DNA of 57,024 bases from an uncultured Alphaproteobacteria bacterium (lineage in GTDB: Bacteria; Pseudomonadota; Alphaproteobacteria; RF32; CAG-239): the NCBI GenBank assembly GCA_944391345.1, contig CALXTE010000012.1, positions 1-57,024 on the forward strand, written 5' to 3'. Made by a program: the position numbers and the translations under genes. Under the pieces are notes generated by a model. That model saw only the letters and a program-made list of their open reading frames with translations. It searched no databases and was not told the DNA's origin. Of this stretch, positions 1 through 57,024 are shown one piece after another; positions within the stretch are counted from its first letter, which is position 1, and every line of letters begins with the position of its first letter.

Positions 1-112
1 TGCGATGCTTCACACCCTCTGTAAAAGTTGTATCTGCTTTTGCGCTCAGCGGCAGCATTCCGGCTGCTACGAGCATAACGGCTATTGCCGCCTCTGGTCG
101 CGTTTTCAACAT
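1..112 (-). CDS. N-terminus of a secreted protein (truncated by window edge)
   Basis: Reading the minus strand from 112 gives 37 codons open to the window edge. The first 26 residues form a clear Sec signal peptide: MLKTR, then a hydrophobic alanine/valine/leucine core, ending in LSAKA before DTTFTEG. A Shine-Dalgarno-like AAGGTGAT sits just upstream of the ATG. The mature protein would be periplasmic or exported. Too little is present to name a family. It is divergent from the trmFO operon and shares the 113-264 intergenic region. Confidence 0.6.
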   Translation of the reverse strand, partial: MLKTRPEAAIAVMLVAAGMLPLSAKADTTFTEGVKHR

Positions 113-208
113 AATATCACCTTTTCAACTTATCTCCACGACTCTAATATACCATAAATTTAAAATACTATCAATAGCTATTTTTATGGGGTGTAAGAAA
201 TTTGCCTA

Positions 209-236
209 TTGAATGATTTTTCTTTTGTTGTATAAT
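209..236 (+). promoter_or_regulatory. Sigma-70-type promoter for the trmFO-hpnCDE operon
   Basis: A TTGAAT -35 box (209-214) and a perfect TATAAT -10 box (231-236) are separated by 16 nt, about 28 nt upstream of the likely trmFO start. Because the -10 box overlaps an in-frame ATG at 235, that ATG cannot be the normal start. This helped select the ATG at 265. Confidence 0.6.
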
Positions 237-264
237 GCTCGCGGTTGTTTTTATGGAGAAAATT

Positions 265-1617
265 ATGACTTCTGAGACTTTACATATTATCGGCGGTGGG
301 CTGGCCGGTTGCGAAGCTGCATGGCAGGCGGCTCAACGCGGTGTGTCCGTTGTTATTCATGAAATGAAACCGCTCAAATTCTCCGATGCTCATAAAAATG
401 AAAATCTGGCCGAGCTCGTGTGCTCTAACTCTTTGCGCTCTGATGACTCTCTGCATAATGCCGTCGGGCTGTTGCACCAAGAGCTGCGTCTTGCAAACTC
501 GCTTATTCTCTCTTGCGCTGACGAAACAAAAGTTCCGGCCGGTGGGGCGCTTGCTGTTGACCGAAATGCTTTTGCTCAACTTGTAACTGACAAAATTAAA
601 TCTCATCCGCTGATTTCGGTTATATCCGAAGAAGTTACCGAACTGCCAAGCGCTGATTTCGGTTCGGTCATCATTGCTTCGGGGCCTCTTACCAGCAAGC
701 CGTTGGCTGAATCTATCCTTTCTCGCATTAACAACAACGCCTTATCTTTTTATGACGCCATCGCGCCCGTCGTTTTTAAAGAATCAATTAACTTTGATGT
801 GGCGTGGTTTCAATCTCGTTACGACAAAGGTGACAAGTTTGATTATATCAACTGCCCTCTTAGCAAAGAGCAATATTACGCCTTTGTTGATGCCTTGCTG
901 GCGGCCGAAAAAGTTGAATTTCACGACTGGGAAAAGCCTAATTATTTTGATGGCTGCCTTCCAATCGAAGTTATGGCCGAGCGCGGGCGCGATACCCTGC
1001 TCTATGGCCCAATGAAGCCGGTCGGCCTCACTAATCCTCATTCAACCGAAAAGCCTTTTGCCGTGGTTCAGCTTCGACAAGACAACAAAGAAGACACACT
1101 TCGCAATATTGTCGGTTTTCAAACCAAGCTCAAACACGGCGAACAAAAGCGAATTTTTCAGATGATTCCGGGGCTTGAAAATGCCGAATTTGCTCGGCTT
1201 GGCGGTATTCATAAAAATACCTTTATCAACAGCCCGTCTTTGCTTGATGACCACCTGCGCCTTAAATCACAGCCGAACTTGCGCTTTGCGGGGCAAATCA
1301 CCGGCTGCGAAGGCTATGTTGAAAGTACGGCTATCGGTTTTTTGGCCGGATATTTTGCCGCCGCGGAGCTCAAAGGACTTTCTCCCGCTTTGCCGCCGCG
1401 GACAACTGCTTTCGGCTCGATGCTGGCTCACCTTACCGAAACTTTGCCCGAGGACTATCAACCGATGAACATCAATTTTGGTCTTTTTCCGCCTATTGCC
1501 CCTGTTGTTACGCCCAATGGCAAGCTTCGTCATCTGAAAGGGACGGATAAAAAAGAAGCGCTTTGCCAGCGCGCTTTAACTGATGTTTCTTCTTGGATTA
1601 AGGATATAAGTCTTTGA
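265..1617 (+). CDS. trmFO: Methylenetetrahydrofolate--tRNA-(uracil-5-)-methyltransferase TrmFO
   Basis: TrmFO is the folate- and FAD-dependent enzyme that makes ribothymidine at U54 of the tRNA T-loop, using methylenetetrahydrofolate as carbon donor. The 450-residue protein has an N-terminal FAD-binding Rossmann motif (GGGLAGCEA near residues 10-18), the family signature [13 protein letters not shown] with the conserved cysteine, and a C-terminal [12 protein letters not shown] block. Length matches the family (about 435-470). I chose the ATG at 265 because GGAGAA lies 5-10 nt upstream; the longer ATG at 235 lies inside the promoter. It is the first gene of a tight operon and its stop overlaps the TTG start of hpnC. 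Confidence 0.95.
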
Positions 1618-2471
1618 AAATGCGACACAAGTCTCAAAAAGATGAAAATTTTCCGGTTGCGTTCTTTCTCTTTCCGAAAGAAAAGCGCGCCCTTATCAAC
1701 GCTTATTATCAATTTGCGCGGATGGCTGATGATGTTGCCGATAATCCCAGTCTTTCCTCCGAGCAAAAGCTTAATGACCTCAACAATCTTGAGGAAATTT
1801 TGCTCGGTAAAGATTGTTCCAACCCAAAATTTGCCGTGGCAAAAAAATTACGTGATGCCTTTTTAGAGCATAACCTGTCTTTTTCTTTGGCAACGGATTT
1901 GCTGATTGCCTTTCGTCAAGACGCGACGGGTTTTACCTATCAAACTTGGGGGCAGCTGTGCCAATACTGCACTTATTCTGCGGCACCGGTCGGGCGCTTT
2001 CTGTTAGCGCTTAATGATGAAAGCCCTTCAACCTATCTGCCGGCGGCATCTCTTTGTGCGGCGCTGCAAATCGTCAACCATTTGCAAGACATTAAATATG
2101 ACGCCACCGTGCTTAAGCGAATTTATCTGCCGCAAGATATTATGACGGAGTATGGTGTATCTCACGATATGCTCTCTTCGCCTTGGGTTTCTCCCGCGTT
2201 AAGGCGTTGTGTTGATGCGCTGATTGAAAAAACTTATGGACTACTCAAAGATTCTGAGATTTTGCCCTATATTGCAAAATCTCGCGCCTTAAAAATTGAG
2301 CTATTTGTTATCTTTTACTTAACTAAATCTATGTTATATAAATTAAAAAAGAAGGATTTTTTGGCAAACAGCCTTAAACTCTCTGTATCAGACCGCCTTT
2401 GGGCCGTTGTGAAAGGAGTTATCAGAGGCTTGTTTGCTCCAACAAAAACCCTTAATTCTAAAGGACTATAA
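1614..2471 (+). CDS. hpnC: Hydroxysqualene synthase HpnC (squalene/phytoene synthase family)
   Basis: HpnC converts presqualene diphosphate to hydroxysqualene, the second step of the three-enzyme bacterial squalene pathway. The 285-residue protein has the first aspartate-rich motif MADDVAD near residues 38-43 and a second, [12 protein letters not shown], around residues 152-163, both typical of trans-isoprenyl head-to-head synthases. The start is TTG at 1614, overlapping the trmFO stop codon, with AAGGAT about 8 nt upstream. An ATG two codons later is possible but worse spaced. Assignment to HpnC rather than HpnD rests on gene order and the less canonical motifs. The product feeds hopanoids or carotenoid-like lipids at the cytoplasmic membrane. 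Confidence 0.88.
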
Positions 2472-3311
2472 ATGAACGATATTAAAAGAATTGTTAAACG
2501 TTCCGGATCTTCATTCTTTTGGTGTATGCGATTTTTGCCGCTGGCCAAAAGAAATGCTATGTATACTATTTATGCTTTTTGTCGGCATATTGATGATGTG
2601 GTCGATGAAAATGATTTGTCTATGAGCGAAAAGCTTGACCTTATTCAGGCATGGCGTGTTGAACTCGACAATATTTATGACAAGAAAGTTCCGACAACTG
2701 ATATCGGACGCAAAATTTATAAAAACTGCATGCGCTTTAAGCTGCCTAAAGAAGAGCTCTTGCGCCTTGTTAACGGGGTGGCAATGGATATTCCTAATCC
2801 CATTCAAGCACCGTCAATGGAAGAGTTTTATGCTTATTGCCGCGGGGTGGCCGGTGCTCCCGGGGTGTTGACCTTGCGTATTCTGGGGTGCAGCGATGAA
2901 AAGTTGATAAATGATTTGGCGACCTCGCTCGGAAACGCATTGCAAATTACCAATATTTTGCGTGATCTGAAAGAAGACGCCGAGGCTAACCGCCTGTATA
3001 TTCCAAAAGAGATTTTGCACAAAGCACAGATTGACTCAACTTCTCCCGAGGAAGTTGTCACGCACAAAAACATTGCCATTGCGCGCGAGGCTTTGGCAAA
3101 AATTGCCGAAGATAATTATAAAAAAGCGCATGAGCTGATTCCGCTGTTGGACAAGAAAGCGGCTCGCCCCGTACGCGCTATGGAAGCTATTTATCTTCGC
3201 TATTTTACAATGATGAAAAACCGCGGGTGGGAAGTTATTTCGCCAAAGCCGCAGCTCTCAAAATGGAACAAACTCTCGATTGCAGTGAAGGCTTATTTTG
3301 CAGGAAAGTAA
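2472..3311 (+). CDS. hpnD: Presqualene diphosphate synthase HpnD
   Basis: HpnD condenses two farnesyl diphosphates into presqualene diphosphate. The 279-residue protein has CRHIDDVVDE (aspartates near residues 41-45) and LQITNILRDLKEDAEANRLY around residues 155-175, the two Mg2+-diphosphate-binding aspartate motifs of the squalene/phytoene synthase family. The RLYIPKE segment after the second motif is typical of HpnD. The ATG directly follows the hpnC stop codon, with AAGGA upstream, so translation is probably coupled. Together with the flanking genes it forms the HpnCDE route, an alternative to a single squalene synthase. Confidence 0.92.
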   Translation: MNDIKRIVKRSGSSFFWCMRFLPLAKRNAMYTIYAFCRHIDDVVDENDLSMSEKLDLIQAWRVELDNIYDKKVPTTDIGRKIYKNCMRFKLPKEELLRLVNGVAMDIPNPIQAPSMEEFYAYCRGVAGAPGVLTLRILGCSDEKLINDLATSLGNALQITNILRDLKEDAEANRLYIPKEILHKAQIDSTSPEEVVTHKNIAIAREALAKIAEDNYKKAHELIPLLDKKAARPVRAMEAIYLRYFTMMKNRGWEVISPKPQLSKWNKLSIAVKAYFAGK

Positions 3312-4374
3312 ACGCTACATCATTATCGGCGGCGGAATTTCCGGATTAGCGGCCGCAAAGTTTATTCGTAAGGCAGAGCCTAAGGCTAAAATCTGTCTTT
3401 ATGAATCTTCCAATCGGCTCGGCGGGCGTTGCGGTTCTTATTATGATAAACAGCTGGACTGCAAGCTTGATTATGCTACTCATGCCGTTTTGAAAGCCAA
3501 TAAAAATGCGGTGCAGATGTGGGGGATTGAAAAGTTTTTTCCGGCTTGTGCGTTTTATCATCTTGATTGCAAACGGCTTTCGGCTAACCCTTTTTCTCAT
3601 CTTAATGAAATAGCTCTTGCGTTGTTTAATCTGCCGCTCAAACAAACCGCGCCGAAGCTTATTTATCAAACTGTGGCCCTTTTGTTTCCGTTTCTTTCCG
3701 CGCGGAAAGTGCATTTTTCAGGAAACGATACTCAAGAAACGCTTATCAGTCCGCAGGTGCAATATTTTAATGAAATTCACTATAATCACACTTTGCGTGA
3801 AATTGAGGCAACTAACGGGGCTGTAAAAAAACTGGTTTTTCAAAACTCGGCCTTAAAAATTTCTGCTCAAGACCGCATTATCTTGGCGGTTTCGCCAACT
3901 TCGGCCTGTCGTTTGCTTGGCTTGGAGAGTTTTGAATTTAACCCGATTATCAACCTTCATTATCGGACAAGTGTGGCGCTTACGCTGCCGAAGGAACGGC
4001 CCTTTCTTTCTGTTTGCGGTGGAATCGCGCAATGGGCCAGTGTCAAAGAAAATGTGTTATCCATCACCATCAGCAATGCCGCGGCTCTGCTTAAAGAAAA
4101 AGAGCTGCCGCGCCTTGTGTGGAAAGAAATTTGCACACTTCGCGGGGTAAAATCGGCCTTTGTTCCGCCTTGCCGCGTGGTAAAATATCCGCGTGCTACC
4201 CTTTTGCATACAGCCGAAAATGATAATCGGCGTCCGTCATCTTGCCTGACACAATATTCTAATCTTTTTCTGGCCGGAGACTGGACGATGAAACACCTGC
4301 CCTGCTCGATTGAAACCGCCATTCTGTCCGCCAAGCGTGCCGCCCGCGCCGCGCGAAAGTATAAGAAGAGATAA
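3298..4374 (+). CDS. hpnE: Hydroxysqualene dehydroxylase HpnE (FAD-dependent)
   Basis: HpnE reduces hydroxysqualene to squalene and belongs to the flavin amine oxidase/phytoene desaturase-like family. The 358-residue protein has the FAD dinucleotide motif IIIGGGISGLAAAK at residues 8-21 followed by ESSNRLGGRCGS, and a C-terminal LFLAGDWTMKHLPCSIETA segment that contacts FAD. It is somewhat shorter than many HpnE proteins (about 410-450). It starts with TTG at 3298, inside the end of hpnD (14-nt overlap), preceded by GTGAAGG. No squalene-hopene cyclase lies in this window, so the final lipid is not defined here. Confidence 0.9.
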   Translation: MQESKRYIIIGGGISGLAAAKFIRKAEPKAKICLYESSNRLGGRCGSYYDKQLDCKLDYATHAVLKANKNAVQMWGIEKFFPACAFYHLDCKRLSANPFSHLNEIALALFNLPLKQTAPKLIYQTVALLFPFLSARKVHFSGNDTQETLISPQVQYFNEIHYNHTLREIEATNGAVKKLVFQNSALKISAQDRIILAVSPTSACRLLGLESFEFNPIINLHYRTSVALTLPKERPFLSVCGGIAQWASVKENVLSITISNAAALLKEKELPRLVWKEICTLRGVKSAFVPPCRVVKYPRATLLHTAENDNRRPSSCLTQYSNLFLAGDWTMKHLPCSIETAILSAKRAARAARKYKKR

Positions 4375-4453
4375 ATTTTTATTCTTCCCTCTTGAAAAGT
4401 TTTTTATTTCTTCCCATAATAGTATTGTTACTAATACAATTATTTTTACTCTT

Positions 4454-4555
4454 ATGGATACAATTTTTGCTATTTTTTTGCTGGTTCCGATTATTTTTAT
4501 CGGTGGTGCAAATTTGTTTTCCTCATCTCATGATGTGAAAAACGAAGTTTTGTAA
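4454..4555 (+). CDS. Possible 33-residue membrane peptide (weak)
   Basis: A short open frame begins MDTIFAIFLLVPIIFIGGA and would form a single membrane-spanning helix. There is no convincing ribosome binding site and it sits in the AT-rich gap between hpnE and the convergent terminator. I list it only as a possibility; it may be random. Confidence 0.15.
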   Translation: MDTIFAIFLLVPIIFIGGANLFSSSHDVKNEVL

Positions 4556-4592
4556 GTTAGTTAGCTGCTTGAAATTTTTCGGCTTCTTACAC

Positions 4593-4652
4593 AAAAAAAG
4601 ACCTTCGGCGTTTTTATTCTTTTGAATAATTCCCTGCCAAAGGTCTTTTTTT
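4593..4652. terminator. Bidirectional terminator between hpnE and glyRS
   Basis: A long stem pairs AAAAAAAGACCTT (4593-4605) with AAGGTCTTTTTTT across a loop of about 30 nt. The A-tract on one side and the T-tract on the other let it work in both directions for the convergent hpnE and glycyl-tRNA synthetase genes. Confidence 0.75.
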
Positions 4653-4667
4653 ATTTATCGTGCTTTT

Positions 4668-6038
4668 TTATTTTTGCAAGAAATACTCTCGCAAATAATT
4701 CGGCAAATCCGCAATTTTAACGCGTTTTTGCGCCATGGTATCACGGTCGCGAATCGTTACGGTTTCCGGCTGCTGCTCTATGGTTTCAAAGTCAACCGTA
4801 ATGCAGAGCGGCGTGCCGACCTCGTCATGACGGCGATAAGCCTTACCGATGTTTCCGGTGTTTTCCAAAGCAACGCGGCCAATGCCCAATTTCAACAGGT
4901 TTTGCTTAATCTCGTGGCATTTGTTCATAATCTGCTCGTTGTTCTTTTTCAACGGGATAACGGCAACCTTAATCGGCGCCAAATGCTTTTTCAACTTCAA
5001 GACAATACGGCTGTTGCCCCCGCCCAAGTCTTCTTCGGTATAGGCCTCGGTCAACAGAGCCAAAACCGCGCGGTCAATACCCATGGAGGGTTCAATCACA
5101 AAAGGTACTTCCCACTTCTTTTTCTCGTCGTTTAAAATCGCGAGCTTTTGAGTTGATTCCGGATTGGCATGAACTTTGGCGCTCAAGCCGAATTCTTCCT
5201 GCGCTTTGGTATGATTTCCCAAGTCATAATCCGTGCGGTTGGCGATGCCTTCCAGCTCTTCCATACCATGAGGAAACTGATATTCAATATCATAGCAAGC
5301 CTTGGCATAATGCGCCAAATCGTCCTTCGGTGTGGTGTAAATATTCATATGCTCTCTGGGCAAGCCCTGTTCTTCCCACCAACGAATGCGCTCTTCTTTC
5401 CAGTATTCATGCCATTTTTCATCATCTCCGGGCTCAACAAAATATTCCAGCTCGGCTTGTTCAAACTCTCTTACTCTGAAAATAAAGTTGCGCGGCGTAA
5501 TCTCGTTGCGGAAAGACTTTCCGATTTGGGCAATACCGAACGGTAATTTTCTGGAGGTCGAATCGACAACATTCTTAAACTGGGTAAATATCGCCTGTGC
5601 CGTTTCGGGACGCAAATAAGTAATGTTCTCAGCATTATCAACCGGTCCGACGGTGGTCTTAAACATCAGGTTAAACGGTCTTGGCTCAGTCAAATCCGTT
5701 GAACCACAGTTTGGGCATTTGCCGTCTTTGATATGGTCGGCTCTGAATCTGCCCTTGCATTTGCGGCAATCCGTCATCGGGTCAGAAAACGTGTCTTCAT
5801 GCCCTGAATAGTGCAGAACTTTGCGATTAGTCAATATTGCAGCGTCCAAGCCCTCAATATCATCTCTTTCATAAACCATAGCGCGCCACCAAGCGGCTTT
5901 GACATTATTTTTTAACTCAACCCCTAAAGGACCGTAGTCATACACGCCCTGCATTCCGCCATAAATATCCGCATTTTGAAAGATAAAGCCACGGCGCTTG
6001 CACAAAGCTACCAGCTGATCCATTGTCGTTGCCGGCAT
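4668..6038 (-). CDS. glyQS: Glycyl-tRNA synthetase, single-chain (alpha2) type
   Basis: Class II aminoacyl-tRNA synthetase that charges tRNA-Gly. It is the single-polypeptide archaeal/eukaryotic-type enzyme, not the alpha2-beta2 GlyQ/GlyS pair. The 456-residue protein shows [13 protein letters not shown] near the N-terminus, a zinc-ribbon-like CRKC...CPNC insert, RPFNLMFKT, motif 2 RPETAQAIF and RNEITPRN, motif 3 [10 protein letters not shown], and a C-terminal anticodon-binding domain ([12 protein letters not shown] onward). The start is ATG at 6038, nine codons inside the longest frame, because GAGGGAGAAATAAAA precedes it. It is convergent with hpnE and divergent from the HAD gene. Most alphaproteobacteria use the GlyQ/GlyS pair, so this form is notable. 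Confidence 0.93.
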
Positions 6039-6125
6039 TTTTATTTCTCCCTCTTTTATAATCAAATTTTAACTTATTTCTTTTATAATGTTTTTTGTTA
6101 AATTGCAAGGGGAGATACATCTAAA

Positions 6126-7016
6126 ATGGCGAAAAAAGTTACGAAAGTCGCACTTATCTATGACTTTGACGGCACGCTCAGCACAACCGATATGCAGGAT
6201 TATGCCCTTATTCCCGAGCTCGGGATGAAGCCGAAAGACTTTTGGCCGGTGGCGAATCAGTGGTCTGTTGACAATGAAGCCGATCAGGTAACCGGCTCAA
6301 TGTATTACTTTGTGAAAACCGCCAAAGAAAAAGGGATTAAGCTCACAGTCAAAAATTTTCGCAATGCCGGAAAGAACATTGTTTATTTTGAAGGTGTTGA
6401 AGAGTGGTTTGACCGCATCAGCGCTTATGGCCGCGCTCTTGACCTTGAGATCGAACATTATATCATCTCCGCCGGATATGAAGAAATTTTGGAAGGCTCC
6501 AAAATCTACAAATATTTTAAAAATGTTTTTGGCTGTCGTTATGCTTATGGCGAAGACGGTACACCGGTTTGGCCGGCGCGCGTGGTTAATTATTCCACCA
6601 AAACTCAATATCTTTCTAAAATTAACAAAGGTCTCGGCAAGCTTGAAGACCGTCTTGTTAATGAATTTATGCCCGATGAAGAACGCCCCATTCCGTTCCG
6701 CCGAATGATTTATTTCGGTGACGGAAGCACCGACATCCCTTCTATGAAGCTCACCAAAGAGCGCAACGGAAACGCCATCGCCGTCTATAATCCCAAAGGG
6801 CAAAAGCACAAATCTACCGCCCTCAAGCTCTTGCGCGACGGACGTGTCAACTTCGCCCTGCCCGCCGATTATCGCGAAGGCAAGCAAATCGACAAGGTGG
6901 TAAAAACCATTCTTGATAAAATCGCAAAAGAACGTGACCTTGAGGTTCTGAAAGCCAAAGAGGAAAAGAAAAAGCTCCTTGCAAAAAAAATTTTTTCCAT
7001 AAAAAAACAGTCTTGA
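6126..7016 (+). CDS. HAD-superfamily phosphatase-like protein
   Basis: A 296-residue haloacid dehalogenase-type phosphohydrolase. Motif I is DFDGTLS at residues 13-19 with the nucleophilic and acid/base aspartates. Motif II probably lies at ISAGYEEILEG near residue 117. Motif IV is FGDGSTDIPSMK near residue 200, binding Mg2+. The fold resembles phosphoserine-phosphatase-like members, but the substrate cannot be told. The C-terminus is lysine-rich (LKAKEEKKKLLAKK). GGGGAGA lies about 10 nt upstream of the ATG. It is divergent from glyRS and followed immediately by a strong terminator, so it is probably monocistronic. Confidence 0.8.
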   Translation: MAKKVTKVALIYDFDGTLSTTDMQDYALIPELGMKPKDFWPVANQWSVDNEADQVTGSMYYFVKTAKEKGIKLTVKNFRNAGKNIVYFEGVEEWFDRISAYGRALDLEIEHYIISAGYEEILEGSKIYKYFKNVFGCRYAYGEDGTPVWPARVVNYSTKTQYLSKINKGLGKLEDRLVNEFMPDEERPIPFRRMIYFGDGSTDIPSMKLTKERNGNAIAVYNPKGQKHKSTALKLLRDGRVNFALPADYREGKQIDKVVKTILDKIAKERDLEVLKAKEEKKKLLAKKIFSIKKQS

Positions 7017-7035
7017 TTTTTATCAAGACTGTTTT
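7004..7035 (+). terminator. Intrinsic terminator after the HAD gene
   Basis: AAAACAGTCTTGA (7004-7016) pairs with TCAAGACTGTTTT (7023-7035) around a 6-nt loop, then CTTTT. The left arm includes the stop codon of the HAD gene. It can also serve the convergent gene at 7044-8405. Confidence 0.85.
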
Positions 7036-7043
7036 CTTTTAAG

Positions 7044-8405
7044 TTAACCAGCTCCAAGGAGGTAATTACGCCGCGCGATGTTGCGTAGTAAGGATGTTAC
7101 TTCTGGTAACCTGTAGGCGATGTTATAAACATCGTCGCAAGACCTCCCCCCACAGCCACGCACTCCTGACATTTCTCGACAAACGGTGCAACGCCTATAC
7201 TCTAATGCCCCTGTTTGATAACCGTTCCATTTCTTTAACATGGGAAAATCTTTAGAGAGCTCTTTAAACTTTGCATTATTAAGTACATCTTGCTCTGTTT
7301 GGGTCGCCCCATAATCTGAAGCATGCTGAATTAAGTTTACCAAATCAATGCCATGTTGAGAGATGTATTTTTCTCGGCAATTTTCTTCTGTCTTAAAAAA
7401 TAACTCGGCTTCATTCTCCGGAGAAAATCTTCCGTGATAATCAATAAACTCTTCAAGCAATAACGGATTATCATACGAGAGGCGAATAAGCATCGGAATG
7501 TCTTCTTCCGAAAACGGTATGCGTTTTTGTCTCATCTCCGGCATAACATAATCCAAATACACATCCTGATTTTTTACCTTAAGATACATCAAAGCATTTC
7601 TATTGCTTCCAAACACCTTAACTTCTTCCTCATGCGTGAGAGTGATGTATTTTCCATATTTGGAAAGATATTTTTCAACTTCGGTTGGATATCTTTTGCC
7701 AAACAACAGAAACTTTATCTCATTGTCATGAGATACAAAGCTTTTTTGTGCCGCATAGTCAAGCATAGCTTCTTTGTTTTCCGGTTCAAAAAGCAAGCCC
7801 TCAGTCTTAGGAAAAATATTCTTCAACACAAAGATTAAACGAATATTTTCTTTTACAACCTCAAACTGTTCGTCTTCTGTCAAAGAAATATCATTGCCGC
7901 ATTGCAAAAAATATTTTTCGACTTCGGCAGGATAGCGGTCGTAAAGCTTTATAAACCGAATTTTGTTCTTACGAATAAAAATCCGATTTTCCGCAGCCAT
8001 TTTTAACAGCAACTTTTCGTTTCCGCTTTCAAACAGACCGCTCTCAGCTTTTTCTGTTACTTTGTAGGCCTTTGTTTGGATACCATAATCCGTCAGAAAA
8101 GAGCAATATGCACTTGGCTCCGAAAAACAAAAATCCTTATGCTTATTGCAGTAGGACTTTATCTGAGGTAAAAGCATTTTCTGTTGCAATTTCTGCTGAA
8201 GCTCTTCTCTAATCTCATAACGCTGCACATAATCCGCTAAAAAGCTTTCCAGTCCTTCAGGATTGTCAAACAGCTCATCTTCTGCCGGTATAGCCAGTCT
8301 ATTCCACTTACAAAAAATTTGAAGTTTCTTCAAAATTTTGGCTTGAACCAGCTCAATTTGTTGGGCAGGTTTCAAGCTTCCGATTAAAAAATTTCCGATA
8401 AACAT
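7044..8405 (-). CDS. Unrecognised helical protein with internal repeats
   Basis: A 453-residue cytoplasmic protein with no signal peptide or membrane segment. I do not recognise a family. It contains at least two related blocks of about 80 residues, visible as RYPAEVEKYFLQCGNDISLT (near residue 158) and RYPTEVEKYLSKYGKYITLT (near residue 245), each followed by an acidic stretch. The sequence looks mostly alpha-helical. The C-terminus is cysteine-rich (CTVCREMSGVRGCGGRSC), possibly a metal site. No clear ribosome binding site precedes the ATG. It lies 11 nt downstream of the 8417-9682 gene on the same strand and is probably co-transcribed. Confidence 0.6.
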   Translation of the reverse strand: MFIGNFLIGSLKPAQQIELVQAKILKKLQIFCKWNRLAIPAEDELFDNPEGLESFLADYVQRYEIREELQQKLQQKMLLPQIKSYCNKHKDFCFSEPSAYCSFLTDYGIQTKAYKVTEKAESGLFESGNEKLLLKMAAENRIFIRKNKIRFIKLYDRYPAEVEKYFLQCGNDISLTEDEQFEVVKENIRLIFVLKNIFPKTEGLLFEPENKEAMLDYAAQKSFVSHDNEIKFLLFGKRYPTEVEKYLSKYGKYITLTHEEEVKVFGSNRNALMYLKVKNQDVYLDYVMPEMRQKRIPFSEEDIPMLIRLSYDNPLLLEEFIDYHGRFSPENEAELFFKTEENCREKYISQHGIDLVNLIQHASDYGATQTEQDVLNNAKFKELSKDFPMLKKWNGYQTGALEYRRCTVCREMSGVRGCGGRSCDDVYNIAYRLPEVTSLLRNIARRNYLLGAG

Positions 8406-8416
8406 AGGCGATAAAT

Positions 8417-9682
8417 TTAATCATAATATCCGGTATAAAGTGAACTTCTTGAAGGACCTGAACTGTCTCTCGCAGAAAAATATCTGCTTTCAAGCTGTTG
8501 TTTTTCTTGTTCAAGCTCATCAAGCTGTTTATTAATTACTTCTCGCAAAGGTTCTACCTCTATAATTTTTTCTGTCGTTTCAGCCTTGGCAAAAATGTTA
8601 ATTTCTCGTCGGCTAAAACGAAGGCGGTTGATTTTGTTGAAGTAATCATTTTCAGCTTGCGAGTCAAACTCAAAAGTACGACCACGGTTGATTATCTCAA
8701 GTTCGGACGGGGTAAACTCCCGTCCCCAGCTTTGATAAACCGATGGCGGAACACAGATTCTAAGGTCTTTTCCATCTTTAGCTAAACAGTTAAAATCCTC
8801 ATCGTCGATAATAAAACTTCCGTCAATCAAAACAGAAAAGTCTTTACCGTTAATTCCTTTTTTAACATAGTTTTGCTTCAGTTGAAGATAGAACGCTTCT
8901 GAAACCAGATTTGTTGCTAAGTCATACGGATATTGTCCGCCACTCATGAAACAAATCTTGCTCTTCAGATAATCCAGCGCATGCAGGCTTTCGGGCCGGC
9001 AAAATGAACGCCCGTTCCCTTGCTCAATTTCTTGGGCAATATACTTAAACGTCGGTTGCAAGTTGCCAAGATAAAAGCCGATGTTCTTGATGTTTGTATC
9101 AACAGCTCGGAAACTGAAACCTATCTCCCCATTCTCCTGATTGGCAATACGAAGTTTGTCAATCTCAGGAGAACACAAAAATTTGGTTTCTTTCGGCAAC
9201 TTATCAAAAACTTGACTATACTGCGGAAATAAGTTTTTTGCCTGTTTGATATTAATCAAAGACCAGCAAGCAAACTTGGCATCCGTATTGTAAACCGAGA
9301 CATTTTGCGGAATCACTTTGCGACTGCCATCCAAAAGATATTGGACTTTCGCCGGAGAGTAAATCTCACACATATCATCTGTCCGCGCCACAGCCAAGAC
9401 ATCTGAAAACGAGGCGTTTTTAACATCAATGAACTGCATCACGCCATAGCGCACGCCCCAAAGGCATTCCTCAATCACCGGAACATTCTTTTTAGGCGGC
9501 ATATCCCAATCCGAAAAGTTGATGTTCAACTTGTTTTGCGACTCTTGCATCGGCAGCGTTTTAGGCTGGTTCGCAAGTTCACCAAGATGTTTCATACGCA
9601 TTCTCTCAAACCACACTTGAAGCATGAGAGCCGGAAGAACTAAATAGTTCTGCTCCTGATTTTGCTTTGTTAACTTATTCAT
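8417..9682 (-). CDS. Unrecognised 421-residue protein
   Basis: A soluble protein with no motif I can assign. The N-terminal part is rich in Gln/Asn/Lys, the middle has scattered cysteines, and the C-terminal 60 residues form a likely coiled coil (INKQLDELEQEKQQLESRYF). It is the upstream partner of the repeat protein at 7044-8405, separated by 11 nt, which suggests a two-gene unit. No good Shine-Dalgarno precedes the ATG; a downstream methionine near residue 21 cannot be excluded as the start. Confidence 0.55.
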   Translation of the reverse strand: MNKLTKQNQEQNYLVLPALMLQVWFERMRMKHLGELANQPKTLPMQESQNKLNINFSDWDMPPKKNVPVIEECLWGVRYGVMQFIDVKNASFSDVLAVARTDDMCEIYSPAKVQYLLDGSRKVIPQNVSVYNTDAKFACWSLINIKQAKNLFPQYSQVFDKLPKETKFLCSPEIDKLRIANQENGEIGFSFRAVDTNIKNIGFYLGNLQPTFKYIAQEIEQGNGRSFCRPESLHALDYLKSKICFMSGGQYPYDLATNLVSEAFYLQLKQNYVKKGINGKDFSVLIDGSFIIDDEDFNCLAKDGKDLRICVPPSVYQSWGREFTPSELEIINRGRTFEFDSQAENDYFNKINRLRFSRREINIFAKAETTEKIIEVEPLREVINKQLDELEQEKQQLESRYFSARDSSGPSRSSLYTGYYD

Positions 9683-9786
9683 AATAAAAAAAATTAATTG
9701 TGAGACATAATTATTGATTTTGAGCTTTTATATAAACACTGTTTTTGTTTTTTTGTCAATGTTTTTGTTGAAAAACTTATATCTTT

Positions 9787-10635
9787 TTAAAACTTTGCCG
9801 TTGTCTTTTTTGATAAAATAAGAAGCTTTTTAAATAAATAAAATTTTGTTTTTTTGCCTATTCTTTCTTTTCTTATTAGTGGAATAAGACCAAATAACTT
9901 GATATACTCAACATGAGGTACAGTCATCTTAAACTCATTATAAAGATTGGGGTATTTTGCTCTTAAGTTAGAATTAATCGCTATACCCTTTTGGGTCATT
10001 CTTTGCATTTGGTTATGCGTCGTGTTTCCAGCAAAATCTCGATATTCTATTAAAATATCTTGGAGATTATGAAATTCTGTTACAGGTATTAAATCTCCCC
10101 ATAATGCATAGTCCTCACTTGGGGAATAAAATTCATTATATCTTATGTTATTTTTTGTTAAAACCTCTTTTCTTATCATTGCCCCCGTATGAACTACTGC
10201 ACAATATCCCATTAGTGCAACTTTTATATCGTGGCTGTTTAAGGGATTTTTTATCATCTTTCCATTAGACATTTTTTTCATGCCACATCCTAAAACGCCA
10301 ACATCAGGATGAGCGTCTAAATAAGCAACTTGCTTTTCCAATCTTTGCTGATTTGATATATCATCATGGTCAAAAACTGCGATATATTCTCCCTTTGCCA
10401 TATCCAGCAATTTGTTCCGAGAGGCAGAAATGCCTAAGTTCTTTTCGTTTTTATAATAAACTATTCGGTCGTCCTTGTATGCTTTTATAATATCTTCCCG
10501 AGAATCGCTTGGACAATCATCTAATATTAAAAATTCAAAATCTTTAAATGTCTGATTTAAAATACTCTCTATAGCTTTTTTCAAGTATTCTTCATGCGTT
10601 TTATATACTGGCATTAATACTGACACCTTTATCAT
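9787..10635 (-). CDS. Family 2 glycosyltransferase
   Basis: A GT-A fold glycosyltransferase that would move a sugar from a nucleotide-sugar donor onto a cell-surface polysaccharide or lipid. The start is the internal ATG at 10635: it follows TTTAGGAGAATAGAT and gives the standard family opening MIKVSVLMPVYKTHEEYLKK. The 282-residue protein continues with AIESILNQTFKDFEFLILDD, ENLGISASRN-like spacing (NEKNLGISASRNKLL) and the metal-binding DxD-type motif VFDHDD near residues 88-93. No membrane segment is evident. It stands alone, upstream of the tRNA-Gln insertion site, and belongs to the chromosome rather than the island. Confidence 0.88.
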   Translation of the reverse strand: MIKVSVLMPVYKTHEEYLKKAIESILNQTFKDFEFLILDDCPSDSREDIIKAYKDDRIVYYKNEKNLGISASRNKLLDMAKGEYIAVFDHDDISNQQRLEKQVAYLDAHPDVGVLGCGMKKMSNGKMIKNPLNSHDIKVALMGYCAVVHTGAMIRKEVLTKNNIRYNEFYSPSEDYALWGDLIPVTEFHNLQDILIEYRDFAGNTTHNQMQRMTQKGIAINSNLRAKYPNLYNEFKMTVPHVEYIKLFGLIPLIRKERIGKKTKFYLFKKLLILSKKTTAKF

Positions 10636-10833
10636 ATCTATTCTCCTAAAATAAAATTTTGGTATTATTATATCAATAATTTTATTCATTGCAAGAAATT
10701 TTTCGAAAAATTGAATGTAGGCCGTAATTTTCTTGAACACTTAAAGATCATTGATAATACTTTGATTTTGTTGTTCTTATTTGATTATTGTCCTCATTGC
10801 TCAAAAAATATCATAAAAAATCAAAAAAAATAC

Positions 10834-10862
10834 TTGCAAATTAAAAAAAATTAACATACATT
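10834..10862 (+). promoter_or_regulatory. Likely promoter of tRNA-Gln
   Basis: TTGCAA (10834-10839) and TACATT (10857-10862) are spaced by 17 nt and end 17 nt before the first base of the tRNA, a normal distance for a tRNA promoter. Confidence 0.45.
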
Positions 10863-10879
10863 CTTCTGTGTTTGATGTT

Positions 10880-10954
10880 TGGGGTGTCGCCAAGTGGTAA
10901 GGCATCGGCTTTTGGTGCCGACATTCGTTGGTTCGAATCCAGCCACCCCAGCCA
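10880..10954 (+). tRNA. tRNA-Gln (anticodon TTG)
   Basis: A complete cloverleaf can be drawn. The acceptor stem pairs TGGGGTG with CACCCCA, and the anticodon stem TCGGC/GCCGA encloses loop TTTTGGT with anticodon TTG. A T-arm contains GGTTCGAATCC, followed by discriminator G and an encoded CCA. Its 3' half is the integration target of the island that follows: the last bases are duplicated at 40564. Confidence 0.95.
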
Positions 10955-10992
10955 ATTTTGAAATAAAGCCTTGTTTTTGCGAGGCTTTTTCT
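10937..10992 (+). repeat. attL: left direct repeat of the genomic island
   Basis: A 56-bp sequence covering the 3' end of tRNA-Gln and its terminator is repeated at 40564-40619 with a single mismatch (G at 10981, A at 40608). This is the classic footprint of tyrosine-recombinase integration into a tRNA 3' end that restores the gene. The integrase gene lies 80 bp inside. Confidence 0.9.
10965..10992 (+). terminator. tRNA-Gln terminator, inside attL
   Basis: AAAGCCTTG pairs with CGAGGCTTT around TTTTTG and is followed by TTCTTTTT. The attR copy keeps the hairpin (AAAGCCTTG/CAAGGCTTT), so either product of excision would restore a terminated tRNA gene. Confidence 0.75.
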
Positions 10993-11008
10993 TTTTATAA
11001 GTCAATAA

Positions 11009-11034
11009 CTGCTAATAACTTCTGCTAATAAATC
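11009..11034 (+). repeat. Putative integrase arm-type sites next to attL
   Basis: Two direct copies of CTGCTAATAA lie at 11009 and 11022, 13 bp apart. The same motif recurs just inside the right end (40378-40484), in both orientations, and I did not notice it in between. This distribution fits arm-binding sites of a tyrosine integrase. Confidence 0.5.
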
Positions 11035-11071
11035 TCATTGGAATTAGCCTTAAAAACATGGAGGCTTATTC

Positions 11072-12814
11072 ATGCATCTATATAATCGTGGAAGTTCTTT
11101 TTATGTGGTTGTTAATGTCCCACGCGACTTAGTCCCCATATACCGCAAAAAACAAATTTGGGTTTCTTTACGGACTAAAGACAAAAATATTGCAAATATC
11201 AGATCGTTAATGATATTATCTAAGTTGGAACATCAGTTTTTGGTTGAAAGGCAAAATATGTCAGTTTTCAAAAATACTCCTTTTCGGTTCGTTATTGATT
11301 ATAGCGGAGTACCGTGTCCTAAAGGCTCATTTACATATGGTGAAGCTGATATTGAAAGTTTCGCGTTAGATTTTTGTATTACCAAAACCGAAGATGAACT
11401 CCCTACTCTTTCCAAAGATTTTTCGACTCTGCAATACTATAAACATCTTCATAATGAATATGTTTTAGCCTACAAAAACAATGATTTTCACTTAGTACAA
11501 GATGCGGTTGACATTTATATTGCAAGCCACAAAATGCAAACTCCTACCAAAGAATGTCTTCCTGTTTTTCTCAAGTCATTTATGTTGGCTTATATTCAAT
11601 ATCTTGAAATGGCTATCAACTATTTGCAAGGAGCCGAATTAAAGCGCCCGACGCATTTATGTCCTCACATGTTTAGCAATGAACAACCAAATTCTATTTT
11701 TCCTGTTCAAGCTCCTTATTCTGTCAACACACCAACGCAAACCGAAGTTTACAAAAAGCCCAATTTAAATTTATTTGAGCTTGTTAAAGTATATAACGGT
11801 GAAGCATCCAGACACAATGTTTCAAACGCTCAAAAAGACAAAATCAATAAACGTATTGAGACCATTAATTTGCTGTTGAATAACAAAAAAATCCGCGACA
11901 TTACGGCTGATGACCTGCAAGAATTGGTTTATTTAGTTAAATTTCTCCCTCCTCGCCTCAACAAAATCGAGGCTTACAGCAACATCAAAAAAATTATTGA
12001 ATATGGAAAAAAGCATCCCGAGAAGTGTATCTCTGACAAAACTGCGTCAGACTATATTCAAAACCTCAAGACGTTATTTGCATGGGCTTGCAAACGCAAA
12101 TACATAAAAGAAAACCCGATTGATGAAATTGACATTCCTGTATTTGAAACGACTAAGACCACCGCGAAATATCAATCGTTCACCGTGCAGCAACTACAAA
12201 AAATCTTTCACAGTGAGTTTTACTCCAAACATTGGGATAATAACCGACAACGACGCTCTTTCTTTTGGATTGGGCTTTTGGGCTTATATACAGGAGCCAG
12301 ACTTAATGAAATTTGTCAGCTCCAATTTGATGATATTCAAGAAGAAGACGGTATTAAATTTATAAGTATCAACGAAAATGATGGTAAACACGTCAAGACC
12401 AAAGCCGGTATCCGCAAAATTCCTATTCATCAGGAACTTATCAAATTAGGATTTTTGGAATTTGTAAATTTAATGCAAAAACAAAGCCCTGCCAAAAACA
12501 AACGCATTTTTATGGATTTAGTGCCAAACACACGCGGAGAGTTGTCTGCTCAACCGTCTAAATGGTTTGGAAAGCTTCTTGATTCTCTCGGTTTGAAGGA
12601 CAAAGGACTTGTTTTTCACTCATTCCGACATACTGTTCGAACGATTCTACGCAATAACAACTGTCCGATTGACCGCGTACAAAGACTTTGTGGCTGGGAG
12701 GGTTCTAATTCCCTCTCCGAACACTATGGAACAATCAGTATCAAAGTCTTAGCTTACGAGATAAACGAAAAACTAGTATATAATGGCTTAAGCCTCAGTC
12801 ATCTGTACATTTAA
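11072..12814 (+). CDS. int: Tyrosine recombinase (island integrase)
   Basis: A site-specific recombinase that would integrate and excise the island at tRNA-Gln. The 580-residue protein opens with a DUF6538-like domain (YNRGSSFYVVVNVPRDLVP, then WVSLRTKD) and has a SAM-like core-binding domain around residues 240-350. The catalytic domain has the first arginine in TGARLNEIC near residue 412, HSFRHT near residue 514 and a tyrosine in LSEHYGT near residue 554. GGAGG sits 8 nt before the ATG. It lies directly inside attL and reads away from the tRNA, as expected. The arrangement and motifs suggest it is intact. Confidence 0.92.
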   Translation: MHLYNRGSSFYVVVNVPRDLVPIYRKKQIWVSLRTKDKNIANIRSLMILSKLEHQFLVERQNMSVFKNTPFRFVIDYSGVPCPKGSFTYGEADIESFALDFCITKTEDELPTLSKDFSTLQYYKHLHNEYVLAYKNNDFHLVQDAVDIYIASHKMQTPTKECLPVFLKSFMLAYIQYLEMAINYLQGAELKRPTHLCPHMFSNEQPNSIFPVQAPYSVNTPTQTEVYKKPNLNLFELVKVYNGEASRHNVSNAQKDKINKRIETINLLLNNKKIRDITADDLQELVYLVKFLPPRLNKIEAYSNIKKIIEYGKKHPEKCISDKTASDYIQNLKTLFAWACKRKYIKENPIDEIDIPVFETTKTTAKYQSFTVQQLQKIFHSEFYSKHWDNNRQRRSFFWIGLLGLYTGARLNEICQLQFDDIQEEDGIKFISINENDGKHVKTKAGIRKIPIHQELIKLGFLEFVNLMQKQSPAKNKRIFMDLVPNTRGELSAQPSKWFGKLLDSLGLKDKGLVFHSFRHTVRTILRNNNCPIDRVQRLCGWEGSNSLSEHYGTISIKVLAYEINEKLVYNGLSLSHLYI

Positions 12815-12897
12815 TTCATTGAAACCGTTTTGATTTATAGCAAGCGTTTCATGGCTAATTATCTTCAAAATATAGCCATTATAAACGATTTATTCTT

Positions 12898-13437
12898 TTA
12901 TTTGTTTTTAGCCGCAATATACTGCTTTATTAAGTTTTCCCTCATTTTATAGAATTTATTAGAATAATCTCTTTCATCAACATTATCTTTTATATTTATA
13001 TTATAATCTAACTCAATACATTCCGCTAATTCATTAATTTCTTTCCAACAATCTTCTATTAAAGCTATATTGTAATGCTCATCTTTAGGCTTGCTTGGAT
13101 TATAAAACATTAAATTCCCTCTATACGCGATATTATCTATTACTAATAAAACTTTTTTATCATCATCATCTAATTTATATACAGGATGCGTTAATAAAAA
13201 GATTTTTCTCTGAACTTCATTTCCATCCCAATAATCAGCCGCAGCAGTTCTTAAATTTCTTCTGCTATCATCCAGAAGAGTTATGTCTTTTATAGCAACC
13301 ATTATAGCGTATTCTACGTACTTTCCTATCGTCATACCGCTAGCTTTACTTGCTAAATCCAACAGATATTTAGCTTTTTTTGATATACGGATTGACATGA
13401 CTTCAGTTGTATCAACAGCTTTTTCTTTTTTTGCCAT
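12898..13437 (-). CDS. Ribbon-helix-helix DNA-binding regulator
   Basis: A 179-residue protein with an N-terminal RHH (MetJ/Arc/CopG-like) segment: VMSIRISKKAKYLLDLASKA followed by GMTIGKYVEYAI (residues 14-46). The remaining 130 residues are acidic and unrecognised. It is transcribed divergently from the 13583 gene, and three 10-bp-spaced repeats lie between them, making autoregulation likely. It could be an antitoxin-type repressor or a copy-control/partition-type regulator of the element. No toxin is obvious next to it. Confidence 0.65.
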   Translation of the reverse strand: MAKKEKAVDTTEVMSIRISKKAKYLLDLASKASGMTIGKYVEYAIMVAIKDITLLDDSRRNLRTAAADYWDGNEVQRKIFLLTHPVYKLDDDDKKVLLVIDNIAYRGNLMFYNPSKPKDEHYNIALIEDCWKEINELAECIELDYNINIKDNVDERDYSNKFYKMRENLIKQYIAAKNK

Positions 13438-13460
13438 AACCCTTCTCCTTTTGTAAAAAA

Positions 13461-13490
13461 TGTAATTTTTTGTAATTTACTGTAATTTTT
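13461..13490. promoter_or_regulatory. Operator-like array: three TGTAATT repeats at 10-bp pitch
   Basis: TGTAATT begins at 13461, 13471 and 13481, exactly one helical turn apart, with a partial TGTAAAA at 13452. The repeats lie 24 bp upstream of the RHH regulator's start and face the divergent gene at 13583. RHH dimers typically bind side by side on such direct repeats. Confidence 0.55.
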
Positions 13491-13582
13491 TTCTTGCTTC
13501 AAGAAAAAAATATGTTATATATGTAATATAAAGATTACAAATGTCTTTATATGTTTACACAAAAAATTAAAGGAGTTTTTAA

Positions 13583-14017
13583 ATGAATTATAAAGATAAT
13601 TACGACATAATTATCGGTATTAGATTGGCCAATATATTTAAAGGCCTTTCACAAATAAACGATGAAGTAAGTACTTTAGATAACTTATCTTCAGAATATA
13701 AGGAGTTTATCCCTGCTGAACTTAACAACTTCAAGCAAGACTTTCATAAACTCTTGTCTGGAACTAAGTTGTTTGATTTGGTTACAAAAGAGAATTCTGC
13801 TCTAAAGAAGAGTGTCTCTTCTATTTTAGGTGAAGAGATTGATGAAAATCAAGAAATGATTTTTCATTTTCAAGATTGTCAATCTAAAGCTGAACAAAAT
13901 CTTCAGTTTTTTGATAATTTTTGCTCTTTTGCGTCAAGTATGAAATGCGATACGACATCTCAAAACTCAAAAGATTTGAGACCGATGCAGAATGCTCTGA
14001 ACGCAACCAAAAAATAA
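13583..14017 (+). CDS. Unrecognised 144-residue protein upstream of rep
   Basis: A helical, soluble, acidic protein. It starts at ATG 13583 after AAGGAG (spacing about 8 nt). I recognise no domain; the Ser/Asn-rich C-terminus (MKCDTTSQNSKDLRPMQNAL) overlaps the first 70 bases of the replication initiator gene. That overlap suggests translational coupling, so it may be a regulator or accessory of replication. Confidence 0.6.
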   Translation: MNYKDNYDIIIGIRLANIFKGLSQINDEVSTLDNLSSEYKEFIPAELNNFKQDFHKLLSGTKLFDLVTKENSALKKSVSSILGEEIDENQEMIFHFQDCQSKAEQNLQFFDNFCSFASSMKCDTTSQNSKDLRPMQNALNATKK

Positions 14018-14769
14018 TTCTAGCCCTTGAAAAAGAGCCCAAGTTATCAAAGGTTGTAGGTCAATGCATAAAAGGGTGTGCACCGTTCAGTAGGTGTCAA
14101 CATATCCTATGTAGTCATTGCAAACGAGAATTCAGGCTTCAATACGTGCCAAAAATTTGCGAATTTCTTGCACGACAAAAAAGTGAAAGCTGTATTTATG
14201 CCGTAACTTTATTGGAGCCTCTCGATGCAAGCTCTACCAAGGTTATTGATATTGCTAAACTAAAAAACACCCTTTACCAGAGGCTTAAACGTCTGTTTGG
14301 AAACGAAGTCATTGTTATCGGTGGTTTTGATATATCCTTAAATACTGACGCTGAAAACAGTTGGAAGCCATTCTTTCACCCACATTGGCATCTTATTTTT
14401 ATAACAAAGTTAGACGCCCAATATGTACGTGAACGACTGAAACATTATTACCATCAAACGGATATAATAAAACGTCCTGTTCGCGTGGTTAAAGTTAATA
14501 GCTATAACAGAGCGGTTTCTTATATGTTTTCTCCTTATTTTTCAAAGCGTGTTCGATTTCTTAACACGAAACGGAAAGGAAGGAATCCGTTCTATGATGG
14601 AAAGGAGTATAAGCTGAACGGTAAAGAAATATGTAAATTGGCTAAAAAGCTTATGCATAACAAAGTCCAAGATATGTTGTTCTTATATGGTGGTCGAAAA
14701 TATCGTGCATCATCTAAGGAAAAGCCTGTCAATGACTTTGAATTTAGAATCACGCAAAAACAGGGTTAA
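13945..14769 (+). CDS. HUH-type replication initiator (Rep)
   Basis: A rolling-circle-type initiator expected to nick one DNA strand at the element's origin. The 274-residue protein has a cysteine cluster (CIKGCAPFSRCQHILCSHC, near residues 43-61) that may bind zinc. The metal-binding HUH motif is in FFHPHWHLIFI (near residues 144-154), and candidate catalytic tyrosines are in NRAVSYMFSPYF (near residues 191-202). The start at 13945 overlaps the previous gene; an upstream TTG at 13921 in the same frame is also possible. A large inverted repeat follows the gene at 14850-14935 and could be the origin. Relaxase function is an alternative. Confidence 0.75.
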   Translation: MRYDISKLKRFETDAECSERNQKIILALEKEPKLSKVVGQCIKGCAPFSRCQHILCSHCKREFRLQYVPKICEFLARQKSESCIYAVTLLEPLDASSTKVIDIAKLKNTLYQRLKRLFGNEVIVIGGFDISLNTDAENSWKPFFHPHWHLIFITKLDAQYVRERLKHYYHQTDIIKRPVRVVKVNSYNRAVSYMFSPYFSKRVRFLNTKRKGRNPFYDGKEYKLNGKEICKLAKKLMHNKVQDMLFLYGGRKYRASSKEKPVNDFEFRITQKQG

Positions 14770-14849
14770 ATCCCCTCTTTCATTCAAACTTTCATTAGTT
14801 GTTTGAAAATTGCGTGTAACACAGCACCTAGTTGCTGTTTGATTAGCCT

Positions 14850-14935
14850 GTACGGTGAACGAAAGTAATAAAGTGAGTAAAAAAGAGTTTACTCATTATG
14901 CTCGACTTTACTCAATTATCAACCGTTCACCGTAC
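14850..14935. repeat. Large inverted repeat (candidate replication origin or structured RNA)
   Basis: GTACGGTGAACG (14850-14861) and CGTTCACCGTAC (14924-14935) are perfect 12-bp inverted copies. Between them GAGTAAA (14875-14881) pairs with TTTACTC (14888-14894). A smaller hairpin, ACAGCA/TGCTGT, lies just before at 14821-14838. The location directly after the HUH rep gene and before the DUF927 gene fits a double- or single-strand origin, though a regulatory RNA is possible. Confidence 0.5.
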
Positions 14936-14957
14936 TCATACCATATGGAGAAAAAAT

Positions 14958-16661
14958 ATGGCAAATTTAAAATTAAAAAAGAAATCGTTGACTTACTTAG
15001 GTCAACCTATTTGTAATAACCTCTGCATTTCCTGCGGAGAAAATATTGAAAATAATGACATATTAATGATTTACGAATATGAAAATATCCGAGGAAGCAC
15101 TGTCAATGTAGCTGTTCCTTTGTCAAAAGTACGTACTAAAAAACTCTTAAGTCAAATCTTGCTAGATAAAGGCTTTCCTTTTGATTGGAAAAACAAAGAA
15201 ATGACTGATGAGATTTGCGAATTTTTGAGCGATTATACTCCACCATCGGTTATTCTATTATCACCACAAACTGGCTGGTATCAATCCGATGAAGGAAAAT
15301 ACTGCTACATTATACCTCAAAAGAGTTTTGGCTTTAAATATTTTCGCGTCAAATTTGTTGGTAACAATATCGACACAAAATATATAAACCAAGTAGGCAA
15401 CCTTGAAAATTACCAAAAAGCACTTGAATTATGCCAATACAGTCCTGCAACCATATTAGCTGTTGGGGCTGCCTTAGCTGCTTTTTGCATTGCTCCTTTT
15501 GACTTTGAGACTTTTGGTTTGCATTTTTACGGAAAATCCAGTACTGGAAAATCGACTTTATCTAAAGTTGCTGCTGCAGTACTATATAACCCTGGGAAAT
15601 TTATTACTTGGAAAACCACAGAAGCTGGTGTTGAAGAGGCTTGTTACAATCACAATGGTCGTTGCGTTGTTTTTGATGAAGCAAAGTTAATCTCTAAAGA
15701 CAAGACTAAAATTGCTTCAATCATTAGTGATTTGAGCTATTTTATTTGTAGTGGCCAAACTAAAAAAAGGAGCTTAGCATACAGTGTTGGTACAGGAACA
15801 AGTGTAGGAGCTTGGAAATTAGTCTTCATAAGCACGGGAGAATTTGGCATCATAGAAAATGCTCTCAGCGTTAACCACGAAAAAGACGATGGCGAGAAGC
15901 TTCGTTTCATTGATGTCCCTGCTGTAGTATCAGAAGAATATGGGGTATTTCGAAAGTTACCAGAAGGCTACACTTCATCAAAAGAGTTAGTCTTTGATAT
16001 TTTGAATTTGGTTAAAAAAAATTATGGGTGGTTAGGCTATAATTTCCTAAAGAAAATGGTTAGTAAACTAAATTCAGACCAGCAAGTGCAATTCAGAGAA
16101 AACTTTAAGCAACACATTAAATTCTTTGAAAGTAAGTGCTCTGATGGTAAACACGTTGGATATACGGAACGTTTTTTATCTCGCTTTGCCATCATTTATG
16201 CCAGTTTAATGCAAGCTATGGAATGGCAGCTCATTCCTTGGAGTAAAAAGTGCATTTTTAAGGCCGTAAAGGAGATGTACTATACCTCTCTAAACTGCAT
16301 TAAAGATGACCAAGAAATTCTGCAAGATGGGTTAAATCGACTTGAAAAAATGTTAAACGTCAAAAACGAACATTATTATAACCTAGCGACCTTTTCTTCA
16401 CAAGAAGACATTCTTAGAGCTTGGGAAAAGCCTAATTTCTTTGGCAAACAAAATGGTAAATACTTTGATTGGATTATCCCTTCAAAAACTTTCGTATCAT
16501 GCTTTACCTCCACCAAGCAAAAGGAATTAGTAGAAGAGTTCCTTGAAGACCTCATTGAAAAAAACGATGATGGTTATGGTTTATGCAGTTTAGGACACAA
16601 TGTGCGTAAAAGAGCAATTGTCTTAGACAAAGAAAAGCTCAAAAAATTATTATCGAAATAA
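14958..16661 (+). CDS. DUF927-family ATPase (helicase/primase-associated)
   Basis: DUF927 proteins are replication-associated ATPases common on phages and integrative elements, often part of primase-helicase modules. The 567-residue protein has a CxxC pair near the N-terminus (CISCGENI). A middle region includes SPQTGWYQSDEGKYCYIIP. Walker A is FYGKSSTGKSTLSK near residue 196 and Walker B is CVVFDEAK near residue 235. I start it at ATG 14958, preceded by GGAGAAAAAAT, rather than 20 codons upstream inside the inverted repeat region. It follows rep and is terminated by the hairpin at 16667, so rep and this gene form the replication module. Confidence 0.8.
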   Translation: MANLKLKKKSLTYLGQPICNNLCISCGENIENNDILMIYEYENIRGSTVNVAVPLSKVRTKKLLSQILLDKGFPFDWKNKEMTDEICEFLSDYTPPSVILLSPQTGWYQSDEGKYCYIIPQKSFGFKYFRVKFVGNNIDTKYINQVGNLENYQKALELCQYSPATILAVGAALAAFCIAPFDFETFGLHFYGKSSTGKSTLSKVAAAVLYNPGKFITWKTTEAGVEEACYNHNGRCVVFDEAKLISKDKTKIASIISDLSYFICSGQTKKRSLAYSVGTGTSVGAWKLVFISTGEFGIIENALSVNHEKDDGEKLRFIDVPAVVSEEYGVFRKLPEGYTSSKELVFDILNLVKKNYGWLGYNFLKKMVSKLNSDQQVQFRENFKQHIKFFESKCSDGKHVGYTERFLSRFAIIYASLMQAMEWQLIPWSKKCIFKAVKEMYYTSLNCIKDDQEILQDGLNRLEKMLNVKNEHYYNLATFSSQEDILRAWEKPNFFGKQNGKYFDWIIPSKTFVSCFTSTKQKELVEEFLEDLIEKNDDGYGLCSLGHNVRKRAIVLDKEKLKKLLSK

Positions 16662-16666
16662 AAATC

Positions 16667-16702
16667 AAGGCGGTTGGTTTTCGGACTAGCCGCCTTTTTT
16701 TT
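16667..16702. terminator. Terminator between the DUF927 gene and the convergent recombinase
   Basis: AAGGCGG (16667-16673) pairs with CCGCCTT (16690-16696) and is followed by TTTTTTTA. The hairpin touches the end of the convergent recombinase gene. Confidence 0.75.
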
Positions 16703-17243
16703 ATAGGTAATTATATATGGTACGTCTGGATACGCCATATTTTTGAGCAATTGCTTTAATCGGAACGCGTTGATTAATAAGCTCCTTTATCTCTGCAACT
16801 TGCTCTGCACTAAGCTTCGGTTGGCCTCCTTTATATTTGCCGTGAAGTTTGGCAAGAGCTATACCTTCTCTCTGGCGTTCTAATATAAGGTTGCGCTCAA
16901 GCTCTGCAACAGCTCCTAACATCGTCATCATCATTTTTTGGTATGGGTCTTGTTTGTCGGGAGCAAAAGTTAAGTTTTCTTTATGAAAAATAATCCTAGC
17001 TCCTTTGTGGGTTATTTCTTCAACTAAGTTTAACAAGTCTTTTGTATTGCGGGCAAGTCTGTCCATCGAGTGACAGTTTACTACATCACCAGCACGAAGA
17101 TTGAGCAACATGGCTTGAAGTTCAGGACGGTTAGTATCTTTACCACTGATTTTTTCAACATACTCTCGGTCGCAAGAAATATCTAAGAGCTGTCTTTCGG
17201 TGTTTTGGTCGGTCGTCGACACTCTCTTGTAGTTAAAAATCAT
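16701..17243 (-). CDS. Serine recombinase (resolvase/invertase family)
   Basis: A 180-residue small serine recombinase. The catalytic serine is in YKRVSTTDQNTERQ (Ser near residue 9). Conserved arginines appear in MDRLARNTKDL near residue 61, and LERNLILERQREG marks the start of the long E helix. The C-terminal helix-turn-helix is AIAQKYGVSRRTIYNYL. The ATG at 17243, with AAAGGAGTAAACAAT before it, is preferred over a start ten codons upstream. It may resolve multimers of the excised element or invert DNA; its target site is unknown, but the repeat-rich 17280-17345 region directly upstream is the first place to look. Confidence 0.88.
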   Translation of the reverse strand: MIFNYKRVSTTDQNTERQLLDISCDREYVEKISGKDTNRPELQAMLLNLRAGDVVNCHSMDRLARNTKDLLNLVEEITHKGARIIFHKENLTFAPDKQDPYQKMMMTMLGAVAELERNLILERQREGIALAKLHGKYKGGQPKLSAEQVAEIKELINQRVPIKAIAQKYGVSRRTIYNYL

Positions 17244-17362
17244 ATTGTTTACTCCTTTATGTGAAAATGACATTTATAACCCCTTTGCACAAATGTGAAA
17301 TAAACCTAATTTTTGATGTTGTTTGCACAGGTTTTGACATGTGTAATGGGGGTATACTTTAA

Positions 17363-17890
17363 TTATACAGCCTCCAGAGAGAGGAAATATACTTGTCGCA
17401 AACATATTTGATACTTCTTAAAACTCACTGTATCTATTTTCTTGAGCGGAATCTCCTCTAAGTCGGAGCTGTCATAAAATTGCATTTTATCTTTGGTTAT
17501 TCTTTTTATAACGGTATAGTGGTCTATCTTCTCGCTTTTAATGCGAATGTGTGTCACCTTCCCCGCTGCGGACTGTTGTTTTGCATAATCGATAAATTCG
17601 GTTAAAGTTAGACGTTTATTCCAAAATGGTCGATGATACACAAACTTTTGGTTGCGATTAGTCATCAGCCACTCATTTGCATATTTGAAAACAACTTCTA
17701 AAAGTCGGTAGTCAGCTCCATTTGTGTTCAAGTCGAATAACACATCTAAGCAACTAATCCCATATATCAAATGGTCATAAAGCTCCTGCCACTCTTTGTA
17801 TTTAAGTTTTAAGCCCAGAGCCTGTAGTGCATTAAGTGTTGAGTAAACCGAACAATACCTCGAAAAATATCCTTGATTAAACGGTTTCAT
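17363..17890 (-). CDS. Papain-like/C39-like protein, function unknown
   Basis: A 175-residue protein that fits a papain-type cysteine-protease pattern: a cysteine early in a helix (YFSRYCSVYSTLNALQAL, Cys near residue 13), a histidine in KIDHYTVIKRI near residue 131 and an aspartate in MQFYDSSD near residue 147. This is inference from residue order; I do not recognise the family and catalysis is unproven. It has no signal peptide. The start is uncertain: the ATG at 17890 lies just after the stop of the DUF3768 gene, while earlier starts overlap that gene. It is the last gene of a three-gene run of island-type genes. Confidence 0.5.
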   Translation of the reverse strand: MKPFNQGYFSRYCSVYSTLNALQALGLKLKYKEWQELYDHLIYGISCLDVLFDLNTNGADYRLLEVVFKYANEWLMTNRNQKFVYHRPFWNKRLTLTEFIDYAKQQSAAGKVTHIRIKSEKIDHYTVIKRITKDKMQFYDSSDLEEIPLKKIDTVSFKKYQICLRQVYFLSLEAV

Positions 17891-17891
17891 A

Positions 17892-18227
17892 TCAGTATTC
17901 ATCCGCAAACATAATGGTCAGAACTCGGTTGGTTTGTGTTTCATCGTCAGGCTGCGGAGAATAAAACTCATAATTCAAGTCATACATATCAATTTTCCAG
18001 AAGATTTGTTGTCCACGATATTCAAAACAGCCAAAGTCGTGTTCACCATATGGATCGTTATCTTCATTAAAATCCGCAAAGTTCTTAACTTTTTGAATAA
18101 TCTCGTTTTGTTGTAACAGTGGCAAAGCCGATACACCACAAGTTAACAATACTTTACCACCGCAGAAAGTTTTACGAAACTTGTCGTTTTGTTCTGCAAT
18201 TTTTTTCACATCAATTTTATTTTCCAT
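17892..18227 (-). CDS. DUF3768 family protein
   Basis: A 111-residue protein with the strongly conserved DUF3768 pattern: NDKFRKTF near the N-terminus, GGKVLLTCGVSALP, then FADFNEDNDPYGEHDFGCFE, FWKIDMYD and a C-terminal RVLTIMFADEY. The family is typical of alphaproteobacterial plasmids and integrative elements; its function is unknown. It sits between a small conserved element gene and the papain-like gene, in the same orientation with short gaps. A likely ribosome binding site (AAGGAG-like, complement of cttttgac...agctcctt) precedes it. Confidence 0.85.
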   Translation of the reverse strand: MENKIDVKKIAEQNDKFRKTFCGGKVLLTCGVSALPLLQQNEIIQKVKNFADFNEDNDPYGEHDFGCFEYRGQQIFWKIDMYDLNYEFYSPQPDDETQTNRVLTIMFADEY

Positions 18228-18238
18228 GTCAAAGCTCC

Positions 18239-18442
18239 TTATTCAATATCAAACCAAGTCATAGCTGTGGCTAATAAATGATTGTAGTCACCGGACATAG
18301 CTTCTTTCATGAATTGGTTGATTTCTTCTTGCGGGAGATGAGCTCTTTCCATAGCTCTTTTGCATAAGCCCAAAATCATAAATGCATTTCCGTCTTGTCC
18401 CGAAAGTTGAACGGTAATCTCGGGGTGTTTTATATTTGTCAT
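18239..18442 (-). CDS. Small conserved mobile-element protein
   Basis: A 67-residue protein containing EITVQLSGQDGNAFMILGLC and a C-terminal GDYNHLLATAMTWFDIE. I recognise this as a common small hypothetical on proteobacterial plasmids and phages, without a known function. AAAGGAGTAAAACA precedes the ATG. It is the first gene of the run with DUF3768 and the papain-like gene and is preceded by a hairpin terminator-like structure at 18468. Confidence 0.7.
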   Translation of the reverse strand: MTNIKHPEITVQLSGQDGNAFMILGLCKRAMERAHLPQEEINQFMKEAMSGDYNHLLATAMTWFDIE

Positions 18443-18467
18443 TGTTTTACTCCTTTAAAATAAAAAA

Positions 18468-18494
18468 AGAGCCTCAACACTGGGTTGAAGCTCT
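18468..18494 (-). terminator. Leader terminator upstream of the 18239-18442 gene
   Basis: On the minus strand AGAGCTTCAAC pairs with GTTGAGGCTCT, one mismatch inside, and is followed by TTTTTTTATTTT. The run of T precedes the start codon of the small conserved gene by about 20 nt. Its position inside a leader, not after a gene, suggests attenuation. Confidence 0.55.
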
Positions 18495-18566
18495 GTAAAC
18501 GTTACAATTTAGGTGGACGATATGTCCTATAACAAACTTATTTCCGCATTTGTAGGTTATGAACAT
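18474..18566 (-). CDS. Possible 30-residue leader peptide
   Basis: A minus-strand frame starts MFITYKCGNKFVIGH at 18566, preceded by GAGGGCGAT, and its stop codon falls within the second arm of the terminator hairpin at 18468-18494. Translation to the end would disrupt the hairpin. This is suggestive of a regulatory leader but unproven. The rest of the 18567-18815 gap holds one small TCTGCA/TGCAGA hairpin (about 18599-18620) and AT-rich DNA with no gene that I can see. Confidence 0.25.
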   Translation of the reverse strand: MFITYKCGNKFVIGHIVHLNCNVYRASTQC

Positions 18567-18815
18567 ATCGCCCTCACTTTCATACAATAAAAGTCCTTTC
18601 TGCATTAGCTATGGTGCAGACTAAACCTCTATCGAATTGTTAGTGAAATATAATAAAAACGAACGACGATAAAACGAATCGGTTCAATTTTTATTATATG
18701 TAATTATAACATATTTTGATATAAATTGCAAGTTAAAAATTGATAAAAATTAAGGAAAATCAATAAATTACATTATATTTTGACTTATAAATGAGTTTTG
18801 TTTTAGGAGTAAAAA

Positions 18816-18986
18816 ATGAGTAAATTTACGATAATTCGTAAAATTTAAGAACGCCTTATAAAACATATCACAAAAAAGAAGAGATACATCTGCCAATATT
18901 GCAGCCATAAAGCTTTTCAGCTATATAGTGGGAAATCTGCTCAATTCAAATCCGGCCCCCACCACTACATCGCTGCTGAGCATTGA
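18816..18986 (+). pseudogene. Broken copy of a 56-residue zinc-ribbon gene
   Basis: The frame begins MSKFTIIRKI after an AGGAG ribosome binding site, is stopped by TAA at codon 11, and then continues in the same frame with ERLIKHITKK, YICQYCSHKAFQLY and a final HHYIAAEH. It is clearly homologous, residue by residue, to the intact 56-residue gene at 28374-28544 (same total length, same end). The single nonsense codon makes it a pseudogene unless translation restarts. Both copies are on the plus strand and bracket the restriction-Gabija block. Confidence 0.75.
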
Positions 18987-19039
18987 GAAAATATTTATTT
19001 TAAAAGAAGATACAAGGAAAGCTTATAGAATAACATTCC

Positions 19040-19915
19040 TCAATGTTTTTCTTTTTTATTAAAACAACAACGGCATTTATTGCATATTTGAGGCTTTTTA
19101 AAATATTTGCAAGCAAATCTAATTCTATGCATAAGCTTTCTTTTCCATAGACACATGACACAATAAATATTAGGAGTTAGACACCAATACTCATCAAATT
19201 GTTCTTCTCTTTCTGCTATAAATTGTTTATTTTTTTTATCATGAATATACTTATCTAGTTTAGCTTCCAATTCATAATTTTCCACTAATCCTTCGTAATA
19301 ATGTATATTAAAATATTTCTCATATCCTTTAATAAGTTCTTTATTCAAGTAATAAAATCTTGCGATTAAATGTTCAAAATCATCATATAAGAACTGGAAG
19401 CTTTTTTTCAAATTTTCATAACCACTTTCAAAGCTTTTATCTTTAGATATATATGCATAACGGATGTCATAAACGCTTTTATAATAATCATCCAACACAC
19501 AAAAAACCGTAGCTGTCACTTTAGCTAATAGCGCAAATTCAGTTGGGAAACATCTATTATAAGAATTCAAAAAACAACATTCATTAACATCAAACATAAA
19601 ATAACTATCCGGCTTATAAGATGTTTTGAGTGCGTCCAAATAGTTATTTTCTTCAAAAGCTTTTTTTATTTCATCTAAATAAACTTCTTTGTAAACGCAT
19701 AAACTATTTAAAGACAATGCAATTTGATTAGATATTTTGGAGTAACTTTCCACTTCTTGCTTTTTATCTTTCTGCCGTTCTTTACGCTGACTATACCAAT
19801 ACGCCAAATGAGCACCTAAAAAAACCGCAAATAAAGTTACTCCTGCATCCACAAAATTTATCTCTTGAGCTTTTTCACCTAGATTTACATCCATATTTGC
19901 AATATCAATATTCAA
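19040..19915 (-). CDS. Membrane-anchored protein, unknown, third gene of the RM operon
   Basis: A 291-residue protein with one N-terminal membrane helix (VDAGVTLFAVFLGAHLAYWY, near residues 22-41), followed by charged sequence and a long helical cytoplasmic part. The C-terminus is cysteine-rich (CNKCRCCFNKKEKH), a possible metal-binding tail. I do not recognise the family. It follows the HEPN-like gene by 33 nt and the type IIG enzyme before that, all on the minus strand, so it is probably the last gene of that operon. A membrane effector of a defence system is one idea, not shown by sequence. Confidence 0.55.
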   Translation of the reverse strand: MNIDIANMDVNLGEKAQEINFVDAGVTLFAVFLGAHLAYWYSQRKERQKDKKQEVESYSKISNQIALSLNSLCVYKEVYLDEIKKAFEENNYLDALKTSYKPDSYFMFDVNECCFLNSYNRCFPTEFALLAKVTATVFCVLDDYYKSVYDIRYAYISKDKSFESGYENLKKSFQFLYDDFEHLIARFYYLNKELIKGYEKYFNIHYYEGLVENYELEAKLDKYIHDKKNKQFIAEREEQFDEYWCLTPNIYCVMCLWKRKLMHRIRFACKYFKKPQICNKCRCCFNKKEKH

Positions 19916-19948
19916 TTAAAAACTCCAAGCTATATTGTAAAAATTTAT

Positions 19949-20449
19949 TCAAAAAATATCATGTTTTGATAAATAAGAAGAATCTTGTGAATTTAAAAGT
20001 TCCGATAAAGTATCAAAAGCCCAACATATTAATTCAATATTGTCAGGAGAAGTTTCTTTATTTCCATGAAAAAAGTTATTTCTTATACTGTATAAAACTT
20101 TGGCATAATTATCTATATTAGAATCTTTTGGTTGATTTCTATAATATATATCCCCCATATCCGTACACATAGCTATTCTTGCACTTCCTTCCCGTTTTCC
20201 TCCAGAAATTCGAGAAAAACTGTCGATAAAATCATTTTTTACCTCGCTGTATTGTGTCAATAATCTATTTGCCAAAAAACTTTGAATTTGTAGTAACTTG
20301 TAAGATTCTTTAATAGTATCATTTTGAGTTTCTACCCATTGAGATACACTTTCATCAAAATCCATCCACAGTAAGATAAAACCTAAAACTTTTTTAGATT
20401 GTCCATCATTTTGGGATATAAATTTGAACCACTCTTTACTATTCATCAA
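19949..20449 (-). CDS. HEPN-like protein downstream of the restriction enzyme
   Basis: A 166-residue helical protein. Near residue 131 it has VLYSIRNNFFHGNK, an R-x4-H motif in the context SIRNNFFHG, typical of the HEPN/apea-type fold; many such proteins are RNases. It starts at 20449, 22 nt after the end of the type IIG gene. The rest (SVSQWVETQNDTIKESYKLL, FIDSFSRISGGKREG) is not recognised. Its conserved coupling to a restriction-modification gene suggests a role in the same defence unit, possibly as a toxin if restriction fails; that is inference. Confidence 0.55.
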   Translation of the reverse strand: MMNSKEWFKFISQNDGQSKKVLGFILLWMDFDESVSQWVETQNDTIKESYKLLQIQSFLANRLLTQYSEVKNDFIDSFSRISGGKREGSARIAMCTDMGDIYYRNQPKDSNIDNYAKVLYSIRNNFFHGNKETSPDNIELICWAFDTLSELLNSQDSSYLSKHDIF

Positions 20450-20471
20450 ATTTTCTCTAGCATATTAGTAT

Positions 20472-23400
20472 CTAAACATTTTCCTCTATGATTTTAATTT
20501 CTTCTTCAGTAAGATTATATAGTTTATAAAACAATGCATCCAACTTAGATTGTAAATTCACAACACTAGAAATTACATCTTGATCTTTATAATCATTCGA
20601 ATTTTTTATTTCTAAAATGTTTTCAACCAACAATAAAATATCATTTTTATCTTCCTCTGATAAATTAGGACAAGGAATTGAGTTTATCATATCAGGAGTA
20701 TAACTAATTCCCCCACAATAGCTTGATGATAAATTTTTTTCTTTAAGATAAAAGGTGCTAATTTTGCTATTAATAATGGCCGAAATTATTTTTAATTTTT
20801 GTTCATCATTATTACATATAATAATTGTTGATTTACCTGGAATTATATTACCACACACATCTATACATGCATCTAGCAATGTTAAACCTTTAATAATTAA
20901 TTTAGGTGCATAGCTTTTTGAATTATATGAATTTTTAAATACCTTATTAAATTCACTCTTGAAAACCACAGGACATTCATAATGTTTCTTAAGATATGTC
21001 GTTGTTTTTCTTCCCCATTTATTAGTATATTTATCAATCGTTCCTGTATTTATAAATTTTAACATTGTATCTTCATCAAAATACTTATTGTCTTCCAATA
21101 TATTTTGTAACAAATAAGCATCTGATGTTGCACAAGCATTTTCAGCTTTAAGATTGTATGCATCAGAAATGGAGCTATTAGCTGAAAGCTTTTCCAACAA
21201 ATTAATATACTTTGAAAAAATAAAATCAATTGGTTGAATTGGATCAACTTTAGACTTGCATACAGTATTACAAACTATTTCTTTTTTAGAGGTAAAGTGA
21301 GAAGCCTCGATATAATTACTTTTCTGTTTAGATATAAAAGATAGTATTGAATCAACAGTTGCAGAATCAAAAACAGAATGCCCAGCTCGCAAAATTTTAT
21401 ATATATATCCCATCAAGAAGCACCTCATCTCTGCTCCAAAAGGCTTAGCAAGCCACTTATCTGGAGATATATAAGACATACAACCTGTACTTTTTATTAA
21501 ATTAAATGCCAAATTAAAAAATGGAATATAAATATCCCAATTCCCTTTGGCAAAACTATAATGTTTTAAAATATACTCTCGCTCTGGCTGCATACCATTC
21601 AGAACCATTGTTTCGGAATCAATATAAGGCGGATTACCTATGACAACATCAAAGCCTTGAAATTTACCATCTTCATCCAGCATTTCTGGAAATTCCAGCA
21701 TCCATTCCATCGAATTTTTATAAATAGGATCATCAAAACTATCTCCCCAAACAAGAAGTTTAGTATTTTTACGTAACTTATTTATCTGTTCATCAAACTT
21801 TTCTCTTTCATTTATTGTTTTGGCTCTTTTTTTCAAGACTTCCAGTTTTTTTAGTTGTTTATTAATGTCTTTTTGTTCTTTTGTTTCTGCCACCAAAACA
21901 TTTTCAACAACAGAATACAATTTCTTTTTTATTTCCGCTAATTTTAAATTAATTTCTTTTTTCTTATTTTTATCACCAGTACGTTTATATTCCGCAACTA
22001 GTAGTTTATAAGCTTTGATATTTTCTTTTTGCTCTTTAGAACCTTGTTGGACAATGGCTTTACCAACTTGAACTGAATATTTACTAACCAAAGAATTTCC
22101 AGTTTTAATATTGATATCAATATTAGGTAAAACTTCCATATCATTGCTATTATCTATATAATAAGTGTTTTTTAATAATTCTATCCATAAGCGCAATTGA
22201 CAAATATAAACGGATTTAGGATTAATATCCACAGCGAATAAACAATTTTCAATAATTGTACGTTTTTCTTTAAATAGTGCTTTTTGAATTTGATGTGTAG
22301 TTCTGTCTTTACGTTTATATGCATATGGCACATCATTTTGATTAAAGACGACCAATGTGTCATCAAAAATTTCAATCGTATTATTAATTTTGTTACCTTC
22401 ATCATCAAACAATATTCCTAAATACGACTTGAGATAGATTATATGATTAAGGACAGAAACTAAAAAGTGTCCAGAACCAACAGCTGGATCACAAATCCGT
22501 AAAGAATTTATGACATCATTATATTTTTGAGCTATGTCTTTAGAATATATATTACCAATATAATTCTTGATTTCTCTTATATTTGCTGCAGAAATTTCAA
22601 AAGTACTATTAAATTTATCAACGACAGCTTTTTCTATACATTCTTTAGCCATATATTCAGTAATAAATCCAGGAGTATAAAATGATCCATCTTTATAACC
22701 ATTTAACTTCTCAAAAATTAACCCTAAGACCGCGGAGTTAATTATGTCTCTATTTTCCTCGGTTATTAAGTTATCGTTGGTTCCTGATGAAAAATCATAA
22801 CTTTCAAGAAAATCAAGTAAATATTTTAATAATCTTTCTTCTGTTTTGTTTTTATATTCAGCCCAGTGCCTTAAATTTGATGATTTATATAACCTTATTT
22901 TGCAATTATTATTTAAAGCAGTAATATTAATGTATTTTAATTCCATATTGCTTTTTTCAAATAAAGAGCTATTCAAATATGGAATATTGATTGTTGCTTC
23001 TTCATCATTGCGATCTTCAATTTTTTTGCCCAGAATAGAAAAAAATAATTTATTCAATTCGTCAAAATCTGTAACTTTATCAGATGTAATGAATTTAAAA
23101 TTCTTATCATCATTAAAATCAACTAATTGAGATTCAAACAATTTAAGAAACAGTATTCTATTCAACCATGTTATTATTAGTTCAAAAGCAATATTAACTG
23201 CAGCTTCGCCAGAAATATCTTTTTGTTCTTCTAATTGATTAATTGTCTCATTTATTAAACCTTGTCCATTCACTATAGGTTTAATAAGTTTTTTACTATT
23301 TTCACTAACTTCTTCTAGTCCCAATATATAAAGGAGCTCATCATAAAATTTTTTATTCAGTTGATTGGAATCTTTAGGACTATATTCATTTAACAAAAAG

Positions 23401-24107
23401 TCGGGATGAAAAAGCTTATACACATAAAGTAAAGTTCTAATAGCCTTATCTTTTATATCAACATTATTCAAATCAAAGTTTTTAATTCTTTTCTCTAAAT
23501 ATCTTAAATCGAACCATGCAAATTGAAATGTAAGATTTTCTCTAGAAATGATATCTGCTATTGCTTTATATATTTCCTTTGTATTCTGGAGATACAAATC
23601 TCCTTGAATGCTGTCATAACATATTTTTTCCAGCGATTTGTGCTGAAATTGGGAGGGGTTAAAGATATAATAGCTTAGACCATTACTAATAATAATATTC
23701 TTGATATGATAATTTCCTTTGTGCTTTTCTTCATAAAAATACAATATTGCTTCATGAAGCGCCTTTTTATTTAAATTATCATATGTTATCATCTCTGCGG
23801 TATTAGATGGCTTCTTAAATTCCATTATAACTTCAATATTATCATTCTTCTTTATTGCATAATCAATTCGTTCAAAAGAATTTATCTGAATATCTTTTCG
23901 GTTTGCATAGAAAGTATCTTTAATAAAATTGACAACAATATTTTTCATGTTTTCTTCAGTTGCATTGTTTTCGATGGCTTCAAGAATTTGGGCATATGCA
24001 ATTTTTATATTTTTGAGATACTTTATAAAATCAGCTCTTTCAATTTTATGACTAACATAAGATTTATGATTAGTTTTAAGATAATCTTTTAATTGTATTC
24101 TAGCCAT
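20472..24107 (-). CDS. Type IIG-like restriction-modification enzyme (Eco57I/COG1002 type)
   Basis: A 1211-residue single-chain endonuclease/methyltransferase. The N-terminal part has a PD-(D/E)xK-like signature (ERIDYAIKKND...VIMEFKKPS, near residues 79-101). The adenine methyltransferase core includes NGYKDGSFYTPGFITEYMAKE near residue 467, motif I CDPAVGSGHFLV near residue 538 and motif IV VVIGNPPYIDS near residue 826. A C-terminal region resembles a target-recognition domain. Such enzymes methylate and cut near one site using SAM. It is the first gene of a minus-strand operon with the HEPN-like and membrane genes. The 24108-24316 stretch upstream holds its promoter and no gene. Confidence 0.85.
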   Translation of the reverse strand: MARIQLKDYLKTNHKSYVSHKIERADFIKYLKNIKIAYAQILEAIENNATEENMKNIVVNFIKDTFYANRKDIQINSFERIDYAIKKNDNIEVIMEFKKPSNTAEMITYDNLNKKALHEAILYFYEEKHKGNYHIKNIIISNGLSYYIFNPSQFQHKSLEKICYDSIQGDLYLQNTKEIYKAIADIISRENLTFQFAWFDLRYLEKRIKNFDLNNVDIKDKAIRTLLYVYKLFHPDFLLNEYSPKDSNQLNKKFYDELLYILGLEEVSENSKKLIKPIVNGQGLINETINQLEEQKDISGEAAVNIAFELIITWLNRILFLKLFESQLVDFNDDKNFKFITSDKVTDFDELNKLFFSILGKKIEDRNDEEATINIPYLNSSLFEKSNMELKYINITALNNNCKIRLYKSSNLRHWAEYKNKTEERLLKYLLDFLESYDFSSGTNDNLITEENRDIINSAVLGLIFEKLNGYKDGSFYTPGFITEYMAKECIEKAVVDKFNSTFEISAANIREIKNYIGNIYSKDIAQKYNDVINSLRICDPAVGSGHFLVSVLNHIIYLKSYLGILFDDEGNKINNTIEIFDDTLVVFNQNDVPYAYKRKDRTTHQIQKALFKEKRTIIENCLFAVDINPKSVYICQLRLWIELLKNTYYIDNSNDMEVLPNIDINIKTGNSLVSKYSVQVGKAIVQQGSKEQKENIKAYKLLVAEYKRTGDKNKKKEINLKLAEIKKKLYSVVENVLVAETKEQKDINKQLKKLEVLKKRAKTINEREKFDEQINKLRKNTKLLVWGDSFDDPIYKNSMEWMLEFPEMLDEDGKFQGFDVVIGNPPYIDSETMVLNGMQPEREYILKHYSFAKGNWDIYIPFFNLAFNLIKSTGCMSYISPDKWLAKPFGAEMRCFLMGYIYKILRAGHSVFDSATVDSILSFISKQKSNYIEASHFTSKKEIVCNTVCKSKVDPIQPIDFIFSKYINLLEKLSANSSISDAYNLKAENACATSDAYLLQNILEDNKYFDEDTMLKFINTGTIDKYTNKWGRKTTTYLKKHYECPVVFKSEFNKVFKNSYNSKSYAPKLIIKGLTLLDACIDVCGNIIPGKSTIIICNNDEQKLKIISAIINSKISTFYLKEKNLSSSYCGGISYTPDMINSIPCPNLSEEDKNDILLLVENILEIKNSNDYKDQDVISSVVNLQSKLDALFYKLYNLTEEEIKIIEENV

Positions 24108-24316
24108 TTTGCACCTTATTATTTCTATAGTTACTCAATCTGCACCTAAAGTGTTTTTTCATTACTATCATACAATTATTTAAAGAGCAACTTTTATTGC
24201 ATAAATACATTTTTCTAGTCTTAAATAATAAAAAAATATCATTCATAACAAGTTAAAATGTCCTTAAAAACATCCTCTAAAAACTGGATAAGTCTATATC
24301 TACTATTTAATTATAA

Positions 24317-26170
24317 TTATCCTATTTCATCTATAACCCAACCAGTTTCTTGTAATTCACTCTTCACCTTTTCTTGTAATCTCGATTTTTGAATAGCTAG
24401 ACACAATAAATGACGCGGACGAGATACTGCCACATAATCAAGTTCTTTTTTTAGTTTACTATATGAGGACTTAGCGGGATTAGTAAAAAAATAACTCAAA
24501 TCATATCTATGATATTTGGTTTCAAGAACTAATGTAGAATCGTGAGTTTCACCTTTAACACTATGGATAGTTCCTATCTTTATTTTTACTCCATTTGAAC
24601 ATTTGTATGTGTTTAATTCTGCATTATATCTATTTACATCTGTTTGTGAGAATTCATCATAAGAAAGAAAATCATTATCTTCGGTATTTAATATAGAAAG
24701 TAAATTTTGTTTTATTTCATCCCATTCTGATGTATTAGGGTATCTATTTACCATACAGCCATAAAATATTTGATATAAAGCATCTTTCTTGTTTGTTTCC
24801 TTAAGTTTTTCAATAAAAGAATTTTTTGAAATAGTTTGTCCACTATTTCTTAAGAGCGTAATACATGCATCTATAAAATAATTATAACAATTTTCTTTGC
24901 TAGTTTTACATAATTTAATTACATCCATAAAATGTGTTGGTTTGAATTTTAGATTTGTTTTACTTTTATCAAAATCATTCCAGTAATGTTTAATTGTTAA
25001 ATCACCCTCTCCTTCTTTTTCTCTGCCAACAATACCCACTGCTTTGTGAATTAAATTTTCATCTAAATGTCCGTATTCTTCTAAAATTATTTCGCCATAC
25101 TTTTCTAGCACCTGACAAGAAGGAGTATTGTATAAAATTATGTGATGCTTAAATTCTGTGCTTTTTCCTAAATATGATAAAAATTTTTCTTCTTGGGAAA
25201 TTCGAAATTTTGTAGCGGCTAGTGGATTTTCCTCATCTTTTCGAACTTTAAAAAATTCAATAAATTTACAACTATTATTAAATCTATTTGAGTTATTTAT
25301 TTCATAAGAAAACTCTCCGATTTGTTTAGTATTATATGTTTTATTTGGTTGTTCCATATTGTTACTATTGGAAAATATTGCTTGGTCAGGATCTCCAAAC
25401 CGTTGCATAATTGCTTCATCTTTAAATATTGAACATAGCAACTCATCTTGAAATTGTTGTGTATCTTGCATCTCATCAATAAACACAAAAGGAAATCTTT
25501 TCACTAAATCACCTTTTAATTGCACACTAATGTAAGATGCAAAATTATACATCTCTTTATATTTGATTATGCCATCCCTTAGTATTGATTTTTTTACTGA
25601 TTCTATTTTTTTTCTCCAGCTTTCAGCAATTTTTTTATCTGTGTCAAGATTTTCAATTTTTAACTCATTGTTTTCTAGATAAAAATTTAAACTATAAACA
25701 TATTCATCTTGTTTATTACCTTTGCACCTTAGATATCTATACACCCCATTTTTTGAATTCTTAAATTTTTCAAAAAAGATTTCATCATTAACAGCTTCAA
25801 TTTGTAATCCACAACTTCTTAATAACGGTAAGGCTAGATATTTATCTACAAAGTCTTGAATTGTACCTACAAAATGAGGATATTTGGTAAATTTATATCC
25901 TGCCGGATGTTTTTGTAAAACTTTCAAAATCTCATCTTTAGCAACATTGGTATGAGATAGAACACAAATGCCACGATCTATATCTTTCCATTTTTTAGCC
26001 AATAATAATAATTTACATCCGAGTAATGTAGTTTTTCCACTTCCGGGACAAGCTTGCACATCAATACTCGTGTTATCTTTTAAGACAGCTCTTCGTTTTT
26101 CATCAAACTCTAATGATAATTCTTCTTCAATTGTATTTATATCATCATTAGTAATTTCAATATCTAGCAT
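24317..26170 (-). CDS. gajB: Gabija helicase subunit GajB (UvrD-like)
   Basis: A superfamily 1A helicase of 617 residues. Motif I is QACPGSGKTTLLGCK near residue 40, motif II FVFIDEMQDTQQFQDEL near residue 220, motif III-like RFGDPDQAIFSNSN, a late motif KIGTIHSVKGETHDST near residue 529, and motif VI YVAVSRPRHLLCLA near residue 588. It lies 14 nt downstream of the gajA OLD nuclease gene on the same strand. This pair defines Gabija, an anti-phage system in which GajA cuts DNA and GajB senses or unwinds DNA ends. At 617 residues it is longer than the best-studied GajB (about 490). Confidence 0.88.
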   Translation of the reverse strand: MLDIEITNDDINTIEEELSLEFDEKRRAVLKDNTSIDVQACPGSGKTTLLGCKLLLLAKKWKDIDRGICVLSHTNVAKDEILKVLQKHPAGYKFTKYPHFVGTIQDFVDKYLALPLLRSCGLQIEAVNDEIFFEKFKNSKNGVYRYLRCKGNKQDEYVYSLNFYLENNELKIENLDTDKKIAESWRKKIESVKKSILRDGIIKYKEMYNFASYISVQLKGDLVKRFPFVFIDEMQDTQQFQDELLCSIFKDEAIMQRFGDPDQAIFSNSNNMEQPNKTYNTKQIGEFSYEINNSNRFNNSCKFIEFFKVRKDEENPLAATKFRISQEEKFLSYLGKSTEFKHHIILYNTPSCQVLEKYGEIILEEYGHLDENLIHKAVGIVGREKEGEGDLTIKHYWNDFDKSKTNLKFKPTHFMDVIKLCKTSKENCYNYFIDACITLLRNSGQTISKNSFIEKLKETNKKDALYQIFYGCMVNRYPNTSEWDEIKQNLLSILNTEDNDFLSYDEFSQTDVNRYNAELNTYKCSNGVKIKIGTIHSVKGETHDSTLVLETKYHRYDLSYFFTNPAKSSYSKLKKELDYVAVSRPRHLLCLAIQKSRLQEKVKSELQETGWVIDEIG

Positions 26171-26184
26171 AAATATATCCTTTA

Positions 26185-28050
26185 TTAATCAATCTTTTCT
26201 GAACTTAATGGAGTAGAAGGAATAATATATTCAAATGCATCCAGAATATATTGTGGTAATTTACCTTTTAATTCTTTAGATTTTTCAGTATAATCATTTT
26301 TTAGAATTTCAGCCAATTGATATGCACAATCTGTCTTATTTATTTGAGCAAAAATCTGGGCTGCAATTTCATCTTTTGTTCCCGTTATATTTGCTAATGC
26401 ATCATCAATATCTTTCTTTTTTATTTCAGGATTGGACGCCATAAATACTTCTTTTTTTAGACCTGCTTTTATTAAGCTGTACTCAAATGTCCACTCATCA
26501 GAAACAAAGACCCGAACATTTTGAGCTTCTATATCTATATCTTTATATTTTTTCAACTCCTTTATTTTATCATCTATTTGTTTTTTTCTCTCTTTTTTAT
26601 CTTCTGCAAGCCAATAATTCTTATTGTTTTCTTTTCTTGTTTTAATTTTGTATTTTTCAGCTTCTTGGGGCCATAAATCTAAATCTCTAAGACATGCAAC
26701 TTTAATATTCATCCAATCTTGCTTATTATCTGCTTTTTTCCTTTGAAAAATTTTTGCATATCTTTGAAAAGCTGTATTTTTTACATTTATAATTGACACA
26801 CCATAGTCTTCCAAGTTTTTACCTAAGATTGAAGCTATTGTCGGTAGTAAAATCTCTTCTGCATCACCTTCTACAAAGATTAAGCCTTTTGCAAAAAATA
26901 GATTTGCTTTGGTCACATCTAAAAATTTTTCTAAAAAAACATAATCATCATCCTCTAAGCACGTTTCTCCTTTTCTTAACGAATAAACTCGTCCTCCGTT
27001 CATTATAAAAATACTTTCTAAGTTGGCTTTAGACGCTAAATTGGGACTATGCGTTGATATTATTGATTGAACTGAACCTGTAGATTGTTCTCCTATTTCT
27101 CTAAGAAAATTTAACAACTTCATTTGTAACTGAGGATGGAGGTGTGCTTCTGGTTCTTCTATTAATAAAGTTGGAAGATTTTGCATCTTGTCTTGTTCTA
27201 ACAACAATAATTCCGTTGCCATAAATAATATATTATTAAATCCTAGTCCTTGTTTCCCTTTTGAATCTTCATAGTGTATACTTAACTTTTCCAGTACATC
27301 TTTTAAAAACTTACGCTGCTCTGATGGAGTCATATCATCAAAGTTTTTATCATCAAGAATATTTATTACTGTATCGTGCTCTACATCTTTGAATATCAGA
27401 TTTTTTATATACTTGTTCGTAATGTTATCTTTAATCTTAGAAATACTTTTATTTTGTATAACAGAATGATTAGCTTCAACTATTTTATCAATTAATTCTT
27501 GTATATTCTTTTTATTATCATCTGTATTTTTGAACTCTTGGCAACCAAGTAACACTTGAGATAAGCGTGAACCTCTGCCACTACTTAATTCTGCTTCTGC
27601 ATCTCTCAAAGGTTTTAAATAAGTTGTCGATAGGAAATCTCTTATTTCACGTTCGATAAGAGTTCCTTTTGCATTTTTTCCAGATTTTATGTCTGTCCTA
27701 ATATATACTTGACCATTCCTTTCAATATCTGTTTTCTGGCATAATAAATTTATATATAAACAACTTTTATCATTTTCAAAAGTTAAGTGTTCTATAAATT
27801 TATAAGCAAAATCATCCACATCTTCAAATTTTATAGATATGGAAAAATTGTCACAATTATTATGGAAATCCTCAGTTTTTATTTTAGTCCATTCTGCAGA
27901 ATTTGTATCTAAAGTGTATCTAATCGCGTCAATTAATGCAGTTTTACCTGAATTATTCTCTCCAATTAAAAGATTCATTCCTTTATTTAACGTTATTTTT
28001 AATTCATCAAATATTCTAAAATTTTTTATTTCTATATCTGTAATATGCAT
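26185..28050 (-). CDS. gajA: Gabija nuclease subunit GajA (OLD family ATPase-TOPRIM)
   Basis: A 621-residue class 2 OLD protein. The ABC-type ATPase half starts IKNFRIFDELKITLNKGMNL with Walker A IGENNSGKTALIDAI near residues 32-46, Walker B LLIEEPEAHLHPQLQ near residue 293 and ISTHSPNLAS near residue 332. The C-terminal TOPRIM nuclease half has LIFVEGDAEEILLP near residue 389 and VACLRDLDLW near residue 454. GajA assembles as a tetramer that nicks DNA and is inhibited by nucleotides. It is first in the gajAB operon. Divergently upstream lie repeats and a 56-residue zinc-ribbon gene. Confidence 0.9.
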   Translation of the reverse strand: MHITDIEIKNFRIFDELKITLNKGMNLLIGENNSGKTALIDAIRYTLDTNSAEWTKIKTEDFHNNCDNFSISIKFEDVDDFAYKFIEHLTFENDKSCLYINLLCQKTDIERNGQVYIRTDIKSGKNAKGTLIEREIRDFLSTTYLKPLRDAEAELSSGRGSRLSQVLLGCQEFKNTDDNKKNIQELIDKIVEANHSVIQNKSISKIKDNITNKYIKNLIFKDVEHDTVINILDDKNFDDMTPSEQRKFLKDVLEKLSIHYEDSKGKQGLGFNNILFMATELLLLEQDKMQNLPTLLIEEPEAHLHPQLQMKLLNFLREIGEQSTGSVQSIISTHSPNLASKANLESIFIMNGGRVYSLRKGETCLEDDDYVFLEKFLDVTKANLFFAKGLIFVEGDAEEILLPTIASILGKNLEDYGVSIINVKNTAFQRYAKIFQRKKADNKQDWMNIKVACLRDLDLWPQEAEKYKIKTRKENNKNYWLAEDKKERKKQIDDKIKELKKYKDIDIEAQNVRVFVSDEWTFEYSLIKAGLKKEVFMASNPEIKKKDIDDALANITGTKDEIAAQIFAQINKTDCAYQLAEILKNDYTEKSKELKGKLPQYILDAFEYIIPSTPLSSEKID

Positions 28051-28209
28051 TGGTCATCACCACCTTTATTCATGAAATCATTTAATAAATTAAAGAAAAT
28101 AATTCTTAAGCATTCCTTTCCCTTCTTCAGTTTAGATTAATTATCATCCCAATTATTTAATATTAACTTTAAAATACTAAAAAATATTTTTATTAAAATT
28201 TTTAAAGCT

Positions 28210-28315
28210 GTGTTGTATATAAATTGCGATTTCCTTATCAGCCAACGCATGTTCAGTAAAATAATAACAAATGATGCACGCAATATAAATCCACTCATTG
28301 GCTGGTAAGGAAATC
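28210..28315. repeat. Inverted pair of REP-like repeats and a 23-bp direct repeat
   Basis: The arms CGATTTCCTTATCAGCCAAC (28227-28246) and, inverted, ATTGGCTGGTAAGGAAATCG (28297-28316) enclose about 50 bp. The segment GTGTTGTATATAAATTGCGA starting at 28210 recurs at 28592-28614, on the other side of the zinc-ribbon gene. Together they frame the small gene at 28374. The remaining 28051-28209 holds the AT-rich gajA upstream region with no gene. Confidence 0.6.
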
Positions 28316-28373
28316 GATTAAAAATAATAATTTTGTTTTGTAAATAAACAATTACTTTACAAAGGATATTGCT

Positions 28374-28544
28374 ATGAGTGAAATTACAGAAATTCGTAAA
28401 ATTTTAGATAGATTAACTAAGTATATCATGAAACCTAAAGGCTATATATGTCAATTTTGCGGACATAAAAGCTTGCAGCCATATGGTGGAAAATGCGCCC
28501 AATCAAAATCTGGACATCATCACTATATCGCTGCTGAACATTAA
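28374..28544 (+). CDS. 56-residue zinc-ribbon protein
   Basis: A tiny gene missed by length cut-offs. It starts MSEITEIRKILDRLTKYIM with AAAGGATATTGCT upstream. It then has YICQFCGHKS (a CxxC pair), a cysteine in GGKCAQSK and a histidine-rich end SGHHHYIAAEH, together a plausible zinc-binding fold. A homologous copy with a nonsense codon sits at 18816-18986. It is divergent from gajA and surrounded by direct and inverted repeats. Function unknown; a small DNA- or RNA-binding regulator is possible. The repeat context suggests it travels with cassette boundaries. Confidence 0.6.
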   Translation: MSEITEIRKILDRLTKYIMKPKGYICQFCGHKSLQPYGGKCAQSKSGHHHYIAAEH

Positions 28545-28591
28545 AGAGAAGTAGATTTTGGAAAAAGCCGTTGTTGCATTAATTTTGCGAC

Positions 28592-28640
28592 GTGTTGTAT
28601 ATAAATTGCGATTTGCGCGTTGGCTGGTCAGGAAAACGCG
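28592..28640 (+). repeat. Direct-repeat copy plus REP-like element after the zinc-ribbon gene
   Basis: 28592-28614 repeats the 23-bp sequence found at 28210. It runs directly into GCGTTGGCTGGTCAGGAAAA (28617-28636, ending CGCG), a REP-like element with GCGTT/AACGC ends. The same element recurs at 33003-33028 (inverted) and 48757-48780. Confidence 0.6.
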
Positions 28641-28651
28641 GGGAAAATGCA

Positions 28652-29413
28652 TTATTTTTCAAACCATACTTTTGGATAAATTTCTTCCCAACCGGAATTA
28701 TGGCTTGCGTTTTTAACCTTAATTATCAAATCTTCATTTCCGACAAACTGTTCTACCAGCACCGGAAGGATAACTTTATCTTTTGTTCCTACATAGTGAA
28801 TTTGCGGAAGTTCTGCAAATTGATGACGATAATCAGCCAAGTTCATTGATTCATTAAGTGGGGGTAAGTTATGATATTGTGTCCAAGCCAAATGGTCGAG
28901 ATTTCCTGCAATGGTGATGATTTTTTTGATATTCAAACCATTTTTGGCCGAAGCTACTAAGCCTGCAATTTGCGCACCACCTGAAAACCCGATTAAAATC
29001 ACCGGATGCGCCCCCGCAATTTGTTTGATAGCCTCGTATTCTGCATTAACAACTTCATGTGCAAATCGAGCCGTTGTCCAATGTCTTTGAGAACAAATCT
29101 GGCTTTTGACATACTGACAAGGCCTTGCAAGATAAATCACATTCGGGCTATTGTCCCCAAAAGCCAACTCACGAACCAATGTTCCTTTAGGTGTCGGGTC
29201 TTGTGTGGGGCGTCCGTGTGCATTAAATGCATAGCCGTCCCCTTCAATATAAATTTTATATACCCCATTCGGTTTCGTGATTTTTTGCCAACTTGCAATT
29301 GTGAAATCTCTCGTTGCAATTTCTTTATATTCATATGACGGAGGAACGGAAACACTTTGGCATCCGCTCAACAAATAAATCGCAACTAAAATTTTATAAA
29401 AGCCATTTCTCAT
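28652..29413 (-). CDS. Lipoprotein alpha/beta-hydrolase-like protein, copy 1
   Basis: A 253-residue exported protein with a lipoprotein signal peptide: MRNGFYKILVAIYLLSGCQS, the lipobox being LLSGC with lipidation at Cys18. The mature part looks like an alpha/beta hydrolase: nucleophile-elbow-like ILIGFSGGAQIAGL (G-F-S-G-G, Ser near residue 144), an acidic residue in YVGTKDKVILP and a histidine in NASHNSGW. The substrate is unknown. A near-identical copy (a few percent different) is at 48792-49553. It is downstream of autotransporter 1, beyond a terminator; the pairing in both copies suggests it may modify or process the autotransporter or surface lipids. Confidence 0.75.
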   Translation of the reverse strand: MRNGFYKILVAIYLLSGCQSVSVPPSYEYKEIATRDFTIASWQKITKPNGVYKIYIEGDGYAFNAHGRPTQDPTPKGTLVRELAFGDNSPNVIYLARPCQYVKSQICSQRHWTTARFAHEVVNAEYEAIKQIAGAHPVILIGFSGGAQIAGLVASAKNGLNIKKIITIAGNLDHLAWTQYHNLPPLNESMNLADYRHQFAELPQIHYVGTKDKVILPVLVEQFVGNEDLIIKVKNASHNSGWEEIYPKVWFEK

Positions 29414-29449
29414 AGTTCATTATTTGCACAAGATTGTTAAAAAAAAGAA

Positions 29450-29481
29450 AATACCCTGCAACCAAACAGTTACAGGGTATT
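29450..29481 (-). terminator. Terminator of autotransporter 1
   Basis: AATACCCTG (29450-29458) pairs with CAGGGTATT (29473-29481), extended by inner AAC/GTT. On the minus strand it is followed by TTCTTTTTTTT. Half of it is present next to the second hydrolase copy (49591) and the whole next to the second autotransporter (53541). Confidence 0.75.
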
Positions 29482-29500
29482 TCATGCTGCAGATTAAGCC

Positions 29501-32500
29501 TTAAAATTTATATTTTAAGTTAACCAAACCGGTGTGGTCTTGGTAATCTTCACGGAATTTACCTTCATAACCCAATGAAAACTCAACATTATCATTGACT
29601 TCTGCGGTTACGCCGGCACCAAATTCCATACCAAAACGGTCTAAGGCATCTCCTTCAACAGCATAAGCTGAACCATTAGCCAAAGTTACGACTGAATTAA
29701 CATCATCGTTCATCAAGTCATAAGTGGCTGCAATTCTGGCTTCCGGCTTAATGTTCATACCGTTTTCAAGTGTCCATGTCTTGCTGACTTTAGCCCCGAG
29801 AACACCGGTTAAGATATCGGAATCATTACCGGAGACTTTTTGGTCGGCTGAATCGGTATAGCCGTCTTGGCTGATGTGAACATAACGCAAACCAACTTCA
29901 GGCGTTAAACCGAAGTGTTTAAGTTGCATATCATAACCTGTCATGGCTTGCAAACCAAAGGTTTCAACATCATAATCAGCTTTAACCCCAATTCCTGAAA
30001 TGGTTTTGTCTTCGGAATAATCAGACCAACCATAAGATGCGATACCGTTCACATACCAGTTGCTTGGCTTATATTCGCCATAAACAAAAGCTGTATGCGT
30101 GTCAACATCGGTACTTCTCATAAAGCCGTCAATGTCGGTATTAGTATAAGCATAACCTAAACCGATTTTGGTGTCTTCGGTAACATATTTTTCAGCACCC
30201 ATTGCCATACCCGAACTATCAGCATCAAAGCCATAAGCTTTTGAAGTATCATCAAGTTTAGATTTATTAAACAAGCCTTGAACCCACATAGCTGCACGTT
30301 CAAAAATATTATCACCGGAAGACATACCTTCACCACCGGTTGAAACGGAACCACCAGTCAAACGTGTGCTAACAGCGCCAAACACTTGGTTAGCCGTTTC
30401 GGTTTGTGTTTTTTGAACCATCGGTGCAACTTCCGGCGCAACCGCGGTTAATGCATCAACGTAAGCTTTGCTGTCATTTTGAGACAAATTATTCAAAACA
30501 TCGGCCACGGCTTTGGCTTGTGTGTTTGCTCCGGCTGATGTTTTCATACTATCCCAAGCTTCGGCTGTAGACGCATTGTTGGTTGAACCTCCTGCATCAT
30601 TAACCACATCAGAAGCCGAGTTTTCATATTTAATATTATAAGTTCCACCATCTATTGAGGTAATTTTATAACGATTGTTAGAAATCTCATTAGTGAAGTT
30701 GTTATCAAACTTTCCTGTTGTTTCAAACAAAGTGATGTTATCACTATCCCCGATTTTCATTGTTTTACTAATTGTCAAAGCCAGTTTGGAGCCTTCATCA
30801 GCATGAATATTGCGAGCTGATAACAAACCGTTTCCTTCATCAGTAACAGACATATTCAAAGTTGAATCAGCATCAAAAGTGATGTCTCCACCGATTGTGG
30901 CTTTATTCAAACCCACATTCATCACACCACCGTTAGAGATTTCAACACTTCCTGCAATTTTAGAATTGCTGTTTTGAATATTGATTGTTCCGGGGCTCTC
31001 GATATTTGCATTTAATGTTCCGGCCAAATTTAATATGGCACCAGATCTTAAATCAATATCACTGTCTTCATCAACACTAGCCCAGCCCAGACTTGAATTT
31101 TCAGCAATATTAACCGTACCTCCGGAAATATCAACGGGGTTTTGAGTTTCAAAAGTGGTTGAATCTTCAATATTTAATGTACCTCCCGACATTGCAATAT
31201 TGGTGCCCCAAATACGGTTGCCATTACCAGACATATTAACCGTACCACCTTTGATGTTCAGCGTATCGCGTGCATAAAGGCCTTCACCACCTTCAATAAC
31301 ATTTACCGAACCATTAGAAATTGTAATATTTCCTTGTTCAGCCCCGATATCAGTTGCGATTATTTCACCGCCACTTATATTGACGTTGCCTTTACCATAA
31401 TTGCCAATTTCTGTACCGGTAATTTTACCTCCAGAAATATTTAAATCACCTGTATTCTTTTCAGTTAAAGAAATTCTCGCACCATCTTTAAGAATGATTT
31501 CTCCACCGGAAATGTTAATATCTCCGGAAGATACATGATACTGATTTTTATCAATTTCATCAGGATTGAGACCAGCCGTTCGTATATCCTCATCAGTGGC
31601 TTGGTCAAACCATGTACTTGTCTTTTGATAAAATTCTTCTTCACTCATCAATGTTTCGCCGGTGGCACTGTAAATCCAATCACCGTCATAACCACCACGT
31701 TCTATCTTCGCAACTTCTCCGGTTAAATTAATTTTACCACCGGAAATATTAATATCACCGCTTTGACCTTCATGCAAGATACCGCCATCGTGAGCATTAT
31801 CCGGGGTTACATCAGAATAATCCATAGTGATATTGGCATTATTGGTGATATTCATATTACCATTTCCGGTTAAAGTAATTTCACCGCCATCATTAACCTT
31901 AATATTACCACCGTTGATGTTAATATCTGCGGCAAGTATATTGTATTGTCCGCCAAGGCCTTCAGAATATATTCCTGAATTGTCAGACAAAGTAATGTTG
32001 CCTCCGTTAATATCTAATTTGTGTTTGTTTTTACCATCAGATGATAAAAGAATATCACTAGAAGCTGTGCCGTTAATGGTTCCGCTTTGAATAGTTATAT
32101 TACCGCCTGATGCAAGATATGAATTAGTTAAAGTAGTATTACCTCCTTCTAAAGTTATATCTCCGTCAGCCCAGATTCCGGCACTCTCAGGAACTTTGTT
32201 ATTAGAAATTAAATTAGTATTTTTTATTGAAATATTTCCGTTTGCTTCTAAGTCAGAATCTTGCATATCTACGGTAGCATTTTCAATCAGCATATTAGAA
32301 TTATTCGGCTTTAAATCATCATCATTACCGGCTTCTAAAACACTCCCGTTGGAAAGATTTACTTTTCCGTTTATTACAATATCATTATTGTCTGCATCTT
32401 TTTCTGTGGTTTTAATATTTGAATTAGAAATATTTAAGGTGCCGTCTTTTCCGACTTGGATTGTTTTGTAATAATGTAATTCTTTATCGGAAAGGGTTTG

Positions 32501-32614
32501 TTCCCCATTTATCACAAAATCCTTATCTGGATCCCCCACCCAGGCTTGGGCATAAACATTAGTTGTGCTAAGAACTGCGACTAATGCGGTTGAAAATAAA
32601 AGTCTATTTTTCAT
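29501..32614 (-). CDS. Type V autotransporter with beta-helix passenger, copy 1
   Basis: A 1037-residue surface protein. Residues 1-22 are a Sec signal peptide (MKNRLLFSTALVAVLSTTNV, cleavage after YAQ). Residues about 25-640 are a passenger made of many short repeats of the type NISGGxI/NITGGxI, predicting a right-handed beta-helix. Residues about 770-1037 form a standard autotransporter beta-barrel that starts after WVQGLFNKSKLDD and ends in the aromatic signature LKYKF. The barrel inserts in the outer membrane and carries the passenger to the surface. It has no catalytic motif that I can see, so adhesion is the likeliest role. Its barrel is nearly identical to that of 53593-56895 but the passengers differ. 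Confidence 0.9.
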   Translation of the reverse strand: MKNRLLFSTALVAVLSTTNVYAQAWVGDPDKDFVINGEQTLSDKELHYYKTIQVGKDGTLNISNSNIKTTEKDADNNDIVINGKVNLSNGSVLEAGNDDDLKPNNSNMLIENATVDMQDSDLEANGNISIKNTNLISNNKVPESAGIWADGDITLEGGNTTLTNSYLASGGNITIQSGTINGTASSDILLSSDGKNKHKLDINGGNITLSDNSGIYSEGLGGQYNILAADININGGNIKVNDGGEITLTGNGNMNITNNANITMDYSDVTPDNAHDGGILHEGQSGDINISGGKINLTGEVAKIERGGYDGDWIYSATGETLMSEEEFYQKTSTWFDQATDEDIRTAGLNPDEIDKNQYHVSSGDINISGGEIILKDGARISLTEKNTGDLNISGGKITGTEIGNYGKGNVNISGGEIIATDIGAEQGNITISNGSVNVIEGGEGLYARDTLNIKGGTVNMSGNGNRIWGTNIAMSGGTLNIEDSTTFETQNPVDISGGTVNIAENSSLGWASVDEDSDIDLRSGAILNLAGTLNANIESPGTINIQNSNSKIAGSVEISNGGVMNVGLNKATIGGDITFDADSTLNMSVTDEGNGLLSARNIHADEGSKLALTISKTMKIGDSDNITLFETTGKFDNNFTNEISNNRYKITSIDGGTYNIKYENSASDVVNDAGGSTNNASTAEAWDSMKTSAGANTQAKAVADVLNNLSQNDSKAYVDALTAVAPEVAPMVQKTQTETANQVFGAVSTRLTGGSVSTGGEGMSSGDNIFERAAMWVQGLFNKSKLDDTSKAYGFDADSSGMAMGAEKYVTEDTKIGLGYAYTNTDIDGFMRSTDVDTHTAFVYGEYKPSNWYVNGIASYGWSDYSEDKTISGIGVKADYDVETFGLQAMTGYDMQLKHFGLTPEVGLRYVHISQDGYTDSADQKVSGNDSDILTGVLGAKVSKTWTLENGMNIKPEARIAATYDLMNDDVNSVVTLANGSAYAVEGDALDRFGMEFGAGVTAEVNDNVEFSLGYEGKFREDYQDHTGLVNLKYKF

Positions 32615-32655
32615 ATGATTAACCTTCCTTCTTCTTTAATTGCAATTAAAAGAAA

Positions 32656-32948
32656 ACCACCCGTTTAAGGTGGTCGGAGAGTTCATCAATCATATAGTCG
32701 TAAATGATTCCTTTAACCTTTAGAGCCATATTTTTTCAGAGATCGTAATATGGTTCCTGAACATTCGTTAAAGGCTCCCCGACCATATTTTATGTTCGGG
32801 GATATATTTATTGTTTGCCTGATTACGAGCAGACAATTTATCGATGCTATATCCTAACACCGACGACTATAAGAGCCGATGAAAGCTCCGTACCATTAAA
32901 GGTACTGATTATGGAGTATTCCCCATAACTGAGTTTATATTATAAACT
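32656..32948 (-). ncRNA. Structured 5' leader of autotransporter 1 ending in a terminator
   Basis: On the minus strand this gene-free 300 nt contains a series of perfect stems. They are AGTTTAT/ATAAACT (32932-32948), CCATAA/TTATGG (32909-32928), GTACC/GGTAC (32890-32905) and TCCCCGA/TCGGGGA (32776-32802). A long arm CCTTTAAC/GTTAAAGG (32710-32774) encloses CCATATT/AATATGG (32726-32753). Then come AATCAT/ATGATT (32688-32709) and a terminator ACCACC/GGTGGT (32656-32674) followed by TTTTCTTTT. It ends about 40 nt before the start codon, as in riboswitches or attenuators. I do not match it to a known RNA family. Beyond it, 32949-33325 holds one REP element and no gene. Confidence 0.5.
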
Positions 32949-33002
32949 AAGGTCTTAATTTGCAATTAAAATTATGGAGCTGTGCGAAAAATATTTTGTT
33001 TT

Positions 33003-33028
33003 GCGCGTTTTCCTTGTCAGCCAATGCA
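33003..33028 (-). repeat. REP-like element upstream of autotransporter 1
   Basis: GCGCGTTTTCCTTGTCAGCC followed by AATGCA is the inverse of the elements at 28617 and 48757. With the 28617 copy it flanks the hydrolase-autotransporter module as an inverted pair. AGGAAAACG at about 33086 gives a short local inverted match as well. Confidence 0.5.
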
Positions 33029-33325
33029 AATATGGTTGTTTTACGATAAATTTATCATCAAAAATCAATTCCTACACTCAAAACGCAGGAAAACGAAGGG
33101 GAATAATATATTAGACCAGCGCAAACTTTTATGCTTCATGTATTTCTATAATTTTAATATTTTCCCCTTGAAAAAGGTGTTTTTTATTAGACAATATATT
33201 GCTTTTATTTTATTGCGGTGATACTTTGTAATTAACAGCATTAAAGATACAATATTTATGTGTTTATTTAGATATCTTTCACAGCACTTTAAAATACTAA
33301 TGTTTTGATAAGGAGTAAAACACTC

Positions 33326-33775
33326 ATGATGTATGATGGCAAAACTCTCCAGCGTTTCACAGAACGAGCAATGAAAAATTACGAACTATTGACCAAACAT
33401 GAGACAAAATATGATATCACAATAACCTTATGTACTTTATGTGGTATATTATCTATATTAGATGATAAAGCAAGAAAAGACATTTTTGTAGATTTTAAGA
33501 TACCTAAATACATTGAACCTTTGCCACATTTTTCAATAGCCTCAGGCAAAGATAACGGCTGTAAAAATCTAGCTATCATCCGTCATTTTCGCAATTCTTT
33601 ATGTCATTTCAAATTAGACGGAACGCATATCAAACCAAATACAGAACAACAAATTGAAGAAATTATATTTGAAGATTACTTTGGCGGACAATTAAAATTT
33701 TCTTGTACTTTAAAAGCAGACCAAATAAAACAACTTTTAATAGATATTAGTAACCACATTATAAAACAGCAGTAA
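33326..33775 (+). CDS. HEPN-like protein, first gene of a two-gene unit
   Basis: A 149-residue helical protein starting MMYDGKTLQRFTERAMKNYE. Near residue 92 it has AIIRHFRNSLCHFKLDG, an R-x4-H motif (RNSLCH) in the setting of HEPN-domain families. I start it at ATG 33326, about 10 nt after AGGAG; a TTG start 7 codons upstream is less likely. It is 2 nt from the next gene on the same strand. HEPN proteins often act as RNases or sensors in toxin-antitoxin and anti-phage systems; here the role is inferred from the fold signature and island location. Confidence 0.6.
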   Translation: MMYDGKTLQRFTERAMKNYELLTKHETKYDITITLCTLCGILSILDDKARKDIFVDFKIPKYIEPLPHFSIASGKDNGCKNLAIIRHFRNSLCHFKLDGTHIKPNTEQQIEEIIFEDYFGGQLKFSCTLKADQIKQLLIDISNHIIKQQ

Positions 33776-33777
33776 AC

Positions 33778-34791
33778 ATGGATAAGAAAACAATATTAAC
33801 CCAAACTATTCCAGAATTTATGGCCGACTGGAATAATTATAAAAAAGGATTAAAACACTTAAAAATTACAGATTGGTGTATATCTAGTGATTATTGTTTT
33901 GATAATTCTGAAAAAATAGATGCCGCTACATTTACGATATTTCCTTTAAGCTGTATGAGAATTATCTATAATGAAATAAATGACAAGCTTCATAATGATA
34001 TCAAAAGTAAAAAACATTTTTCTGATAAAGAATTACAATATCTAAAAGAATCTCCCTATTTTTTTAGTATATCAGTTATTATTGATAATTTAAAAAATGC
34101 ATTTAATGAAGAAATAGCAAAAGAGCAAATATCAAAAGCGTTAAAATTCTATCAAGAATCCCCCTCTCTCTCTTTTTCTCAAGATGCTAACGATTTTTAT
34201 AAACAGTACAATTCATTTTACAATCAATTAAAACAAAAAGGGCACTCAAATAAAATGCCTGCATATATATACTTCGTATCTCAATTTGTCGGGCAAATAC
34301 TTGAATTCTTAATAATTAAAGAACATGGAAGACATCCTCATTGGTGTCCTGATAGAGGACATATTGCTGATTTTCAACAAGGAATTATGTTCACTTTAAT
34401 GAATAACTATTTATATAAGCTAATTCGTAATAGAGTACAAAACTATCGTGTAGTCTTACCTGCTGAATTACAAAACTGTTCCGGGTCATATATTTATGAT
34501 CCTTTTATTAGAATTCCTGACATTATTACTGGAGCTATGTCGTCTTTAGTAGCAATATCAGATGGGTTAACCGCTCAACAACAAAAGCACCGTGACATAA
34601 TAGCTAAATATATTGTTGATAATAAAAAAATTATAACGCTTGCATGTCAATTTAATAAAAATGGACAAGGTTTCTTTCAAAGAACATATTTTGAAAGTAT
34701 TAATAAATGTCCCATTCTGAAATATAATAGAGAGCTAAAAGAAGCACTTTTAAACAAAGAAATACCTGTTGAATTTACATATCGAATATAA
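33778..34791 (+). CDS. Unrecognised 337-residue partner of the HEPN-like gene
   Basis: A soluble protein of unknown family. Notable features are a histidine/cysteine-rich segment in the middle (HGRHPHWCPDRGHIADFQQG, near residues 181-200), which could bind a metal, and helical ends. It starts 2 nt after the HEPN-like gene's stop with no ribosome binding site of its own, so it should be translationally coupled. The pair stands alone between the autotransporter and the convergent OLD-UvrD-DUF2130 operon. I do not recognise the pair as a described system. Confidence 0.6.
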   Translation: MDKKTILTQTIPEFMADWNNYKKGLKHLKITDWCISSDYCFDNSEKIDAATFTIFPLSCMRIIYNEINDKLHNDIKSKKHFSDKELQYLKESPYFFSISVIIDNLKNAFNEEIAKEQISKALKFYQESPSLSFSQDANDFYKQYNSFYNQLKQKGHSNKMPAYIYFVSQFVGQILEFLIIKEHGRHPHWCPDRGHIADFQQGIMFTLMNNYLYKLIRNRVQNYRVVLPAELQNCSGSYIYDPFIRIPDIITGAMSSLVAISDGLTAQQQKHRDIIAKYIVDNKKIITLACQFNKNGQGFFQRTYFESINKCPILKYNRELKEALLNKEIPVEFTYRI

Positions 34792-34811
34792 CACTCAATA
34801 CAGAATATTCC

Positions 34812-36104
34812 TTACTTCTGCTCCAATTCAGCGAATTTTTGAGCCATGGTCGGGTTGTTACGAGTTAAACGCTTAACTGTCAAATCTTGAGCTTTATTAT
34901 TCGCCAAACGCAAGTTATTCTCAGAAGAAAGCAAAGCATCTTTTGTCTTTTGCAAATGGTCGATAGTCTTATCAATCTCTTCAATTGCTTTGCGGAACTT
35001 ATCACTTGCCAACTGATAATTGCGTCCAAATTTCTCCTTAAAATCGTTCATTTCAGCTTCAAAATTGGAAATATCTATATTTTGGTTCTTATATTCCGCC
35101 AATTGTTTACGATATTGAACCGAATTCAAAGCCGCATTTCTAAGCAATGTAATCATCGAGATGAAGAACTGTGGACGAATAACATACATTTTGGGATAAC
35201 GATGCGAAACATCAACAATTCCAGTATTATAGAGTTCATTGTCAGATTCAAGCAAAGACACCAAAACCGCATATTCGCAATTTTTCTCATTACGGTCTTT
35301 ATCCAGTTCCTTAAAGAAATCCTCATTTTTATGTTTGGTTGCCGTGGTATCCATCTCGTTTTTCATCTCAAACATAATGGATATAAATTCAATACCTTCC
35401 GGTGTGCTCTCTCTGAAAATATAATCGCCTTTACTTCCGGTTTTGGCATCATTATCTTTTTCAAAGTAAGCATTTTGAAAAGCCGTAGCACGCAAACGAT
35501 TAAACTCAATCTCACAATGTTGTTCCAGAGTTTCCCCTACCATTTTGGTTGATTGACGCGTTTTCAAATCTTTATAAAAAGCAATTTCCGTATCTTTAGC
35601 CTTGAGTTGAACCGCAAAATTATCTTTTAGGGATTGTTCTTGAAGTTGCTTGTCTTTTTCAGCTTCTTTAAGTTGGCTTTCAAGTTGCATAATTTTCTTG
35701 TCTTTTTCAACCAATTCATCTTTTTTCTCACTTACAGCCGAAGCAACCGCCAAAGTTTTGGCTTGTTCATTGGATTGAACTTGAGCCTTGAGTCGTTCAA
35801 TTTCCTGATTAAGACTATTCAAGGAACGTTCTTTTTCAATATCTTTGTCTTTGGCAACAGTTGTAATTTCTGCTTTCAAGCGCTCAATTTCTTGTTTGAG
35901 GGCAGCCGTAGATTGCTCTTGCTCCATTTTAGCCTGAGTTTTAATAAGAGAAAGCTCACTCTCCTTCTCTTTGGCAAGCTGAGCTTCACGTTCATGTAAT
36001 TCCTTATGAAATTCGGCATTACGAACTTGACCGATAATCGCTGCATAACCGGACTCATCAACTCTAAAAACTTCTCCACATTTCGGACATATTATCTCAG
36101 GCAT
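34812..36104 (-). CDS. DUF2130 family protein with PD-(D/E)xK-like core
   Basis: A 430-residue COG4487/DUF2130 protein. It begins with a CPKCGEVF zinc-ribbon-like motif and has a long coiled coil from about residue 35 to 175 (Glu/Lys/Gln rich). The conserved domain follows, where GSKGDYIF...[16 protein letters not shown] (near residues 219-250) reads as a D...ExK nuclease core. Another coiled coil fills residues 340-400. DUF2130 proteins resemble RmuC in layout. The gene starts inside the 3' end of the UvrD-like gene (8-nt overlap), making it the third gene of the operon. A nuclease role in DNA defence is inferred. Confidence 0.8.
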
Positions 36105-38172
36105 CTTGTTCTCCTATGCTTTTGGCTTCTTTTATCTCTCCAAAAATATTTTTTATTTGTTCTTTTTGTATTTCATCTAAAGAATCAGTATATAAAATTG
36201 CAAGATTATTTTCAGCTCTCGTTACTGCCACATAAAAAAGATTACGTGCAGATTTCAATTCTTTACTATCTTCATTTGAAGGTGAAGATAAATGTCTAAT
36301 TAAATTTCCAAAAAAGTTATTCATTTTTCCAAAATCTTTTCCCATTATAATTAATACATTTTTAAATTCATCACCTTTCGTCCCATGATATGTATGATAC
36401 ATAATATTAGATTTATATATATCATGGAGATATTTGTACCAATCATCAAAAATAGATATATCTAAATCACAAAAACTAGATATTGTTTCCTTATAACTAC
36501 TTAATTTTTGGTCCTCCATATCTTCATCTTCGGTATAAAAAAGTTTTTCAAAAATATAGTCATAAAATAATTCACTATTATTGATGCGTTCTTCGTTAAG
36601 AAATGTTTTCAGTACTCTCTGAACATATACATTTTCATCCAAAAGCATCTTAAAAAACGATGAGCTGTATTCCTTTAAAGTGTGTCCATCAATCTTTTGC
36701 AAATCATATATCAGTTTTCGCAGCTCTCCTATACTCAAATCTTTTAAGATATTTCGATCTACTAATTCCTGAATTAATGTATCGGGATTTTTTAATCTAT
36801 TTCTTAACTCAATTAATCGATATATATAAGATTGTATTTCTCCTAATTTTTCAATTTCTTTGTTTAATATATGATCTCTTAAATAGTTATAATTTTTGCC
36901 TGTTTTATAATAAGGAGAATTTTTAAAAAAATCATACATATCACCAAATCCCATGCTGTGCGCTATGTCTTCATTTTTTAAAACTAAGCAATCTAATTCA
37001 TTCTTTTGTGTTATCTTCCAAGTTTTATAATGACTGTTAATAAATTCATCGATATTATTTCCTACATAAAATGAGACACTTCCTTCAGGACAGTCATCAT
37101 AAATTGTTTTTTGCTTTAATTCATCATTTCTTATTAAAGTACCAACTTCAATAATCTTTTTTGCAGACCTTCTGTTGTACTCTTTTTTTATTTCCTTAAT
37201 ATTGGGATGTAGTGTTTTTAAAGAATCACCGACTCCTTCATCATAAATATTTTGCTTTTTATCACCATAATATCCTATTAATAAATCTTTTTGGGCAAAT
37301 TCCGATAACTTGGCCATTATTTTAACTACACTTGGATTTGTATCTTGATATTCATCTATTAAAATATATGGATATTTATCTACAATAATCTTTTGTAATG
37401 CTTTATAATTCAATATTAAATCTAATGAATATCTTATCAGCGTATCATGACTAAATTGCATGGCGTTCAAGCGGTCATAACTGACTTGAGAATTATAAGC
37501 TACCTTTGTATAATTTATATTATCTTTTTTTACTTTAGAATCTATATTTTTGATGGTTTCTCGAAATTTATATACTTTCAATACATTATCAGCTACTTTT
37601 TTGAAGTTTGCCACATTTGATAAGTACTTTTTATCAACAAAGTCCATAGCATTTTTAAATTCTTGAGCATTTTTATGCTTATTTTTATAGTAAATGTCTG
37701 AATATTTACAAATTTTTTCAATAAAATTCTCTTTATCCTTATCCTCTAATTCTTTATAAAATTTGCTCCATGTTTCTTTTTTCAGTTTATCTTCTATATT
37801 GTTAATCTCTTCTTCTATATGCTTCTTATGAGCTTCAACAAGTTCTTTCTGATATAAACATATCTCACCCCATAAAAAATCATGAATCGTTGAAACTTTT
37901 ACTAGTTCTGTATTTCCTAATCTTTTTTTTATCTCATTTGCTGCTACATTAGTATATGTAATACATCTAATCATCTGATTATGAGCTACTAACTGAGATG
38001 AGTATTTTGAAAGTATATAAGATAAAGATTGAATTAAACAATAAGTTTTTCCAGCTCCTGCACCTGCATCAAACACGAAGCAATCTTTATTATCTATACA
38101 TTTTTCAACTTGAGCAAAAACTTGCTCTTCTTTATTCTTATTTTCTTCGGAAACATGCAAATTATCCATCAT
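36097..38172 (-). CDS. UvrD/Rep-like helicase, partner of the second OLD protein
   Basis: A 691-residue superfamily 1A helicase. Motif I is [18 protein letters not shown] near residue 34, motif Ia [15 protein letters not shown], motif [18 protein letters not shown] near residue 267, [13 protein letters not shown] near residue 301, a late motif [15 protein letters not shown] near residue 597, and motif [18 protein letters not shown] near residue 648. It overlaps the OLD gene by 4 nt (ATGA type) and the DUF2130 gene by 8 nt. The arrangement is that of a Gabija GajB, but it is divergent from the GajB at 24317 and larger. It could process DNA ends for the OLD nuclease. Confidence 0.85.
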
Positions 38173-40226
38173 TTAGTCTCTCCTAGATTCTTTTTTAGAA
38201 AAGACAAAGAATCTTCTAAATACTGAGGTAATTTAATTCCATTATCTTCTTTTGTTAATATTTCATACAATATTTTATTTGCAAATTTTGCTTTATCATC
38301 AGCCAATTTTTGTTGTAATTCATATGAGTGATTTTTATCAATCTTATTATCAAGAGAACATCGATTATAAATTCTAGGTTTGATATTTTTTAAAACATCA
38401 TTTAAAATTTTATTATCTGTATTTGTCAAAATAAAAGCTTCTTCAAAACTTGTTGCATAAAAACCATTTATAGGATGTATTTGTGAACAAACCATCAAAT
38501 TATCCTGTTTTACATAATCTTTTATTTTACTCAAGTCATTTTCTTCACCGTAGAAATACTGTAAAGTTGAATTTGTGCTTTTTCTATTTGTTAAGTTATC
38601 TATCTGAGTAAAACTTGAATGTTCGCCTTCCCCATTTTCTTGTTCTGTTCTTTCTATATCTAAGTCAGTAACAATAACCACTGGGATTCCCAACGATTTT
38701 ATAAGTTGTTCATAAACTTTGGCATGAGCCCCATTAACTAGCATTACTGAAATATTTTTTGTATTTAACTTGGGATCTTGATCTAGATAATACTGTAACA
38801 AATAATATTCTGATATTCCTTCTACAAAAATAGCTGCTTCGGCAAAAAATAACTCAGATACTTTAAATTTGATATGTTTTTTTATAAACATCAATTCTTC
38901 AGCTGTATTTTTAGATGATACTATATTTTCATCCGACAATATTATAATTTCAGGATAACCATTCGGACATCGTATATAGTTAATGTTATCAAAACTTGCT
39001 CCACTATGAATTTTACTATTGAGGATATGGGGAGAATGGGTGGTAATCACAAGTTGCGAATTTACATTTTTATGCTTACCTTTTAATAATTTTGTAATTG
39101 TATCGTCTATTCTCTTTATAAATAATTCTTGCATTTGAGGATGCATATATGTTTCCGGTTCTTCTATTGTTATCAAATTTATTTGGCTATTTCTTTGTTC
39201 GTTATGATAATTATCAACATATGAAATGATTTCAGAAATAATCATAACCAAATTGGTATATCCTAGACCATATTGATTTTCTGGAATTAATTTTTCATTT
39301 TCTAAATATTCACATTTTACCAGATTATTCATCAATGTATCTAAGTCTAAATCAACTCGCATTCCTACTTTATGAGATGATATAATACTATTAAACGTAT
39401 CATTAATATCTCGCGTATAATTTTCACCAAGATCAGATGATATTCCTTCAGCTGCATCAAATAATGTATTATTAAATTCTGTATGGTGGTTTGCATTTTT
39501 TTTATCACTATCATATCTGAATTTAATAATTTTTCTAAGCGCATTTGACAAACATTTGTCAGAATCAATCTTATTTGCTTTAATAGATTTTATTTTGATG
39601 AGATTTGCAATTTTAAAATTTTTCACTTGCTCCATTGATGAGTTATAATAATTCAATTGGAAATTATCAGCCGATAAAAGTTTAAATCTATCGTTTTCTA
39701 ATTTTTTCTTACATTTATCTCCTTTATTTAAACAATATTCTTGATAACTTTTATTAATTTCTCTTAATTTTGAGATAAATATTTCTTTTTCTTTAATCTC
39801 CCATTTCACATAAATTTCTACAATTTTGTTATCTAAATTCGATATTTTTAAAAAAGGAGCAATATTGTTAACTAAATCATCATCATTATCATCTAACTCA
39901 ACTCTAAACACAAAACTCATTTCAGGTAAAATTATAGTATCAAAACTATCGTCTGGATTTTCAGAGTAGGAATTAAATAAATTAGAAATATAGTCTAAAT
40001 TGAAATCATATTCACTAAAACTAGGATTGGAAGATAAGAGTGTTTCTAAACAAACGATAATTGTCGTTTTACCACTGTTATTAGCCCCTAAGACCAAAGA
40101 AGTTCTTGCCGCTATATTGATATCTCTTATTTTATGGGGATTAGAAAAGGACACTCTATTGTATTTATTATCCTTTTCATAATAAAATTTGCGAAAATTT
40201 CTTATTTCAAATTCTTTTAGATACAT
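38169..40226 (-). CDS. Second class 2 OLD-family ATPase-TOPRIM nuclease
   Basis: A 685-residue OLD protein. ATPase half: MYLKEFEIRNFRKFYYE, Walker A VLGANNSGKTTIIVCLE near residues 46-62, Walker B TIEEPETYMHPQMQEL near residue 359, and ITTHSPHILNSK near residue 400. TOPRIM half: FFAEAAIFVEGISEYYLL near residue 460 and VVIVTDLDIERTEQ near residue 511. It differs from gajA in length and in a longer insert between Walker A and B. It is first in an overlapping three-gene operon with a UvrD-like helicase and a DUF2130 protein, reading away from attR. It is a Gabija-like system in which the third gene is unusual. Confidence 0.85.
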   Translation of the reverse strand: MYLKEFEIRNFRKFYYEKDNKYNRVSFSNPHKIRDINIAARTSLVLGANNSGKTTIIVCLETLLSSNPSFSEYDFNLDYISNLFNSYSENPDDSFDTIILPEMSFVFRVELDDNDDDLVNNIAPFLKISNLDNKIVEIYVKWEIKEKEIFISKLREINKSYQEYCLNKGDKCKKKLENDRFKLLSADNFQLNYYNSSMEQVKNFKIANLIKIKSIKANKIDSDKCLSNALRKIIKFRYDSDKKNANHHTEFNNTLFDAAEGISSDLGENYTRDINDTFNSIISSHKVGMRVDLDLDTLMNNLVKCEYLENEKLIPENQYGLGYTNLVMIISEIISYVDNYHNEQRNSQINLITIEEPETYMHPQMQELFIKRIDDTITKLLKGKHKNVNSQLVITTHSPHILNSKIHSGASFDNINYIRCPNGYPEIIILSDENIVSSKNTAEELMFIKKHIKFKVSELFFAEAAIFVEGISEYYLLQYYLDQDPKLNTKNISVMLVNGAHAKVYEQLIKSLGIPVVIVTDLDIERTEQENGEGEHSSFTQIDNLTNRKSTNSTLQYFYGEENDLSKIKDYVKQDNLMVCSQIHPINGFYATSFEEAFILTNTDNKILNDVLKNIKPRIYNRCSLDNKIDKNHSYELQQKLADDKAKFANKILYEILTKEDNGIKLPQYLEDSLSFLKKNLGETK

Positions 40227-40377
40227 TTATTTTACCTTCAACTAATAACAATTTTGATATAGATCCGAATGCACTTATACTATTATAGATAAAAATATTA
40301 TCAATAAAAAAACTAAAATAAGAAAACATCAGCTGATTTTTAGGCTTTTTTGCAAAACAACTTTACACGCTCTTAAA

Positions 40378-40484
40378 AGTTATTAGCAGAATAAATTCGC
40401 CCACAAGCCTTGGTATTCCTAATTGACAGCGAATTTGTGCTAATATATTTTATTAGCAGTGCTAATGAAAACTGCTAATAACTT
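40378..40484. repeat. Putative integrase arm-type sites near attR
   Basis: TTATTAGCAG occurs at 40380 and 40450 and CTGCTAATAACTT at 40472. The last is identical to the motif beside attL (11009) and the other two are inverted. The 40227-40563 gap holds these sites and no gene. Confidence 0.5.
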
Positions 40485-40563
40485 TGAGGTTTACACCCCA
40501 GACGATATTTAGATAAGTTATTGATTTTACGTTAAACAAGGTTTTATGGGTTGGTATTGACGC

Positions 40564-40619
40564 ATCCAGCCACCCCAGCCAATTTTGAAATAAAGCCTTG
40601 TTTTTGCAAGGCTTTTTCT
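40564..40619 (+). repeat. attR: right direct repeat, shared with a second element
   Basis: This is a 55/56-bp match to 10937-10992, carrying 17 nt of the tRNA-Gln 3' end including CCA, then the terminator hairpin. The upstream part of the tRNA is absent, so no tRNA is encoded here. A second integrase gene begins 68 bp further right, so this repeat probably serves as the left end of a second, tandem element. Confidence 0.88.
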
Positions 40620-40687
40620 AAAGAAAAAGCCTTCAAATGTTGGGAAATGCCCTTTTGTAACATCTGAGACAGTTGGGTGAGACAGTC

Positions 40688-42230
40688 ATGGCCTTAAAAC
40701 AAAATCATTTGGAACGCAGGAATCACACCTATTATTTCCGCTATTGGATACCAAAATCACTCCAACCCTTCTTCAAAAAAACACACGTTAGGTATTCTTT
40801 AAACACTAATGATTACAATATAGCCATCCTGCTATTGAAGCGAGAAACTTTTAAGTTTGATACGTTAATCAATGATTTGGAACGGCTGCTGATGGAAATA
40901 AAAAACAACAAACTCATTCTTTCCGATGACGATATTGAAAATATCGTTGCCAGCCGCATTAAAGAGATTCAAAACAAGTTAGACGATTCTTATTTTCAAA
41001 TTAAAAATAATCAGCTCTCGGTACATGAGCTTGATATCACTATGCTCAGCCGCTCGGATTATGAACATTCCGATAGTTATGGTTCTTATGAAGATTTTAA
41101 GGATGAGCAAGTCGTCAGCTTTGTAAAGAGATATATCACTTCGCTCAAACAAAACAAACGTATTCCCCCTTCGGTATTTGATTTCTTAAAACGAACCGTT
41201 AAAAAGAACGCGGTTGAACCCGAGCCCAATCAAAGACCGGATTGGCTGGATAAATTGGAAAATCATTTGGCTCTGGCCGATGATTATGCTCTTAACAGAG
41301 CTAACCGATATGCTTTTGCCCGAGATTGGTGATAAGACCATGTCCACCACCACGGTCAAACGCTACTTACGCGTATTCAAAGAATTTTTAACCTACGCTC
41401 AGAGAAAAGGTTATGTCAGTGCGGCCTTAAACGTTCAAATAGAAATTCCGGTCAAAGATAGCCGCCAAAGCTATGACCGCTTTACCAAAGCCGAGTTATT
41501 GAAGATATTTAATCCTGAATATTATCCTTATCCGGAAGATGAAAACTTTGCCTATCGCTACTTTATTCCGCTGATGGCTTTATACAGTGGAGCTCGTCTG
41601 AACGAATTGTGCCAACTTTATTGCGATGACATCAAAAAAGAAAACAATATTTATTATATGATTTTTACAGATGAACATCCCGATCAACATTTGAAAAATA
41701 AGGTTTCTAAAAGAATTGTACCGATTCATCCCAAAATTATTGAAATGGGCTTTTTAGATTATTTGCTTTCGGTAAAATCAAAACGCAAGCAACGCATATT
41801 TTATCAGCTTACTTACGCTCAATATAATCACTATGCCGATAAAATGTCCAAATGGTTTGGCAGATATTTGGAAAGTATAGGAATCAGCGGCAAAAGAAAA
41901 GTCTTTCACTGCTTTCGCCATACGGTAAAACCGGAACTCCGCGATGCCAATGTTGGCAGAGAATATCAAAACGCTATTTGCGGATGGGAAGGTATTGATA
42001 CCGGTGAAAGAGTATATGGCAGCAATTTCCCGATTGAAATCCTTTATAACGAAATCTGCAAATTGCAATATCCGTATTTGGACGAGAACTTGAAGAAAAT
42101 CAAAGCCCGCGTCCCCTCTCCCCGCCAAAGATTACGAATGCGGCTTTATGGGACAAGGCGTAGAAAGGAGACTTATCAAAATGAAGACACAAAAAGAAGA
42201 AAAAGAAATATTATTGAATATCATGTATAA
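40688..42230 (+). pseudogene. Frameshifted tyrosine integrase of a second element
   Basis: Two overlapping frames together make one integrase. The first (ATG 40688, after GGGTGAG) starts MALKQNHLERRNHTYYFRYW and stops at TGA 41330 after RYAFARDW. The second frame continues from about 41325 with GDKTMSTTTVKRYLRVFKEF to 42230. The second half has the catalytic residues YSGARLNELC, HCFRHTV and a tyrosine in GERVYGSNFP. A single indel around 41215-41325 explains the break, and no slippery sequence stands out. Its C-terminus overlaps the next gene, which has its own strong ribosome binding site. Position beside attR mirrors the first integrase beside attL. Confidence 0.8.
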
Positions 42231-43428
42231 TGGTGGTTATCTACAATCAGAAAATCAAAATATTGGCCATGAAGTCATAAACTTATTTCAATCTGATAAT
42301 GGCAACAACTACATCTATGTTTTACCATATGGCAATATGGCAGCTAAACACAATGGTAAAATTGAAACAATTTTATTAGTTAAAAGACACAATGCATCCA
42401 TATTGGAAATATTAGCCAAAGCTGAAGGACTAGAACAAATCATCAATATATCTAAAGACCGTCCAAGTTGTGAAAAAGATATTCACCAAAAGCAAATACA
42501 ATATATTGATGATAATAACATCCGATATGGGGGAAAACTTTTATATGAAATTATGAAAGAGAATGAAGGTGTTGAAACCGGCTTTTATGTTACCTTTAAG
42601 GCAGATAAAATTATCAGACCCAAAGAACGTATTTTTATAACAAACATAAAAGAAAACAAACGTTGTTATTACTTAAAATTACCTGCATTTGCAAAGCAAA
42701 GTCCTAAAATGTATATTAGCAACATTCAAAATTCAGATGCGTATAAAGCTCTCAATAAGATTATTAAAGATAAAACTCTTTGGAATAGAAACAAAGATAA
42801 GAAGCAAGTTAGTACAAAACCCAAAAAAACGTCAGATCATAATTTTATTGATATAATAAGAAAAGATTACGATGAACTTACTTATTCTAATTTATTTCAA
42901 TATATTTTTACAGCAAATAAGGAATTATTTAAAGATTTTTCAAAAAATGTATTGGGAATAAAATTCAACGATAATTATACTGTTGAACGCGAGAGAGCTA
43001 ATATTGATTTGCTAATTTATGATAATAAGAGTGTTGTTGTTATCGAAAATAAAATAAAATCCAATATTAATGGAGTTTTTTATGATGGAGAAAATATAGA
43101 AAAAACTCAATTAGATAAATATCACGAATATGTAGAAGATAATTTCACTCAAAATCCCAAAAAAGCATATTTTGTCTTTACGCCTAACTATAATATAATC
43201 TCATTAAATAAATATGATAAAAACAAACTATATAAATTAATTAAATATAGTGAAATTTATGAGTTTTTTGAGCAGTATCGCAAAAATCATTCGAAAGAAT
43301 GCAAAGAAATTCCTTATTTTGAAGAATTTTTATATGCGTTACATAAACATACTTTAGATACAGACAATAGAAATGATATTGAAGCAGAATTGCGATTTAT
43401 CAAAGCTATATTATCTGTCAAAAATTAA
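42181..43428 (+). CDS. Two-domain protein with C-terminal PD-(D/E)xK nuclease
   Basis: A 415-residue protein starting MKTQKEEKEILLNIM at ATG 42181, with AAAGGAG upstream. Residues 1-200 are an unrecognised domain with several beta-rich stretches. Residues about 220-415 contain a PD-(D/E)xK-superfamily core: ERANIDLLIYDNKSVVVIEN followed by KIKS (near residues 280-303), then TQLDKYHEYVEDNF, as in the PDDEXK_4-type restriction-like proteins. It may be a nuclease effector of a defence system. It is followed 15 nt later by a 75-residue gene that is probably its partner. Confidence 0.65.
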   Translation: MKTQKEEKEILLNIMYNGGYLQSENQNIGHEVINLFQSDNGNNYIYVLPYGNMAAKHNGKIETILLVKRHNASILEILAKAEGLEQIINISKDRPSCEKDIHQKQIQYIDDNNIRYGGKLLYEIMKENEGVETGFYVTFKADKIIRPKERIFITNIKENKRCYYLKLPAFAKQSPKMYISNIQNSDAYKALNKIIKDKTLWNRNKDKKQVSTKPKKTSDHNFIDIIRKDYDELTYSNLFQYIFTANKELFKDFSKNVLGIKFNDNYTVERERANIDLLIYDNKSVVVIENKIKSNINGVFYDGENIEKTQLDKYHEYVEDNFTQNPKKAYFVFTPNYNIISLNKYDKNKLYKLIKYSEIYEFFEQYRKNHSKECKEIPYFEEFLYALHKHTLDTDNRNDIEAELRFIKAILSVKN

Positions 43429-43443
43429 GAAAAGGGTATTGTA

Positions 43444-43671
43444 ATGGAAAGGCTAAAAAACAATCAAGAAATACTCCAAATATTAAATGATACAGCATTA
43501 AAGTATCCCGACATGCGTTTTATTCAAATCTTATGGGCTTTAGGCATCATTAATAAAAAAGATTTCTTAATTGAAGACCGATTTTATGAAGAATCAGAAG
43601 AAACTCTACAAAAGATAAAACAAAAACAAACAGAACTTACAAATATACCGACAAATTTAAATAAAACGTAA
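43444..43671 (+). CDS. Small helical protein following the nuclease-like gene
   Basis: A 75-residue soluble protein (MERLKNNQEILQILNDTALK, then PDMRFIQILWALGI). AAAAGGG precedes the ATG at suitable distance. No family is recognised. Close spacing (15 nt) suggests co-expression with the PD-(D/E)xK gene, so it might be a regulatory or inhibitory partner; that is inference from position only. The 43672-44123 gap after it holds two hairpins and no convincing gene. Confidence 0.55.
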   Translation: MERLKNNQEILQILNDTALKYPDMRFIQILWALGIINKKDFLIEDRFYEESEETLQKIKQKQTELTNIPTNLNKT

Positions 43672-43714
43672 TCGCTGATTTTTTTAGAAATTTGTTTTAG
43701 TTATTTCCAGTAAA

Positions 43715-43744
43715 AATGTTAAAGAAGGCACATTCTTTAACATT
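43715..43744 (+). terminator. Hairpin terminator after the 75-residue gene
   Basis: AATGTTAAAGAA (43715-43726) pairs perfectly with TTCTTTAACATT (43733-43744) around GGCACA, followed by TTCTTT. The stem is AT-rich, so termination strength is uncertain. Confidence 0.45.
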
Positions 43745-43954
43745 TTCTTTGAAATGCTTGGAATTGCTAGAGATTTTATTTAAGGCTCTAGGGTGGCAAG
43801 GTAAAAATGTTAAACTTTGTTTGTTTTAATAACTTTTCTTAACATTTTGTTCCTTTGTTTGACTGGGTATCAATTCATTCAAGAAGCTTATTCTTCCCTA
43901 ACCACCCTAGTTTTAATTTTTGAGATTTTGATTTTTTCAATTTTACTCAAAAGA

Positions 43955-43985
43955 AAAAGCCTTACAAAAAATGTAAGGCTTTTTT
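43955..43985. terminator. Strong intrinsic terminator
   Basis: AAAAGCCTTACA pairs with TGTAAGGCTTTT around an A-rich loop and ends in TTTTTT. It works in either direction and lies inside a spurious 78-codon frame, arguing against that frame. Confidence 0.7.
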
Positions 43986-44123
43986 ACTTGGAGTTAATTT
44001 GCTATCATACTCTCGCATTTTCAATCGCGTTTGCGAGCATATGTTCGTTATAATTAAAATATCTTTGCGTGGTTGATATGTTTTTATGATTGGATGATTT
44101 TATTTTAAATTCAAAGGGTTGAT

Positions 44124-45557
44124 TTATAAAGCTCCTTTTTTTCTAGCCCTTTCAATTAGGCTTTTATATCTTCCTCCACAATTTTCCAATCTTGCAAAAT
44201 GTCGGCTCCACTCGTGTAAAAATATTCTTTCTTCTTGGTATAATTTATTTTTACTTAAAATTATGGCTATTCTCCATGCATAATACGGTAAAGGAGCATC
44301 ACCCCTGTGTATATAATTTTCAAATCCATGTTTAATAATTTCTACATTTGTATCTAATTCATTGTTAATTATTTTTAGATATGCTTTAAATTCTTTTTCA
44401 TTTTTATTTAAAAATTCATATTCTCCAGAGGCTTCTCCATAGGTTATATTTTCCTGCAGCATTTTTTCTATTATTTTCTTTTCTTGATCTTTGTCTTGTT
44501 GCCATAGCTTTGTTAATTCTTCTTCACTATAAATAGGAGTAGCTTTCATAAAATCTATTAGTTGATAAAATTTTTGTAAAGAAATTGAAATATTTGATAT
44601 ATCGTTCTGATTTTCATTTATTGTTATTAAATATCCATTTTTATAATGTTCTACTTTAATGATTTTTCCATTTTTGTAAAATTCTTTTATCTTAACGCAT
44701 CCTTGTTTATCATATGTAATGTGTTCGCCCTCAGCTTGTCCATCCTTATAAAAACCTTCAGCTTTTAATACCCCATTTTCATAATAATTTTTTGTTATTC
44801 CTTCTGGAATATTATTTTTATAAGATGATTCTATTTTAATTTTGCCATTTTTGTAATATTTTTTTATTATTCCTTCAATTTTTCCATCTTTAAAATTGCC
44901 ATCGCTTTTAAGTTCGCCACTCGGATAATAATTTCTTACATACCCTTCAGGTCTTCCATTATGACAATATGCTTCTGCCTTTAGAACGCCATTTTCGTAA
45001 AAATTTTTAGAAAATCCTTCCGCGATATCATTTTGGCACATGATTTCTTCTTTAATATTTCCTGTTTTATAAAAATTTTTTCTTATACCTTCTTGCTTAT
45101 CATTTATGTAAAACACTTCATTTTTTAACTTTCCATTTTTGTAAAATGTTTGAGCTAATCCTTGTCTGGTACCATATACATAGGTTATTTTAGAGTGGAT
45201 TTCGCCTGTAATGTAATATGTTTTAACAATTCCATGTATTTTTCCTTCATCATATGGAATCTCCATATTTAAATTCCCATTAAAACCATATTTTCGACAT
45301 ACCTTGGTCACTTCATCATATTCATTAAGCATTTCATTAGTAAAATATAATTCATAATTGTTATCGTCAAAATCTTCCATTAAAAATTCATACGCTTCGT
45401 GTATTTCTATAAATTTGGAATATCCGTTTAAAGTATCTTGGTTTGTGTCAGGATGATATATTTTTGCTAATTTTTTGTAAGCCCTTTTTATTTCCTCTTT
45501 TGTCGCATGCTTTTCTAAACCTAGAACATTGTAGTATTTAATATATTTTGTATCCAT
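44124..45557 (-). CDS. J-domain protein fused to MORN/YwqK-type repeats
   Basis: A 477-residue fusion. Residues 1-70 are a DnaJ J-domain (YYNVLGLEKHATKEEIKRAY, with the HPD signature in IYHPDTNQ near residue 36), which would stimulate an Hsp70. Residues about 100-310 contain around nine MORN_2-type repeats of about 22 residues, each like EGITKNYYENGVLKAEGFYK. This is the pattern of YwqK, an immunity-type protein in polymorphic toxin systems. The last 150 residues are helical and unrecognised. No signal peptide. J-domain plus MORN repeats is an uncommon architecture. It lies in the presumed second element, among toxin/immunity-like genes. Confidence 0.75.
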   Translation of the reverse strand: MDTKYIKYYNVLGLEKHATKEEIKRAYKKLAKIYHPDTNQDTLNGYSKFIEIHEAYEFLMEDFDDNNYELYFTNEMLNEYDEVTKVCRKYGFNGNLNMEIPYDEGKIHGIVKTYYITGEIHSKITYVYGTRQGLAQTFYKNGKLKNEVFYINDKQEGIRKNFYKTGNIKEEIMCQNDIAEGFSKNFYENGVLKAEAYCHNGRPEGYVRNYYPSGELKSDGNFKDGKIEGIIKKYYKNGKIKIESSYKNNIPEGITKNYYENGVLKAEGFYKDGQAEGEHITYDKQGCVKIKEFYKNGKIIKVEHYKNGYLITINENQNDISNISISLQKFYQLIDFMKATPIYSEEELTKLWQQDKDQEKKIIEKMLQENITYGEASGEYEFLNKNEKEFKAYLKIINNELDTNVEIIKHGFENYIHRGDAPLPYYAWRIAIILSKNKLYQEERIFLHEWSRHFARLENCGGRYKSLIERARKKGAL

Positions 45558-45674
45558 TGCAGTACTCTATCTTTCTTTTATTAAATTATTCTCTTTGATA
45601 CTATATCATATATTGCAAATTCTTAAATATTTTAATACTGAAGATATAATCAAAAGTGAATCTATGCCAAAGGT

Positions 45675-46157
45675 TTAGATTTGCTTTAATTCTTCGATTA
45701 GTTCAAAGATTGTCATATCTGAGGCTTGAAGCTTGGGGACGGAAACCGGTGTCGGTTTGTGTTCATCATAAATCGGACTACCGATGCGGCGGACAAATAT
45801 CGCCGAGCTGAGTTGCTTTCCGAAGGTCGGCGTATATTTGTTGGCCAGCCCTTTTTTCTTGCTCCAATATCTTGATATGTTGCTTCCCGAAAGCGGACTT
45901 CCGGTGATGCAATAAAAATAGGTGTCTTCTTGTTTCCATGGCGTGTGTTGCCACAAAAGCAACAATTCCCCCAAGCACAAAGAGAAAGTAGGAATATATA
46001 AGGCAAAAACACCGCTGCCTTGAATATGAATGTTATAATATTTGGAATTGGATAAGATTAAATCTTGATGTTGTTGCAATAAGTCTAAGTTATCAAACAA
46101 GGCTTGCAACACTTCTTTATCAGGCGTAGCCGCCTGAACATAAAACTTGGCTGTCAT
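45675..46157 (-). CDS. Unrecognised 160-residue protein
   Basis: A soluble protein starting MTAKFYVQAATPDKEVLQAL with AGGAGAAATATA immediately upstream. The middle contains aromatic-rich sequence (YYNIHIQGSGVFALYIPTF) and GSPLSGSNISRYWSKKKG. No family recognised; an immunity-type role is possible from context (J-domain/MORN, ankyrin and toxin-like genes around it) but nothing in the sequence shows it. GC content is slightly higher than neighbours by eye. Confidence 0.55.
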   Translation of the reverse strand: MTAKFYVQAATPDKEVLQALFDNLDLLQQHQDLILSNSKYYNIHIQGSGVFALYIPTFSLCLGELLLLWQHTPWKQEDTYFYCITGSPLSGSNISRYWSKKKGLANKYTPTFGKQLSSAIFVRRIGSPIYDEHKPTPVSVPKLQASDMTIFELIEELKQI

Positions 46158-46220
46158 TATATTTCTCCTGTTTAGTCCGTTTGGTTAAAGTGGGACAAGT
46201 TGGCATAAATTCACTTTCAA

Positions 46221-46243
46221 GGGGATTATTGAACATAATCCCC
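46221..46243. other. Perfect 9-bp hairpin in an intergenic region
   Basis: GGGGATTAT and ATAATCCCC flank a 5-nt loop. It has no T-tract, so it is not an obvious terminator. The surrounding 46158-46519 gap also contains TGCATAT/ATATGCA (about 46338-46356) and the start of the open frame described next. Confidence 0.35.
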
Positions 46244-46519
46244 CGAATGTCAAGTCTTCTCAATCCTGTATATGAGTGAAAAAAATAATTTATACTAGCA
46301 TTACTTGCATTTACCATTTTTGTTACCTAATTAAGTAATGCATATTATAAATATGCAAATTTATTAACATTTAACAACGAAAGGAAAAATATATCAGGTG
46401 CAATACCTTTTTTAGCAAGGCAAGCTCAAAAGCAAGTCTTAAAAACAGCTATAACTAAATCTACAGGTTTAGATGATTTTTTAGGAATTAAACCATTAAA
46501 TGAAAATGAGGATATTGTT

Positions 46520-46678
46520 ATGAATGAGCTTAGTAAGCCTAATTCTCCGGCAAGAAAAGATGTTTCTTTATGGACAGAACAAGATTATAACAATGCCGTT
46601 AATTCTTATGGATTTTCTCAAAATTATATGCTACAAAACATGTGCAATCAATATAGAAAATTGAGAAACAGAAGATAA
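46520..46678 (+). CDS. C-terminal fragment of a toxin-like protein (52 residues)
   Basis: ATG 46520 follows GAGGATATTGTT and gives MNELSKPNSPARKDVSLWTE ... to CNQYRKLRNRR. The same frame is open a further 160 nt upstream (NISGAIPFLARQAQKQVLKT) with no usable start codon. It therefore looks like the tail of a larger protein whose front part has been lost. A small membrane-protein gene follows within 20 nt, the same arrangement as three cassettes further right. I do not recognise a domain. Confidence 0.4.
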   Translation: MNELSKPNSPARKDVSLWTEQDYNNAVNSYGFSQNYMLQNMCNQYRKLRNRR

Positions 46679-46698
46679 AATTTAATTAGGTGACTAAT

Positions 46699-47046
46699 AT
46701 GCCAAAGATTCTAAACAGAGCAAAAAATATTGTTGTTTTAATACTGTTGCTTACAGTTTTTCCGTTAGTGTTCGTAGAAGGATTTTTGGCTTATGTATAT
46801 CACTTTTCTGATGACGAGGGGCTTCGATTGTTCAAGCAAACATATAATGTTTTTTACAAAATATGTATGAACTCGGCATATATCAGTTTATTTTTAACCT
46901 ATATCGCATCTCATTTTATCAGCAAAAGTCAAAAATTAAAATTATGGCTTAAGTGGTTACTTATCGCTTTGATTTACTTCATCTTATTTATGATTTTTAT
47001 TTTTGTTATTATTTTTATCTTGGGACTGTTTTCTCAATTTTTATAA
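46699..47046 (+). CDS. Small three-helix membrane protein (possible immunity protein)
   Basis: A 115-residue inner-membrane protein. Helices are near residues 10-30 (NIVVLILLLTVFPLVFVEGF), 55-75 (AYISLFLTYIASHF) and 85-112 (LLIALIYFILFMIFIF). Start ATG 46699 with TTAGGTG upstream. It follows a truncated toxin-like frame by 20 nt and is convergent with the ankyrin gene, overlapping it by 13 nt at the 3' ends. Immunity against a periplasm-acting toxin is an inference from the repeated cassette layout. Confidence 0.5.
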   Translation: MPKILNRAKNIVVLILLLTVFPLVFVEGFLAYVYHFSDDEGLRLFKQTYNVFYKICMNSAYISLFLTYIASHFISKSQKLKLWLKWLLIALIYFILFMIFIFVIIFILGLFSQFL

Positions 47047-47576
47047 AGCACGGCTCCGTTATCAAGCAATAGGTTGGCAATATCAAGCTCTATTCGCTCC
47101 AAGGCTAAGGTTAAGGCTGTTTCTCCTTGGATATTGAGCCAATTCACATCAATACCTTTGTTTATCAACATTTGGATGGTTTGTAATTTGGTATCATCTT
47201 CCATATTTTCGTTCAAAATAACGGACATAATAGCGTTATATCCGAATATATCGGTTCTATTGACCTCGCTTCCTTCGGCAATAAGAAAATCAAGTGGCTC
47301 TTTTTCCATACAGAAATAACAAGCCACCAAAAATAAACTGGCTCTACGGCGATTGATTGATGAATTTAAGTTAAAATTGTTAGTCCTAATCAATTTTTTC
47401 AACTCGCTGACCGAATTGATATCAATATTACCTTCGCTCTCAAAATTATATGGCGGATTAACCGGCGTATTCTTTAATCTCTCTTCAATTTGTTTAATTT
47501 TTTCTTGGACTTCTGCCATTTCCTCAATGGTAATAAATTTAGAATAAGTTTTATCTTCTGGATTATACATTAACAT
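47034..47576 (-). CDS. Ankyrin-repeat protein
   Basis: A 180-residue protein starting MLMYNPEDKTYSKF at ATG 47576, directly after AAGGAGTGAAA. The N-terminal half has a coiled-coil-like segment (EEMAEVQEKIKQIEERL). The C-terminal half has two to three ankyrin repeats: LDFLIAEGSEVNRTDIFGYN, MLINKGIDVNWLNIQGETAL and LDIANLLLDNGAVLYKN. Ankyrin proteins bind other proteins; in toxin/immunity loci they often act as immunity proteins, which suits this neighbourhood. No signal peptide. Confidence 0.75.
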   Translation of the reverse strand: MLMYNPEDKTYSKFITIEEMAEVQEKIKQIEERLKNTPVNPPYNFESEGNIDINSVSELKKLIRTNNFNLNSSINRRRASLFLVACYFCMEKEPLDFLIAEGSEVNRTDIFGYNAIMSVILNENMEDDTKLQTIQMLINKGIDVNWLNIQGETALTLALERIELDIANLLLDNGAVLYKN

Positions 47577-47647
47577 TTTCACTCCTTGTCTGTTTTCTTG
47601 CAAGGATATTTATCGGAAATAAAACCTATTTTGCGATTTGATGATTA

Positions 47648-48553
47648 TTAAAAAATATTATATTCAAGCTCTTTAATAATATTAAAGGCTTTAACTACAT
47701 TTTCTTTTTGAGAATCAAAAGAGCTATGTTTATCAAGAGGAGGAACAATAGCTCTTAACGTAAAACTCTTTCCTGTTTTTACAATATTAAAAGAAAGTGC
47801 AGAATTTTGTTCTAATATATTTTCTAAAAAATCTGATGAACAATTCGTTTGAAAGTCAATATATCCTTTAGATAATTTATGATAGATAAAACATCCTTTG
47901 GGAAACCAAGAGAATTTGATTAAAGGCCAATCTGAATTAGCTGGAACTACTGTTGGTCTTTTCATCTCTGCCGAGGGTATATATTGAGTCAGTAAATTCC
48001 AATACTGCACCCAAAATGAGGTTGTGGCATCATCTTTAATAGGTGTATATCCCCTACGTTCTTGTGAAATAGCTAAATCAAGTATTTGAGCCTTATAATC
48101 CAAGCGAACAGAATTTTGTTTTTTGAAATATTCTCTTATTGTTTCATAAGAAATCTGATTTTGATATTTTTGAGCTTCACTATTGTTTATAAGGTAATTA
48201 TGCGGAGCGACAATACATGTTTGAGTGTCACAATGATATTCTTTTTGAATAGCGGTTGCTCTGATTTTATATCTCTCCGCTTGCTCTGGCTGAGTATTAG
48301 CATCTATTTTATTTTCTATCAAAATAGCATTAGAGGATTTATCTGTTTTATAAAAAAACAAAATATCCGTTTCTCCAAACTGAGGATTAACAACCGAATG
48401 CAAAGCTTTAGCTTCTATAATATTACTAGAATCTTCAAATAGATTTTGAACAAAAAAGCTACAAAAATCACGATTTACATTCAATTCTTCAATTAAAAGT
48501 AAATCTATATCTCGTTCTCTAATGCTTTCTATTATTAAATCATTGTTTTTCAT
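47648..48553 (-). CDS. PD-(D/E)xK nuclease family protein (PDDEXK_4-like)
   Basis: A 301-residue protein. The N-terminal half has the core FGETDILFFYKTDKSSNAIL followed by IENKIDA (aspartate near residue 63, ExK near residues 77-79) and then QAERYKIRATAIQKEYHC, the pattern of the PD-(D/E)xK superfamily-4 group. The C-terminal half (WVQYWNLLTQYIPSAEMKRP onward) resembles the DUF-like tail often seen in these proteins. Start ATG 48553 with GAGGTG upstream. Its function is unknown; these are usually found in defence or mobile regions. Confidence 0.75.
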   Translation of the reverse strand: MKNNDLIIESIRERDIDLLLIEELNVNRDFCSFFVQNLFEDSSNIIEAKALHSVVNPQFGETDILFFYKTDKSSNAILIENKIDANTQPEQAERYKIRATAIQKEYHCDTQTCIVAPHNYLINNSEAQKYQNQISYETIREYFKKQNSVRLDYKAQILDLAISQERRGYTPIKDDATTSFWVQYWNLLTQYIPSAEMKRPTVVPANSDWPLIKFSWFPKGCFIYHKLSKGYIDFQTNCSSDFLENILEQNSALSFNIVKTGKSFTLRAIVPPLDKHSSFDSQKENVVKAFNIIKELEYNIF

Positions 48554-48683
48554 AAACACCTCAAATTATTTATATTATTATAATAGTAAAAAAATATTGA
48601 AGATAACAAGGCAATATTAACTGAGATAAATACCTATGTAGCTTATGGCTATGTTTCAATTATAAACACGAATTGTCTGGGTT

Positions 48684-48716
48684 GAGGTGTGATGTGCGAG
48701 CATGACACCTCTTTTT
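48684..48716 (+). terminator. Intrinsic terminator with no gene just before it
   Basis: GAGGTGT (48684-48690) pairs with ACACCTC (48705-48711), followed by TTTTT. On the plus strand no gene ends here, so it may be a remnant of a lost gene or of a small RNA. Confidence 0.5.
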
Positions 48717-48756
48717 GTTGGGCGGAACACGGCGGATGGCTTTAGTTGCGATTTGT

Positions 48757-48780
48757 GCGTTGGCTAGTCAGGAAAATGCG
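48757..48780 (+). repeat. REP-like element by the second hydrolase copy
   Basis: GCGTTGGCTAGTCAGGAAAA followed by TGCG matches the element at 28617-28640 at 22 of 24 positions, preceded in both by TTGCGATTTG. Homology between the two duplicated modules starts here (about 48747 and 28607). Confidence 0.55.
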
Positions 48781-48791
48781 AGGGAAATGCA

Positions 48792-49553
48792 TTATTTTTC
48801 AAACCATACTTTTTGATAAATCTCTTCCCAACCAGAATTATGGCTTGCGTTTTTAACCTTAATTATCAAATTCTCATTTCCGACAAACTGTTCCACCAGC
48901 ACCGGAGGGATGACCTCGTCTTTTGTTCCGACATAGTGAATCTGCGGAAGCTCTGCAAATTGATGACGATAATCAGCCAAGTTCATTGATTCATTAAGTG
49001 GAGGTAAATTATGATATTGTGTCCACGCTAAATGGTCGAGATTTCCTGCAATGGTGATGATTTTTTTGATATTCAAACCATTTTTGGCCGAAGCCACTAA
49101 GCCTGCAATTTGCGCGCCACCGGAAAACCCGATTAAAATCACCGGATGCTGTCCTGCAATTTGTTTGATAGCCTCATATTCTGCATTAACGACTTCATGC
49201 GCAAAACGAGCCGTTGTCCAATGTCTTTGAGAACAAATCGGGCTTTTGACATACTGACAAGGCCTTGCAAGATAAATCACATTCGGGCTATTGTCCCCAA
49301 AAGCCAACTCACGAACCAACTCTCCTTTAGGTGTCGGATCTTGTGTGGGGCGTCCGTGTGCGTTAAATGCATAGCCGTCTCCTTCAATATAAATTTTATA
49401 TACCCCATTCGGTTTCGTGATTTTTTGCCAACTTGCAATTGTGAAATCCCTTGTTGCAATTTCCTTATATTCATATGACGGAGGAACGGAAACACTTTGG
49501 CATCCGCTCAACAAAAAAATCGCAACTAAAATTTTATAAAAGCCATTTCTCAT
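48792..49553 (-). CDS. Lipoprotein alpha/beta-hydrolase-like protein, copy 2
   Basis: A 253-residue protein nearly identical to the copy at 28652-29413, with about ten amino-acid differences (for example IFLLSGCQS, PTPKGELVREL, TKDEVIPPVL). Lipobox LLSGC (Cys18), nucleophile-elbow-like GFSGGAQIAG, and histidine in NASHNSGW are all kept. KDEVIPPV in this copy restores the usual hydrolase D-xx-P pattern, whereas copy 1 has KDKVILPV. Homology with copy 1 continues 50 bp past the start codon and stops inside the terminator (about 49604), where foreign sequence begins. Confidence 0.75.
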   Translation of the reverse strand: MRNGFYKILVAIFLLSGCQSVSVPPSYEYKEIATRDFTIASWQKITKPNGVYKIYIEGDGYAFNAHGRPTQDPTPKGELVRELAFGDNSPNVIYLARPCQYVKSPICSQRHWTTARFAHEVVNAEYEAIKQIAGQHPVILIGFSGGAQIAGLVASAKNGLNIKKIITIAGNLDHLAWTQYHNLPPLNESMNLADYRHQFAELPQIHYVGTKDEVIPPVLVEQFVGNENLIIKVKNASHNSGWEEIYQKVWFEK

Positions 49554-49725
49554 AGTTCATTATTTGCACAAGATTGTTAAAAAAAAGAAAATACCCTGCA
49601 ACAAAAATCCTGAAGCAACGTGGAGAGAATATTAAAATAACTTATATCCTTTATCGACAAAAAGTTGCATCTGCGATATTTATTCCCTATATAAGATAAA
49701 AATAATATTTGTAAGGAGAGAGTTG

Positions 49726-50415
49726 ATGCCTCAAAACCATAGACTTTGGGAAGAATATACTCGGAATGATGGTACTATCGGTTATTATTTAACAGATTCA
49801 AATGGAAATAACATTTATGATTCAAGCCAAAAGGATTATTTTAGAAAGATTCAACAAAGTATCCAGCAACAATCATTGAAACCTTATGACAATTATATGA
49901 GTAGTGAAGAAAGAATTGAAAATATGAAACAGGGGAAGAATTTGTTTTTAGATATTGAAAACAATCCAGATGCCAATTATAATCTTCCATGGTATACAAT
50001 AGAAAAATATGGTCAAGATAATGTTAGTGAACATCTTGATACAATAGATAAATATGCCCAAAAGTACGATGTTGATGCAAATTTGGTTAAGGCAATTATG
50101 GCAAACGAAGCCTCCACCGGACATAAATTAATCTTAAACGATTTCGGAGATGCTTTGCATATGTCGGATTCTCAAATGCCGATGAATATTCAAGGCAAAA
50201 CTTGGGGAAATTATAAGGGAAAGCAATATGATACTTATAACCCGGAACAAAATATTGAATTAGGTGTTCAAGTTATAAAACAAATTCAAAACTCAATCCA
50301 TAATCCAACACCGGAAAAAGTTGGAACTGTTTGGAATAGAACCGGAGCGATGGAAGTTAATGATTTTGGAGCAAGAACAAAAACCATATATGATAATAAA
50401 CTTTGGGAGAAATAA
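49726..50415 (+). CDS. Lytic-transglycosylase-like peptidoglycan hydrolase
   Basis: A 229-residue protein. The C-terminal part matches an SLT-like fold: DKYAQKYDVDANLVKAIMAN then EAS, with the catalytic glutamate near residue 128, followed by MPMNIQGKTWGNY and NPEQNIELGVQVIKQIQ, corresponding to the later goose-lysozyme-type motifs. The N-terminal 90 residues are Asn/Gln/Tyr-rich and unrecognised, with no signal peptide, as in effectors exported by dedicated machines. The start ATG 49726 has AAGGAGAGAGTTG upstream, the only strong start among the toxin-like genes here. The membrane-protein gene begins at the next base after its stop. It would attack cell-wall glycan strands. Confidence 0.7.
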   Translation: MPQNHRLWEEYTRNDGTIGYYLTDSNGNNIYDSSQKDYFRKIQQSIQQQSLKPYDNYMSSEERIENMKQGKNLFLDIENNPDANYNLPWYTIEKYGQDNVSEHLDTIDKYAQKYDVDANLVKAIMANEASTGHKLILNDFGDALHMSDSQMPMNIQGKTWGNYKGKQYDTYNPEQNIELGVQVIKQIQNSIHNPTPEKVGTVWNRTGAMEVNDFGARTKTIYDNKLWEK

Positions 50416-50871
50416 ATGACAAGGAAATTAATCATAAGCAAAAGAATACTATTATATTTGTTGTGGTATTTATTTGCTGTCATTTTAGCTTCATTTATTT
50501 TTGATGTTATATGGGGGAGCAATTCCCAAGGGGATAGTTGCAATGTTGCTCTTTGGAAGTATGGTGAACTTTATCAGGCGCTGGATGGGAAACCGTGCGT
50601 TTTTACGGGAGAATTTTATTTTTCCGCTTATATATCTTATCTGATATTATATCTTTTATTTGATATAGTGCGGTGCAAAATTTTAGCAAAGAATCCTTCT
50701 GTTTTATGGAGAATAGGAGAAATAGCTATTTTATTCTTTGTTTACTGGTTTTGTGCTGTATATAATTGGAGAGATATTGTTATTTTGTATTCTTCATTTT
50801 TAGGATGTTTATGTTTTTTTATCCCGTTTTTTGTTTTGGCAATAGTTTTAAAACTTGTTAGATACTGTTAA
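50416..50871 (+). CDS. Four-helix membrane protein (candidate immunity protein)
   Basis: A 151-residue inner-membrane protein with helices near residues 10-32 (ILLYLLWYLFAVILASFIFD), 70-88 (FSAYISYLILYLLFDIV), 100-118 and 122-146. Two cysteines (CNVALWKYGE...GKPCVF) sit in the loop after helix 1, which would be periplasmic. It starts at the base after the stop codon of the peptidoglycan hydrolase gene, indicating strict coupling. Protection against that hydrolase is a reasonable inference; a holin-like role is the alternative. Confidence 0.6.
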   Translation: MTRKLIISKRILLYLLWYLFAVILASFIFDVIWGSNSQGDSCNVALWKYGELYQALDGKPCVFTGEFYFSAYISYLILYLLFDIVRCKILAKNPSVLWRIGEIAILFFVYWFCAVYNWRDIVILYSSFLGCLCFFIPFFVLAIVLKLVRYC

Positions 50872-50891
50872 ATCTAACTGATTAAAATTAT

Positions 50892-50921
50892 ATAGCGGCT
50901 TTAATTTTAAGCCGCTATTTT
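50892..50921 (+). terminator. Terminator after the first hydrolase/membrane cassette
   Basis: ATAGCGGCTT (50892-50901) pairs with AAGCCGCTAT (50909-50918) around TAATTTT and is followed by TTTGGG. Confidence 0.65.
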
Positions 50922-51155
50922 GGGAATATCAATTTGCAAGACAAAACAAAAATTAATTCAAGTCCCGAAAACACGTATCTAAGCAACGCGACTTCTTGTT
51001 CCAATCACGAAACAGCCAAGTGATGCCCGCGGGGGCTCCCCGCTCCTCAACAAGGCACAAACTTTTGGGGCAATTCTGATAATAACTATGGCTTTGGCTC
51101 TTCAAATATTCACGACAATATTGAGAATAGGAATAATAATCCGTTTGAAAATACG

Positions 51156-51836
51156 GTGAATACCTTTGGGCAGAACCAAACCGAACAGAGTTATGGATTA
51201 GGAAGTGAAAATCAGGCTCAAACCTTTGGGCAAGAAAACTATAACTCTACCCAATGGGGACCGAACAACACGCCTTTAGCGCAAAATAGCAATCTGTTTG
51301 AGCAAAGGAGCAATAACAATATTTATGACAATATTATGACGTCTAATATACAAAATGAAATTGATAAACAAAAAAAATCATATAATCTTAATCAATTAGG
51401 CAATAAAGCAAATTTAATTTTAGATACTATAAAATACACAGGTGAAAATCTTGGCGAACTAGTGGCTGATGCTCAAATTGCTTATCAACATTACAATAAA
51501 ATGAATAATGTTGGTAAACAGCTGGTTAAGAAATATGGACCTAATCAAGCCGATGGCATAGATAATTATTATCATGCTTTATTGCAATGTAAATTAGCTC
51601 AAATTAGTCCTACAAGCAGAGATTGGGGATTAAGAATGGGATATGGAAAAGAGATATATGATTATTATAAGAAAAAAGGTAATATGCCAATGCAAACAAT
51701 TATTTCTGATAGCAGAAAAGACTTGAAAAACAATCTTTATGGTAGCAATATTGGATATAATAATCCGTATAAAAATTGTGAGGATATGTTAGATGAGTTC
51801 AGAACAGAAAATATGCGCAAAGAAAATATTAGATAG
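51156..51836 (+). CDS. Toxin-like protein with Asn/Gln-rich front, probably an N-terminally truncated cassette
   Basis: The listed start is GTG 51156, giving 226 residues, but the frame is open from about 50977 without any ATG and with a patch of unusually high GC (RGGSPLLNK). No ribosome binding site supports the GTG. Residues 1-60 are Asn/Gln/Gly-rich and low complexity. The C-terminal 110 residues (DNYYHALLQCKLAQISPTSR, RMGYGKEIYDYYKKKG, ISDSRKDLKNNLYGSNIGYN) resemble the serum-amyloid-A-like domain seen in bacterial polymorphic toxins; I hold this loosely. A small membrane-protein gene overlaps its 3' end by 44 nt. Confidence 0.5.
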   Translation: MNTFGQNQTEQSYGLGSENQAQTFGQENYNSTQWGPNNTPLAQNSNLFEQRSNNNIYDNIMTSNIQNEIDKQKKSYNLNQLGNKANLILDTIKYTGENLGELVADAQIAYQHYNKMNNVGKQLVKKYGPNQADGIDNYYHALLQCKLAQISPTSRDWGLRMGYGKEIYDYYKKKGNMPMQTIISDSRKDLKNNLYGSNIGYNNPYKNCEDMLDEFRTENMRKENIR

Positions 51837-52008
51837 AATTGTCTCTTTTATTCTGACAGCTATTGGTATATGCACTATTTTAACTATTGGTATATGGTTT
51901 ATCTTGCCTTATTATACAGAGTATAATTATATACAAACTTGTGTAGAAGAAGGTCATGATAAAAATTTGTGCCAACAAATATGGGAGGAATTGGAAAAAC
52001 TGGATTGA
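51793..52008 (+). CDS. Single-pass membrane protein overlapping the toxin-like gene
   Basis: A 71-residue protein with one helix (ILTAIGICTILTIGIWFILP, near residues 20-39) and a short acidic, cysteine-containing tail outside (CVEEGHDKNLCQQIWEEL). It starts inside the 3' end of the preceding gene (GAGGATATGTTAG before the ATG), so it is translationally coupled. The pair repeats the hydrolase-plus-membrane layout at 49726-50871. Confidence 0.55.
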   Translation: MSSEQKICAKKILDRIVSFILTAIGICTILTIGIWFILPYYTEYNYIQTCVEEGHDKNLCQQIWEELEKLD

Positions 52009-52041
52009 TAAAATTTACCTAAAAAAATTAACTAAATATCT

Positions 52042-52070
52042 GAAGGCTACTTTAGTGGCCTTCTGTTTTT
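52042..52070 (+). terminator. Terminator after the second toxin-like/membrane pair
   Basis: GAAGGC (52042-52047) pairs with GCCTTC (52058-52063), with a partly paired AC/GT interior, followed by TGTTTTTC. Confidence 0.55.
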
Positions 52071-52109
52071 CTGTTGATAAACAAAACGTAAACACCTTCA
52101 AGATATAAT

Positions 52110-52889
52110 TTGAAGGATTTGACAGATAGGTTGCAACAATATCAGAATAATGCTTTGGGGAATAGTAACAGCACTTTCAATTCAGGCTTAAACAACGGTT
52201 CAATCTTTAGTCCGAACAATATGCAAAGTTTGAATTTGAATGCAAGTTCGGCTCTCTATCCTCAACAAAATTCGTTCAGCACTTATTCTCAACCATATCA
52301 ATTGGCTCAAAACACTAATCCTAATATGGCGAGTGATGTTGCTTCAAATAATATTGATTATTCTCTTTATGGAAATGGTTTTACTAAAGAATTCATTAAT
52401 GAAATGGTCAATAACAAAGAATATCAAAGAGCATTGCAAGAATATGCAATTTCGAACGAAGGCGGATATGTAAATGATCCTCAAGATCCAGGTGGTGAAA
52501 CTAAATTTGGCATTTCAAAAAGATACCATCCCAATGAAGATATTAAAAATCTAACGAGAGAAAGAGCTAATGCATTATTATTCAAAGAAATATGGAATTG
52601 GAATGGAATTAATACTCTACCTTCCGAAATAAGAGGTTTTGTATTTGATCATGGAATTAGAACCAGTCCTCAAAATGCTATTGAAACAACACATAGTGCG
52701 TTAGGGATTAATCCTGTCGGAGATATTATAGGAAAAACTACTTTAAGCCGACTTAAAAATATGGATTACAATGAATTCCTTCATAAATATAAAGAACTTG
52801 TAAAGGAACAAGATAAGCAACGAGGTGGATACGGAAGATTTGGCACAGGCTGGGATAATAGAACCGAAGGATACCATATATCAAATTAA
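52110..52889 (+). CDS. GH108-type muramidase (ZliS-like) with disordered N-terminus
   Basis: Residues about 105-259 form a glycoside hydrolase family 108 domain, with the hallmark AISNEGGYVNDPQDPGGETK followed by FGIS (catalytic glutamate near residue 117), then LFKEIWNWNGINTLPSEI and FVFDHGIRTSPQNAIETT. It cuts peptidoglycan between MurNAc and GlcNAc. Residues 1-95 are Asn/Ser/Gln-rich low complexity with no signal peptide. The listed start is a TTG at 52110 without a ribosome binding site. The frame is open for only about 24 nt further up and has no ATG before the domain except internal ones, so the front is probably lost. Confidence 0.7.
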   Translation: MKDLTDRLQQYQNNALGNSNSTFNSGLNNGSIFSPNNMQSLNLNASSALYPQQNSFSTYSQPYQLAQNTNPNMASDVASNNIDYSLYGNGFTKEFINEMVNNKEYQRALQEYAISNEGGYVNDPQDPGGETKFGISKRYHPNEDIKNLTRERANALLFKEIWNWNGINTLPSEIRGFVFDHGIRTSPQNAIETTHSALGINPVGDIIGKTTLSRLKNMDYNEFLHKYKELVKEQDKQRGGYGRFGTGWDNRTEGYHISN

Positions 52890-52904
52890 AAAAAATATAT
52901 TACA

Positions 52905-52931
52905 GAAGGGGGATAAATTTCCCCCTTTTCT
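52905..52931. terminator. Bidirectional terminator between the muramidase and the convergent secreted protein
   Basis: AAGGGGG (52906-52912) pairs with CCCCCTT (52921-52927) across ATAAATTT, with TTTTCTTT on the plus side and A-rich DNA on the other. Confidence 0.7.
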
Positions 52932-53417
52932 TTATTTATAATCCTTAATAAAACTAAATACACTAATTTGCTTTTCAATTTGTGATAATAATGTATCAAT
53001 ATACTGTTTTATAACTTCACGAACCTGAGCATTTTTTTCTTGTTCGCAAACAGTACCTGCTGGAATATTGTATTTATTTAAACAATAAGCAACTCCATAA
53101 ACTGTCAATGTTAATTTAACGTAATTTTGGTAATCATTAATATTATTTTCATAGTTATAACGGTAAAAATGCAGCATGATATTTTGTGTAAGATTATTCA
53201 TACATTCAAATTGATTGCTATTTTCATGGCATTTATTTAAATCTTCTTTGAATTGAAGTAGTAACTTATAATCATCAATAATCTCTTTTATTTTATCTTT
53301 GCTGCTCCAATCGCTTTGAGAATAAACTTTGTCTATATCAATTCCATGATATGTTTCAGCACAAACATTAAAACTAAACAATAATGTAAAAGTAAAGATA
53401 AACATAAATCTTTTCAT
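52932..53417 (-). CDS. Small periplasmic protein convergent to the muramidase
   Basis: A 161-residue protein with a Sec signal peptide (MKRFMFIFTFTLLFSFNVCA, cleavage before ETYHG). The mature part is helical with cysteines in KCHENSNQFECMNN and AYCLNKYNIPAGTVCEQ that could form disulfides. ATG 53417 is preferred because AGGAG lies 7 nt upstream; a TTG two codons earlier is possible. It is convergent with the GH108 gene. A periplasmic immunity protein against the muramidase is possible; nothing in the sequence proves it. Confidence 0.6.
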   Translation of the reverse strand: MKRFMFIFTFTLLFSFNVCAETYHGIDIDKVYSQSDWSSKDKIKEIIDDYKLLLQFKEDLNKCHENSNQFECMNNLTQNIMLHFYRYNYENNINDYQNYVKLTLTVYGVAYCLNKYNIPAGTVCEQEKNAQVREVIKQYIDTLLSQIEKQISVFSFIKDYK

Positions 53418-53540
53418 TCTCAAACTCCTAAAGATAAATCATAATAATCATAATCTCAAAAGTTGAAAATAAGGTTAAAGCCTATCTTATATCTCCATAA
53501 ACAACCCGTGGATAGAAGGATTTTGTAAAAATCTAAAGAA

Positions 53541-53571
53541 AATACCCTGCAACTTTCTTGTTACAGGGTAT
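53541..53571 (-). terminator. Terminator of autotransporter 2
   Basis: AATACCCTG (53541-53549) pairs with CAGGGTAT (53564-53571), with inner AAC/GTT. It is the counterpart of 29450-29481. The first 19 bases (AAAGAAAATACCCTGCAAC) also stand at the other edge of the inserted segment (49584-49602). Confidence 0.7.
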
Positions 53572-53592
53572 CTTCGCACTAGTTGTTAAGCC

Positions 53593-56500
53593 TTAAAATT
53601 TATATTTTAAGTTAACCAAACCGGTGTGGTCTTGGTAATCTTCACGGAATTTGCCTTCATAACCCAATGCAAATTCAACATTATCGTTGACTTCTGTCGT
53701 TACTCCAGCGCCAAATTCCATACCGAAACGGTCTAAAGCATCACCTTCAACCATATAAGCCGAACCGTTAGCCAAAGTTACAACTGAATTAACGTCATCG
53801 TTCATCAAGTCATAAGTGGCTGCAATTCTGGCTTCCGGCTTAATGTTCATACCGTTTTCAAGTGTCCAAGTCTTGCTGACTTTAGCCCCGATAACACCGG
53901 TTAAGATGTCGGAATCATTACCGGAAACCTTTTGGTCGGCTGAATCGGTATAGCCGTCTTGGCTGATGTGAACATAACGCAAACCAACCTCAGGAGTTAA
54001 ACCAAAGCCTTTAACCTGCATATCATAACCTGTCATTGCCTGCAAACCAAAGCTTTCTGCATCATACTTTGATTTTACACCAATACCGGCAACATTTTTG
54101 TTTTCTTCGTAGTCAGACCATCCATAGGTGGCAACTCCGTTTACATACCAGTTGCTGGGTTTATACTCGCCATAGATAATAGCGGTATGTGTGTCAACAT
54201 CGGTGCTTCTCATAAAGCCATCGATGTCTGTATTGGTATAAGCATAACCTAAACCAAGTTTGGTATCGTCATTAATATATTTTTCAACACCCATTGCGAT
54301 ACCGGAAGAATCTGCATCAAAGCCATAAGAATCTGAGGTGTTTTCAAGTTCTGACTTATTAAACAAGCCTTGAACCCACATAGCTGCTCGTTCAAAGATA
54401 TTATCACCGGAAGACATACCTTCACCGCCGGTTGATACTGAACCACCGCTTAAACGTGTTCCGACTGCACCAAAGACCTGATTAGAGGTTTGAGACTGAG
54501 TCTGTTGAACCATCGGAGCTGCTTCAGGAGCTACGGCAGTTAATGCGTCAACATATGCTTTTTTAGCCTCCGGTGTTTTTGCTTTGCTTGAAAGATCGGC
54601 CAAGGCAACAGCAATTGTTCCGGCTGTAGTCGTCGGCTCGGCTTCTAATTCAACACTATCCCAAGCAGAGGCTGTTCCTGCATTGTTTGATGTACCACCT
54701 GCATCGGCTACGATATCTGCAGCAGTAGCTTTTCCTGTAATTTTATATGTACCGTTACCAAGTTTTTTAAAGTCATAACGGCTGCTTTCACTAAACTGAG
54801 CAAATTCTCCGCTGATGGTTGCTGCGTCAAGAATTGTGAAGTCTTTTGATTCACCATCACCTAAAACACTGCTGTTTAAGGTCAAATCCAGCAATGTGCC
54901 TTTGTTGCTGACACTAATGTTATTGGCTTTTATTTTACCATAACTACCATCTTCTGTTCCGGCAACCGTAAACTTCAATGTAGAATTATCTTTAAAGGCA
55001 ACATTTGTAGCATTTACGGTATTTGTTCCGACATCTAATGTGCTTGATACATTTAAGTTTGCGATTGTGCCGGTTGACTTATCAAATGATAAGGTTCCTT
55101 TATTGACATTCAAAGAGGCTAAATCGCCGATTGTTCCGGAAATTGCTTTGCTCAAAGAATGATCTGTATCAAAGCTGAGGTTCGTTCCATTAATGTCACC
55201 TTCAACCAAACCTGTTGAGCTTTTAAAGTTTAAGCTTCCATCTCCAGAAACATTTGCAATCAGCTTTCCAGCTAAATTCATGGAACCTGTCCCGATAACG
55301 TTAATTGTGCCTTTGTTTACTGAATCCATGCCATTTTCATCAACGACAAACGAATTAAATGAGCTTAAAACACCACCGGAGTTAACGTTTATAACGCCAC
55401 CATTAGAAACTTCTACTTTTCCTTCAGAAGAAATCTCTGCTGTTGAACTATTTACATTAACCGTACCACCATTTATATTAACATCTCCAGGTTTTTCAGG
55501 CTTTTGCATAAGTTCATCATTTTCATCCAACCAATCGTAAAACGTGTCGATTGAAGCCTCACTTCCGTTCATATTAATGGTGCCACCTCTGATATTAATA
55601 TCTTTGGCTGCCCAAAAGGTTAAATCAGGATCCTCACCGCCATCATTCATATTTACGGTTCCGCCAGTCATGTTAATGCCTTCATTTCTTGCATTTAATG
55701 ACGCTCCGTTCATATTAACCGTTCCATCTGTGATGTTAATATTTCCTTGTGCCATAACATCACTGTTTACGGCAACATTACCAGCCAAATTTAATTCTCC
55801 AGCCTGCATAAACGAATTTATATTTAAGCCAGCACCTTTGGCAACATTAACCTCGTTAACTAATCCGGCTTGTTTGTCAAAATTTAAAGTTCCTTTATTA
55901 ACATTCAAAGACGCTAAATTGCCGATTGTACCGGTAATAGCCTGGCTTAAGATATGGTCGGCATCAAAGTTGACATTAGCCCCGCTGACATCACCATCAA
56001 CAATGGAAGCACTGTCATTAAAGTCTAAATTCCCGCCTGTTCCGATTACATTTGCCGACAATCCGCCGGAAAGATTGATAGTTCCGCTTTGGGATAAATT
56101 AATAGTACTTTTTTTCATATCCTGAGCGGCAACATCCGGCACGACAACCGTGATTAAATTGCTGTCTTTATTAATGGTTAAATTTCCGCCGCTGATATTA
56201 ATATTTTTAGCCGCCAAAACATTTGCATTGACCAAATTATCTTGCACGGATAAACCACCGCCGGAAACAATAATATTTGCGGCATTGGAAACATTAATGA
56301 CACCCCCTTGTCTTGTTCCTTCAATTTTATCGCCGAATTCATCATGATCAATGTGACCGTGAGAATCAATCCAGCTGCTTCCGCCGTCAGAACTCTTCAT
56401 TTCAATAGTGCCGCCGGAAATATCAATAGAAGAAGCCGGATACGTTGTCCCATCTTCAGTTACTCTATCCGAACCATCGTCAGTTAAACCGGAATTGTTA

Positions 56501-56895
56501 AGTGTGATATTTCCGCCGGATATAGTCATACCGGTAGCAAAAATTCCGGTATCGTCTTGAATACTATCCGAACCATTTAAGATAATTTCTCCGCCGGAAA
56601 CAGTAAAGGTATGATCGTCGTTTCCGGGGCCGTTTATGTCAAGTCTGCCTTGATTAATGGTTAATTTTTCTCCGTCAGAAATTTCATGGTAATCTTGAAC
56701 TTCTGCGCGAACATGATCAATGGTGACGTCAGGATTATCTAATAAAGAACCGGAAATGGTCTGAGTAGAATAAACAGGTACGCCGTCAGCGCTACTGTTT
56801 GCGTTGTCAGAATTGATGGTAACTGTTTGTGCCATGGCATTAGAAGCAAAAGCCGCGGCTACTAAAGCAGTTGAAAATAAAAGTCTATTTTTCAT
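53593..56895 (-). CDS. Type V autotransporter with beta-helix passenger, copy 2
   Basis: An 1100-residue surface protein. Signal peptide MKNRLLFSTALVAAAFASNA with cleavage after MAQ. The passenger (about 25-720) has repeats such as NISGGxI, NMTGGTVNM and long alternating segments like NLASLNVNKGTLNFDK that occur at least twice, again predicting a beta-helix. The barrel (about 830-1100) ends LVNLKYKF and is almost identical to autotransporter 1 from MSSGDNIFERAAMWVQGLFN onward. The passengers are clearly different in sequence. AAGGAAGTTTAATCAT precedes the start. Its upstream leader is cut by foreign sequence at 56948. Confidence 0.9.
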   Translation of the reverse strand: MKNRLLFSTALVAAAFASNAMAQTVTINSDNANSSADGVPVYSTQTISGSLLDNPDVTIDHVRAEVQDYHEISDGEKLTINQGRLDINGPGNDDHTFTVSGGEIILNGSDSIQDDTGIFATGMTISGGNITLNNSGLTDDGSDRVTEDGTTYPASSIDISGGTIEMKSSDGGSSWIDSHGHIDHDEFGDKIEGTRQGGVINVSNAANIIVSGGGLSVQDNLVNANVLAAKNINISGGNLTINKDSNLITVVVPDVAAQDMKKSTINLSQSGTINLSGGLSANVIGTGGNLDFNDSASIVDGDVSGANVNFDADHILSQAITGTIGNLASLNVNKGTLNFDKQAGLVNEVNVAKGAGLNINSFMQAGELNLAGNVAVNSDVMAQGNINITDGTVNMNGASLNARNEGINMTGGTVNMNDGGEDPDLTFWAAKDINIRGGTINMNGSEASIDTFYDWLDENDELMQKPEKPGDVNINGGTVNVNSSTAEISSEGKVEVSNGGVINVNSGGVLSSFNSFVVDENGMDSVNKGTINVIGTGSMNLAGKLIANVSGDGSLNFKSSTGLVEGDINGTNLSFDTDHSLSKAISGTIGDLASLNVNKGTLSFDKSTGTIANLNVSSTLDVGTNTVNATNVAFKDNSTLKFTVAGTEDGSYGKIKANNISVSNKGTLLDLTLNSSVLGDGESKDFTILDAATISGEFAQFSESSRYDFKKLGNGTYKITGKATAADIVADAGGTSNNAGTASAWDSVELEAEPTTTAGTIAVALADLSSKAKTPEAKKAYVDALTAVAPEAAPMVQQTQSQTSNQVFGAVGTRLSGGSVSTGGEGMSSGDNIFERAAMWVQGLFNKSELENTSDSYGFDADSSGIAMGVEKYINDDTKLGLGYAYTNTDIDGFMRSTDVDTHTAIIYGEYKPSNWYVNGVATYGWSDYEENKNVAGIGVKSKYDAESFGLQAMTGYDMQVKGFGLTPEVGLRYVHISQDGYTDSADQKVSGNDSDILTGVIGAKVSKTWTLENGMNIKPEARIAATYDLMNDDVNSVVTLANGSAYMVEGDALDRFGMEFGAGVTTEVNDNVEFALGYEGKFREDYQDHTGLVNLKYKF

Positions 56896-56947
56896 ATGAT
56901 TAAACTTCCTTTTTCTTTAATTGCAATTAAAAGAAAACCACCTGTTT

Positions 56948-57024
56948 TGAACTGTCCCCCAAAAATTGGACAAGTAAAAAAGTCCCGGGGGAAAGTTAAA
57001 TGGAATTAAGCAAATGGCATCGGC
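56948..57024 (+). mobile_element. Left end of an insertion sequence (IS3-like terminus), running off the window
   Basis: Homology with the autotransporter 1 upstream region ends abruptly at CCACCTGTT. It is followed by TGAACTGTCCCCCAAAAATT and GGACAAG, which looks like an IS3-family terminal repeat (5' TG, C-rich, then TTGGACA). After a GGGGGAAAGTTAA ribosome binding site an ATG at 57000 starts MELSKWHR and runs off the window, as expected for a first transposase gene. Too little is present to name the element. Confidence 0.5.

Follow-up and report, generated by a model that had tools for sequence, protein, structure and literature searches.

A Gabija operon with an overlapping DUF2130 gene and the patchy association of DUF2130 with defense genes

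Operon layout and Gabija identity

The window (the whole 57,024-nt stretch of DNA analyzed) contains three consecutive genes that code for an OLD protein (GajA), a UvrD-type helicase (GajB), and a DUF2130 protein (Table 1). AGGAG-type ribosome sites can be read shortly 5' of the gajB and DUF2130 starts. The original prediction had described three minus-strand genes with 4-nt and 8-nt overlaps, both TOPRIM acidic motifs in the OLD protein, and a KGDYIF...FEMKNE core in the DUF2130 protein. Coordinates and sequence agree with this layout, the TOPRIM residues E469 and D521/D523 are invariant in five sequences, and the two halves of the DUF2130 motif were located at residues 225–230 and 245–250.

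Table 1 Positions of the operon's genes, overlaps, and protein features in the window
Feature	Position	Strand	Description	Basis
OLD (GajA) gene	38169–40226	minus	685 aa	
UvrD-type helicase (GajB) gene	36097–38172	minus	691 aa	
DUF2130 gene	34812–36104	minus	430 aa	
gajA stop/gajB start overlap	38169–38172	minus	4 nt, ATGA	sequence read
gajB stop/DUF2130 start overlap	36097–36104	minus	8 nt, ATGCCTGA	sequence read
GajA Walker A	40062–40088	minus	residues 47–55, GANNSGKTT	sequence; pattern GxNNxGKT
GajA TOPRIM	38658–38849	minus	residues 460–523, with E469 and D521/D523	PF20469 match and alignment
DUF2130 long helices, coiled-coil part	35547–36056	minus	residues 17–186	structure model
DUF2130 nuclease-like core	35070–35555	minus	residues 184–345	modeled, folded alone
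DUF2130 motif stretch	35355–35432	minus	residues 225–250, KGDYIF...FEMKNE (D227, E246, K248)	alignments

GajA matches the PADLOC model GajA PDLC00065 (597 bits, residues 1–681 of 685) and has the Pfam domains AAA_15 and OLD-like TOPRIM (PF20469). A five-sequence GajA alignment has invariant Walker A residues (G47, N49, N50, G52, K53, and T54), and E355/E356 are invariant alongside the TOPRIM residues. GajB matches PADLOC GajB PDLC00128 (709 bits, residues 7–682) and the N-terminal UvrD-helicase domain PF00580, with a C-terminal UvrD_C_2 match below the cut-off; it is an SF1A UvrD-type helicase in which a VAVTRA motif was read. Domain and PADLOC matches of such strength are not chance matches. 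With an OLD ATPase and a TOPRIM domain carrying the catalytic acidic residues, and a UvrD/PcrA/Rep-like helicase gene adjacent, the first two genes are by their sequence a Gabija system. The near-full-length matches and conserved residues bear out the original prediction on this point, and the Gabija part of the operon is ordinary. It resembles other Gabija systems in its OLD ATPase-TOPRIM gene followed by a UvrD-type helicase gene and in its nearly full-length PADLOC Gabija matches, and differs in the overlapping third gene, DUF2130, present here and in one congener.

An ordinary two-gene Gabija, also noted in the original prediction, is confirmed by PADLOC matches at 24317–28050. It consists of GajA at 26185–28050 (minus strand, PDLC00099, 654 bits) and GajB at 24317–26170 (minus strand, PDLC00147, 519 bits), and the island's two Gabija systems fall in different PADLOC subfamilies.

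The Gabija and OLD passages of PMC10568477 distinguish class 1 OLD proteins, encoded by single genes, from class 2, in which GajA is accompanied by GajB, and do not mention DUF2130. Excerpts of PMC10822852 and PMC8136825 describe the studied Gabija as a GajA-GajB complex in which GajA nicks DNA, and the excerpted account of Bacillus cereus gives a 4:4 GajA:GajB octamer. A preprint (PMC12407980) proposes that phage proteins blocking RecBCD sensitize phages to Gabija. DUF2130, or COG4487, is seldom named in the portion of the literature searched and is absent from its titles and abstracts; nothing on DUF2130 was found in the partial texts returned by a search for accessory or third Gabija genes.

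The DUF2130 protein and its genomic context

The third protein matches Pfam PF09903 (302 bits, residues 157–416), with no match in PADLOC or NCBIfam at E 0.01, nor in PHROGs. In the structure model, its core has the topology a-b-b-b-a-b, the PD-(D/E)XK core fold, and the D...(D/E)xK residues of that superfamily are present as D227, E246, and K248. E191, E194, D227, E246, K248, and Q312 are invariant in alignments of 12 and 15 DUF2130 sequences, and the D and ExK positions are matched in a divergent DUF2130 subfamily when the two are compared by hhalign (probability score 98.1). This invariance of E, D, ExK, and Q, with D/ExK kept in the divergent subfamily, argues for catalysis. Leading rows of a VIA-align comparison of the core were Can2, VC1899, McrC, Cdn1, and BstEII; Can2/Card1-type proteins, McrC, BstEII, and MspJI, all with solved structures, belong to the PD-(D/E)XK nucleases. 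A sequence search against solved structures in the PDB at E up to 10 returned coiled coils only and no nuclease.

DUF2130 shares core topology and the E, D, ExK, and Q residues with PD-(D/E)XK nucleases and differs from them in its long coiled coil, a constant N-terminal feature; most members also have a CPxCG start. RmuC-like proteins combine a coiled coil with a PD-(D/E)XK domain, a general layout common to DUF2130; RmuC is not among the six Pfam families matched by DUF2130 at E up to 10, a search in which HMMER filters drop most weak matches. The modeled fold and the alignments make DUF2130 a probable nuclease of the PD-(D/E)XK type with a long coiled coil in front of it; as a predicted activity, this supports the earlier suggestion of a second nuclease.

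To count synteny from the GajA side, genome contigs were scanned with a three-sequence GajA profile. The scan yielded 20 loci, 33%–95% identical, from Bacillota, Pseudomonadota, Campylobacterales, and Fusobacteriales. The gajB gene directly follows gajA in 18 of them, and the other two (L056 and L059) stop at a contig edge. DUF2130, searched for with tblastn and with profiles of both subfamilies, is present in one, the contig of the congeneric genome G004 (L044). At least 1.3 kb of sequence past gajB is available in 13 of the 20 loci; neither subfamily profile found DUF2130 in the 12 of 19 loci outside G004 that have this much. GajB of this type (E up to 1e-40) was detected in 2 of 127 host-family genomes (its own and G004) and in 2 of 398 phylum genomes (its own and G354); G354 has gajA-gajB and lacks DUF2130. 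The same GajB used as a query found no relative in viral contigs. The original prediction of an undescribed three-gene system is thus not upheld by these counts of 18/20 for gajB and 1/20 for DUF2130: a conserved OLD-UvrD-DUF2130 unit was rejected, and the GajA clade as a rule has the two-gene form. Adjacency in this genome alone had been named beforehand as speaking against such a system; within the searches made, it extends to two congeneric genomes only.

Between the window and G004, the three-gene block has mostly 90%–99% DNA identity per 150 nt (lowest 87%), and the DUF2130 proteins are 99.3% identical. The convergent HEPN and 337-aa genes next to the block are more diverged, at 58%–96% DNA identity. 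The host's own genome has one DUF2130 copy, and matches occur in 13 of 91 relatives' genomes, three of these matches being weak or partial. Broad neighborhoods were extracted from 11 of these 13 (G000 is the window, and G072 was left out), and GajA/GajB of this type is present in one of the 11, that of G004. A contig of another genus (G018) begins inside DUF2130, and its 126 residues are identical to those in the window; G018 has no match to GajB of this type, and the contig edge hides the upstream side of its DUF2130. DUF2130 is common in the host family outside this Gabija, patchily and at several unrelated places. In a 47-row DUF2130 tree, with partner labels assigned by eye, the window and G004 fall within a host-family clade of nine rows (support 96/96), six of them labeled as having no partner and one as TrlF/RM; 23 of the 47 rows have no recognized defense partner. 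Because the window and G004 are nested among host-family rows in other contexts, DUF2130 probably joined this Gabija once and recently, as judged from the tree.

Across the phylum sample, DUF2130 matches were identified in 33 of 398 genomes (31 over the cut-off), with 34 places listed. Twenty of these places, mostly the best-scoring, were used for a neighborhood comparison of 100 proteins of at least 150 aa, each with some part no more than 4 kb from the midpoint of DUF2130, against 107 proteins from 16 control stretches of the same genomes. At E 1e-15, 131 PADLOC models (redundant, so a count of models and not of genes) matched around the 20 DUF2130 loci versus five around the controls. Among the first 25 of the models around the DUF2130 loci, SIR2 accounts for four proteins, HerA for three, and Old for three; OLD, SIR2, and HerA had no PADLOC match around the 16 control loci. 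The control matches were one protein each for TnsB, TniQ, mad3, MzaA, and mad2, and the controls are hence not empty. A defense gene lies within 4 kb of DUF2130 in at least 8 of the 20 loci: OLD in L099, L110, and L115; SIR2 in L106, L108, L109, and L111; and a type III system in L103. DUF2130 was also considered as a phage gene and rejected: searches of 50,697 phage records and of PHROGs gave no match; 16 distinct loci are found in IMG/VR contigs.

An OLD-profile scan of 57 DUF2130 loci from five sources identified an OLD gene directly beside DUF2130 on the same strand in nine. OLD is upstream in L034, L094, L095, L099, L117, L118, and L120, and downstream of a divergent DUF2130 in L110 and L115; L034/L094 and L118/L120 are close pairs, which leaves about seven distinct loci. 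L034 is on a Citrobacter plasmid, and L094 and L095 lie in Escherichia coli type III and type I restriction islands, respectively. DUF2130 begins 2–5 nt after OLD in seven loci. The OLD neighbors (626–634 aa) have PADLOC Old as their best match (189–196 bits in L034, L118, and L099), in which they resemble class 1 OLD nucleases, and differ from the single genes by which class 1 is described in the OLD passages of PMC10568477 in that DUF2130 often lies 2–5 nt downstream. A NERD-UvrD helicase gene (608 aa) two genes upstream of OLD in L099 rules out the statement that all nine loci have OLD without UvrD; the helicase profile found none near the other eight. At L099:1938–8525 the genes run NERD-UvrD helicase, 460-aa gene, OLD, DUF2130, which is a second helicase-OLD-DUF2130 order and looks unrelated to the one in the window. 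L118 and L120 (IMG/VR contigs of ~56 kb) have a compact OLD-DUF2130 pair, 5 nt apart, among small genes, perhaps a prophage cargo module.

Other defense genes occupy similar positions on the same strand. A CD-NTase gene (PADLOC Cyclase, 599 bits) is 15 nt upstream of DUF2130 in L040, and a TrlF-like gene is 15 nt upstream in L023. Downstream neighbors include a TrlF-annotated ATPase at 49 nt (L030) and SIR2 at 44 nt followed by HerA (L109). DUF4297 with HerA (L037), type III restriction genes (L103 and L119), and HsdR (L129) also lie beside DUF2130. A SIR2-like gene overlaps a divergent DUF2130 (GGDV...WESKR) in L111. SIR2-HerA is on the opposite strand in L106 and ~0.5 kb upstream in L108. 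A separate divergent DUF2130 (GGDV...WESKR) overlaps a 498-aa gene in L112.

These partners are gained and lost, and the association is patchy. Mapping the OLD label onto the DUF2130 tree takes four changes (at least three on supported branches), and the SIR2-HerA label takes three. In an OLD tree of 31 rows, where the placement of the long rows L110 and L115 is unsure, the label for DUF2130 takes six changes (at least five); rows with DUF2130 were found from DUF2130 and rows without it from OLD, so their proportions are not a frequency. An Aeromonas locus (L131) has a DUF2130 remnant beside OLD, with the first 49 and C-terminal 30 residues left, and neither DUF2130 profile has a match in the OLD relatives L130, L132, L133, L134, L135, and L136. 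An obligate OLD-DUF2130 pair is ruled out by these six loci and the remnant.

Proposed action and rival explanations

In the reading that we consider best, and to which we give about an even chance of being right, the operon would combine an ordinary Gabija of two genes with DUF2130, a facultative add-on gene for a probable nuclease that swaps partners and is no fixed part of Gabija. Gene content, overlaps, domain identities, and patchy association were observed, and the DUF2130 fold was modeled. By analogy with studied Gabija, GajA (an ATPase-TOPRIM nuclease) and GajB (a helicase) would form one complex that cuts invading DNA. DUF2130 would be co-produced with Gabija, translationally coupled behind gajB in the two congeneric genomes, and elsewhere with OLD, SIR2-HerA, TrlF, CBASS-like, or restriction systems. 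It may degrade DNA that its partner has already nicked, opened, or stalled, and would make the response stronger while remaining dispensable; physical contact with either GajA or GajB is conjectural.

In the closest rival, DUF2130 is a stand-alone gene traveling in defense islands, an independent defense or DNA-maintenance unit that merely happens to lie downstream of gajB, and the overlap is a recombination accident without functional link. We regard this as quite plausible, at somewhat less than an even chance. Nearly half of the DUF2130 tree rows lack a recognized defense partner, the host-family gene lies in several unrelated places, its DNA similarity to other host-family copies stops at most 14 nt from the start codon (L020–L024), and OLD loci occur both with and without it. 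However, DUF2130 lies -8 to 26 nt from many different defense genes on its own strand, and its surroundings are richer in defense genes than the controls; both exceed what loose clustering would lead one to expect. DUF2130 as the obligate third component of a genuine three-gene system is improbable. The tight overlaps with ribosome sites and the block kept in two congeners with nearly identical DUF2130 proteins fit that explanation, but not the single DUF2130 among the GajA-clade loci, the far narrower distribution of this GajB type than of DUF2130 among host relatives, or the closest DUF2130 sequences, which do not adjoin Gabija. We think it very improbable that DUF2130 is a regulatory or structural coiled coil with an inert nuclease-like core, such as a scaffold or an inhibitor restraining defense nucleases; the long modeled coiled coil, the promiscuity over unrelated effectors (as for a general modulator), and the close spacing behind OLD would suit such a role, and the invariant putative catalytic residues, shared in part by the divergent subfamily, speak against it.

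An extension of the accessory-nuclease reading is offered tentatively and is doubtful as it stands. DUF2130 may be an unrecognized plug-in nuclease of prokaryotic immunity that docks by gene shuffling behind unrelated effectors and finishes their DNA destruction, with OLD (at least three lineages), Gabija, SIR2-HerA, DUF4297-HerA, TrlF, CD-NTase, and type I and III restriction as candidate partners. If so, many systems should work better with DUF2130, and phage counter-defense could be aimed at DUF2130 itself. A shared accessory nuclease would mean that one common component is added to several separately described systems, and would account for a possible partner of OLD genes that have been described as single. 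DUF2130 is the lead from this locus, widespread yet unnamed in the three family collections searched.

Surrounding island

The 3' end of a tRNA-Gln gene and its flank (10880–10992) are repeated at 40561–40619 (98% over 56 nt), ~29.6 kb away. A tRNA-Gln integrative island is therefore probable, with both Gabija systems, DUF2130, and a type IIG enzyme inside it; the repeat is also where similarity to G004 stops. The integrase at 40673–42230 is split into two overlapping ORFs in different frames (a DUF6538 part and a Phage_integrase part), probably by a frameshift. Next to it, a PDDEXK_4 protein is encoded at 42148–43428 (weak PADLOC PDC-S26 match, 48 bits). Convergent to DUF2130, at 33305–34791, are a HEPN (pEK499_p136) gene and then the 337-aa gene, both kept in G004 (67% and 85% identical, respectively). 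Autotransporter-type genes at 28576–32614, 48746–49606, and 53526–56895 have stretches that are repeated within the window and in G004.
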